Below are positions 1 through 40,201 of a stretch of DNA of 40,201 bases, piece by piece. A program made the translations under genes and the position numbers. The stretch lies in the NCBI GenBank assembly GCA_024228575.1, contig JAAETH010000062.1:1-40201 (forward strand). Reading direction: 5' to 3'. The notes below the pieces were generated by a model. The model saw nothing but the letters and a program-made list of their open reading frames with translations. It was not told the DNA's origin and made no database searches. This DNA comes from Actinomycetes bacterium. GTDB lineage: Bacteria; Actinomycetota; Acidimicrobiia; Acidimicrobiales; Poriferisodalaceae. Position 1 is the stretch's first letter; each line of letters begins with the position of its first letter.

Positions 1-411
1 CACCTCGGCGATTGTGGACGCCGACCTCGGGATCTCGCCGACGTAGCCGTCGAAGTCGGTGGCGTACTCGGGGATCTGTCCGAATCCGACGGCGTGATGG
101 TTTCGGCCGGTCAGCACACAGGCGCGGGTGGGCGAACACATGGCGGTCGTGTGGAATCGGTTGTACCCGACACCCATGCGGAGTACACGTTCCATGGTCG
201 GCAACCGGATCGGTCCGCCGAACGGCGATCCGTTCGCGAACCCTGCGTCGTCGGTCATGAAGATGACGATGTTGGGAGCGTCCTCGGGAAGCCGCGATGG
301 AGCTTCGCGCCATGTGTGTTCGGAGTCTCGAAGACCGCGCCCAGCAATGCTGGCCGACGGAACACGCGAAAATGGGAGGGCGGGTCCGGCCGGCATGGGT
401 CGTTTGCTCAT
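1..411 (-). CDS. Sulfatase (arylsulfatase family), 5' part only
   Basis: The gene starts at ATG 411 on the minus strand and is open at the window edge, giving 137 N-terminal residues. It shows the type I sulfatase layout: a metal-binding segment IVIFMTDDAG at residues 48-57 and the formylglycine signature C92-S-P-T-R96, where Cys92 would be converted to formylglycine and act as the nucleophile on sulfate esters. The segments GSPFGGPIRLPTMERV and FHTTAMCSPTRA are typical of arylsulfatases. No signal peptide is visible, so the enzyme may be cytoplasmic. It is divergent from the CotH-like lipoprotein gene. A TAGAGT box lies 7 bases before the ATG, which suggests a leaderless transcript. The substrate cannot be told, and the C-terminal half is outside the window. 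Confidence 0.9.
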   Translation of the reverse strand, partial: MSKRPMPAGPALPFSRVPSASIAGRGLRDSEHTWREAPSRLPEDAPNIVIFMTDDAGFANGSPFGGPIRLPTMERVLRMGVGYNRFHTTAMCSPTRACVLTGRNHHAVGFGQIPEYATDFDGYVGEIPRSASTIAEV

Positions 412-418
412 GCCCGAG

Positions 419-424
419 ACTCTA
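419..424 (-). promoter_or_regulatory. Putative -10 box of the leaderless sulfatase gene
   Basis: On the minus strand the hexamer TAGAGT ends 7 bases before the sulfatase ATG at 411. There is no ribosome binding site between them. This is the TANNNT spacing seen at several other starts in the window. No clear -35 box was found. Confidence 0.45.
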
Positions 425-517
425 ACGACGGTCGCCGTCGGGGCGAGGATGAGGTGTCTCGGCCGTGTCACTGGCTGTTCTCAGGCACCACACAGGTTGG
501 TCTGTCAAAGTCGGGGC

Positions 518-2029
518 ATGACCAAGAACAGAAACAGATGGGCAAGTCGCGGGTGTGTACTTCTCGCTGCCAGTCTGATGCTCGTTGCGTGCAGCAACAG
601 CGACTCCGCCGACGACTTGGTCGAATCCCCTGACGATGGTCTCATCGCCACCCAGACCGAGGACACCGCGTCCGCTACGTCCACTGCCAGCGAGAACACC
701 GTGGGGGCTGAAGCGAACGAAACGGTCGTGGTCGCCGACGCGGATTTCGAAGCGACAGATTGGGCCGAAGCCTCCCATGGCAAGGACGCGGCTCCCGACT
801 TCGATGAGGTCTTCGACGACACGGAGGTGAAACGTCTCGATCTTGTTGTGAGTGAGGACAACTGGCAAGCCATGCTCGACGACATGACTGCGACGTACGG
901 CGAGTTCGGCCAGCGCTCGGGCGTCAGAGGCCTGATCGAGACGGAAGAGAACCCGATCTGGGTCCCAGCCGATGTCTTCTACAACGACACTCAGTGGTAT
1001 CGAGTGGGCATCCGTTTCAAGGGAAACTCTTCCCTGCAGTCCAGCTGGCAGCAGGGCCTTCTCAAGCTGCCCTTCAAGTTGGACTTCGACGAGTTCGAAG
1101 ATGAATTCCCACAGATCGACAACCAACGCTTCTTCGGCTTCAAACAACTGAGCCTCAAGAACAACTACGAGGATCGGTCCTTCCTGCGCGAAAAGGTGGC
1201 CTCAGAGATATTCGAAGATGCTGGGTTCGCCGTTGCGCATACGGCGTTCTACGAGCTCTACGTGGATCATGGAGATGGTCCGGAGTACTTCGGTCTCTAC
1301 ACACTTGTCGAAGAGGTCGACGACACCGTCATCGAGACACGGTTCGCGGATGACGATGGCAACCTGTACAAACCAGAGGACGGGGGAGCGAGCTTCGCCG
1401 AAGGATCGTTCGCCGAGGAGTTCTTCGAGAAGAAGAGCAATGAGGACGAAGCGGATTGGTCCGACATCGTCGCCCTGTTCGACGCACTACACGACGACAT
1501 TGCCTCGACCGACCCGGCGACTTGGCGGGCGAATCTCGAAGCGGTCTTCGACGTGGACGGCTTCCTCGAGTACCTCGCCGTCAACGGTGTCATCCAGAAC
1601 TGGGACACCTACGGCCGGATGACCCACAATTACTACCTGTACAACGATCCTGAGACGTCGCTGCTCACCTGGATCCCTTGGGACAACAACGAGGCGTTCC
1701 AGGAGGGAAAGATGAACGGTGCCCTGGACCTCGACTTCTCGGACCTCGAGTCAAACAGATGGCCCCTGATCGCCAAGCTATATGCCGATGACGTCTACCG
1801 GGCCCGCTACGACGGGTACCTCTCGGAGACCATCAGCGATGGATTCGAGACGAGCACGATCCAGGCGACCTATGAACGTTATGCGTCTCTCATCGAACCC
1901 TTCGCCGAGGCGGAACTGCCTGGGTATTCCTTCCTCGACGGAGCCGACGACTTCGCCAACGCCATCGAGGTGCTCAGCGCCCACGCCGCAAGCCGAACCG
2001 CCGCAGTCAATGCCTACCTGGGTCAGTAG
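518..2029 (+). CDS. CotH kinase family lipoprotein
   Basis: A protein of 503 residues when started at ATG 518. This start gives a lipoprotein signal peptide: basic residues 1-11, a hydrophobic core at 12-24 and a lipobox LVAC with Cys25. An upstream in-frame extension to 128 exists but would bury the signal peptide. Residues 26-100 are an acidic, Ser/Thr-rich linker. From about residue 105 the CotH-like fold follows, with RFKGNSS (166-172), KLPFKLDF (183-190), FKQLSLKNNYEDRSFLREKVASE (split around 208-230), the GLYTLVEEVDD segment (259-269) and IPWDNNEAF near the C-terminal part. CotH proteins are atypical kinases of spore coat or secreted proteins. Many bacterial relatives have no known substrate, and some stand next to carbohydrate-active enzymes. 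The role here is probably on the outer face of the membrane. It converges on the DUF418 gene with a 23-bp overlap. Confidence 0.85.
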   Translation: MTKNRNRWASRGCVLLAASLMLVACSNSDSADDLVESPDDGLIATQTEDTASATSTASENTVGAEANETVVVADADFEATDWAEASHGKDAAPDFDEVFDDTEVKRLDLVVSEDNWQAMLDDMTATYGEFGQRSGVRGLIETEENPIWVPADVFYNDTQWYRVGIRFKGNSSLQSSWQQGLLKLPFKLDFDEFEDEFPQIDNQRFFGFKQLSLKNNYEDRSFLREKVASEIFEDAGFAVAHTAFYELYVDHGDGPEYFGLYTLVEEVDDTVIETRFADDDGNLYKPEDGGASFAEGSFAEEFFEKKSNEDEADWSDIVALFDALHDDIASTDPATWRANLEAVFDVDGFLEYLAVNGVIQNWDTYGRMTHNYYLYNDPETSLLTWIPWDNNEAFQEGKMNGALDLDFSDLESNRWPLIAKLYADDVYRARYDGYLSETISDGFETSTIQATYERYASLIEPFAEAELPGYSFLDGADDFANAIEVLSAHAASRTAAVNAYLGQ

Positions 2030-3188
2030 GAGCTGACCTGTTGGCGACCGAGCAGTCGACTGGTCTCGTTTCCTGTGTTCGCTGTCGCAACGGCTGCAAG
2101 CTGAGATTGGTGGCACTTCGCCAGAGCCACTCGGCCGGCCCGAATCGGTATCGATCGAGCCAGGCCTTTGACCACCAGATCTGGAGGGCCCATACCCCGA
2201 CGGCGAAGACGGCGATCATGGATCTGGTGAGGTCGACGTCAGCCAGCAACACGGTGAGTATGGCGACACCGATCATCGACTGTGTCAGATAGTTGGTCAG
2301 GGCCATCCTCCCCGCGGCCCGCAGCCGCACCACGAGGAACGTCTGCGGTCTCGCGTCCCACAAGACGATGAGTCCGATGTAGCCGAGGACCATCGGAATG
2401 GTGGCCAACGTATTCGGGATCGAGCCGACCAGAGCCACGTCGGGGCTGAAGTCGTTGGCTGCAACATAGACAACACCGAGTGCCGACAGGGGCATGCCGA
2501 CTCCGAGTCCCCAGACGCTCAGACGACGGTAGAACGAAGGTGATCGGTCTCCGGTGAAGATCCCGGTTCTGTAGAGGCCGACCCCGATCAGCATCATGGC
2601 GATCGCTCGAGCGAAGGGGTCGACGATATAGAACAGGTCCTCCCGGAATGAACCGAAATCGGTCCCGTTTGTGTCGACCGTGCTCTGAGCCCATGCAGCC
2701 AACACCGGAGAGAGCATCATGATCAGGAAGCCCGAGAGGTACAGCATCCGCGGCTGGAGCCGTCTCAGCAACAACAAGAGAGGCGCTGCAAGCGCATAGG
2801 TAGTGAGGACGTCTCCCGCCCAGAGCTGATAGTGGAGGAAACCGATGGCCAACAGGAGCACGTTACGCCACAGGCTCATCACGATGGCGCGCTGCCCCTT
2901 GGCCTCGGCCCGGTCTGCGTAGAGCACGATTCCGGCTCCGAACAAGGCCGAGAAGAGGCCCATGAACTTCTGGTCGACGAACACCTCGCCGGCAACGCCG
3001 ATCGCCCAGTCCAGCCAGGTTGTCATCCCGTCGGCGCTGATGTTGTCGTAGGCGGCGTCGATCAGGCCGAACGAAACCGCGTTCATCACCAGGATGCCCA
3101 TCACCGCTACTCCACGGATCAAGTCGAGACTGGTGTGGCGCGACGGCGCCTCGGTCGGTGCGGCTACCGCTGCCGGAGACGGGCTCAT
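2007..3188 (-). CDS. DUF418 (YeiB-like) multi-pass membrane protein
   Basis: A protein of 393 residues from ATG 3188. An in-frame ATG at 3254 would add 22 residues that do not look like part of the family, so the inner start was taken. After a Pro/Ala-rich start, the motif LDLIRGVAVMGILVMN leads into about ten hydrophobic segments, and the C-terminal part ends with the DUF418 hallmark FGPAEWLWR. These are inner-membrane proteins related to acyltransferase-3-like membrane folds, and no enzymatic role is established. The gene is divergent from the histidine kinase at 3303 and convergent with the CotH-like gene, whose end it overlaps. No function is assigned beyond the family. Confidence 0.85.
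   Translation of the reverse strand: MSPSPAAVAAPTEAPSRHTSLDLIRGVAVMGILVMNAVSFGLIDAAYDNISADGMTTWLDWAIGVAGEVFVDQKFMGLFSALFGAGIVLYADRAEAKGQRAIVMSLWRNVLLLAIGFLHYQLWAGDVLTTYALAAPLLLLLRRLQPRMLYLSGFLIMMLSPVLAAWAQSTVDTNGTDFGSFREDLFYIVDPFARAIAMMLIGVGLYRTGIFTGDRSPSFYRRLSVWGLGVGMPLSALGVVYVAANDFSPDVALVGSIPNTLATIPMVLGYIGLIVLWDARPQTFLVVRLRAAGRMALTNYLTQSMIGVAILTVLLADVDLTRSMIAVFAVGVWALQIWWSKAWLDRYRFGPAEWLWRSATNLSLQPLRQRTQETRPVDCSVANRSAPTDPGRH
2021..2038. terminator. Hairpin at the CotH/DUF418 convergent junction
   Basis: A perfect 6-bp stem, GGTCAG and CTGACC, with the 6-base loop taggag. The CotH stop codon TAG (2027-2029) lies in the loop. There is no T-tract, so if it terminates transcription it would be of the tract-less kind reported for some actinobacteria. 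It also lies inside the first leader of neither gene, which fits a tail-to-tail terminator. Confidence 0.4.
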
Positions 3189-3290
3189 GAAAGACCTCGT
3201 TGCATACGACCATCGTTCACCAATGTGCACTTCCTGGGAAGTGTCGATCAACACTGCCGGGTGACACTTCTAGGTCTGCCCGAGGCTCGT

Positions 3291-3296
3291 TACAGT
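3291..3296 (+). promoter_or_regulatory. Putative -10 box of the leaderless kinase gene
   Basis: TACAGT ends 6 bases before the GTG start at 3303, and no ribosome binding site is present. It fits TANNNT-N6-start. No convincing -35 box was found upstream. Confidence 0.5.
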
Positions 3297-3302
3297 CGAG
3301 AT

Positions 3303-4544
3303 GTGAAAGCTCACCGTGTCGAACGCAGCGTTCTGGCTGCCTTCAGTGCCATCCTCGCAGCGAGGCTGGCGGTTTGGCTCTATGTGGCGACCGGCGACTG
3401 GATCCCAACAACAACAGACGTCAGGTCCGCTTCCCAGAGCGCCGTGCTCATCGTTATCGACCTCGTTCTGCTCATCGTCGTGCTCACGCTCCACCGGCGG
3501 GGCTCGTCATCGAGAACGACGATGGCATTGTTGCTCGCGGCAGCGACCGTGCCGGTGTTCTTGGACACCGCATGGCTGCAGGAGGGCCTGGTCCTCCTTC
3601 CAGGCGATGAGGATCTGGCGCTCGGGTCGCTGCCGCTCAGCGTCGACCTGCTGATCATCCAAGTCCTTCTTGCCTGGCAGTTCGGACTTGCTGTGGTCGT
3701 AGCCACCCAGGTCGTCGCGGTGGTCGTCGATCTGATTCTCATTCGACGGGTTGTGCCATTGGGGAGCGAACTCGCGACCCAAACACTCGAGGAGTTGGCG
3801 TATTCCAGCGTCATCACGATCATCATCTGTGCCGTCATCGTCTACCTCGCAGGACGACTCCGAAACCGTACGGACGATCTCTTGGAAGCCAACCGCAATA
3901 TCACCAGCTACGCCGCAAGGGTGGAGACCGCAGCCGCTCTCGAGGAGCGCCATCGCCTCGCCCGCGAGCTCCACGACACCCTCGCCCACAGCCTCAGTGG
4001 CCTCACGATCCAACTCGGAGCGATCGATGCCCGATGGGACGACGACCCCGCTGGCGCACGACATCAACTCAACGAGGCCGAACACAGCGCCAGAGCTGGT
4101 CTCTCGGAGGCACGACGCGCCATGCAGGCGCTCACCGCTTCGCCGCTCGAGGACCTCGGTCTCCGTAGGGCTCTGAGCGCCGATATCGAACACACGGTCG
4201 ACAACAGTTGTGCCACAACCATCACATGGGGGGAGCTTCCCGAACTCGACGGCACCACGGAGTTGCAGGTGTATCGCATCATCCAAGAGGCCGTCCGCAA
4301 TTCCTCCCGCCACGCAAACGCCACGACCCTCGATCTGACCGTGAGCCACGTTGGCGACTACCTCTGCGTGACCGTCAGCGACGACGGCATCGGTTTTGAC
4401 CCGGCTCATCTCGACCCCGATCGCAACGGGCTCAGGTCGATGCGAGAACGAGCCGCCACACTGGGAGGGAGACTCACCGTCGAATCGAGGCTGGGCGAAG
4501 GTACGTCTGTTGAGGCCATGATCCCCATCGGAACCAGACCATGA
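3303..4544 (+). CDS. NarL-type sensor histidine kinase
   Basis: A protein of 413 residues from GTG 3303. This start was chosen because a TACAGT box sits 6 bases upstream and the first membrane segment begins at residue 8. Hydrophobic segments lie near residues 8-27, 46-63, 73-90, 113-147 and 167-184, followed by a short linker. The HisKA_3 dimerisation domain contains RELHDTLAHSL with the phospho-accepting His224. The HATPase domain follows, with an N-box around IIQEAVRNSSRHA, a G1 box SDDGIGFDP and the typical GLRSMRERAATLGG end. There is no separate sensory domain, so the signal is probably sensed in or at the membrane. It overlaps the next gene by the four bases ATGA, so kinase and regulator are co-translated. 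Confidence 0.92.
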   Translation: MKAHRVERSVLAAFSAILAARLAVWLYVATGDWIPTTTDVRSASQSAVLIVIDLVLLIVVLTLHRRGSSSRTTMALLLAAATVPVFLDTAWLQEGLVLLPGDEDLALGSLPLSVDLLIIQVLLAWQFGLAVVVATQVVAVVVDLILIRRVVPLGSELATQTLEELAYSSVITIIICAVIVYLAGRLRNRTDDLLEANRNITSYAARVETAAALEERHRLARELHDTLAHSLSGLTIQLGAIDARWDDDPAGARHQLNEAEHSARAGLSEARRAMQALTASPLEDLGLRRALSADIEHTVDNSCATTITWGELPELDGTTELQVYRIIQEAVRNSSRHANATTLDLTVSHVGDYLCVTVSDDGIGFDPAHLDPDRNGLRSMRERAATLGGRLTVESRLGEGTSVEAMIPIGTRP

Positions 4545-5206
4545 ATGACACACCGATCACCGTCGTGATCTGCGACGACCAAGCCATCGTCCGGGACGGA
4601 CTCGAAACGATCCTCTCCGCTGACCCTCAGCTCGCCGTCGTCGGTGTCGCGCCCGACGGCGAAACCGCAATTGAATTGTGTATCGAGCTCGCCCCCAACG
4701 TCGTCCTCATGGATCTCAACATGCCGGGAATCGGTGGCACTGAGGCCACCCGACGACTCACGGCAATCGAACGCCCGCCTCGGGTCCTCGTGCTCACCAC
4801 CTACGCCGACGAGTCGACGGTCATGAGCGCACTCGCAGCCGGAGCTGACGGATACCTGCTCAAGGACGCACCCAGAGCCGAGATCACGACCGCAATCAAA
4901 CACACTGCCCAGGGACGCGCCCCGCTCGACCCGGCCATCGGCCGTGTCGTCCTCGACGCTGCACTCACGCCGCGATCGCCCGACACCTCAACCGTGGAGA
5001 CCCTCCGGACCGACTTCGCGCTCACCGACCGTGAGACCGACATCCTGCGGCTCATCACCCAAGGCCACTCCAACCCCGCAATCGGCCGACAGCTCCACCT
5101 CTCGACCGGAACCGTCCGAAACCACGTCAGCCGGATCCTGGCCAAGCTCTCGGCCACCGATCGAGCACAAGCCGCCGCCATCGCCGTGGCTCACAACATC
5201 GTCTAG
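4541..5206 (+). CDS. NarL/LuxR-family response regulator
   Basis: A protein of 221 residues starting inside the ATGA overlap with the upstream kinase. The receiver domain (about 5-120) has the acidic pair D12-D13, the phosphorylation site D58 in VVLMDLNMPG, a conserved Thr in VLTTYAD, and the Lys of LLKDAP. A GerE/LuxR helix-turn-helix occupies about 152-215 (LTDRETDILRLITQGHSN, then TVRNHVSRILAKL). It is the cognate partner of the preceding kinase. Its targets are unknown; the divergent DUF418 gene is the nearest candidate. Confidence 0.93.
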   Translation: MNDTPITVVICDDQAIVRDGLETILSADPQLAVVGVAPDGETAIELCIELAPNVVLMDLNMPGIGGTEATRRLTAIERPPRVLVLTTYADESTVMSALAAGADGYLLKDAPRAEITTAIKHTAQGRAPLDPAIGRVVLDAALTPRSPDTSTVETLRTDFALTDRETDILRLITQGHSNPAIGRQLHLSTGTVRNHVSRILAKLSATDRAQAAAIAVAHNIV

Positions 5207-5267
5207 ATCAACTCGCCACGCGGGGCTGTTGCACTCCCGCCGACAGCAGCGCAACAACTCGGCGGCT

Positions 5268-5360
5268 GGCACCGGTATGGATGAGGGTGTTGATGAGGGT
5301 GGCGTCGAATCCGGTAAGCATCAGGATTTCGGCCGGTGGCTCGTATGTGGATCCTGGGAG
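5268..5360 (-). pseudogene. Remnant of a purine nucleoside phosphorylase 3' end
   Basis: On the minus strand this stretch reads STYEPPAEILMLTGF directly followed by LINTLIHTG. These match two separate pieces of the intact phosphorylase at 16015-16824: GAYETPAEIQMLSGF and the C-terminal LIDALIRTG. The intervening part of the protein is missing. The DNA also matches closely, for example the run atttcggccgg and the end ggatgag. The junction falls on GAGGG, which in the intact gene occurs at 16042-16046 and 16207-16211, exactly 165 bp (55 codons) apart. The stop codon has also been lost. No homologous sequence could be recognised further upstream, so this is a dead fragment. Confidence 0.7.
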
Positions 5361-5722
5361 TTCTCTCGGCGAACGCGTCCGCGGACGCGCCAAATGTGTC
5401 TTGAGGGAGCCCGATTGGTGCTCACGCATGGACAGTGCTGGGCAGAGTCTGCAGCCGAGCCCTTCAGTTTGGCGGGTCTCGATGCCGAGCTGTTGCGTCG
5501 TGATGATCGCTTGTTCAGTGCCACCGGTGGGTTTGACGGCGGCCTTTTGGTGTACGCGCAGGTGCGGCCAGCGGTCTGTTCTGGAGCCGACTGTGTTGTT
5601 CTCGGGTCGGTCCACGATGACATCGACAAGGCGAAGAACTGCGAGCCCCAAAACCCGAACGTCACCACGTCGATCAGGGCGTCCCGTGACACGGGACACT
5701 GGTGGGTTCTCGAAACGACCCG
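5361..5722. other. Gene-free stretch, no recognisable content
   Basis: Several overlapping reading frames cross this stretch on both strands, but none has a domain, a plausible start or actinobacterial codon-position bias that could be recognised. It lies between the phosphorylase remnant and the truncated hydrolase, and is best read as decayed or rearranged DNA. No transposase and no terminal inverted repeats were seen. Confidence 0.4.
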
Positions 5723-5759
5723 GTTACCCAAGTGAACGGATTGCGAACGTTTGGGTAAC
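5723..5759. promoter_or_regulatory. 9-bp inverted repeat upstream of the hydrolase
   Basis: GTTACCCAA (5723-5731) and TTGGGTAAC (5751-5759) are perfect inverted copies separated by 19 bases. The right arm ends 13 bases before the GTG start at 5773. The position suits an operator. No regulator gene is adjacent. Confidence 0.4.
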
Positions 5760-5772
5760 GAGGTCGCGAAGA

Positions 5773-6558
5773 GTGCGCCCGACGAGCGACGAGGTGTCCT
5801 CATCGACCGGTGTCGAGCCGTGGATCGAGGAAGATGTCTCGTTCTCCTTCGAGGCCGAACAGCTCTACGCAGTGTTGACGCTGCCTCCCGGTGAACGGCC
5901 GCATCCAGCGATCGTGCTCGTCACCGGGTCGGTTTCGATCTCGACGGGACTTCTCGACGGCGCTTCGTCGCGCACTCTCAGGGGATTCGTCAACTCCATG
6001 GTGGTCGATGGGTATGCCGTGCTGCGCCGCGACCTTCGCGGGGTGGGGCGGTCGACTGGCGAAGCCGGCGTCGAAACGATTCCTGCAAGAGCATCGGAAT
6101 CGATCGCCGCTCTGCACTACCTTCAGACCAGGCCCGACATTCTCTTCGACCAAGTTGGTCTGTGGGGAGCAAGCCAGGCCAGCTGGGTGATCGCTCTTGC
6201 AGCCGCGGAACATCGCGTGGACGTTGCCTTCATCATCTCGGTATCTGGCGCGGGGATCTCGGTCGCAGATCAGCAGGTGTGGGGCATCGAGAGCCAGAGC
6301 CGTGCGGCCGGGCTGGGCGAGGACGATGTGGCCAAGGCCGTGCTGTTTGGTCGTTTGCTGGTGGACTGGCAGCTCGCCGATCCCAAGGACTACATGGCGA
6401 GGGTCGAGTGTCCGGTCCTCGCATTCTTCGGTGAAAGCGATGTGGTGCGGCCAAGTGAGGTGAGCGCGAGGCTGTTCGAGGAGTACCTCAATGCTGCAGG
6501 CCTGAACCGCGCCTACCTGGGCCGGTGTTCTCGAATGAACTCGAGTGGGTGTGTGTAG
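5773..6558 (+). CDS. Alpha/beta hydrolase, C-terminally truncated
   Basis: A protein of 261 residues from GTG 5773. It shows a standard alpha/beta hydrolase core: the strand PHPAIVLVTGS, the RRDLRGVGRSTG segment, the nucleophile elbow GLWGASQASW (GxSxA type) and the acid region PVLAFFGESDVV. The reading frame then enters unrelated sequence after about EEYLNAAG and ends in RCSRMNSSGCV. The segment that should carry the catalytic histidine is absent. The last 46 bp overlap the convergent M23 peptidase gene, so the 3' end appears to have been replaced by a deletion or rearrangement. The protein is probably inactive. A more upstream start is possible in frame but reads through the decayed stretch. 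Confidence 0.7.
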   Translation: MRPTSDEVSSSTGVEPWIEEDVSFSFEAEQLYAVLTLPPGERPHPAIVLVTGSVSISTGLLDGASSRTLRGFVNSMVVDGYAVLRRDLRGVGRSTGEAGVETIPARASESIAALHYLQTRPDILFDQVGLWGASQASWVIALAAAEHRVDVAFIISVSGAGISVADQQVWGIESQSRAAGLGEDDVAKAVLFGRLLVDWQLADPKDYMARVECPVLAFFGESDVVRPSEVSARLFEEYLNAAGLNRAYLGRCSRMNSSGCV

Positions 6559-7241
6559 TACTCGGAGACTTTTTCGTCTGTGTCCAGTCCCAGATCATCG
6601 GGGTAGACGCTGGCGCTGAGGTTTGAGGTTCTTATCTCGAAGTGAAGGTGCTCGACATCCCAGAGTTCTCGACCTTCTGTTCCGTCGGTTTTGCCGACGA
6701 GGCCGATGCGCTGGTTGCGCGTGACGATCTGATTGAGCTCGACCTCGACCGTGGCACAGTGGGCGTACTGGGACCAGATCCTCTTCGTCTCACCGTTCTC
6801 GACGTAGTCGTGCTGAATAAGGATGAGATTGCCCCAGCCTTCGTCTTGGTCCCCCTCGTGTTTGTCGGGGTAGGCCTCTCGGTCGTAGACGATGTCGACC
6901 ACCACCCCATCACCGATCGCCCAGAGTTCCTCGCCCGCCGAGCTGCCCTCTTCCCTGAAGAAGTCGATGGAGGGGTGAATGCCGTCCTCGCGATGGACGA
7001 GGTAGCTCGAGGGGTCGAAACGTTCGTCTGGGTGTGGTGGCTCTGTCCAACCAGTCATTTCGCCCGGTGCCACCGGGAAGTCAAAACCGTCAGCGACGAC
7101 GTTGCCGGTCACGACGGCAACGGTCCCGTCGTCGTCGCTTCCACACGATGCCACGACGAATGCGGACAACAGAACCACAGGGATGAGAAGGGTCCCGGGT
7201 TTCCTAGATCTGGGGTGTGGATGGATTCTTGGCAATGACAC
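6513..7241 (-). CDS. M23 family metallopeptidase, lipoprotein
   Basis: A protein of 242 residues from GTG 7241, chosen because GGGAG lies 8 bases upstream and the signal peptide then begins at the right place. It is a lipoprotein: RSRK, a hydrophobic stretch at 17-31, and a lipobox VASC with Cys33. The LytM/M23 zinc site is present: H89xxxD93 (GIHPSIDF), H161 in SQYAH, and the H198-L-H200 pair in EHLHFEIR. Family members cut peptidoglycan cross-links or act as cell-division regulators when degenerate. The full ligand set here suggests activity, on the outside of the membrane. The GDGVVVDIVYD and GNLILIQHDY strands are typical. It is convergent with the truncated hydrolase and overlaps it. Confidence 0.9.
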   Translation of the reverse strand: MSLPRIHPHPRSRKPGTLLIPVVLLSAFVVASCGSDDDGTVAVVTGNVVADGFDFPVAPGEMTGWTEPPHPDERFDPSSYLVHREDGIHPSIDFFREEGSSAGEELWAIGDGVVVDIVYDREAYPDKHEGDQDEGWGNLILIQHDYVENGETKRIWSQYAHCATVEVELNQIVTRNQRIGLVGKTDGTEGRELWDVEHLHFEIRTSNLSASVYPDDLGLDTDEKVSEYYTHPLEFIREHRPR

Positions 7242-7437
7242 GAGGGGTTCTCCCAAAGAGCAAGATGGTGGATGAGAGCTAGAGAACGGGACCTTCACCC
7301 GCCCGCGAACGGTACCCGGCCGGAGTGTGTTCAGATCACCGCTGCTCGAGGAGGAACACGGTGACACATTCCCCCTCTTGTGGTTCCGCCGCTCCCGATG
7401 ACTGGCTCACCCTCGACACCAACTCACCTCCGATGGC
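7242..7437. other. Intergenic region between M23 gene and polymerase gene
   Basis: This 196-bp stretch holds the ribosome binding site of the M23 gene and the 3' flank of the polysaccharide gene. A strong ribosome-binding-like GAGGAGG precedes a GTG at 7361 on the plus strand, but the frame that follows has no recognisable protein and runs antisense through the polymerase gene. Confidence 0.3.
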
Positions 7438-8757
7438 CTACCCAATCCACGACGACGTCAGTTGTCCTTGGTCTCCGAAGTGCTCCGACCGGGCGGGATG
7501 CTCCGAAATCAGCGCGGTGTTCCGACCCTCACCATCGTCACGATGTGACCCCAATGCCACCGTCGTCAACAATCCGACCAAGACGATCGACACAACCCTC
7601 ATCGGGGCCTCGAGAATGGCCGCTTCGGAGACCCCGACCGCCACACAAAACGCCAGTACCGCATCGAGGCGCCTATCCGACGACCGGCGGGTGGACCACA
7701 GGTACGCGGCGAGCAGTCCACCAAAAAGGACGAGTCCGATGACACCACCGACGACGAACACGCCGACGAGCATGTTGTGTGAATAGGTCAGACTGGATGG
7801 GGAAGCAACACCTTCCTTGAACTGACCGGTCAGGTACTCCGATTGCCCTCCGAAAACGAGCCCATAACCAACGCCGGTCGGTGCGAGTTCGCCAGCATCG
7901 GCCGCGATCCCATCCCAGATCTCGAGTCGCCCGGAAAGCCCAACCTCATTTGGCGAGCGCCTGACGGCGACCGTTGCCCCATCGAGCATGGGCGTGAAGA
8001 TCAGGATCGGCGTGATCGCCAGCAAACAGCAGAGAACCGTGGCCAGGTGAACCCGACTGCGGACTCCGAAGTAGACGACAAGGCCTACGATGGTCGCCCC
8101 CAGGGCACCTCGTGTTCCGCTAAGCAACAGGCTCACGCTCAGCAACCCCATGAGGCCGACGCTCAATAGTGGACGAAACAGGACTCGCCGGTAGAGCACC
8201 AGTAGCAGAAGGGCGATGCCACAGGCCTCACCAAAGTGGGTTGCAGCCATGCCAACACCCTGGAACCGGCCAGCGACGAACGTCTCATGGGATCGGAACA
8301 GGGACCAGATCATGCTGACGGCGGTGAAGGCTCCGACGAACCCGGTCACCAATCTCACCAAACTCAACCAGCCGAACTCGATCGTGAACCACGCCACGGT
8401 CAAGGAGACGCCGACCAGGGCTGCGGTCGACGACGCAACCTGCAGCGGGAGGAGGCTGACCGGAACGGTGAGGATCAACCAGGCCATCAACAACCAGTAC
8501 CAGACCCCGGGGCCTGTGCCGAGATGCCGCATCCACGAACGATCACGAATGAACAGCGTCAGCACGATCATCGGAACAACGGCTGCGGCTCGAATAGGCG
8601 CGGAACCCGTGCTGTACTCGACATCGGGGCGCGATGTCGCAATGTCGTTGAAGCCCTCGGGAACAGGCAGGGGTGGATCGAAACCGAATGCCTTGAGCCT
8701 GACCATGTTCGCGCACAGAAACAAGACGATCGCCAGCGAGGCAGCTCCCCTACTCAT
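7438..8757 (-). CDS. O-antigen ligase/polymerase-like membrane protein
   Basis: A protein of 439 residues from ATG 8757, which overlaps the end of the upstream gene by 8 bases (ATGAGTAG). The protein is very hydrophobic, with about ten to twelve membrane segments. It has the Wzy_C/O-antigen ligase features: a cluster LLLSGTRGALGATIVGLVVYF, then a large extracytoplasmic loop with SGRLEIWDGIAADAGELAPTGVGYG and YSHNMLVGVFVVGG. The conserved Arg and the YSHN histidine motif of the loop are typical. It would join or polymerise glycan repeat units on the outer face of the membrane. Its neighbour is a chain-length regulator, and the two form a two-gene operon with no glycosyltransferases in the window. 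Polymerase versus ligase cannot be decided from sequence alone. Confidence 0.8.
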   Translation of the reverse strand: MSRGAASLAIVLFLCANMVRLKAFGFDPPLPVPEGFNDIATSRPDVEYSTGSAPIRAAAVVPMIVLTLFIRDRSWMRHLGTGPGVWYWLLMAWLILTVPVSLLPLQVASSTAALVGVSLTVAWFTIEFGWLSLVRLVTGFVGAFTAVSMIWSLFRSHETFVAGRFQGVGMAATHFGEACGIALLLLVLYRRVLFRPLLSVGLMGLLSVSLLLSGTRGALGATIVGLVVYFGVRSRVHLATVLCCLLAITPILIFTPMLDGATVAVRRSPNEVGLSGRLEIWDGIAADAGELAPTGVGYGLVFGGQSEYLTGQFKEGVASPSSLTYSHNMLVGVFVVGGVIGLVLFGGLLAAYLWSTRRSSDRRLDAVLAFCVAVGVSEAAILEAPMRVVSIVLVGLLTTVALGSHRDDGEGRNTALISEHPARSEHFGDQGQLTSSWIG

Positions 8758-9919
8758 GGACTTCGACAACGCCGACGCACGGAGCTGCCGATGCGCTGAT
8801 CTGGCGTGCCATTCGTTTGACAGCGCCGCGTCTGGTTCGCCCGAGCGCCACGACGGGCAGGAGCGAATCGACGTGCTCGCTGTTCCCGGTTCCCACGGTC
8901 CTGAGACCATCGGTTCCCTCTGTGAGTGCCGATTCACGCAGCGCCGCCATCACTGCCGCAGCGTTGAGGGAACGTCCGTGAGGCAAGAGGACACCCATCG
9001 TCGACTCCGGATCCAGGCCTTTGATGTCGCGTCGGGCGAACACGCGACCGCCAGGTGAGATCGCGACGATGGTCCTGTATCCCAGAAGGCCTTCGATCTC
9101 AGCTCGTGTCCTCACCGGGCCCACCAGCAGCTCGCGAATCGCCACGACGCCGGCGGCGAGCATCAAGCCTGCCAACGCGCCGAGGTACGCACCGGTCCAG
9201 TTCTGGATGGACGCCTGCCGTGCCGGCGTGGCGTTTGCCAGAACCGACATTCCCGCGGAGGGAGTCTCGACTTCGACGAGTTGGATCTCGAGTTGAGTCC
9301 TGAGCGTCCCTTGCGTCGAAACAAGGCGGTCCCGTTCGAGAAGGGCACGTCGCGCCTCGGCCTCGGCATCGAGGACCGACGACCGAGCAGCCACCGGCTC
9401 GAGTGTCTCTCCACGATCGCCAAGCCCGCTTTCGGCGATGGCGAGGATCTGGTTCGCCTCGTCGAGGTAGATCCCAAGAGCGTCGATATCGGACGACAAC
9501 TGATCCAGCCGCTCCTCGATCGCGTCGGCGTGAGCCTGAGCGTCCGACCGCAACGCTTGGAGGTCCATTTCGATGATCGCCTCCGCCACTGCCGTGGCTG
9601 CAGCTGCCAGGTCGTCGGGAGTATTGCTCTCGACCGCCACGATCACTGCCGGAACCGACACTTCCGCAGCGACGCGAGCATCGGGGACGATCTGCGTGGC
9701 GGTGTTCTGCAGCGATTCGGCGTCGGGGCCCCGTTCAATGTAGGTTGCGAGCGCCTTTGCGGTGTCTTCTCCTTGAACGCTCGGCAGCAGTTCCACACTC
9801 GATCGGAACGTCGGCTCGAGCCTGTCGACGCAGACGTAGCCAGCGCACGCACCAGCGACAATCGTTATTGTGATGGCGGCCCACCCGCGCCGCAGCGCCG
9901 GCCATACGATCGATTCCAT
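8750..9919 (-). CDS. Wzz/YveK-like polysaccharide chain-length protein
   Basis: A protein of 389 residues from ATG 9919. An in-frame ATG at 9994 preceded by GGGGGA is possible and would add 25 residues. The inner start was preferred because the first membrane helix then begins about 12 residues in, as in the family. Membrane helices lie near residues 12-31 and 255-275. The periplasmic part between them has a long Ala/Glu/Asp-rich coiled-coil region (roughly 110-200). The cytoplasmic tail (EIEGLLGYRTIVAISPGGR) resembles the Wzz-linked tyrosine kinase modulator, but no Walker A motif is present, so the kinase half is missing or separate. It overlaps the polymerase gene, and together they control glycan polymer length. 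Confidence 0.75.
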   Translation of the reverse strand: MESIVWPALRRGWAAITITIVAGACAGYVCVDRLEPTFRSSVELLPSVQGEDTAKALATYIERGPDAESLQNTATQIVPDARVAAEVSVPAVIVAVESNTPDDLAAAATAVAEAIIEMDLQALRSDAQAHADAIEERLDQLSSDIDALGIYLDEANQILAIAESGLGDRGETLEPVAARSSVLDAEAEARRALLERDRLVSTQGTLRTQLEIQLVEVETPSAGMSVLANATPARQASIQNWTGAYLGALAGLMLAAGVVAIRELLVGPVRTRAEIEGLLGYRTIVAISPGGRVFARRDIKGLDPESTMGVLLPHGRSLNAAAVMAALRESALTEGTDGLRTVGTGNSEHVDSLLPVVALGRTRRGAVKRMARQISASAAPCVGVVEVHE

Positions 9920-10103
9920 GTTCAGACCTGTCGGACCCGACGCCCCTCGACTAACCGCGGGCGGTGCACTTCTCTTCGCGCTCAAGCTACCCATCTTGCT
10001 CGTCCCCCGCCGGATAACACTCCGCTATCGGTCGACTCGATGGCGGCGGCGCGCGTTGGACGCCCTCCAACCTATCAGCGCCGCACCCTCGCCATGAGGA
10101 GGC

Positions 10104-11306
10104 TCACCCTGCAACCGGAGTCCGATCGCGGTGTTCGGGATCGCGCAGCGAGAACACCTCAGCCGCCAATGGCAAAGCCACCTTGAAGGTAGACCCGTGG
10201 TCGCCACAACTGGAAGCGCTGATAGAACCCCCGTGCAAGTCGACGATCTTCTTGGCGGTAGCCATGCCGATTCCCGACCCCTCAAATTCCGAGGTCGGCA
10301 CGAGCCTCCGAAACGGCTCGAAGATGGACGCCGCGAGTGACTCGTCGAACCCGATGCCGTTGTCGATGATCGAGATCTCCGCAAACCCACTCAATATGTC
10401 GATCTCACAAGCGACTTGGATTTCCGGCGCCACATCGGGTCGGTGGTACTTGAGAGCATTTCCCACGAGGTTCTGAAACAGCTGACGGAGCAAGGGTGCG
10501 TTGCCGGTGATTGCCGGAAGCGGTTCAGTAGTCATCTGGGCCTCGGTCTCACTCACGACCGCATCCAAGTCCTCGGACACAGCAGCGATCACACAGTTGA
10601 GATCGATTCGGCTCATCTCCGGAGGAGTCGCGTCAACCCGCGCGTACTCGAGGAGAGCCGAGATCAGGCTGTGCATCCGGATGGCCGACTGTTCGATCAC
10701 GTCCAGACACCCGAGAGCATTGTCGCTCAGGGTGTCGGCCTCGTCGAGCAGCAACATCTCGGTCCACGCTCGAATGTGACGAACAGGAGCCTGCAGGTCG
10801 TGAGCTGCGGCCGACGCAAATGCGCCGAGGGCGTTGTTGCTGCGCTCGAGTTCCTGCTGGGCCTTCTCGAGGTCGCGAGCCTTCTGCTGCAGCGCCTTGC
10901 TCTGGCGATGGAGATCGAGGAATATGTTGACCTTGCTTCGGAGAATCTCCTCGTTGATGGGCTTGGTCAGATAGTCGACCGCGCCGGCATCGTAGCCAGC
11001 GGAGAAATACCCTTCGGCGCGCTGAGTCGCCGTGACGAAGATGATAGGGACATGTTCTGTGTCCTGGTTGCCCCGGATGAGTGTCGCTGTCTCGATTCCA
11101 TCCATGAAAGGCATCTCGACGTCGAGCAAGATGACCGCAACCTCGTGCCTGATCAGCATGGAGAGCGCGTCAGCCCCCGAGGACGCGAGCAATAGCTCGA
11201 CATCGACATCTTCGAGCACCTTCCTCATCGCGACCAGGTTCTCTTGCCGATCGTCGACGACGAGGATCTTCGCTGGATCGAGTTCATTTTCGCCGAGTCT
11301 TGTCAT
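10104..11306 (-). CDS. Receiver-histidine kinase protein (REC-HisKA-HATPase)
   Basis: A soluble protein of 400 residues. The N-terminal receiver domain (about 13-130) has D18-D19 and the phosphorylation site D62 (VILLDVEMPFMDG) and the Lys of YLTKPI. A coiled coil at about 130-160 leads to a HisKA domain with His169 (AAAHDLQAPVRH). The ATPase domain has an N-box NLVGNALKYH, a G1 box DNGIGFDES and a G2 box GSGIGMATAKK. Proteins of this shape receive phosphate from another kinase and pass it on. It lies downstream of the CheR gene and the large hybrid kinase in the same direction, 144 bp from the CheR stop. That makes it a candidate output partner. No DNA-binding domain is present. Confidence 0.9.
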   Translation of the reverse strand: MTRLGENELDPAKILVVDDRQENLVAMRKVLEDVDVELLLASSGADALSMLIRHEVAVILLDVEMPFMDGIETATLIRGNQDTEHVPIIFVTATQRAEGYFSAGYDAGAVDYLTKPINEEILRSKVNIFLDLHRQSKALQQKARDLEKAQQELERSNNALGAFASAAAHDLQAPVRHIRAWTEMLLLDEADTLSDNALGCLDVIEQSAIRMHSLISALLEYARVDATPPEMSRIDLNCVIAAVSEDLDAVVSETEAQMTTEPLPAITGNAPLLRQLFQNLVGNALKYHRPDVAPEIQVACEIDILSGFAEISIIDNGIGFDESLAASIFEPFRRLVPTSEFEGSGIGMATAKKIVDLHGGSISASSCGDHGSTFKVALPLAAEVFSLRDPEHRDRTPVAG

Positions 11307-11450
11307 CGCTGAGCCCTATTTGCGCGGTATGCCCGCGGAGACGGACAACTCGGGCCATCAGCCCTGAGTCGGACCGTCAGTACCGTGTTGTCAGTTCCGA
11401 AGATTGCGGCTTCCATGACTTTCCTAGTTGCTCCCACGCGTAGCTCCACC

Positions 11451-12305
11451 TCAGAGTTTCCGATACAGCCTGTGCTCTGCCGAAACGACCTCAAACCTGT
11501 CAGCCAGGCTCGAGAAGTCGATGGTCTCCGCTGCTCCCAGACAGAGATATCCCCTGTGGCACAGGCTGTCGAGGAACATCTCGAGAACCCGATCCTTCAG
11601 ATCCCGATTGAAGTACATCAATACGTTGCGGCACATGATGAGGTTCATGTTCTCGAGAGCCGGGCCATTCACCAGGTTGTGCACGAAGAACTCCATGTTC
11701 CTCGAGAGGCTCTCGCTGAGCTGGGCGGCCTTGTAGCGGGCGTGGTAGTAGTTCGCGAACGATCCTCGTCCACCCGATCTCACGAAGTTCGACTGGCCGT
11801 CTCGCATCGTTGCGAGCCCGTAGATCCCATCAGCTGCTTTCGCAAGTGATGCGCTATTCATGTCGGTCCCGAAGATGGTCGCTCGGTCGTACAACCCTGC
11901 TTCCTCTAGCAGGATTGCCATCGAATAGGCCTCTTCGCCGGTTGCACACCCAGCGTGCCAGATTTTGAAGAATGCGTAGGTTGACAACGTCGGAAGAACC
12001 GATTGTCTCAGCTCTCTGTAGATGTTCGGGTCTCTGAACAGCTCGGTTACCGTCACCGAAAGGGCCGAGACCAACTGCGGAAGCAGAGGTTCATCATGGA
12101 GGAGCATCGGTATCAAGCTGGAGATGTTCGGAACCCCCAGAGTGTTGGCCAGGGCGTTGAGCCGCCTCGCCACAGTTGCTCTGGTGTAGTCCCTGAAGTC
12201 GTACCCGCTGTGCCTGTAGGCCGCCTCCAGGAGCAGCTCAATCTCGAGATCCTCCACCGCAGCCTCGTGCTCGGCATGTTCCTCGAGGAGTCCGGTGCCC
12301 GTCAT
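11451..12305 (-). CDS. cheR: CheR-type protein-glutamate methyltransferase
   Basis: A protein of 284 residues, started within the four-base overlap with the upstream hybrid kinase gene. The N-terminal helical domain (about 25-95) ends in SVTVTELFRDP, and the SAM-binding domain begins with IWHAGCATGEEAYSMA (116-130). It also has IFGTDMNSASLAKA and the late motif MCRNVLMYFN. CheR uses S-adenosylmethionine to methylate glutamates of chemoreceptors. No chemoreceptor, CheA, CheW or CheB is present in the window. The tight coupling with the NIT hybrid kinase suggests a non-chemotaxis signalling use, as in other CheR-kinase clusters. Whether it methylates the kinase is unknown. Confidence 0.88.
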   Translation of the reverse strand: MTGTGLLEEHAEHEAAVEDLEIELLLEAAYRHSGYDFRDYTRATVARRLNALANTLGVPNISSLIPMLLHDEPLLPQLVSALSVTVTELFRDPNIYRELRQSVLPTLSTYAFFKIWHAGCATGEEAYSMAILLEEAGLYDRATIFGTDMNSASLAKAADGIYGLATMRDGQSNFVRSGGRGSFANYYHARYKAAQLSESLSRNMEFFVHNLVNGPALENMNLIMCRNVLMYFNRDLKDRVLEMFLDSLCHRGYLCLGAAETIDFSSLADRFEVVSAEHRLYRKL

Positions 12306-15300
12306 GCTGGCACTTTCGTGTCTTCGAACAGCAGGATCCTGATGGCCGATAGCAATTTGTCCTCATCGATCGGCTTTGCCACATAGTCGTTGGCCCCGAC
12401 ATCCAAACACCTAGCCCGATCCTCGGGAAGGGCTTTTGCTGTGACAGCGATGATCGGCAGGTGCTCGAACCGCGTTTGGGCCCTGATCTTCTCGATCGCC
12501 TCGTAGCCGTCCATCACAGGCATCATTATGTCCATGACAACAATATCGATGCCGTCGATAGTGTCGAGGACGGTGAGCGATTCCTCTCCGTTTGTTGCCA
12601 GCTTCACCGTGAGGCCCGCATCGCGAAGCACCTTGCTGATTGCAAAACAGTTCCGCGCGTCGTCGTCCACTACCAGGACTGTCTGGTTCAGTTCCTGGTC
12701 AATTTCCGCTGGCGGGACTGGAACGGTGGAGTCGATTCCGTGTAGGAACAGCGAGATTTCACTGAGCAGCCGTTCGGGAGAAGCCGATCCCTTGATCACG
12801 ATCGAGGCTGTGAGCGCTTCGAGCTCGGCATGTTCAGCCTGGTCGAGTTCTTGTCCCGTATAGATCACTACCGGTGGAGTAGTGATCGACTTGTCCGCTT
12901 CGACCGCGGCGAGCAAATCCGGCCCGGACATATCGGGAAGGCTGAGATCCAGAATCATGCACCCGAAACGGCCCGATCGTAGTTTGGACAATGCCTCGGT
13001 TCCGGTGGGGGCAACGATGAGTTCGGCTTCGTCGCCGCTCAGAAGATTCCTGACAGCGATCGCTGTGCCTTCATCATCTTCGACCAGGAGGATTCGATTG
13101 AGTTCGCCCGAGCGTTCCTGGATGCTGGAGAACACCTCGGAGAGCTGCGCGTCGGTGACAGGTTTGGTCAAGACACCGGCCGCACCCTTGTCGAACATGG
13201 AGGCCAGCCCGGATCCACCAGAGATGACATGAACAGGTATTTGGCCCGTGCGCGTGTCCCCCTTCAGGATCTCGAGCACATCGGCGCCGCTCATGTCGGG
13301 CAGCCCGAGGTCGAGGAGGATTCCGGTCGGTCGGTGTGACGCGGCAAGCCGAAGCCCGGAAGCGCCATCGCTCGAAACCAGAACCTTGTACCCCTTTCCT
13401 CTGGCGAGCTTGGCCAAGAGCCTCGCAAATGCTGGATTGTCCTCGACAATCAGAACCGACTTGTCGCCAACCCCGATGGCATGGCGATCATCTGCGAAAG
13501 GGGGTGTGCTGAGCCCATGGGAATCGCCCACGACGTGATCGAGTTCAACGGTCTTCACCGTCTCTCCAGCGGGAGCCGTTGCATCGTGCCGATCGGCGGC
13601 ATCTCCAGGCATGGGAAATTCGGCTACCCCAACGGGCAGGAATAGCGTGAACGTGCTGCCGACGCCTTCCTTGCTCTCCAAATGAAGTTCCCCACCGAGA
13701 AGGTTGGTCAGCTGACGTGAAATCGTGAGCCCCAAACCAGTTCCCCCGTACTCGCGACTCGTAGAACCATCCGCCTGCTGGAACGCCTCGAAGATTAGAC
13801 GCTGCTTCTCCTTCGGAATCCCCACCCCGGTATCGGTCACCGAGATGGCCAAGGCTGCTGAGGGGATCAGATCTCCCCTCGAGAACACGGTGCTCTCGTC
13901 AACCGGCGCGATCTCGATGGTGACCGATCCGGCCCGCGTGAACTTCGCGGCATTTGAGACCAGGTTCTTGATGATCTGCTGGGCTCGCTGAGCGTCGGTA
14001 GTTATTGATGCCGGCACGCCGGGCTTCAGGATCACGCGAAGCTCGAGCCCCTTCTCGCTCATCACCGGGCTGAACACTTCCTTGACGTGAGCGCTGAAGG
14101 TTCCCAGTTCGACGGGCTCCATCACTACTGAGAGCATGCCCGCCTCCACCTTGGAGAGGTCGAGAATGTCATTGATCAGATCGAGTAGCGAGACTCCACC
14201 CGCGTGGATCACCTCGGCTTCCTGCACCTGCTCGTCAGTCAGATTTCCTTGGCGGTTCTTGGAGAAGGACCTGGACAGAATGAGCATGCTGTTGAGAGGT
14301 GTCCTCAGTTCATGGGACATATTCGCCAGGAACTCGGACTTGTATTTGCTGGCAAGCTCGAGATCTCGTGCCTTTTCCTCTACCAGTTCGTAGGCGATGG
14401 AGAGCTCCCCGCTTCGCATCTCCGCCTCGTTTCGCTGCTCGACAAGTCGCGCGCCGATCTCCCTCAGCCCATCGTTGGAGCTCTGCAGCTCCTCTTCCGA
14501 TGCCCTCAACTCGTCTGACTGCTCCGAGAGTTCCCGGTATGCCTCGGTCAACTCCCCCTGCGATTTCATGAGTGCCTCAGCCTGCTGCGCCAGATCCTCG
14601 ATCACCTCGCCAAGCTCACCGGGCACCTTCTCGTCGAATACGTCGGAATCGGCATCGAGTGAGGTGATGGTGCGGAGTTGATCGCGGATCAGGGTCAAGG
14701 AGTGAGACATCACATCAAACCTTCTGCCCAGCTTCGCGATTTCGTCGCTGCCCGTCATGCCCAGCGGCTCGGCTTTGAGATCTCCCCTGGCAATCGTGGT
14801 CGCACGTTCACCGATCAGGTTCATCGGGATCGCTATCGATCGCCCAATCAGTGCTGCGAGGCCGGCGGTGAGAAGGGTGAAGCCGATGGCGATCAATACG
14901 GAGTCGCGAAATGCTGCCTGTGCCTCCGCTGACAGCGTCGAGGAGAGATCGAGTATGTATGCCGATTGTGCATCCTCAACCTGTTTGAGCAGGTCGATTC
15001 GGTCTGTCGCTGTCTCGAACCAGGCGGTGGGTTCGACATCAAAGGGAGGCTCATTCGCGAGGGCGGTGTTCTCCATCAATGTCATCGTGGTGACAGCTGC
15101 GTGACTCTGACGATCCAGAAAGAACGCCCGTATCTCGGGAGTGGCGAAATCCAGAAATGTCCGTTGGAAGGCGGACTGATTGGCGATGAGCGAGGCGACG
15201 AGTGAGTGGACACCCGGACCAAACTGACCTTCGGCGAACACCTGAGCAAGCTGGGCTCGCTCGCGCCCTGCGTTCTCTTTGCCGCGGAGGAATGCCGTGT

Positions 15301-15835
15301 AGGCAACAACGCCCTGGGCGAGTTCAGCGTTTGTGGCAGAGGTCGCGACAGTTGCTGTGCTGGCAAGAAGTCCGGCGTTGAGATCCGTGTAGAAGTCCAG
15401 CACTTCGGTGGGATCAACCCCCAGGAAGATGGCCTCCGAACGCATTGGCTCCAGACGATCGAGCTCCTCGACGACAGGATCGAGTGCTCTGGCTACCGCC
15501 TCTGGTAGCTCGGCAAGATTCTCATCCAGAAAGATGGACAGCTCCGCCCGAGGGGCGTCGGTTGTGACCCACTGATCCCGCAACTCCACTCCGTAGCTCT
15601 CACCCTCGGTCGAGACGTACACGGAGGTCGCGCCACGCTCCTTCTGAACCTCGTGGGTTACGTTGCCGACGGCCACACTCAGATGGATGAGCCGGTCGAG
15701 GGCGGCCATCTCGGCCGAGTCTGCCCTCCGTTCCAGAGCGGTACCGGCCGCGAAGTAGGTGACACCAACAAGTGGGACGAGTGCAAGCACTCCCAGTTTC
15801 GCACGGAGAGACACCCTGCTGAGCGCACCACCCAT
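12302..15835 (-). CDS. NIT-HAMP hybrid histidine kinase with three receiver domains
   Basis: A protein of 1177 residues from ATG 15835, chosen for the AGAGG upstream and because it places the first membrane helix at 12-32. The extracytoplasmic part (33-310) is a NIT domain (QKERGATSVYVS at 64-75 and FLRGKENAGRERAQLA at 182-197), a family linked to nitrate/nitrite sensing. A second helix (about 312-332) leads to HAMP (333-385), then a long coiled coil (405-500). The HisKA has His508 in NMSHELRTPLN. The ATPase region covers about 615-735 (NLVSNAAKFT, VTDTGVGIP, GGTGLGLTISRQL). Three receiver domains follow with phospho-acceptor candidates D842, D963 and D1102. Its stop overlaps the cheR start, so the genes form one operon. 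Confidence 0.92.
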   Translation of the reverse strand: MGGALSRVSLRAKLGVLALVPLVGVTYFAAGTALERRADSAEMAALDRLIHLSVAVGNVTHEVQKERGATSVYVSTEGESYGVELRDQWVTTDAPRAELSIFLDENLAELPEAVARALDPVVEELDRLEPMRSEAIFLGVDPTEVLDFYTDLNAGLLASTATVATSATNAELAQGVVAYTAFLRGKENAGRERAQLAQVFAEGQFGPGVHSLVASLIANQSAFQRTFLDFATPEIRAFFLDRQSHAAVTTMTLMENTALANEPPFDVEPTAWFETATDRIDLLKQVEDAQSAYILDLSSTLSAEAQAAFRDSVLIAIGFTLLTAGLAALIGRSIAIPMNLIGERATTIARGDLKAEPLGMTGSDEIAKLGRRFDVMSHSLTLIRDQLRTITSLDADSDVFDEKVPGELGEVIEDLAQQAEALMKSQGELTEAYRELSEQSDELRASEEELQSSNDGLREIGARLVEQRNEAEMRSGELSIAYELVEEKARDLELASKYKSEFLANMSHELRTPLNSMLILSRSFSKNRQGNLTDEQVQEAEVIHAGGVSLLDLINDILDLSKVEAGMLSVVMEPVELGTFSAHVKEVFSPVMSEKGLELRVILKPGVPASITTDAQRAQQIIKNLVSNAAKFTRAGSVTIEIAPVDESTVFSRGDLIPSAALAISVTDTGVGIPKEKQRLIFEAFQQADGSTSREYGGTGLGLTISRQLTNLLGGELHLESKEGVGSTFTLFLPVGVAEFPMPGDAADRHDATAPAGETVKTVELDHVVGDSHGLSTPPFADDRHAIGVGDKSVLIVEDNPAFARLLAKLARGKGYKVLVSSDGASGLRLAASHRPTGILLDLGLPDMSGADVLEILKGDTRTGQIPVHVISGGSGLASMFDKGAAGVLTKPVTDAQLSEVFSSIQERSGELNRILLVEDDEGTAIAVRNLLSGDEAELIVAPTGTEALSKLRSGRFGCMILDLSLPDMSGPDLLAAVEADKSITTPPVVIYTGQELDQAEHAELEALTASIVIKGSASPERLLSEISLFLHGIDSTVPVPPAEIDQELNQTVLVVDDDARNCFAISKVLRDAGLTVKLATNGEESLTVLDTIDGIDIVVMDIMMPVMDGYEAIEKIRAQTRFEHLPIIAVTAKALPEDRARCLDVGANDYVAKPIDEDKLLSAIRILLFEDTKVPA

Positions 15836-16014
15836 CTCGTTGAACCTCTCAATACAGCCCTCTGATGGGCGGCAACTATGCGATATTTCGGCTCCCCGAG
15901 GCTCCGATCGGCCCATCCACACTGCAATTAAGCCCAAGACCAGTCACGAGTGGGACACTAGAACTCGGCTCCATTGTTGGTGGTTCGTTCATTTGTCGCC
16001 GGGCGCATGAGCTG
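15836..16014. other. Upstream region of the hybrid kinase operon
   Basis: This 179-bp stretch separates the 3' end of the phosphorylase gene from the hybrid kinase start and is the only long leader available to the signalling operon. It holds the AGAGG ribosome binding site just upstream of 15835. The relatively AT-rich part at 15880-15895 could hold the promoter, but no convincing -35/-10 pair was seen. Confidence 0.35.
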
Positions 16015-16824
16015 TCACCCGGTACGGATGAGTGCGTCGATGAGGGCCAGGATGCGATCGGTGGATGCTGCTGCGACGTCGAGGACTTCGTGATGGCTCA
16101 GCTCGCCGGCCATTCCTGCGGCGAAGTTGGTGATGAGTGAGATGCCGGCGATGTTGGCGCCGAGGTGTTTGGCGGCGATCGCTTCGAGCACTGTCGACAT
16201 ACCGACGAGGGTGACGCCGAATCCGCTCAACATCTGGATTTCGGCCGGAGTTTCGTATGCGCCTCCTAGCAGTCCTGCATAGACCCCTTCGGTGAGGGTT
16301 GGATCGTGGGTCCTTGCGGCGCTGCGAAGGCCTTGTGAATACACTTCGGTGAGATCGCAGAACCGGCCCGGGAATCCGCTGGGTGGATGGGCGCCCATCA
16401 TTGGGGATGTGCCGGTGAGGTTGAGCTGGTCGCGCAACATCACCGGTGTGCCCGGCCCGAGCGCGGGGTTGAGGCCACCTGCTGCATTGGTGAGAATCAC
16501 CCTCGTGCATCCGGCCAGCACTGCGGCGCGTACAGCGTGGACAACCTCGTGGGGGCCGTGGCCTTCGTAGAGGTGGGTGCGCCCGCCGAATAACCAGGCG
16601 GACTTGTCTCCTACGGTGACGGAGCGCACGAGTCCGCTGTGGCCTTCGACTGCTGGTGCGCTCGTGCCGGGGATCGAAGCGAGGGGAACCTCGGCGGTGA
16701 TCGTGCCGATACCGTCGGCTGCTGCAGCCCAGCCCGATCCGAGTACGACCGCGACGGAGGCGTCTCCGAGCTTGTCGACCAGGACAGCGCCGGCTTCGTT
16801 CGCTAGGTGTAGTGGGTGTGTCAT
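16015..16824 (-). CDS. punA: Purine nucleoside phosphorylase (trimeric type)
   Basis: A protein of 269 residues from ATG 16824 with GAGGGGG 5 bases upstream. It catalyses phosphorolysis of purine nucleosides to base and ribose-1-phosphate, in the purine salvage pathway of the cytoplasm. Family motifs are all there: GSGWAAAAD near the N-terminus, phosphate-binding GRTHLYEGH, LTNAAGGLNP, GVYAGLLGGAYETPAEIQML, and the base-recognising SLITNFAAG. The length fits the family, about 270 residues. It points the same way as, and is followed by, the signalling operon, with a 179-bp gap. A dead partial copy of its 3' end lies at 5268-5360. Confidence 0.93.
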   Translation of the reverse strand: MTHPLHLANEAGAVLVDKLGDASVAVVLGSGWAAAADGIGTITAEVPLASIPGTSAPAVEGHSGLVRSVTVGDKSAWLFGGRTHLYEGHGPHEVVHAVRAAVLAGCTRVILTNAAGGLNPALGPGTPVMLRDQLNLTGTSPMMGAHPPSGFPGRFCDLTEVYSQGLRSAARTHDPTLTEGVYAGLLGGAYETPAEIQMLSGFGVTLVGMSTVLEAIAAKHLGANIAGISLITNFAAGMAGELSHHEVLDVAAASTDRILALIDALIRTG

Positions 16825-16954
16825 GCGACCCCCTCATCTTGTTTCGTCGAGTCTGGGTTGGATAGTAGATGGCTTGTGGTTGGGGACCTGTCGGCGCGTT
16901 CTCTCGACAAACATGGCCGCGGAAGCGCTGGCAACTGCTCGCAGACGTGGATCT

Positions 16955-17713
16955 TCAGGTAGCCGCGTGTTCTGCAATCGTCGACCGGAACTGGCTTGGC
17001 GTCAGACCGTAGACATCCTTGAAACACGTGGTGAACTGGCTCTGGTCGTAGTAGTGGCAGGCCCTGGCGATGTCGGCGAGCCCAGCGCCGGTCGTGGCGA
17101 GCATCGACGCGGCTCTGTCGGCGCGAATAGCCATGAGGTGCTGTTTCGGCGACACACCGAGCACCCTCCGCATGGCACGATCGAGCTGATCGGTCGTGAG
17201 TCCGGCTTCCTCGGCGAGATCCGAAACTCGCAGCGCACCCCGATCGCTTCGTTCGGCCAGTTCGATCGCACGGCGCAACCCATCGCCGAGCTGGCCGGCG
17301 CGTCCGCCAAGGTCTGTCGGCGTTGAGATCGCGACGATGACGTCGTCGAACCCTTCGGCCTTGTGCAGGGCGCGAGATGTGAGGAACCAATGCCTTTGGC
17401 CGCTGGCGTCGGCGACTGCCTCGAGGTGATTGACGGGGGTGCGACCGGACACGAGCAGCGCTCGGTCCTCGGCGCGATATAGCCGGGCGAGGTCGGGTGG
17501 GCAGAAGTCGTCGACGGTCATGCCTATCAGTTCGTGGCGGCGGCGCTCCCAGCGACGCACGAACATCTCGCTCACAGCGAGGTAGCGGCCATCGGTGTCC
17601 TTTACACAGAAGTAGACGTTCGGTGAAGCCTCGAAGAGGTCGGTGAGAAGCTGCACGGAGGGAGCCAGCATCCCCCAAGTATCGGTGGCACCGGGTACCG
17701 ACGCAAAGCCCAT
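16955..17713 (-). CDS. PAS-AraC transcription regulator (first copy)
   Basis: A protein of 252 residues from ATG 17713. A PAS-like sensor covers roughly 25-145, with FCVKDTDGRYLAVSEMFVRR at its start. An AraC-type double helix-turn-helix covers 155-252 (VSDLAEEAGLTTDQLDRAM and LADIARACHYYDQSQFTTCFKD). It is a paralogue of the regulator at 25365-26141: with the starts chosen here, both have exactly 34 residues before the FC(V/L)KD motif, which supports the two starts. Alternative start: ATG 17671. It is divergent from the flavin oxidoreductase-MttB operon, and the gap holds inverted TCTTGT/ACAAGA elements shared with the second copy. It probably controls that operon in response to a small ligand bound by the PAS domain. 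Confidence 0.88.
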   Translation of the reverse strand: MGFASVPGATDTWGMLAPSVQLLTDLFEASPNVYFCVKDTDGRYLAVSEMFVRRWERRRHELIGMTVDDFCPPDLARLYRAEDRALLVSGRTPVNHLEAVADASGQRHWFLTSRALHKAEGFDDVIVAISTPTDLGGRAGQLGDGLRRAIELAERSDRGALRVSDLAEEAGLTTDQLDRAMRRVLGVSPKQHLMAIRADRAASMLATTGAGLADIARACHYYDQSQFTTCFKDVYGLTPSQFRSTIAEHAAT

Positions 17714-17738
17714 GGCGCGCGTTCGTTGGACATTTTGG

Positions 17739-17765
17739 TCTTGTGAGCGGCAAATTCCTACAAGA
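17739..17765. promoter_or_regulatory. Putative PAS-AraC operator (inverted TCTTGT...ACAAGA)
   Basis: TCTTGT at 17739-17744 faces ACAAGA at 17760-17765, with centres 21 bp apart, or two helix turns. The flanking bases give ACAAGACC (minus strand) and ACAAGATC (plus strand). The same pair occurs between the second PAS-AraC gene and putA. The right element ends 31 bases before the ATG of the flavin oxidoreductase. Confidence 0.5.
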
Positions 17766-17796
17766 TCGTGTTCGGTGAAACTGCTCGCGTGGGCCG

Positions 17797-19830
17797 ATGA
17801 GTGACCCACTGTTGCAGCCCTTCCAGCTCAAACACCTGACACTCAGGAATCGTGTCTTCTCGTCGGCGCACGAACCCGCCTACGGCGAGGGCGGCATGCC
17901 GACGGACCGCTATCGGCTCTACCACGAGGAACGGGCCAAGGGAGGGGTGGCGCTCACGATGACGGCCGGATCCGCTGTGGTGGCGAGGGACAGTCCGCCG
18001 GCGTTCGGGAACCTGCACGCTTTCGACGATGCGATCGTTCCGTGGATTCAACGGCTGACCGATGGCGTGCACGAGCACGGTGCGGCCTGCATGATCCAGA
18101 TCACCCACCTGGGCCGGCGAGCCGGATGGTCGCAGGACGATTGGCTCCCGATTGTGGCGCCATCGCCGATCCGCGAACCCGCCCATCGTGGTCACCCGAA
18201 AGAAGCAGAGGACTGGGACATCGACCGCATCATTGCCGACTACGCCGATGCCGCAGAGCGGATGGCCGCGGGAGGCATGGACGGGATTGAGATCCAGTCG
18301 TACGGACACTTCTTCGACACATGGTGGTCGCCAGCGACCAACACCCGAGACGACGAGTTCGGCGGGTTGATCGAGGCACAGATGGCTGTTCCGATGCAGA
18401 TACTCCGTGCGGTGAGGGACCGGGTCGGTCCTGAATTCATCCTCGGTCTGCGCATGGCCGTCGATGAGGCGAACCCGGCCGGGCTCGGTTGTGAACGCGG
18501 CCTCGAGATCCTGCGACACATCGACGATGCAGATCTCATCGATTTTGTCAACGTGATCCGGGGCCACATCGACTCCGATGCCGCGCTGGCAGAGGTGATC
18601 CCGCTCCACGGCAGTCCTTCGGCACCACACCTCGATTTCGCCGGCGAAGTCCGTTCAACCACCGATCTGGCGATCCTGCACGCCTCCAAGATCGACGACG
18701 TCGCCACGGCTCGGTTCGGCATCGCCGAGGGAAAGCTCGACATGGTCGGGATGACCCGTGCCCAGATAGCCGACCCCCATCTGGTCAACAAGATCCGCGA
18801 TGGGAAGGAATCGACGATTCGGCCGTGTGTGGGTGCGACCTACTGTCTCGATCGGATCTACGAGGCGGGTGAAGCGCTCTGTATCCACAACCCGGCGACG
18901 GGCCGCGAGGCGACCATGCCCCACGAGGTTTCGCCCGCGGAGGTACCGAAGCGGGTGGTCGTGGTCGGCGCAGGCCCCGGTGGGCTGGAGGCGGCGAGGG
19001 TTGCCGGCGAACGCGGCCACGAGGTGGTTGTGTTCGACGCCATGCCCAGGGCGGGAGGGCAGATCCGACTTGCGACGAGGAACAAACGTCGGATCGATCT
19101 CATCGGGATCATCGATTGGAGGCTCTCCGAACTCGATCGCCTCGGGGTCTCGGTTCACCTCGGCACCGTCGCCGACCGCGATACCGTGCTCGCTCTCGAA
19201 CCCGACGTCGTGGTCATCGCCACCGGTGGTTCACCCCAGCTGCCCCCGCTGGAGGCTGGGCACGAACTGGTATCGACGGCCTGGGACGTCATAGCGGGTG
19301 ACGTCCGCCCGAAGGGCCGTGTGCTGCTCTACGACGACGATGGAACCCATCACGCCATGACGGCCGCCGAACTGTTGGCGGAATCGGGTGTCGATCTCGA
19401 GATCGTGACACCGGAGCGCATGTACGGCGTCGACGTTGGTGGGATGAACGCTGTGGCGTACGCCCGGGCGGTGAACGAGGCCGACGTGCGCATCACATTG
19501 CACCAGCGGGTCGTGTCGGTCGCTCGGCAGGGCGACGACCTCGTGGTCCAGGTGGGTTCGGACCATTCGTCGGTGCGTCACGAGAGGCGTGTCGATCACG
19601 TGATCGTCGCCCACGGAACGGAACCAGAGGCAGACGTCTATTTCGAGCTGAAGGCCGACTCGAGCAATCGTGGTGCTGTCGACTACGGAGCACTGATCGA
19701 TGGGCGCCCGCAGACACTGGCTGCGAACCCCGATGGCAAGTACCAACTCTTCCGGATCGGTGATGCCGTGGAGAGCCGGAACATCCACGCTGCGATATAT
19801 GACGCACTCCGCCTGGTGAAGGACCTCTAG
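17797..19830 (+). CDS. NADH:flavin oxidoreductase, demethylase-like (old yellow enzyme family)
   Basis: A protein of 677 residues with two halves. The first, about 1-340, is an FMN-binding TIM barrel of the old yellow enzyme family (PFQLKHLTLRNRVFSS, then the AGMDGIEIQSYGHFF barrel segment). Residues 385-670 are a FAD/NAD(P)-binding half starting VVVVGAGPGGLEAARVAGERG. The layout matches trimethylamine dehydrogenase, dienoyl-CoA reductase and the DgcA/StcD-type demethylases of dimethylglycine and N-methylproline. In the iron-sulfur site, C344, C350 and C362 are present, but A347 stands where the usual second cysteine would be (C-V-G-A-T-Y-C). The stop codon is followed directly by the MttB-like start, so both form one operon. 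Together with that neighbour, N-demethylation of an amine is the likely job. The substrate is not proven. Confidence 0.85.
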   Translation: MSDPLLQPFQLKHLTLRNRVFSSAHEPAYGEGGMPTDRYRLYHEERAKGGVALTMTAGSAVVARDSPPAFGNLHAFDDAIVPWIQRLTDGVHEHGAACMIQITHLGRRAGWSQDDWLPIVAPSPIREPAHRGHPKEAEDWDIDRIIADYADAAERMAAGGMDGIEIQSYGHFFDTWWSPATNTRDDEFGGLIEAQMAVPMQILRAVRDRVGPEFILGLRMAVDEANPAGLGCERGLEILRHIDDADLIDFVNVIRGHIDSDAALAEVIPLHGSPSAPHLDFAGEVRSTTDLAILHASKIDDVATARFGIAEGKLDMVGMTRAQIADPHLVNKIRDGKESTIRPCVGATYCLDRIYEAGEALCIHNPATGREATMPHEVSPAEVPKRVVVVGAGPGGLEAARVAGERGHEVVVFDAMPRAGGQIRLATRNKRRIDLIGIIDWRLSELDRLGVSVHLGTVADRDTVLALEPDVVVIATGGSPQLPPLEAGHELVSTAWDVIAGDVRPKGRVLLYDDDGTHHAMTAAELLAESGVDLEIVTPERMYGVDVGGMNAVAYARAVNEADVRITLHQRVVSVARQGDDLVVQVGSDHSSVRHERRVDHVIVAHGTEPEADVYFELKADSSNRGAVDYGALIDGRPQTLAANPDGKYQLFRIGDAVESRNIHAAIYDALRLVKDL

Positions 19831-21363
19831 ATGACCGACATCTCCAAACCCCGTCGCCGAGGGCGTGGGGCTCGCAAGCTCGCCCGCGAAACCGCGGCAA
19901 CACCTCGATTGCCGACCATTCGTTACGGCATCAAGCCGGTTGAGGTCGTCAGCGCCGACCAGCTCGAGACCATCCACCAGGCATCGCTCAAGATCCTCAG
20001 AGAGGTCGGCATCGACTTTCGCGACGAAGTCGCGATCGAGCAATGGTCCGCCGCTGGGGCAGAGGTTCGCGGCGAACGGGTGCACCTCGATGGCGAGATG
20101 ATCGAGGATCTGGTCGCCAGAGCGCCCGAACGTTTCGAACTGACCGGACGGGGTCCGAACTCACGGTTCGAGATCGGGCTCGACACCGTTGCGTTTTGCC
20201 CCACACATGGTCCGCCCAACATTCGAGACCTCGAAGGCGTACGCCGGTTCTCGACGATCGACGACCTTCGCACCGTCAACAAGATCGTGCAGATGAGCCC
20301 GGGCTTCCACATGGCTTCTGGGTTCGCGGCAGAGCCGATGGACATAGCGGTTCCCTGGAGGCACCTCCACATCAACCACAGCAGTCTTGTCGAGACCGAC
20401 CTGGCCACCTTTGGTATGACCACCGGCGAGGAGCGAACGCGAGACAGCATCGCGATGGCCGAGATCGTCTACGGCTCGGATTTCCTTCGCGACAATGTGG
20501 TCATGCTCGGGCACATCTCGGGCAACTCGCCCTTGGTGTGGGACTCCACGATGCTCGAGGGTCTTCGGGTGATGATCGAGGCGGGGCAGGGTGTTCTGAT
20601 CTCGCCATTTGTCCTCGGTGCCGCGAACACACCGGCCGACGTGGCCGCCACGGCCGCCCAACTGAACGCCGAGGCGCTTGCATGTATCGCGTACAGCCAG
20701 TTGGTTCACCCGGGGGCTCCGGTCATCTACGGCCAGTATTCGGTGGCGGTGTCGATGAAGTCGGGTGCGCCGATGTCGGGCATGCCAGAGGTGAGCCTCC
20801 TGAACGGGATCGTCGGCCAGCTGGCGCGCCGCTACAAGGTGCCCTGGCGCACCTCCGCGGCGCAATCCTCTGGCAAGACATTTGATGCTCAGTCGGGGTA
20901 CGAATCGGCCACGTCCTATATGGCCGGAGTCACCGCAAACGCGAACCTGATGCTGCACGCCGGAGGCTGGGACGAGGCCGGGATGGTGACGTGCCTGGCG
21001 AAGCTCGTCGCCGACAGCGAACAGAACCTGATGATGGCCACCTATGCGCGCGGGGTGAGCTTCGACCGCTTCGATGAGGCCTTGGAAGCGGTCGGTCGTA
21101 TCGGGCCTGGCGGTCACTATCTCGGAGACGAGTTCACGCTCGCCAACTTTGAGGACGCCTTCTTCTCGCCCAAGATCCTCGACTACGAAGCGTTCGAGAC
21201 GTGGGAGCTCCAGGGATTGCGCGACATGTGGGAGCGTTCGCGACAGCACGCACAAGCAGTGCTCGCGTCGTACGAGCCACCACCGATGGACGACGCGGTA
21301 CGAGAGGAACTCGATGCCTTTGTGGAGCGACGCCAGTCCGAGCTTTCGCCCGACGTCGTTTGA
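19831..21363 (+). CDS. MttB-family (trimethylamine methyltransferase-like) protein without pyrrolysine
   Basis: A protein of 510 residues that starts with the base after the oxidoreductase stop codon. It has the full MttB family length and layout: a basic start (PRRRGRGARK), VVSADQLETIHQASLKILREVGIDF, CPTHGPPNIRDLEGVRR, then a TIM barrel. The reading frame has no internal TAG, so it is the non-pyrrolysine type. Characterised members of this type in anaerobes demethylate glycine betaine (MtgB), proline betaine (MtpB) and carnitine (MtcB), passing the methyl group to a corrinoid protein. No corrinoid protein, activator or methyltransferase partner is visible in the window. Pairing with the flavin oxidoreductase suggests serial demethylation of a quaternary amine. 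The gene ends 10 bases before the convergent ligase gene. Confidence 0.88.
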   Translation: MTDISKPRRRGRGARKLARETAATPRLPTIRYGIKPVEVVSADQLETIHQASLKILREVGIDFRDEVAIEQWSAAGAEVRGERVHLDGEMIEDLVARAPERFELTGRGPNSRFEIGLDTVAFCPTHGPPNIRDLEGVRRFSTIDDLRTVNKIVQMSPGFHMASGFAAEPMDIAVPWRHLHINHSSLVETDLATFGMTTGEERTRDSIAMAEIVYGSDFLRDNVVMLGHISGNSPLVWDSTMLEGLRVMIEAGQGVLISPFVLGAANTPADVAATAAQLNAEALACIAYSQLVHPGAPVIYGQYSVAVSMKSGAPMSGMPEVSLLNGIVGQLARRYKVPWRTSAAQSSGKTFDAQSGYESATSYMAGVTANANLMLHAGGWDEAGMVTCLAKLVADSEQNLMMATYARGVSFDRFDEALEAVGRIGPGGHYLGDEFTLANFEDAFFSPKILDYEAFETWELQGLRDMWERSRQHAQAVLASYEPPPMDDAVREELDAFVERRQSELSPDVV

Positions 21364-21373
21364 CGGGTGATCC

Positions 21374-22939
21374 TCAGCCGGGACGGACTCGAGACGATTC
21401 CTGGGTGTCCCATGTCGTGGGTGTGGTCCCTCGGTCGCGGAGCACATCCTTGCGGACCTTCTCGGTCGGTGTCCTGGGAAGTTCGTCGACGAAGTCGATG
21501 AACCTGGGCACCATATGGCGTGCTGCACGTCCGGTGCAGAACTCGACCAGAACCTCTGGTTCGATGATTCGCCCGGGCCGTGGCACAACGGCGACCATGA
21601 GGTCCTCCTCGGTGAGTTCGCTCGGCACCCCGAACGCGGCGGCGTCGAGTACGTCGGGGTGCAGTTTCACAACCTCTTCCACCTCGAACGCCGAGATGTT
21701 CTCACCACGTCGACGGATGCTGTCGGCGCTGCGTCCGACGAAGTAGTGGTACCCGTCAGCGTCTCGGTGAAGCCGGTCCCCTGTGTGGAACCATAGGTTT
21801 CGTCTGGACATCAACGTCGCTTCGGGCATTCCGAGGTAGCCATCGGCCATGATCGACGGCTCGGTTGGTCGCACGACGAGTTCGCCCACTTCCCCGATGC
21901 CGACTTCGAATCCGTCCTGGTCGTGGAGTTGGGTTTCGTACGCATCGATCACGGTGCCGCACGAGCCCGGTCTACGGGGCCGATCGATCGGGTGATACAT
22001 GGGGATCCCAGCGTCGGTGCTGCCGTACAGCTCGACGAGGTGTAGGCCGAATCGTTGCTCGAACTCACCGGCGATCTCGTCGGGTACCGGTACTCCCCAG
22101 GCAAGTCGGACCGAGTTGTCCGCGTCATGGTGTGACGGTTCGGCCTTGTGCAACATGGTGAGCGTCGCCCCCATGAAGTCGAACACCGTCGCCTGGAACC
22201 GCCGCGCCTCGGGCCAGAAACCCGAGACCGAGAAACGTTCCCCGATCGCGGCGGTCGCTCCCAGGACGAGGGCAGGTGCAACCGTCAACACCGTGGCGTC
22301 GATGTGGAACAACGGAAACGGGCAGTAGAGAACATCGCTGTCGAGGAAGCCGAGGTGTTGGGACATCAGCTCTGCATGGCGAAGGACGTATCGATGGGAC
22401 AGCACACATCCCTTGGAGGGTCCCGTTGTCCCAGAGGTGAACAAGACCATCGCCGGATCGACGGCCTCATGGGTCGACGAAATGGCGATCGTTGAAGAAG
22501 CCGCGAGTTCCTCCCAACGGCCACCTACTGCGATGTGCACCAGGCCGGCGGGTAGGGCGTCGGCGACCTCGTCGAGGTTGGCGGCAACCGTCGCGTCGTA
22601 CAACACGGTTCGGGGTTGCGTCACCGTGATCGCATGCACCAGGGCCGGTCCCTTGAACGCCGTGTTGATCAGGCATGCAACCGCGCCGAGGCGCGATAGA
22701 GCGAAGAGCGAGATCATGAATTCGGCACCATTGGCCATCAGGACTGGAACCGTGGCCCCCGGTTCCACACCGATCGACGCCAGCCCGGCCGCCAGCCTCG
22801 AGGTGCGGTCGTCGACCTCGGCGAATGTGAGGTCGCCCGAATCAAACCGTAGGAATTCACGATCTGTGTGGGTGCGAGCCCGCTCGGCGAGCAACCCGTC
22901 GATCGTCGGCCCGAGCGCCGATTTCGAATCGCTCAACAC
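21374..22939 (-). CDS. Acyl-CoA synthetase (class I adenylate-forming, CaiC-like)
   Basis: A protein of 521 residues from GTG 22939, taken because upstream codons lack family similarity. An in-frame ATG at 22987 would overlap the divergent hydratase. The A3 motif VLFTSGTTGPSKG is at 165-177. LVELYGSTDAGIP, the HTGD motif and the flexible-hinge RRRGENISAFEVEEV follow, with the catalytic lysine in TPTEKVRK near the C-terminus. It activates a carboxylic acid with ATP and loads it onto CoA. Its sequence style is near the carnitine/crotonobetaine ligase group, which fits the neighbouring MttB-like gene and hydratase. A medium-chain or aromatic acid ligase cannot be excluded. It is convergent with MttB and divergent from the hydratase (27-bp gap). 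Confidence 0.85.
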   Translation of the reverse strand: MLSDSKSALGPTIDGLLAERARTHTDREFLRFDSGDLTFAEVDDRTSRLAAGLASIGVEPGATVPVLMANGAEFMISLFALSRLGAVACLINTAFKGPALVHAITVTQPRTVLYDATVAANLDEVADALPAGLVHIAVGGRWEELAASSTIAISSTHEAVDPAMVLFTSGTTGPSKGCVLSHRYVLRHAELMSQHLGFLDSDVLYCPFPLFHIDATVLTVAPALVLGATAAIGERFSVSGFWPEARRFQATVFDFMGATLTMLHKAEPSHHDADNSVRLAWGVPVPDEIAGEFEQRFGLHLVELYGSTDAGIPMYHPIDRPRRPGSCGTVIDAYETQLHDQDGFEVGIGEVGELVVRPTEPSIMADGYLGMPEATLMSRRNLWFHTGDRLHRDADGYHYFVGRSADSIRRRGENISAFEVEEVVKLHPDVLDAAAFGVPSELTEEDLMVAVVPRPGRIIEPEVLVEFCTGRAARHMVPRFIDFVDELPRTPTEKVRKDVLRDRGTTPTTWDTQESSRVRPG

Positions 22940-22953
22940 GGGCCAGGCCCGAC

Positions 22954-22959
22954 TACGGT
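22954..22959 (+). promoter_or_regulatory. Putative -10 box of the leaderless hydratase gene
   Basis: TACGGT ends 6 bases before the GTG at 22966 and no ribosome binding site is present. The same hexamer and spacing occur at 38603-38608 before the secreted repeat protein. Confidence 0.5.
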
Positions 22960-22965
22960 GACGCG

Positions 22966-23751
22966 GTGGACGACAATCACGAGACAAGCGGTTCCTTCCG
23001 GTACGAAACGGTGCGGTCCGAAGTCGACGATCACGGCGTTCGGACCATCTCGTTGAACCGGCCCGAGAGCCTGAACGCGATGAATCGCCAGTTGATCGAC
23101 GACGTGGCCTCGGCCTTCGATGACGCCAATCGGGACGACTCGACCCGTGCGATCGTGTTCACCGGTACCGGCCGAGCCTTTTGTGCCGGTGACGACCGCA
23201 AGGAACACACACATCCTCGCGACGAGACCGAGGCGCGCGACGTCGTCGACGCGATACAGGCTGCAACCGAGGCAATCGTGTTCGGCGCCAAGCCCGTCGT
23301 CGGAGCGATCAACGGATGGGCGGTCGGAGGCGGTTTCGAGTGGGCGATCAACTGCGACTTCCCCATTTGGGGGGAGAGCGCGGTCGGGTTTTTCCCCGAG
23401 GTGTCACTCAATCTGTTCGTCACTGGCGCGGTCACCTCACTGCTCCCGGCCCTGGTCGGGCTGAACACCGCACGCGAGATGCTCTTCCTCGGGCAGCGGT
23501 ACTCGGCACAGGAACTTCACGGCGTGGGGGTTGCGTGGCGTGTCGCGCCCGACGATCAGCTCATCGCCGAAGCAACAGCGGTGGCGCGGCGACTCGCCTC
23601 GCTCCCGAGCCTGTCGGTCCGGGCGATGAAACGAACCCTCAACCAGGCGGCGGCTACCGACCTCCGTGCAGCCTTGGACCTCGAGACCGAAGCGACGGTC
23701 GTCGGGTTCCTCGATCCGCTCACGACCGAGCTCCTGAAACAGTTCGACTGA
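22966..23751 (+). CDS. Enoyl-CoA hydratase/isomerase family protein
   Basis: A protein of 261 residues from GTG 22966. The crotonase fold is clear: TISLNRPESLNAMN, TGTGRAFCAGDD with the oxyanion-hole backbone, KPVVGAINGWAVGGGFEWAINCD, and the two catalytic-type glutamates in FFPEVSL and NTAREMLFLG. It adds water to, or isomerises, an acyl-CoA double bond. It lies divergent from the acyl-CoA ligase with only 27 bases between the starts, so both may share control. Together they resemble the CaiC/CaiD pair of carnitine metabolism, but general crotonases cannot be split by substrate from sequence. The start is supported by a TACGGT box 6 bases upstream. Confidence 0.88.
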   Translation: MDDNHETSGSFRYETVRSEVDDHGVRTISLNRPESLNAMNRQLIDDVASAFDDANRDDSTRAIVFTGTGRAFCAGDDRKEHTHPRDETEARDVVDAIQAATEAIVFGAKPVVGAINGWAVGGGFEWAINCDFPIWGESAVGFFPEVSLNLFVTGAVTSLLPALVGLNTAREMLFLGQRYSAQELHGVGVAWRVAPDDQLIAEATAVARRLASLPSLSVRAMKRTLNQAAATDLRAALDLETEATVVGFLDPLTTELLKQFD

Positions 23752-24023
23752 GTACAACACCGGCACCGTTGCCTCAGCACTCCACCACGGTCGATCCGAC
23801 CGACCGGGCGGCCGCTCTGTCAACGTATCCGGACGGCCTGGCCTTCAGCTCCCGGATTCCGACCTGCATGTAGTCACGCTAGCCAAGTACGTGACCACAT
23901 TCGAGAACGCCCTGGTTGCGGCCGTCGTATCGTGTGCCGTCTTCGGGTGGGAGTTCCAGGATGATCGAAGCCCGTGCCCTACGATTTCTGGCGCTGCACG
24001 AGATCGACCTAGCGTCGTTTGGT
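23752..24023. promoter_or_regulatory. Intergenic region upstream of VOC gene, with a small inverted repeat
   Basis: No gene was recognised in these 272 bp. GTCACG (23873-23878) and CGTGAC (23890-23895) are inverted copies with an 11-base spacer and centres 17 bp apart. This could be an operator for the VOC gene, but a 6-bp arm pair is weak evidence. Confidence 0.25.
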
Positions 24024-24386
24024 ATGGACAACTCCCGGTTCGATGCACAGGTCACGTTCGTCTACGTCGGCGATTTGGCGCGCTCCGCCGCGTTCTACGG
24101 TGACCTGTTGGGCCTCGAGCTCGTTCGTGACCAGGGCGCATGCCTCATCTACCGGGCTGCAACCGACGCCTACCTCGGTGTCTGTGACCATCGTCCACCC
24201 GATCCCGGTGGGTTGATCATCACACTTGTGGCCGACGACGTCGATGAGTGGGCCGCCCGGCTGACCTCTGCTGGTCACACCGTCGACGGCCCACACATCA
24301 ACGAACGATTCGCGCTGTACCACTGCTTCGTCCGCGATCCCGATGGTCACGTGGTCGAGATTCAGCGGTTCGACCAGCCGCTCTGA
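24024..24386 (+). CDS. VOC-family (glyoxalase/bleomycin-resistance fold) protein
   Basis: A protein of 120 residues from ATG 24024. A longer in-frame version from 23916 adds 36 residues without family features. It is one vicinal-oxygen-chelate module: FVYVGDLARSAAFYGDLLGLELV at the start, then GLIITLVADDVDEWAARLTSAGH and the closing CFVRDPDGHVVEIQRFD, where the final glutamate is a usual metal ligand. Such single modules act as homodimers in isomerases, dioxygenases or as binding proteins. It stands alone on the plus strand and converges on arsM. VOC proteins next to arsenic genes are sometimes ArsI-like C-As lyases, but this protein lacks an obvious cysteine pair, so that link is not supported. 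Confidence 0.8.
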   Translation: MDNSRFDAQVTFVYVGDLARSAAFYGDLLGLELVRDQGACLIYRAATDAYLGVCDHRPPDPGGLIITLVADDVDEWAARLTSAGHTVDGPHINERFALYHCFVRDPDGHVVEIQRFDQPL

Positions 24387-24397
24387 TCTCCATCAGA
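24382..24397. terminator. Hairpin at the VOC/arsM convergent junction
   Basis: Perfect 6-bp arms TCTGAT (24382-24387) and ATCAGA (24392-24397) with a 4-base loop. The VOC stop codon TGA (24384-24386) is inside the left arm. No T-tract follows. Confidence 0.4.
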
Positions 24398-24424
24398 ACG
24401 AGCCGGCATGCGCCTGCGCGTGTA

Positions 24425-25249
24425 CTAGCCCGCCTTGGAAGCGCGCACAAAGGCGGATATGAACTGCCCTTCCATCGAGGTGAGTTCGTCGATGCTGATG
24501 CCGCTGTTGGCGAGCACGTCCCCTGCGTCGGCGGGATCGTAGATGCGGGTGGGCACGATCTCGATGTCGGTGAACCCAGCGGCGGCCAGCAGTGAGCGGT
24601 ACTCGTCCTCATCGAGGGCGCCGGCGACACACCCGATCCAGGCTTCGACACTGGAGCGAATGCGGGGGTCGATGGAACCGCGTACGACGACGTCCGAGAC
24701 GGCGAAACGACCACCCGGCCGCAGGACCCGGAACGCCTCCTTCAGTACCTGTCCCTTGTCGGACGACAGATTGATCACACAGTTCGAGATGATCACGTCG
24801 ACAGAGGCGTCGGGCAGTGGGATGTCTTCGATCTGGCCCTTGAGGAACTCGACGTTTTCCACCCCGGCTTCGCGCTGGTTCTTGCGGGCCAGCTCCAGCA
24901 TGTCGTCGGTCATGTCGAGGCCGTAGGCCTTGCCGGTGGCTCCCACCCGTTGGGCGGACAACATCACATCTATGCCGCCTCCCGAGCCGAGGTCGAGAAC
25001 GACCTGACCTTCGGAGAGCTCGATGAGCGCGGTGGGGTTGCCACATCCGAGAGAGGCTTGGAGTGCCGCATCGGGCACGTCGACCGTCTCGTCGGCGGTG
25101 TAGAGGTCGCGGGTGATCGGGTTGGACGAACAGCAATCGCTGGACCGGCTTCCTCCCGAGGCATCGATTACCTCCCGGGCAATCTTCCCGTACCGATCGC
25201 TGACCTCCTTCTGGAGTTCGTCGTCGCGGATGTCGGTGTTCTGGGTCAT
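24425..25249 (-). CDS. arsM: Arsenite S-adenosylmethionine methyltransferase
   Basis: A protein of 274 residues from ATG 25249, chosen for AGGGAA 8 bases upstream. It methylates arsenite to methylated arsenicals in the cytoplasm with SAM and thiols. The SAM-binding motif VVLDLGSGGGIDVMLSA is at 83-99. The three conserved arsenic-binding cysteines match the family: C69 in SLGCGNP, C157 in SNCVINL and C207 in GCVAGAL. A further CC pair (C39-C40) lies in the N-terminal part, as in other ArsM proteins. It converges on the VOC gene. An AT-rich promoter with a matching inverted repeat lies upstream, typical of an ArsR-type metalloregulator, but no arsR gene is in the window. Confidence 0.93.
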   Translation of the reverse strand: MTQNTDIRDDELQKEVSDRYGKIAREVIDASGGSRSSDCCSSNPITRDLYTADETVDVPDAALQASLGCGNPTALIELSEGQVVLDLGSGGGIDVMLSAQRVGATGKAYGLDMTDDMLELARKNQREAGVENVEFLKGQIEDIPLPDASVDVIISNCVINLSSDKGQVLKEAFRVLRPGGRFAVSDVVVRGSIDPRIRSSVEAWIGCVAGALDEDEYRSLLAAAGFTDIEIVPTRIYDPADAGDVLANSGISIDELTSMEGQFISAFVRASKAG

Positions 25250-25285
25250 CGTCGTTCCCTTTTCCATTGTTCTCGTATCGACTGT

Positions 25286-25321
25286 CATCGATATGGTAAT
25301 CATCATATTGATGCTTGTCAA
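25286..25321 (-). promoter_or_regulatory. arsM promoter overlapped by a near-perfect inverted repeat
   Basis: On the minus strand TTGACA (25316-25321) is followed after 17 bases by TACCAT (25293-25298), a good -35/-10 pair. Over it lies an inverted repeat CATCGATATG (25286-25295) and CATATTGATG (25304-25313), 9 of 10 positions matched. The location over the promoter and the AT-rich ATCA/TGAT ends suit an ArsR/SmtB-type repressor. The regulator gene is not in this window. Confidence 0.55.
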
Positions 25322-25364
25322 TGTGAAATCTTGATCCCCGACCGGATCGCAGCCGGTGGGTTTG

Positions 25365-26141
25365 TCAGCTCGTACGGTCGGTGCGCCTGCCGATCTGGAT
25401 GGCGCGAAACTGGGCTGGAGTCTCGTTCGTCAATCGGGCGAACTGGTGGGTGAGGTTCGCCTGGTCGTAGAACCCTGCTGTCGCAGCGACATTCGCCAGC
25501 GATATCTCTGCATCGGCCAGAAGTTCTGCGGCGCGATCGACTCGAGCTCGGACCACGTAGTTCGATGGCGAGAGCCCGAATGTTTTTCTCATCCTGCGAT
25601 CGAGCTGGGCTGCTGTGAGCCCGGCGGTCTCGGCGAGGTCGGCCACGCGGATCTTGTCCTGCAGATGGGACCTGACGTGTTCGACGACCTTGGCGAGAGC
25701 CCTGGCGTCGCCATCGTCGTGCCTCGGTGTCTTCAAGTCCCTGCTGACGCTCACCAGCCCCGGCCGGCTCTGGTTCTCGGCCGGTTCGATTGGCAACTTG
25801 GTCGTGAGGTACCAGCCCAGGGTCCCATCGGCGCGGCGGATGAGCTCGAGTTCGTCCCGCAAGGCCTCACCCGACGTCAGGACATGTGTGTCCTGCTCGT
25901 CGTAGCGCTGAGCGAGGGCGGGCGAGAAGAGGTCGTTCGCCTTCCTGCCGATCACTTCACGCTTCGACCTCCGGCCGGTCCGGCGAACGAACGCGTGGTT
26001 GACGGCGAGGTATGTCCCTCCGGGATCCTTCAAGCAGAAGATGACGTCGACGAGCACGTCGAGAAGGCCGAGCAACTGGGTTTGGCACATCGGCAGATCG
26101 TCGATGCCCGGAGTCTTGTCGTTGGTGGAATCCTGCGTCAC
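25365..26141 (-). CDS. PAS-AraC transcription regulator (second copy), next to putA
   Basis: A protein of 258 residues from GTG 26141. The alternative ATG 26090 is also possible. The GTG start makes exactly 34 residues precede FCLKD, as in its paralogue at 16955-17713. A PAS-like sensor covers about 22-150 (FCLKDPGGTYLAVNHAFVRR, then DELELIRRADGTLGWYLTTKL). The AraC double helix-turn-helix is at 160-250 (VADLAETAGLTAAQLDRRM and VAATAGFYDQANLTHQFARL). It is divergent from putA. Two inverted TCTTGT/ACAAGA elements lie in and next to the gap. The likely role is regulation of putA in response to proline or a related amine. On the minus strand a TACGAT sits 10 bases before the GTG and overlaps the right element, which suggests autoregulation. 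Confidence 0.85.
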   Translation of the reverse strand: MTQDSTNDKTPGIDDLPMCQTQLLGLLDVLVDVIFCLKDPGGTYLAVNHAFVRRTGRRSKREVIGRKANDLFSPALAQRYDEQDTHVLTSGEALRDELELIRRADGTLGWYLTTKLPIEPAENQSRPGLVSVSRDLKTPRHDDGDARALAKVVEHVRSHLQDKIRVADLAETAGLTAAQLDRRMRKTFGLSPSNYVVRARVDRAAELLADAEISLANVAATAGFYDQANLTHQFARLTNETPAQFRAIQIGRRTDRTS

Positions 26142-26162
26142 TGCGCGCCGAATCGTACAAGA
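26114..26162. promoter_or_regulatory. Putative PAS-AraC operator at putA (inverted TCTTGT...ACAAGA)
   Basis: TCTTGT at 26114-26119 faces ACAAGA at 26157-26162, with centres 43 bp apart, about four helix turns. The twelve bases TACAAGACCGTG here differ by one base from TACAAGATCGTG before the flavin oxidoreductase operon. The right element ends 49 bases before the putA ATG. If the regulator starts at GTG 26141, the left element is inside its coding sequence. Confidence 0.5.
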
Positions 26163-26211
26163 CCGTGACCGTTCGGTCCGCGATGATTGGAGTGTGTCGG
26201 GAGAGGTGAAT

Positions 26212-29200
26212 ATGGAAACAGCCGGGAGAGTCGATGGTGCTTCTGAAGGTCCAGAGGACCTCTCGGGTGTCGCAGAGCGGGCGGTCGCACTCGTGGATGA
26301 GTGGCTGATCTCGGCGGTTGGACGCGAAACCGCGAACGAACGCAGGACCACCAACCGTTTGGCCGGCGTCGTGGCCGACCCCGTCGGTGTCGAGTTCGCC
26401 ATGGCTTTTGTGGACCGGGTGATTCGTCCAGAGGACAACCGAGTCGCTGCGGGCCAGCTCGCTTCGCTCGTTCAAGGTCAGGAGCTGCCGGCGTTTCTCT
26501 CCAGAATCGATCAGTTGCTGCTTCGTGTAGGAGCGAGAGTTGGGAGGATCTTGCCGACGGTTGTCATGCCTTTGGCCCGGCGACGTATGCGATCGCTCGT
26601 CGGGCATCTGATCGTGGATGCCGATGAATCGGCCCTCCACGAACACCTCGGAGCGCGTCGATCAGAGGGTTTCCTTCTCAACGTGAATCTCCTCGGCGAG
26701 GCGGTGCTCGGTGAGCGAGAAGCGCAGCGCCGGCACGCAGAGACACTTCGCCTCCTCGAACAAGGCGCCGTCGACTACGTCTCTGTCAAGGTCTCGTCGG
26801 TCGTGTCGCAGCTGAACTACTGGGACTTCGAAGGATGTGTCGATCGAGTCCTCGAGGCGCTCCGCCCCCTTTTCGAACGGGCGCAGAGAACCGACCCCGA
26901 GACGTTCATCAACCTGGACATGGAGGAGTATCACGACCTCGAACTGACGATGCGCGCTTTCCAGGCCCTCCTCGACGAGCCGCGATTCCACACCGTCGAT
27001 GCGGGGATCGTGCTGCAGGCGTACCTTCCCGACTCGTTCGACGCATTGCGGTCGTTGTCAGCGTGGGCCAACGATCGGGGGCGACGCACGGTCGAGGGCA
27101 AACGGGGCGGCACGGTGAAGGTTCGGCTCGTGAAGGGCGCAAACCTCGCGATGGAACGGGTCGAAGCCGAGATCCATGGGTGGGGCCACGCGCCCTACGA
27201 ATCGAAGGCCGAGACCGACGCCAACTACAAGCGGTGTCTGGATTGGGTGCTCACCCCCGAACGCCTCGGGTCGATGAGTGTCGGGGTTGCGAGCCACAAC
27301 CTGTTCGATCTGGCGTTCGCCAAACTCCTCGCCGAGGAACGGGGAGTCGCGGACCGCGTCGAGTTCGAGATGTTGGAGGGGATGGCGCCGGGCCACTCGA
27401 GGCTTCTGGGCGACGACGATGCCGGGATGTTGCTCTACACACCTGTCGTTTCCGCAGATCAATTCGATGTGGCCATCAGTTACCTCTTTCGCCGGCTCGA
27501 GGAGAACGCCTCGGACGAGAACTTCATCCACCATCTCTTCTCGCTGAGACCCGGATCTGTGGCTGCGAAGCGGGAGGCGGATCGCTTCCGCAAGGCGGTT
27601 CGAGACCGCTGGACGGTCCGGTCGTCGCCAAATCGTCGGCAGGATCGCCACTTCCCTCCCGAGGTCGCTCCGACGGGGAGCTTCACCAACGCGTCCGACA
27701 CCGACCCGGCCATCGCTGCGAATCGGGCTTGGGTCGCCGAAGCGCTCGGCCAGACCGACACCACTCCACGGAATGGCATCGTCGGGGTAACGAATGGCGT
27801 CGACGACGTTGTGGCGCTCGCACGTTCTGGGCATACGAGCTGGTCACACCGCGGTGCCGAGCAGCGCCGTGAAATCCTCTTCGCCGTGGCGAATGAGCTC
27901 GAACGGCGTCGCGGAGATCTTGTCGCGACGATGGTTCACGAGGCTCGAAAGACCGTGGCCCAGGCGGATCCTGAGGTGTCGGAGGCCGTTGATTTTGCAC
28001 GGTACTACGGTCAACGAGCCATGGATCTGGACGCGGTCGAGGGCGCGACGTTCGAGCCATTTGGTGTCGTGTTGGTCGCTCCACCCTGGAACTTCCCGGT
28101 AGCGATCCCGACCGGTGGTGTGATGGCGTCGTTGGCCGCCGGGAACTCCGTCATCTTGAAGCCGGCGCCTGAGACTCCCCGATGCGCCGAGATAGTCGCA
28201 GAGTCGTGCTGGGCTGCGGGGGTTCCACGCGATGCCATCCAGTTCCTTCGTGTTCCCGACGACGAGACGGGTCGCCACCTCGTATCTCACCCGGGAGTCG
28301 ACGCCGTCATCCTCACCGGTGCATACGAGACGGCCGAGCTGTTCCGCTCGTGGAGGCCCGACCTGCGGATCTTTGCTGAGACCTCTGGCAAGAACAGCCT
28401 GATCGTCACCCCGAACGCGGATCTCGATCTCGCCGTCGCCGACCTGGTGGCATCGGCCTTCGGACACGCGGGTCAGAAGTGTTCGGCCGCCAGCCTGGCC
28501 ATTCTCGTCGGTGATGTCCATCGGTCGGAACGGTTCAGGCGCCAGCTCGTCGATGCCGTGTCGAGCCTGAAGGTTGGTCCCTCCGAGGATCTCTCGACCA
28601 CCATGGGGCCGACCACAACCGAGCCGACCGACAAGCTCGTCCGAGCATTGACCCAGCTCGACTCAGGTGAACAATGGCTCGTGCAGCCCCGCGAGTTGGC
28701 ACCGGGAACCTGGACCCCTGGTGTGAAGGACGACGTCGTACCCGGCTCATGGTTCCACCAAACCGAGTGTTTCGGACCGGTACTCGGACTCGTCCGCGCC
28801 GGCGATCTCGCCGAAGCGGTGGCAATCCAGAACGCCACACCGTTCGGGCTCACCGGTGGCATCCACTCACTCGATGATGGCGAGATCCAATACTGGCTCG
28901 AGCGTGTTGAGGTCGGAAACGCCTACGTGAATCGAGCCACGACCGGAGCGATCGTCCAGCGCCAGCCATTCGGCGGTTGGAAGCGCTCGACCATCGGGCC
29001 CGGGGCAAAGGCCGGGGGCCCGAACTATGTGGCTCAACTCGGCGTGTGGCGGGCGTCGCCCGGTCTGGTTGAGACCGAGGAGTGGCTCGAGCGGGCGGTC
29101 GCGAATGATGTGGCGGTTTGGGCCGACGAATTCGGTCTCGAGCACGATCCGACCGGCCTGCCGTGTGAGTCGAACCGTTTCCGGTACCGGCCCGCAGGTC

Positions 29201-29544
29201 GTGTGGTGATTCGTGTCGGGGCGGGAGGCGAGATCGCCGGCCGTCGCGCCCTCGCTGCCGCGGAACGCTGTGGCTGTGACGTCGTTGTGTCGTCAGCGGC
29301 CGAGGAGTCGACGCAACACCTTGTCGACCGCCTCAGCGAGATCGGTCCAGACCGGATCCGCGTGATCGGTTCGACCGATCCGGCGATCCGTCAGTGCGCC
29401 AACGATCTCGGCATATACACCGCGGACGCTCCGGTCGTCGCCAACGGTCGCATCGAGCTGCTCCACTATCTACGCGAGCAGGCGATCAGCCAGACCACCC
29501 ACCGGTACGGCAATCTCGTGTCGAGTCAGTCGGTCAGAAGCTGA
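26212..29544 (+). CDS. putA: Bifunctional proline dehydrogenase / P5C dehydrogenase
   Basis: A protein of 1110 residues from ATG 26212, supported by the strong ribosome binding site GGGAGAGG 5 bases upstream. It oxidises proline to glutamate in two steps, first with FAD, then with NAD. The proline dehydrogenase barrel covers about 60-430 (VSVKVSSVVSQLNYWDFEG, VRLVKGANLAMER, LEGMAPGH). The aldehyde dehydrogenase part covers about 470-960, with APPWNFPVAIPTGG, catalytic-type Glu723 (FAETSGKN) and the nucleophile Cys757 (GQKCSA). A C-terminal segment of roughly 150 residues follows. No N-terminal DNA-binding domain is present, so it does not repress itself as in enterobacteria. The divergent PAS-AraC gene probably does the regulation. 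Confidence 0.95.
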   Translation: METAGRVDGASEGPEDLSGVAERAVALVDEWLISAVGRETANERRTTNRLAGVVADPVGVEFAMAFVDRVIRPEDNRVAAGQLASLVQGQELPAFLSRIDQLLLRVGARVGRILPTVVMPLARRRMRSLVGHLIVDADESALHEHLGARRSEGFLLNVNLLGEAVLGEREAQRRHAETLRLLEQGAVDYVSVKVSSVVSQLNYWDFEGCVDRVLEALRPLFERAQRTDPETFINLDMEEYHDLELTMRAFQALLDEPRFHTVDAGIVLQAYLPDSFDALRSLSAWANDRGRRTVEGKRGGTVKVRLVKGANLAMERVEAEIHGWGHAPYESKAETDANYKRCLDWVLTPERLGSMSVGVASHNLFDLAFAKLLAEERGVADRVEFEMLEGMAPGHSRLLGDDDAGMLLYTPVVSADQFDVAISYLFRRLEENASDENFIHHLFSLRPGSVAAKREADRFRKAVRDRWTVRSSPNRRQDRHFPPEVAPTGSFTNASDTDPAIAANRAWVAEALGQTDTTPRNGIVGVTNGVDDVVALARSGHTSWSHRGAEQRREILFAVANELERRRGDLVATMVHEARKTVAQADPEVSEAVDFARYYGQRAMDLDAVEGATFEPFGVVLVAPPWNFPVAIPTGGVMASLAAGNSVILKPAPETPRCAEIVAESCWAAGVPRDAIQFLRVPDDETGRHLVSHPGVDAVILTGAYETAELFRSWRPDLRIFAETSGKNSLIVTPNADLDLAVADLVASAFGHAGQKCSAASLAILVGDVHRSERFRRQLVDAVSSLKVGPSEDLSTTMGPTTTEPTDKLVRALTQLDSGEQWLVQPRELAPGTWTPGVKDDVVPGSWFHQTECFGPVLGLVRAGDLAEAVAIQNATPFGLTGGIHSLDDGEIQYWLERVEVGNAYVNRATTGAIVQRQPFGGWKRSTIGPGAKAGGPNYVAQLGVWRASPGLVETEEWLERAVANDVAVWADEFGLEHDPTGLPCESNRFRYRPAGRVVIRVGAGGEIAGRRALAAAERCGCDVVVSSAAEESTQHLVDRLSEIGPDRIRVIGSTDPAIRQCANDLGIYTADAPVVANGRIELLHYLREQAISQTTHRYGNLVSSQSVRS

Positions 29545-29559
29545 CGGAGGGCCCGTCAG
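29541..29559. terminator. Two-way hairpin at the putA/MaoC junction
   Basis: A perfect 7-bp stem CTGACGG (29541-29547) and CCGTCAG (29553-29559) with the loop agggc. The putA stop (29542-29544) is in the left arm and the MaoC-like gene stop (29556-29558) is in the right arm, so the same hairpin forms at the end of both transcripts. No T-tract. Confidence 0.5.
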
Positions 29560-30050
29560 GAGCGACGAGGGGTCCAGAGGCTCAGGTATTCGGCGTATGC
29601 GACCGGAGAGTCCATACCGTCGACCTCGATGTGGTGGGTTGTGGCGGCCAGCATCTGGCCGTCGGGCCTTCTCTCGGCTCGCAACAGGCCGATCCGGTCT
29701 CGAATCCGGATGCCGTCTCCGATGACCACGGGCTCGAGGATGCGGATCTTGTCGCAGCCGTAGTTGAGCGCGAGGGCTGCGTCGGTGGGACGTACACCCG
29801 CTGTTTCGGAGAAGTGGTTGATCAGGCTGATCATGAAGAAGCCGTGCATGAGACTGCCCCCGAACGGGCCTTCTCGTTCGGCTCTCTCTCGATCCGCGTG
29901 CATCCACTTGTTCCAGCGGGTCACTTCTCCGAAGATGTTGACCTGCATCTGGTCGATCTCCACCCATTCAGAGACGCCGAGTTCTGTGCCGACGAGGGCC
30001 GGGAGATCGTCCATCTTCAACGAACTCGATGGCTGAGATTCTGTGGTCAC
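29556..30050 (-). CDS. MaoC-like (hot-dog fold) dehydratase
   Basis: A protein of 164 residues from GTG 30050, chosen because GGGAG lies 8 bases upstream. An internal ATG 30014 is the alternative. It has the MaoC hot-dog shape: residues 1-30 with LPALVGTELGVSEWVEIDQMQVNIFGEVT, the catalytic-loop region (EGPFGGSLMHGFFMISLINHF) with a candidate His, and the strand ALNYGCDKIRILEPVVIGDGIRIRDRIG. Such proteins hydrate enoyl-CoA or related thioesters. It converges on putA and is divergent from the NAD salvage operon. Its substrate is unknown. Confidence 0.85.
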   Translation of the reverse strand: MTTESQPSSSLKMDDLPALVGTELGVSEWVEIDQMQVNIFGEVTRWNKWMHADRERAEREGPFGGSLMHGFFMISLINHFSETAGVRPTDAALALNYGCDKIRILEPVVIGDGIRIRDRIGLLRAERRPDGQMLAATTHHIEVDGMDSPVAYAEYLSLWTPRRS

Positions 30051-30226
30051 TGCTCGTTCTCCCGAGTCCCGCTTTCGGCGTTGCTGCGTATCGTGACAGA
30101 CGCCGGCGAGTGTATGTCGGGGCTTCGCGACCATGCAGATGCACGCCGCGCCCCTCGTTGTCGCTCCGTGCCCCGAACCGGCTCCTGGGATCTCGAGCCG
30201 GCTCCTTCTCAGAGGTTCGGAATGGG

Positions 30227-30262
30227 TTGACTATATAGTCAGATTGACTATATAGTGACCCT
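30227..30262 (+). promoter_or_regulatory. NrtR-type operator over the nadR promoter
   Basis: The box ATATAGTCA-GAT-TGACTATAT (30233-30253) is a perfect palindrome with 9-bp arms that extend to 12 bp (30230-30256). Its core TAGTCA...TGACTA matches the known NrtR half-site. A TTGACT at 30227-30232 and a TATAGT at 30251-30256 lie 18 bp apart as -35 and -10 boxes. The -10 ends 6 bases before the ATG at 30263. The operator therefore covers the core promoter of a leaderless operon. Confidence 0.75.
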
Positions 30263-31249
30263 ATGCGGCTCGGAAATGTCGGTGTGGTGATTGGCAAGTT
30301 CAATCCTCCACACCTGGGGCATCTGTATCTCATCGAGAAAGGTGCGGCCCAGGTGGGAACGCTGTTCGTGCTGCTATGTGATCGCGACGGCCAGTCGATC
30401 GGGGTCGATCAGAGAAGATCCTGGCTCGAGGATGCCGTCCCAGAGAACGTGACGGTCGTTGTGACGCCAGACGACCTTCCCGCGGCGAACGAGCCGTGGG
30501 CCCGACGGACGCTCGAGGTTCTCCCAGCGAGTCCCGATGTCGCGTTCACATCGGAGGAGTGGGGGCCCGGTTGGGCGGAACTGATGGGCGCCCGCCACGT
30601 CATGATCGATAGTGGACGACTGTCGTTTCCGATCTCGGGTACGGACTTGCGAGCTGATCTGCGCAGGCATTTCGAATGGTTGGTTCCTGCTGCCCGCGCT
30701 GAGCTCGCTCGGCGCGTTGTTCTTGTTGGTGCGGAGTCGACGGGCAAGTCCACTCTGTCGAGAGCGTTGGCAGGCGCCCTCGGAACGGTGTGGGTGCCCG
30801 AGCATGGCCGCTCGTACTGGGAGGGTCGGCGCTTCCTGGCCGATCAGTCCTGGACGACAGGTGAGTTCCATCGCATAGCTGCTGCTCAACGCCGACTCGA
30901 AGACGATCTGGCGCGGAGCGCGTGCCGTGGTGTCGTGATCGCCGATACCGATGCACTGGTCACTGCCGTATGGCACGAGCGCTACCTGGGAGTTGCCGAC
31001 CGCGAACTGGACCGTCTTGTCGCGAACGGGTCTCGGGATCTGTACCTCGTTTGTTCTCCGGATTTCGACTGGGTGCAAGACGGCACGAGAGAGTCCAAGG
31101 CACACCGTCAAGCGATGCACGAATCGATTCTGCGCCGGGTCAGAACGAGTGGAGCTGGCGTTGCTGTGCTCTCGGGTCCACACGACGCCCGCGTCGTCGA
31201 GGCGCTCAGCCTCATCGACACGTTGACCAACTATCCGGTGTTGATCTGA
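30263..31249 (+). CDS. nadR: NMN adenylyltransferase / nicotinamide riboside kinase (NadR-type)
   Basis: A protein of 328 residues from ATG 30263. The nucleotidyltransferase half (1-145) has GKFNPPHLGH (11-20) and the ISGTDLR motif (124-130). It makes NAD from NMN and ATP. The kinase half has Walker A GAESTGKS (156-163) and phosphorylates nicotinamide riboside to NMN. Unlike enterobacterial NadR there is no N-terminal DNA-binding domain. Regulation is instead supplied by the nrtR gene of the same operon. The next gene, the transporter pnuC, starts 9 bases after the stop, so import, phosphorylation and adenylation of nicotinamide riboside are all encoded together. Confidence 0.92.
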   Translation: MRLGNVGVVIGKFNPPHLGHLYLIEKGAAQVGTLFVLLCDRDGQSIGVDQRRSWLEDAVPENVTVVVTPDDLPAANEPWARRTLEVLPASPDVAFTSEEWGPGWAELMGARHVMIDSGRLSFPISGTDLRADLRRHFEWLVPAARAELARRVVLVGAESTGKSTLSRALAGALGTVWVPEHGRSYWEGRRFLADQSWTTGEFHRIAAAQRRLEDDLARSACRGVVIADTDALVTAVWHERYLGVADRELDRLVANGSRDLYLVCSPDFDWVQDGTRESKAHRQAMHESILRRVRTSGAGVAVLSGPHDARVVEALSLIDTLTNYPVLI

Positions 31250-31258
31250 AAGCAGACC

Positions 31259-31996
31259 ATGAGCAAAATCCTGAGAGAAGCCACGTCGACAGCGCCAGAG
31301 GCAGCGCCGTGGTTTGGGCGTCCGTGGGAGCATCGGCAGGCCGCGGTGGCCGCCATCGGCTCGTTGGCCGCGTGCTGGCTGTACTGGTTCGGCACCAGAC
31401 TCTGGGCGCCTGAGGTGGTACCGAGCGCGGTCGAGTTCGGGGGAACGGCCGCATCGCTGTGGTCGGTCTGGATCACCCAGCGAAGGAACGTACTCGCCTT
31501 GCCGGCAGGGATCATCTCGGTCGTGTTGATGGGATGGTTCTTCCGCGACATCGGACTTGTGGGCCAGACCTGGCTGCACTGGGGCTACTACCTGCCCGTC
31601 CAGTTCTGGTCATGGTCGCAGTGGACTCGCGGCGGTGACGACCGGACCGAACTCATCGTCACGCGGCTCTCGAACCCGGTCCGAGCGGGCGTGGCCTGCG
31701 TAGGACTCGTAGCCACAGTCGTGTTTGGATGGGTCCTCGAAACCGGATGGGAGGATGCCTTGCACACGTATTGGGATGCCTCGATTGTCGCTGCGTCGGT
31801 GGTCGCGATGGTCCTGCTGTCACGCAAGAAGGTCGAGTCGTGGTGGTTGTGGGTTCTCCCCGTAAATGTCTCGGCCATCGGCCTCTATCTCTCTACCGGG
31901 GCGTACATGTTCGCTGCGCTGTACGTCCTCTTTCTCTTCATGGCGTTCGTCGGGCTGGCGAAGTGGATGCGAGCAGAGATAGAAGGTGTGGCGTGA
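31259..31996 (+). CDS. pnuC: PnuC-family nicotinamide riboside transporter
   Basis: A protein of 245 residues. About seven hydrophobic segments are visible, and the Trp-rich core LVGQTWLHWGYYLPVQFWSWSQW is typical of PnuC. These proteins carry nicotinamide riboside through the inner membrane, and intracellular kinase activity traps it as NMN. The gene is sandwiched between nadR and nrtR, with the nrtR start overlapping its stop (GTGA). A longer N-terminal tail than usual, about 25 residues, precedes the first helix. Confidence 0.9.
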   Translation: MSKILREATSTAPEAAPWFGRPWEHRQAAVAAIGSLAACWLYWFGTRLWAPEVVPSAVEFGGTAASLWSVWITQRRNVLALPAGIISVVLMGWFFRDIGLVGQTWLHWGYYLPVQFWSWSQWTRGGDDRTELIVTRLSNPVRAGVACVGLVATVVFGWVLETGWEDALHTYWDASIVAASVVAMVLLSRKKVESWWLWVLPVNVSAIGLYLSTGAYMFAALYVLFLFMAFVGLAKWMRAEIEGVA

Positions 31997-32709
31997 CCAA
32001 TGGCGGATACGACCCCCACACCTTCCCTCCGTTTGCTGTTACCGCAGACATTGTGCTGCTGACCATCGATGTTTCTTTGTCGGTGCTTCTCGTCAAACGA
32101 GGAGCTGAACCGTTTGCAGGTTCTCTTGCTCTGCCGGGAGGCTTCGTGTTGCCCGATGAGTCCGTGGCCGATACCGCTCGCCGTGAGCTCATGGAGGAAA
32201 CGGGCATTGCCGAGTCGGATCTGGACGGTGTGCATCTGGAGCAACTCGCCACGTTCAGCGAACCAGATCGAGACCCCAGGATGCGGGTGGTCTCGACTGC
32301 GTACCTTGCACTCTCGCCTACGAAACCTCAACCAACAGCGGGTACAGACGCCGCGGCAGCTCATTGGGTCTCGGTCGACGACGCCCTCGCCGGGCAACTC
32401 GCCTTCGATCATGCCGAAATCCTGGCGGTCGGTGTTGAACGAGCAAGAGCCAAGCTCGAGTACACGACGCTCGCCACCAACTTGGCCGGACCGGAGTTCA
32501 CCCTGGGTGAGCTACAGCACGTATACGAGGTCACGTGGGGGTGCGGCTTGGAGAGAGCGAACTTTCGACGCAAGGTTCTTGCGACGCAGGGATTTGTCGC
32601 CAAGACGCAGGACCGGCGCGTCGGTGAGGCGGGTGGGGCTCCGGCCGTCGTCTACCGAGCGGGCGGTGGCGAGCTGCTCGTGCCTCCGATGATGAGGCCA
32701 AGGAAATGA
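31993..32709 (+). CDS. nrtR: NrtR: Nudix-domain repressor of NAD genes
   Basis: A protein of 238 residues from GTG 31993, overlapping the pnuC stop. The Nudix domain (about 12-145) has an intact Nudix box from G50 to I72 (GFVLPDE, REL, EET, GI), so hydrolysis of an ADP-ribose-type molecule is possible. In NrtR proteins ADP-ribose binding usually lowers DNA affinity. A C-terminal winged helix (about 160-235) contains FTLGELQHVYEVTWG and ERANFRRKVL. The operator at 30227-30262 fits autoregulation of the nadR-pnuC-nrtR operon by NAD-related metabolites. No other NAD gene is seen nearby. Confidence 0.88.
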   Translation: MTNGGYDPHTFPPFAVTADIVLLTIDVSLSVLLVKRGAEPFAGSLALPGGFVLPDESVADTARRELMEETGIAESDLDGVHLEQLATFSEPDRDPRMRVVSTAYLALSPTKPQPTAGTDAAAAHWVSVDDALAGQLAFDHAEILAVGVERARAKLEYTTLATNLAGPEFTLGELQHVYEVTWGCGLERANFRRKVLATQGFVAKTQDRRVGEAGGAPAVVYRAGGGELLVPPMMRPRK

Positions 32710-32882
32710 CTCCGCCGAACAACCGGGGAGCGGGTTCTCGTAGAAGCCAGCCCCCGAGATCGCGTTTGGGGTATCGGGATGGGCAGGAGCAACGGGTCGG
32801 CAGGACCGCCTTCGGAATGGCGTGTTGGTGCGCGATATGAACACACGCCGTGGAGACCCTCGATACGGGATCTCACGCTGGG

Positions 32883-32888
32883 TAGGCT
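32883..32888 (+). promoter_or_regulatory. Putative -10 box of the broken AraC gene
   Basis: TAGGCT ends 7 bases before the GTG at 32896, again without a ribosome binding site. No clear -35 box. Confidence 0.35.
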
Positions 32889-32895
32889 CGCTCAT

Positions 32896-33429
32896 GTGCT
32901 GACCGTGAAACCCCTCCTTCACACGGACAGCCTCTTCGCTGCAGAAGTGGTCTGCCGTGTTGAATCGAACGGTCTGAGCGATGAGGAACTCGAGTCCGAG
33001 TTCACGGTGGCGTTCCCGAGATCGGGTCACTTCGGCGGATCAAGATCTGGCGTTGCGGCGATTCGTCCGAGATGCGCGGCTCCGCCTGGCAACCCCCTGC
33101 AGGTCGAGGAGACCATCTCTGGGATCGTGGCGGACCTGGTGCACGGCTCGGGGCCATTCCGACAGCCCACGACTCGGCAAAGGGCACTTGTGGTGGACGC
33201 TGAGGAGTATCTGGCAGTCCACTACGCCGATGATGCCGGATTGCCCGCCGTGGCCCGCTCGGTCGGTAGTTCAGCGCACCACCTGAGCCGCGTGTTCCGC
33301 TCTGTGACAGGAACGACCCTTTCTGTGTGCCGGACTCAGCTGCGCATCCGTGCCGCCGTCGGTCAAATCGGTGAAGGCGCCGAGGACCTGACCTCTGTGG
33401 CCCTGTCAGGCGATGTGGGTGACGGCTGA
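32896..33429 (+). pseudogene. Degenerate AraC-family regulator
   Basis: The frame keeps 177 codons from GTG 32896. It begins like AraC proteins with a cupin sensor (KPLLHTDSLFAAEVVCRVESNG and EFTVAFPRSGHF). The following middle part of the cupin domain, normally about 60 residues ending near a GDxCT motif, is missing. The sequence then resumes in the DNA-binding region (LPAVARSVGSSAHHLSRVFRSVTGTTLS and QLRIRAAVGQIGEGAEDL). It breaks off at VALSGDVGDG before the second helix-turn-helix. A loss of the C-terminus at 33429 next to the convergent response regulator suggests a deletion endpoint. A product, if made, would lack half the DNA-binding domain. Confidence 0.7.
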
Positions 33430-33437
33430 GACAGCCG
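33423..33437. terminator. Hairpin at the AraC-remnant/response regulator junction
   Basis: CGGCTG (33423-33428) and CAGCCG (33432-33437) form a perfect 6-bp stem with a 3-base loop. The stop codon of the AraC remnant (33427-33429) straddles the end of the left arm. No T-tract follows. Confidence 0.4.
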
Positions 33438-33444
33438 GAGGGAC

Positions 33445-34122
33445 TCAGTGGCCGATGTCTTGGTGGCCGGGTGTGATGAGGCCGCTCTCGTACGCGAAGA
33501 CGACGGCTTGGGCACGATCTCGGAGACCGAGCTTGGTGAGGATGTTCGACACATGGCTCTTGACGGTGGCCGCGCCGATGAAGAGGGCCTCGGTTATCTC
33601 GGCGTTGGTGGACCCCTTGGCGAGTTCGGTGAGCACCTCACGTTCGCGATCGGTGAGGGTGTTCAGCCGTCCCTGGATGGCTGAGTCGGTCGCCAGGGTC
33701 TGTGTGAAGCGTCCGATCAGGCGGCGCGTGATGTTGGGATCGAGGAGGGCGCCGCCGTCGGCGACCGTGCGTATTGCCGGGGCGAGATCTTCGGGTGGGA
33801 TGTCCTTGAGGATGAAGCCGCTGGCGCCGGCGAGAAGGGCTTGGTAGACGTACTCGTCAGGGTCGAAGGTGGTCAAGATGATGACCTTGATGGGCCAGTC
33901 GGCCTGTTCGAGGATGGCGGCGGTGGCGGTGAGGCCGTCCATCTCGGGCATGCGGATATCCATGAGGACGACGTCGGGGTGGTGTTGGCGACTGACCTCG
34001 ATGGCTTCGAGGCCGGTGCCTGCTTCTGCCACGACCTCGATGTCGGGCTGGTATTCGAGAACCATTGAAAAGCCGCGACGCACGAGGGCTTGGTCATCGA
34101 CAACAGCGACGCGGATGGTCAT
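33445..34122 (-). CDS. NarL/LuxR-family response regulator
   Basis: A protein of 225 residues that overlaps the kinase gene by four bases (ATGA). The receiver has D9-D10, phospho-acceptor D55 (VVLMDIRMPEMDG), Thr in ILTTFDPDE and Lys in ILKDIP. The LuxR helix-turn-helix follows at about 153-215 (LTDREREVLTELAKGSTNAEI and TVKSHVSNILTKL). It is the last gene of a five-gene minus-strand operon starting with an MFS exporter, so it probably controls that operon or another export system. Confidence 0.93.
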   Translation of the reverse strand: MTIRVAVVDDQALVRRGFSMVLEYQPDIEVVAEAGTGLEAIEVSRQHHPDVVLMDIRMPEMDGLTATAAILEQADWPIKVIILTTFDPDEYVYQALLAGASGFILKDIPPEDLAPAIRTVADGGALLDPNITRRLIGRFTQTLATDSAIQGRLNTLTDREREVLTELAKGSTNAEITEALFIGAATVKSHVSNILTKLGLRDRAQAVVFAYESGLITPGHQDIGH

Positions 34123-35411
34123 GTCGGCTCCGATTCGAGTGGGAGACGGGCGTGGACGCGGTGGCGGTTCCCCGATTGCAGCCCAGTGGTCAGAGTGCCA
34201 CCCAGGTGGGTGACTCGTTCCTGCATACCGGCGATGCCATAGCCGGATTGAGGAAGGCCGGCTGAAATGGTGGTCGTGTCGTCGGCGACGGCGGTGGTGT
34301 TCGTTACCTCTATTACAAGTTCGTCGTGGTCGAGGGCGAGGGTGATATCGACGGTGGGGTTCGGTCCAGCGTGTTTGATGACATTCGTCAGGGATTCTTG
34401 GACGATGCGATAGGTGGAGAGCTCGACCGCCGCTGCGATGTGGTCTGGCAAGTCGGCGATGGTGACGTTGACGTCGGCGCCTGTGTGGAGGAGGTCGTCG
34501 ACGAGTGCCGGGATGTCCGCGAACCCGGGTTGGGGGACGAGGCGGTCGGGATCGGAGACGTCGGGCCTCAGCACGCCGAGGAGGTGGCGGAGCTCGCCGA
34601 GGGCCTGGCGGCCCGCCCCTTCGACGTCGCCCATGGCTTCGATGGCGGCCTCGAGGTCGTGGGGGGCGATGGTTCTTGCGGCACCCGCCTGGATGGTCAT
34701 CATCGAGACCCGGTGGGCGACCACGTCGTGGAGTTCACGGGCGATGCGGGTGCGTTCGTCGGCTACTGCCTGCCGGGCTCTGGTGTGTTGCTCGGCCTCG
34801 AGGCGTACCGCCCGTTCTTGGAGCAGGGCGAGGTAGTCGCCGCGATTGTGTACCCGGCGTCCGACGTACCAGGGCAACACCGCCAAGACGATGGCGGGCA
34901 CGATGTCGACACGTTGGTTGGCGTCGATGATGGTGCCGATGACGTTGACGGCGGCGATGGTGCCGATGGTTGCGAGGCTGTGCCCATGGTCGGTCGCGTA
35001 GCGACCGATGGTGTAGCTGGCGACCACGAGGGCGAGATCGTGGCCATCGCCGTAGCCGGCGAGCGCCCACACGATCATGAGTGCCATCACAACCCCGGCG
35101 ACGACGATGGCATGAGAGCGCCGCCACAAAAGTGTGGTGGCGGCCAGGGCGAGCAGCGCCAACGCGCCGGCGGGCAGGTCTCCGATCGAGGTGAGCGCGA
35201 AGTCCTCGCCGTCGTCGATGGCGCTGGCCGCGACGGCGACGAGTGAGGCGGCGAAGACGGCAGCGGCTAGCACGGTGTCGGTGGTGCGGGGCCAGCGGGC
35301 GAACGGTCCGCTGTAGCGGTGGGGTTCGTCGGGGTCGAACCACGCAGCCATCGAGCGCAGCCGGCTGCCCGCAGGCGGGGCGGTCTTGCGTTTGTGATCG
35401 ATGTCAGCCAT
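34119..35411 (-). CDS. NarL-type sensor histidine kinase
   Basis: A protein of 430 residues from ATG 35411. An in-frame ATG at 35444 is possible but adds no recognisable residues. Membrane helices lie near 46-63, 83-96, 101-119, 126-140, 145-162 and 168-184. The HisKA_3 domain has His228 in ARELHDVVAHRVS. The HATPase domain includes IVQESLTNVIKHA and the GYGIAGMQERVTHLGG end. It has no obvious extracytoplasmic sensor, so it may sense a signal within the membrane, as the antibiotic-sensing kinases linked to exporters do. It lies 42 bases downstream of the ABC permease gene and overlaps the regulator gene. Confidence 0.92.
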   Translation of the reverse strand: MADIDHKRKTAPPAGSRLRSMAAWFDPDEPHRYSGPFARWPRTTDTVLAAAVFAASLVAVAASAIDDGEDFALTSIGDLPAGALALLALAATTLLWRRSHAIVVAGVVMALMIVWALAGYGDGHDLALVVASYTIGRYATDHGHSLATIGTIAAVNVIGTIIDANQRVDIVPAIVLAVLPWYVGRRVHNRGDYLALLQERAVRLEAEQHTRARQAVADERTRIARELHDVVAHRVSMMTIQAGAARTIAPHDLEAAIEAMGDVEGAGRQALGELRHLLGVLRPDVSDPDRLVPQPGFADIPALVDDLLHTGADVNVTIADLPDHIAAAVELSTYRIVQESLTNVIKHAGPNPTVDITLALDHDELVIEVTNTTAVADDTTTISAGLPQSGYGIAGMQERVTHLGGTLTTGLQSGNRHRVHARLPLESEPT

Positions 35412-35453
35412 AACTCGAGGCCACACTAAACCGAGGTCCGACATGGATCACGC

Positions 35454-36200
35454 TCAGGTCACGTCGCGATGTCGAACCGACCAGAGGGCGGCCAGGGCCG
35501 GAACGAGTGCCCACAGCCCGATGGCGATCACCGCCGCGGCCGCGCCGGTGTCGGCCGCAACCCCGGAAGTGACGTTGGCGAGGGTGTTCGGTATCCACGG
35601 CGCAGTGCCGCTGGCGAGTTGGACGACAAGTGGTGGTGCGATCATGAGAATCAGTACAACTCCGGTGACAGCACCACCGGTGTTGCGCACGACGGTGCCG
35701 ATACCGGCTCCGAGGACAGCGCCTGCGGCACCCGCCCATCCCGATGCGACGATGATCCTGGCGACGTCGCCGGCCGACATCATGAAGCCGTGCTCGGTTG
35801 TTGGGAGTGCCAGGGCAACGGCGATGATGGTGAGCGCCGCCCCGGCCAGACCGAGGACGGCGCCGCCGCCACAGATCGCCGTGAACTGTGCCCGCAGGGC
35901 CCTGCCCCTGACGGGGGTGTTGAGATAGGTGGCGATGATCGTGTTGTTGGCGTACTCGCGAGCGGCAGCGATGGCGCCGAACAGGCCGGCGATCATCAGG
36001 GAGTTGGCCGCGAATGCAGTGAGCGATTGCTGATCAGCGCCCGTTGAGATGAAGGTCTTCGACCCGTCCATGTCGGTGCCGATGGCAACGGCGATCCCGT
36101 TGGTGACGGCGAGGACGATGAGCACGGCGCCGAAGGTCAGAGGCATACGGGTTGTGGTGAGCTTGCGCAGTTCGCTGCGCACCAGGTTGACGGAGGTCAT
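35454..36200 (-). CDS. ABC transporter permease (ABC-2 type)
   Basis: A protein of 248 residues whose start ATG overlaps the stop of the ATPase gene by four bases. Six membrane segments are visible. The first loop contains ISTGADQQSL, and the helix SLMIAGLFGAIAAAREYANNTIIATYL is typical of the drug/lipid export permeases of this type. It forms a transporter with the ATPase encoded just before it. The export substrate is unknown, but the neighbouring MFS exporter and two-component system suggest a toxic compound. Confidence 0.87.
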   Translation of the reverse strand: MTSVNLVRSELRKLTTTRMPLTFGAVLIVLAVTNGIAVAIGTDMDGSKTFISTGADQQSLTAFAANSLMIAGLFGAIAAAREYANNTIIATYLNTPVRGRALRAQFTAICGGGAVLGLAGAALTIIAVALALPTTEHGFMMSAGDVARIIVASGWAGAAGAVLGAGIGTVVRNTGGAVTGVVLILMIAPPLVVQLASGTAPWIPNTLANVTSGVAADTGAAAAVIAIGLWALVPALAALWSVRHRDVT

Positions 36201-37120
36201 GATGGGAAACCCTTCTGGGCGTTGTCGGTTGGGGTTGTCAGGGCGAAGAAGACGTCCTCGAGAGACCCGGCCTGGGCGGACAGCTCGTGGAGGGCGATGC
36301 CTGCCGCGAGAGCGGTGTCGCCGATCTGGTCGAGGTCGAGTCCGGTGACGAGGAGGGTGTCTGGTCCTGCCGTTTCGATCCGGGCACCAGCGGTCGTCAG
36401 GTGTTGGGAGAGAACCTGGGGGGACGGGGTGCGGACACGAGCCGAGCTCGCGGTGAGTTCGGCGATGGTCCCTGCCGTGACCAGCCGGCCCCCGTCGATG
36501 ACGACCACGTCATCCACCAGATGCTCGACCTCGGTGAGGAGGTGGCTGGAAACCAACACTGTGTGACCGCGCGAGGCTCGAACGCGCAGCAGCTCTCGCA
36601 ACTCGCGGATGCCCTGGGGATCGAGTCCGTTTGCCGGCTCGTCGAGTACGAGCACGGGGGGATCGGTCAACAATGCGCCGGCCAGCGAGAGTCGCTGCTT
36701 CATGCCGAGCGAATAGGTTCCGACCCGACGATGTGCAGCTTCGGGGCGCAGCCCAACCGCGGCGAGGGTCTCGTCGACGCGGCCGAGGGGCTGGTTGGTG
36801 GCCTGGGCCAGGATTCGAAGGTGGTTGCGGCCCGAGCGGCCGGGATGGAAGGCGTTGGGTTCGAGCACGACTCCGACGGTGCCCGCAGGGTCGGAGAGGT
36901 CGCGATAGCGGCATCCGCCGATGTTGGCGGTTCCGCTGTCTGCGGCGGCCAGGTCGAGCAGGACCTTCATGGTCGTGGACTTGCCCGATCCATTGGGTCC
37001 GAGGAACCCTGTGATGCGGCCGGGCTCGACGGCGAAGGTGAGGTCCTCGACGACTGCTTGGTTGTCGTACCGCTTGGTGATGTTGTCGATGACGAGCCGG
37101 TATTTGTGGTCGGTGGTCAT
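36197..37120 (-). CDS. ABC transporter ATP-binding protein
   Basis: A protein of 307 residues from ATG 37120, with AAGGAG 8 bases upstream. An ATG at 37261 in frame would overlap the MFS gene more deeply and adds no family residues. Walker A GPNGSGKST is at 41-49, the signature YSLGMKQRL lies near 140 and the Walker B VLVLDEPANGLDP near 160. The C-terminal part after 220 is typical of export ATPases of the DrrA/CcmA group. It uses ATP to drive the permease encoded next to it. Overlaps of ATGA type with both neighbours show tight co-translation in the operon. Confidence 0.93.
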   Translation of the reverse strand: MTTDHKYRLVIDNITKRYDNQAVVEDLTFAVEPGRITGFLGPNGSGKSTTMKVLLDLAAADSGTANIGGCRYRDLSDPAGTVGVVLEPNAFHPGRSGRNHLRILAQATNQPLGRVDETLAAVGLRPEAAHRRVGTYSLGMKQRLSLAGALLTDPPVLVLDEPANGLDPQGIRELRELLRVRASRGHTVLVSSHLLTEVEHLVDDVVVIDGGRLVTAGTIAELTASSARVRTPSPQVLSQHLTTAGARIETAGPDTLLVTGLDLDQIGDTALAAGIALHELSAQAGSLEDVFFALTTPTDNAQKGFPS

Positions 37121-38454
37121 GTGTTTGGCTCCTTGTGGTGGGCGGGGTCTGGCTGGGTCAAGCTGGCGGTGAAGGTCCCGAAGCCCGGTTGTGCGGCGGC
37201 CCAGGCGGTGGTGGCCAGGACGAGACAGCCCGACAGCGCGAACAGGGCATCGAGGTTCCATCGACTGACCGCTCCCGCTGCAGCCTGTGACACCGACACC
37301 AGACCGAGGCTGGAGAAGGTGATCAGGCTGACGGTTCGACCGAGAATCTCGTGGGGTGTGCGGGCTTGGATCCAGGTGAACAAGGTGATGGCGAGGTAGC
37401 CGTTGCCTGCTCCGAGCCCGGTGAGCAGGACGGCATCGATGCCCAGCTGGGCCACCACGCTGAGCGAAGCGATGACAACGCCGTAGCAGGTGAGCACACC
37501 TACCACGATTGCGCCCATCGTCCTACCGGACGGGGGTCGGGTCGCTGCTGCCAGGGCGTATCCGGCGAGGTTCCCGACAGCGAAGGCCCCCATCAACACA
37601 CCGAAGGCCATGGCTCCAGCGGCGAGCCGATGGTGGGCCAGCAGCGGGATCCCGACCAGCAGTGGCCCCACAGCGAACAGGTTCACTGCGGCCAGAACGC
37701 AGAACACGAAACGCATGGCGTCGTCGTCTCTGAGGCGGTTGATCCCCTCGCGGATCGACGCCCCCAAACCGTCCGGCTGGGTCGTCATGGGATGGGTGTG
37801 TGTGGGGCGCATCACGATGAACGTGACCGCCGAGGCAGCGAACGTGGCGGCATCGATGGCGAAGGCAAGCCCGACACCACGATTGGAGCTCGAATAGCTG
37901 GCGATCACCGCACCGGCCAGCGTGGGACCGACGAAACCGGTGAGCTGGGTGACACCCATGATGACGCCGTTGCCTGCTTGGAGATCGTCGCGTCGCACCA
38001 ACATCGGGACGATGCTGTTCCCGGCGGGGATGGCGAACCCGGCGATCAAGCCGAAGCCGAGGGCAAAGCCGTACAAGATCCACATCTGGGCCGCCCCGAC
38101 CAGCACGATCGCAGCCATTGCAGCGGTGAGGATTCCTCTGGCGATATCGGAGATGAGCATCACCCGGCGGGGCGAGATCCGGTCGGTGACCGCACCGCCG
38201 ATGAGCATGAGGATGGCGCGCGGGAATCCCTCGAGGGCCAGCACGAGACCCAACGCAAGCGGGTCGTCGCTCAGCTGAAGCGCAAGCCACGGGGTGGCGA
38301 TGAGGGCGAACTGATCGCCGAGCAACGATGTCGACGCTCCGCCCAGCAACAACCGGAAGTCACGCAGCGAAAGGACTCGCCGTAGCGATTGGCCGCTCGG
38401 CGGCGCTGTTGGGATCCCCGGGTCCTGTGGCGTGGGGAGATCGGTTGTGGTCAT
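37117..38454 (-). CDS. MFS exporter (enterobactin/macrolide-type)
   Basis: A protein of 445 residues from ATG 38454, preceded by AGAAGG at 10 bases. An ATG at 38502 in frame is possible but poorly placed. About twelve membrane segments are visible. It begins with FRLLLGGASTSLLGDQFALIATPWLALQ, which is typical of the EntS/MFS-3 group. The TDRISPRRVM loop is the classic MFS A motif, in modified form. It likely exports a small toxic or siderophore-like compound using the proton gradient. It is the first gene of the operon with ABC transporter and two-component system, with its stop codon overlapping the ATPase start. Confidence 0.9.
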   Translation of the reverse strand: MTTTDLPTPQDPGIPTAPPSGQSLRRVLSLRDFRLLLGGASTSLLGDQFALIATPWLALQLSDDPLALGLVLALEGFPRAILMLIGGAVTDRISPRRVMLISDIARGILTAAMAAIVLVGAAQMWILYGFALGFGLIAGFAIPAGNSIVPMLVRRDDLQAGNGVIMGVTQLTGFVGPTLAGAVIASYSSSNRGVGLAFAIDAATFAASAVTFIVMRPTHTHPMTTQPDGLGASIREGINRLRDDDAMRFVFCVLAAVNLFAVGPLLVGIPLLAHHRLAAGAMAFGVLMGAFAVGNLAGYALAAATRPPSGRTMGAIVVGVLTCYGVVIASLSVVAQLGIDAVLLTGLGAGNGYLAITLFTWIQARTPHEILGRTVSLITFSSLGLVSVSQAAAGAVSRWNLDALFALSGCLVLATTAWAAAQPGFGTFTASLTQPDPAHHKEPNT

Positions 38455-38614
38455 CGGGTGGGTGCCTTCTCGTCGGTGTATCCACCAAACCTCAGCGGCC
38501 ACAAGAGAGCACCCCGCTGCCAGCGGATCCGGGGTCCCCCTGGCGATGGGTTCTCGACGGAATCGAACCCACCGCGCGGCGGGGCCACGACGATCACACT
38601 GCTACGGTCTGGCG
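38455..38614. promoter_or_regulatory. Divergent region between MFS operon and secreted protein, with an 11-bp inverted repeat
   Basis: The arms GCGATGGGTTC (38543-38553) and GAACCCACCGC (38565-38575) pair at 10 of 11 positions around an 11-base spacer. Smaller repeats lie around 38510-38540 (for example GGGGTCCCC). If the MFS transcript starts near 38600, the structure would be in its leader. It could also be an operator. It resembles a tRNA T-arm only by chance, since no other tRNA arms fit. Confidence 0.4.
38603..38608 (+). promoter_or_regulatory. Putative -10 box of the leaderless secreted protein gene
   Basis: TACGGT ends 6 bases before the ATG at 38615, with no ribosome binding site between. 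This is the same hexamer and spacing as at 22954-22959. Confidence 0.5.
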
Positions 38615-40201
38615 ATGATGAGTAGGTGGCGCGTGCCCGTCATCGTGTGGGTCACCGTGGCTGTTGCGATCGGGAGTTCGACGGGCGAGGCGCTATCGCA
38701 GGCACCGTCGCCGGGCATGAGTCGCGGAGTGCTCGAACTCGTTTCCGTCGACGATGAGGGTGAACAGCCCTTCTACGTGGTGCGCACCGGAGCTGCCTTG
38801 AGCCCCTCGGGCCGGTACGTGGCGTTCACGACCGGGGGGCGAGGAATCCACGGTGTGCCGACTGTCGAACACGTCCTCGTGCGCGACCTCGAAAGCGGAG
38901 ATGCATGGACGGTTCGGTCGGAGGAGTCACAGGTCTTCATGCGCGTCGAGGCTGTGACCGATGACGGAATGGTGCTGGTCAGCACAACGGCTCCGCTGGT
39001 GTCCGAGGACGAGGTCCACTCTCCAGACGATCTCTACGCCATCGGTCGAGATGGAACCATCACCTGGTTGACCCAGACCTCAGAGACCGTAGGGCCTCCA
39101 CATGCTGTGTCGCTGTCTGGGGATGTCGAGGTGCTGGCCGAAGGAGATCCGGAGCAGCTGGTTGTTCGATCGGGCGATGCACGCTCGGTTCTCAGTGGTG
39201 CCGCCGCGGCGTCATGCTTAAGACAGTGGTGCACGGTCAATCTCGTTGCCGACGGTTCGGTCGCAGTGCTCAACCTCCGATCGTCTTTCGGGCAAACGAA
39301 GCCACACCTCGTGCAGCTCCCCACCGATCTGTCCGGGCTGGACAGGGTCCATGTCGGGCCTTCGTGGGGCGGAGAACAGGCCCCGACCGGTGGTCGGTTC
39401 GTCGCATCGGTGGAAAGCATGCCCGAACACTCGATTACCTTGACCGACCAGCAGACCGGAGTTGTCACGACCGCCGCGACGGGTGGTCCGGCGGTTGTCA
39501 ACGACGTGAGCGAGGACGGTCAGTTCGTCCTCGTGACTGTCGATGCTGGCACAGGGCATTCGCAGGTCCAGCTGATCGATGTTGGCAGCGGTGAAGTCGA
39601 GGTTGTGGCGACCAACAACCTTGCTGAGGGTCTCGCCATTTCCGACCTGGGATCGGCGGTCATGTGGGGTGATCAGTCAGAGGCCAACAGCCGGTTGTTC
39701 CTCCAGAGGTACGACCATCGCTGCGACGTGGTCGCCGGCGAGCGAAGGGTCGGCGTCGAGATGACGTTGTGTGCGTCTGGGCGAGTTGTCGCGTCGATCG
39801 AGGGACAACCTCGGGGCTCGGCTTCGTGGCAGGCCCCGCGTGGCGGTGTCGAGGTCCTTGTCGACGGCCGTGGTTGGCATGTTGCGGGCCCCGACGGCTA
39901 CATCCTCCCTCACGGTGGGTCGGACGAGTTCGTCGGAGTCGGGGGTCTGGACCTGGTCGAGCCAATCGTCGATCTGATCGGCGACGTTTCATCGGGCAGC
40001 GTTTGGCAGGTCGCGGCCGACGGTGGTGTGTTCACCCTCGGAGACAGCAGATTCTTTGGATCAGCTGGGGCAATCGCCCTCGTTGAACCGATAGTCGCGG
40101 CGATGGCAATGCCCGGCCAGGATGGCTACTGGCTGGTCGCTTCTGACGGTGGTGTCTTCACCTTTGGTTCCGCCAGATTCCTCGGATCGATGGGGGGCGT
40201 G
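38615..40201 (+). CDS. Secreted beta-propeller-like protein with DGGVFTFG repeats, 3' end outside the window
   Basis: The frame is open for 529 codons to the window end. ATG 38615 or the next codon ATG 38618 could start it. Residues 1-30 form a signal peptide (basic MSRWR, hydrophobic VPVIVWVTVAVAIG, then SSTGEALSQA). From about residue 50 it has WD40/TolB-like repeated strands, such as LSPSGRYVAFTTGG, VTDDGMVLVS and VSEDGQFVLVTVD. From W421 onward a 42-43-residue repeat follows, with one worn and two clear copies of a W-x-V-A-x-D-G-G-V-F-T-x-G unit. The function is not known. Such repeats occur in large extracellular actinobacterial proteins and suggest a cell-surface or adhesion role. Confidence 0.85.
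   Translation, partial: MMSRWRVPVIVWVTVAVAIGSSTGEALSQAPSPGMSRGVLELVSVDDEGEQPFYVVRTGAALSPSGRYVAFTTGGRGIHGVPTVEHVLVRDLESGDAWTVRSEESQVFMRVEAVTDDGMVLVSTTAPLVSEDEVHSPDDLYAIGRDGTITWLTQTSETVGPPHAVSLSGDVEVLAEGDPEQLVVRSGDARSVLSGAAAASCLRQWCTVNLVADGSVAVLNLRSSFGQTKPHLVQLPTDLSGLDRVHVGPSWGGEQAPTGGRFVASVESMPEHSITLTDQQTGVVTTAATGGPAVVNDVSEDGQFVLVTVDAGTGHSQVQLIDVGSGEVEVVATNNLAEGLAISDLGSAVMWGDQSEANSRLFLQRYDHRCDVVAGERRVGVEMTLCASGRVVASIEGQPRGSASWQAPRGGVEVLVDGRGWHVAGPDGYILPHGGSDEFVGVGGLDLVEPIVDLIGDVSSGSVWQVAADGGVFTLGDSRFFGSAGAIALVEPIVAAMAMPGQDGYWLVASDGGVFTFGSARFLGSMGGV
39875..40201 (+). repeat. Tandem coding repeat (about 126-129 bp per unit)
   Basis: The repeat begins at Trp421, Trp464 and Trp506 of the secreted protein. 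The first copy is divergent (WHVAGPDGYILPHGG), while the next two share V-A-x-D-G-G-V-F-T-x-G and the RFFGSAG/RFLGSMG end. The spacing is 43 then 42 residues. More copies probably follow beyond the window. Confidence 0.7.

Follow-up and report, generated by a model that had tools for sequence, protein, structure and literature searches.

Proline betaine (stachydrine) is an osmolyte widespread in plants and algae, and in aerobes its first demethylation has been credited to Rieske oxygenases. One such enzyme is Stc2, the Rieske stachydrine demethylase that we take to be the protein of structures 3vca and 4qup. For the corrinoid-dependent enzyme MtpB, we know of no second, oxidative demethylation. 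MtpB is the proline betaine:corrinoid methyltransferase of Eubacterium limosum (Picking 2019, as given in the available part of PMC8604678), a pyrrolysine-free member of the MttB family from an anaerobic acetogen whose corrinoid protein and pterin methyltransferase are encoded elsewhere. MttB-type demethylation in an aerobe has been described for glycine betaine, by MtgBCD of Ruegeria pomeroyi (PNAS 2025; PMC12478193); the many MttB paralogues of that organism are thought to use one common corrinoid protein, and the accessible portion of the report makes no mention of a StcD/HpbA partner. Partial texts of PMC9999580 and PMC11306105 are further sources on MttB proteins with proline betaine, in aerobes or with glycine betaine, and what we state of stcD is taken from the available part of PMC12239276. 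In the open literature, as far as its accessible text goes and with subscription papers and preprints outside its scope, we found no description of an MttB-StcD pair, and an open-literature search gave no paper on hpbD with a betaine methyltransferase.

The window analyzed here, a stretch of 40,201 nucleotides, is one entire contig of an Actinomycetes bacterium. The original prediction had placed a flavin oxidoreductase directly 5' of an MttB-like gene, and both reading frames are found as described: the TAG stop codon of the first ends at position 19830 and the ATG of the second begins at 19831, leaving zero bases between them. A crotonase-family (enoyl-CoA hydratase) gene also lies in the neighborhood of this pair. 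Because the first 13 bases of the oxidoreductase frame also fall within the frame of the divergent regulator, the regulator's true start is probably further inside that frame.

Table 1. Positions of the gene pair and of neighboring features in the window
Feature	Position	Strand	Basis or remark
Divergent PAS_4-AraC regulator	16955..17809	-	PF12833, PF08448
Oxidoreductase, proposed N-methylproline demethylase (StcD/HpbA-type FMN/FAD/FeS N-demethylase)	17797..19830	+	PF00724, PF07992, clade placement
MttB-family methyltransferase, pyrrolysine-free, proposed proline betaine:corrinoid methyltransferase	19831..21363	+	PF06253
CoA ligase	21374-22987	-	Convergent to pair; 491 bits against a cut-off of 722 for the best NCBIfam model
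Second PAS_4-AraC regulator	25365..26438	-	Divergent from putA; true start probably inside the ORF
putA, proline dehydrogenase/P5C dehydrogenase	25999..29544	+	PF01619 205 bits, PF00171 317 bits; true start probably inside the ORF

The MttB protein (510 amino acids) matches PF06253 over its full length, residues 8 to 505, at 581 bits against a cut-off of 25. As predicted, it lacks pyrrolysine: the frame has no internal stop, and Gln345 aligns with the pyrrolysine of Methanosarcina barkeri MttB (7xcl; alignment read by eye). Like MtpB as described, it is an MttB-family protein whose corrinoid protein and pterin methyltransferase would be encoded elsewhere in the genome; among known structures it scores 404 bits to 4yyc. 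Based on its family, we propose that the protein moves a methyl group from a quaternary amine to a cognate corrinoid protein. A contig scan gave at least 582 relatives, and 80 related MttB loci were compared. Among the matches listed, its closest kin are those of Tateyamaria (73% identity) and Neomegalonema (71%), which form a clade with it at 100/98 support in a 53-row tree. This tree held 33 rows from 31 hand-picked loci of the 80, six from five plasmid loci, four genes of the same class, the genes of genomes G051, G161, and G157, the window protein, and six of its eight own-genome paralogues; of the two left out, C711 gave a match of just 212 residues, and one C109 gene had none at an E value of ≤1e-20.

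The oxidoreductase (677 amino acids; 145 bits to PF00724, plus PF07992, in a profile search) falls within a clade of StcD/HpbA, the N-methylproline demethylase known from S. meliloti and Paracoccus, that comprises 16 of the 27 rows of its tree at 100/100 support, a partial match from locus L107 having been excluded. It is 57% identical to the StcD candidate of Sinorhizobium meliloti 1021, the sole close homologue on pSymB, and 56% identical to an annotated HpbA, in both cases at full length and with the same CxxAxxC...C motif. The replacement of the second cysteine of CxxCxxC by alanine is not peculiar to the window protein, since it also occurs in the StcD, HpbA, and DgcA-like rows. The best NCBIfam model, TIGR03997, reaches 479 of 793 bits for the window protein and 501, also below the cut-off, for the S. 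meliloti homologue, and no StcD/HpbA model was listed for either. Clade members at three loci have neighbors among Stc2-like Rieske, hpbD, proline/betaine transporter, and P5C reductase genes (L060, L161, and L163, with the Stc2 homologue near the first two), and a fourth (L164) adjoins a proline racemase family gene. Three others (L032, L162, and L167) have no directly adjoining betaine or proline gene, which counts against a proline betaine substrate, as does the lack of any betaine transporter recognized by eye beside the window pair. On this placement, the window oxidoreductase is proposed to be an N-methylproline demethylase of the StcD/HpbA type. Its partner is MttB, whereas the inspected clade members have a racemase, P5C reductase, a Stc2-like Rieske gene, or nothing informative beside them.

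A single full-length relative of the regulator beside the pair is encoded in this genome; it sits at putA 8 kb away, bearing out the earlier claim that putA shares the pair's regulator type. Wherever homologues of the putA-side regulator turned up in other members of the class, they adjoined putA (10 of 10 genomes); the best four to six candidates were scored per genome, so that counts from the class searches are lower bounds. At an E value of ≤1e-15, the sequence surrounding the pairs of G051 and G161 contained no PAS-AraC match, a point against the proline betaine reading.

Corrinoid and reactivation proteins had been noted as absent, and this holds within the window but not genome-wide, where three PF02607 corrinoid proteins and one RamA-type reactivase (PF14574) are encoded on other contigs. 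The suggested search for corrinoid genes elsewhere found a set on contig C539: corrinoid protein, DUF1638, pterin-binding methyltransferase, and RamA together with another MttB, all of them kinds of gene that belong to the MtgBCD system in the available account of R. pomeroyi. The corrinoid, pterin, and reactivase genes lie outside the pair's cluster, which holds no complete MtgBCD-type operon, and C539 queries found such proteins at 0 of the 80 related MttB loci (E ≤ 1e-25). We infer that the C539 set may serve the window MttB in trans; because the assembly is in 960 contigs, trans assignments may be wrong. A heme-copper oxidase gene (PF00115) fits the prediction that the organism is probably aerobic. 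A Stc2-like Rieske protein, an O2-dependent enzyme unrelated to MttB, had no match in the genome in a search run without a positive control.

We consider it more likely than not, from gene content and homology, that the two proteins act one after the other in demethylating proline betaine or a close analogue. MttB would transfer one methyl group from proline betaine to Co(I) of a corrinoid protein encoded in trans by the C539 set, from which it would pass to tetrahydrofolate, and the oxidoreductase would oxidatively demethylate N-methylproline to proline and formaldehyde. PutA, encoded on the same contig under the sister regulator, would then convert proline to glutamate. MttB would thus carry out the same first step as Stc2 and occupy the position that this O2-dependent Rieske enzyme holds in rhizobia. 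The StcD/HpbA placement and the putA-type regulator agree with the original prediction, in which proline betaine to N-methylproline to proline was the simplest path.

The same two reactions could act on a different ring substrate, such as hydroxyproline betaine or pipecolate betaine, which we regard as unlikely. Near related MttB genes, HpbD-type epimerase and DapA, ALDH, and FAD-oxidoreductase genes are common: within 8 kb, HpbD-type epimerases occur at 14 of the 80 loci and DapA-like genes at 47, and an epimerase lies within 300 bases of 11 of the MttB genes (one of them, at L060, a fragment), a closeness that we also count in favor of the proline betaine reading. At two loci with close MttB kin (L042 and L043), the place of the oxidoreductase is taken by an FAD oxidoreductase unrelated to it, together with a DapA-like gene, which weighs against proline betaine. 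So do the five plasmid relatives of the regulator inspected out of 55 records: two proteobacterial ones lie by a 4-hydroxyproline epimerase cluster and by aconitase- and proline-racemase-family genes, respectively, and three (Deinococcus) by transporters. The window pair itself, read by eye, has no DapA/ALDH set or epimerase beside it, and putA is near, with a regulator sister to the pair's. The genome's own enolase-superfamily protein on contig C945, 44% like HpbD and 43 to 46% identical to HpbD-type rows, would fit this reading by its likeness but was set aside as support; its best model is cis-3-hydroxy-L-proline dehydratase, below cut-off, and its neighbors are unrelated (by eye).

It is improbable that MttB is instead an MtgB and the oxidoreductase a DgcA-like dimethylglycine demethylase. 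The glycine betaine methyltransferase of known structure is related to the window MttB (325 bits to 9yce/2qne), and the aerobic MtgBCD system acts on that substrate in the published account, but the single DgcA-like row (L166, labeled from its surrounding Rieske, FeS, and ETF genes) is only 42% identical to the window oxidoreductase and lies outside the StcD/HpbA clade, and the C539 MttB, next to the corrinoid set, is a better MtgB candidate.

Use of carnitine, gamma-butyrobetaine, or crotonobetaine with the neighboring CoA ligase and enoyl-CoA hydratase had been predicted to fit equally well. These genes do adjoin the pair, and MtcB and MtyB show that such substrates occur in the MttB superfamily (available part of PMC8604678). 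That parity is weakened: the ligase is convergent and outside the operon, falls below the cut-off of its best model, and reaches 244 of 651 bits for crotonobetaine/carnitine-CoA ligase, and by eye no CoA ligase stands by the pair in the stretches of L040, L041, L138, and L140, the sequence of L041 and of L140 stopping at one edge of the pair. We now find this reading improbable.

The pair recurs in at least four other genomes (L040, L041, G051, and G161), of which two are from Alphaproteobacteria and two from the order to which the window belongs. Tateyamaria and Neomegalonema carry the same two genes as the window, and G051 and G161 have the same oxidoreductase beside a different MttB, in reversed order. 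This recurrence, in both orders and with MttBs of different clades, makes chance adjacency or an unrelated redox function highly improbable, although the oxidoreductase belongs to a broad family and, in the available sequence, no such neighbor lies within 8 kb at 74 of the 80 related MttB loci. Counted against proline betaine, the oxidoreductase lies within 300 bases of 2 of the 80 MttB genes and within 8 kb of 6, with 35 loci incomplete on a side. The recurrence and the clade placement of the flavoprotein agree with the earlier view of the two genes as one unit. Because the MttB and oxidoreductase trees are incongruent, the pairing probably arose more than once.

We tentatively suggest, at somewhat short of an even chance, that bacteria living with oxygen have repeatedly swapped the Rieske enzyme of proline betaine breakdown for B12-dependent methyl transfer, combining the same N-methylproline demethylase with MttBs from at least two clades and possibly a third, which would keep one methyl as methyl-tetrahydrofolate and leave just the second to be oxidized. 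If MttB does carry out this step in aerobic bacteria, many "trimethylamine methyltransferase" genes of ocean and soil genomes would gain a testable substrate, a share of methyl flow would go to folate and B12 and not to formaldehyde, and the 2025 glycine betaine finding would widen to ring betaines; the substrate, the Rieske replacement, and the operon would be new beyond that work. For the window, the sequences show the gene families, their adjacency and recurrence, the kinship of the two regulators, and the machinery available in trans, and from these we infer the substrate, the direction of the reactions, the corrinoid partner, and the regulation.

The enolase-superfamily neighbor in G161 was rejected as HpbD, being a generic MR_MLE protein with 128 bits to galactonate dehydratase and 25 to 26% identity to HpbD-type rows. 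In G051, a formate-tetrahydrofolate ligase gene follows the pair, a point in favor of the proline betaine model.

The oxidoreductase gene and the MttB gene abut exactly, with the stop codon of the first meeting the start codon of the second at zero gap, and the MttB reading frame is open throughout, with Gln345 at the pyrrolysine position (alignment to 7xcl). The original prediction of an oxidoreductase-MttB unit with a pyrrolysine-free MttB is thus borne out. We propose that MttB would remove one methyl group of proline betaine, loading it onto a corrinoid protein supplied in trans and thence onto tetrahydrofolate, that an N-methylproline demethylase of the StcD/HpbA type would oxidize N-methylproline to proline and formaldehyde, and that PutA would convert proline to glutamate, every enzymatic step being assigned from family and context. 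Already known are a pyrrolysine-free MttB that acts on proline betaine in an anaerobe, the MttB-type route by which an aerobe demethylates glycine betaine (2025), and the association of StcD/HpbA with Rieske enzymes. In the literature that we searched on MttB with proline betaine, glycine betaine, and aerobes, we found no description of an MttB-StcD/HpbA pair. Whereas a Rieske enzyme takes the first step in the Rieske systems, MttB is proposed to stand in that place here; judged from sequence, the new part would be this pair, in which a B12-type reaction would replace the Rieske step. A search of this genome at E ≤ 1e-5, run without a positive control, found no Rieske gene like that of the stachydrine (proline betaine) demethylase Stc2.

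Features of the contig (C62) at and around the gene pair
Coordinates	Strand	Assignment
11451-15937	-	Large hybrid sensor kinase, NIT domain and three receiver stretches; adjoins CheR methyltransferase
16955-17809		PAS_4-AraC regulator, divergent from the pair
17797-19830	+	FMN/FAD oxidoreductase (PF00724, PF07992)
19831-21363	+	MttB (PF06253, 581 bits)
24425-25321	-	ArsM arsenite methyltransferase family (NF008823, 328 bits; cut-off 263), between amine genes and putA

The identity of the oxidoreductase was assessed by comparison with named relatives. A search of S. meliloti 1021 pSymB at E ≤ 1e-30 gave one homologue, with 57% identity. PMC12239276 places stcD, an N-methylproline demethylase gene, on this replicon; we infer that this locus, whose record lacks usable annotation, is stcD. 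Four records named N-methylproline demethylase (H97, H119, H129, and H135; three as hpbA) share 55 to 57% identity with the window protein. In a tree of 27 proteins, it falls with the StcD candidate and HpbA in a 16-member clade (100/100), outside which lies L166 (42% identity), which we label DgcA-like (dimethylglycine demethylase type) from its Rieske/FeS/ETF gene cluster. Several clade members have telling neighbors: L060 lies with a Rieske enzyme, which matches the Stc2 stachydrine demethylase entries 3vca/4qup (765 bits), and its reductase; L161 lies with hpbD, a proline/betaine transporter, and a Rieske enzyme that shares 75 to 79% identity with the L060 and S. meliloti enzymes; L163 has P5C reductase and a proline/betaine transporter nearby, and L164 a proline racemase family gene. 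Members L032, L162, and L167 have no betaine/proline-type neighbor of these kinds. A 44% identical paralogue on contig C127 (L030/L157) adjoins a sulfatase-like gene, named by eye.

We scanned genome contigs for MttB relatives, keeping the best 80 of at least 582. Among the matches listed, four exceed 60% identity to the window MttB: in Tateyamaria (L040, 73%) and Neomegalonema (L041, 71%) the oxidoreductase gene lies immediately upstream, and in Defluviimonas (L042, 68%) and Fuscovulum (L043, 67%) another FAD oxidoreductase and a DapA-like gene lie beside MttB instead. The oxidoreductase itself is matched at E ≤ 1e-120 in at least 7 of 296 genomes of the class, this one included. We checked neighbors in three of the six others: in the two closest, G051 (66%) and G161 (69%; truncated at a contig end), the gene immediately upstream is an MttB from a different clade, with a formate-tetrahydrofolate ligase gene following the pair in G051, and G243 has no MttB in a 17-kb stretch around the match. 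At L119, 2.2 kb separate the oxidoreductase from a downstream MttB that belongs to the group linked to the epimerase HpbD, and this interval contains another oxidoreductase (32% identity). The two trees group these loci differently: oxidoreductases of the window, G051, and G161 cluster (97/98) apart from L040, L041, and L119 (100/99), whereas in the MttB tree (53 rows) the window joins L040 and L041 (100/98), and G051 and G161 join the group of C539 and C903, two contigs of this genome. Given this disagreement, the two genes have probably come together on several occasions, and such repeated pairing speaks for a functional link.

A connection to proline comes from the divergent regulator, whose one full-length relative in this genome (39% identity) adjoins putA on the same contig; two more matches span just the DNA-binding region. 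The putA regulator has matches in at least 10 other genomes among the 296, adjoining putA in all 10 of these, and PMC5879082 describes PruR of P. aeruginosa, a member of the AraC family that controls putA. The tie between this kind of regulator and proline is not strict: beyond the class, of five inspected among 55 plasmid records with relatives of the window regulator, three (Deinococcus) lie by transporters, one by aconitase- and proline-racemase-family genes, and one by a 4-hydroxyproline epimerase cluster. Hydroxyproline betaine is the nearest rival substrate. Some related MttB genes have proline-betaine-type neighbors. Among the best 80 of at least 582, 14 have an HpbD-type epimerase (≥50% identity) no more than 8 kb away, 11 of them at 300 bases or less (one of these a fragment), and 47 have a DapA-like gene within 8 kb. 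On C. sphaeroides pB, the epimerase beside MttB scores 671 bits against 4e8g/4izg/4j1o and 525 bits against 4h2h; it shares 78% identity with an annotated hpbD. In Mesorhizobium L060 and L063, an HpbD-type epimerase (fragmentary in L060) comes right after MttB, and a Stc2-like Rieske enzyme lies 2.5 and 3.7 kb away, so that both candidate first-step enzymes share one neighborhood.

The original prediction that corrinoid and reactivation proteins are absent holds for the window but not for the genome, which encodes three small corrinoid proteins (PF02607), one RamA-type reactivase (PF14574), and nine MttB genes above the Pfam cut-off. Contig C539 holds another MttB gene in an adjacent set with those for RamA, a corrinoid protein, a pterin-binding methyltransferase, and a DUF1638 protein; the nearest NCBIfam models to the corrinoid protein are two MtgC models, both below cut-off (208/370 and 172/310 bits). 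PMC12478193 reports that the aerobe Ruegeria pomeroyi uses the same kinds of gene to demethylate glycine betaine, and that several MttB paralogues there are thought to share a single corrinoid protein. Glycine betaine is a rival substrate, and carnitine is another. According to PMC8604678, E. limosum MtpB, MtcB, and MtyB all use one MtqC encoded elsewhere. Homologues of the C539 corrinoid, pterin, and RamA proteins occurred at none of the 80 related MttB loci (E ≤ 1e-25; best 80 of at least 582; 8 kb on both sides present in 45). Given these loci and the shared corrinoid proteins of Ruegeria and E. limosum, the absence of corrinoid machinery in cis looks normal for MttB genes of this kind.

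The assembly is a fragmented draft, probably a MAG and presumably actinobacterial (6.15 Mb, 960 contigs; completeness, 96.9%; contamination, 3.47%), and the window spans one entire contig, C62. Binning of C62 is backed by relatives within the class of putA, of the putA regulator, and of the oxidoreductase, and support for C539 comes from its MttB, which is akin to that of G157, a genome of the same order; the nearest relatives of the window MttB, among the matches listed (best 80 of at least 582), are alphaproteobacterial. At unannotated loci, genes were called by a codon-position rule and some neighbors were named by eye. The genome encodes a heme-copper oxidase, scored at 168 bits against a cut-off of 34.8, which fits the aerobic life thought probable in the original prediction. 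The eight further MttB genes lie on C539, C903, C618, C109 (two), C316, C308, and C711, several beside dimethylglycine-dehydrogenase- or sarcosine-oxidase-like flavoproteins (by eye), and the genome seems specialized in methylated amines. Two corrinoid proteins (L021 on C128 and L022 on C390) each lie beside URO-D-type-methyltransferase-like and M24/creatinase-like peptidase genes (by eye), perhaps another demethylation system. Since none of the three PF02607 frames (304, 215, and 264 aa) is MetH sized, methionine may be made by a split enzyme, like that of Ruegeria, or by MetE.
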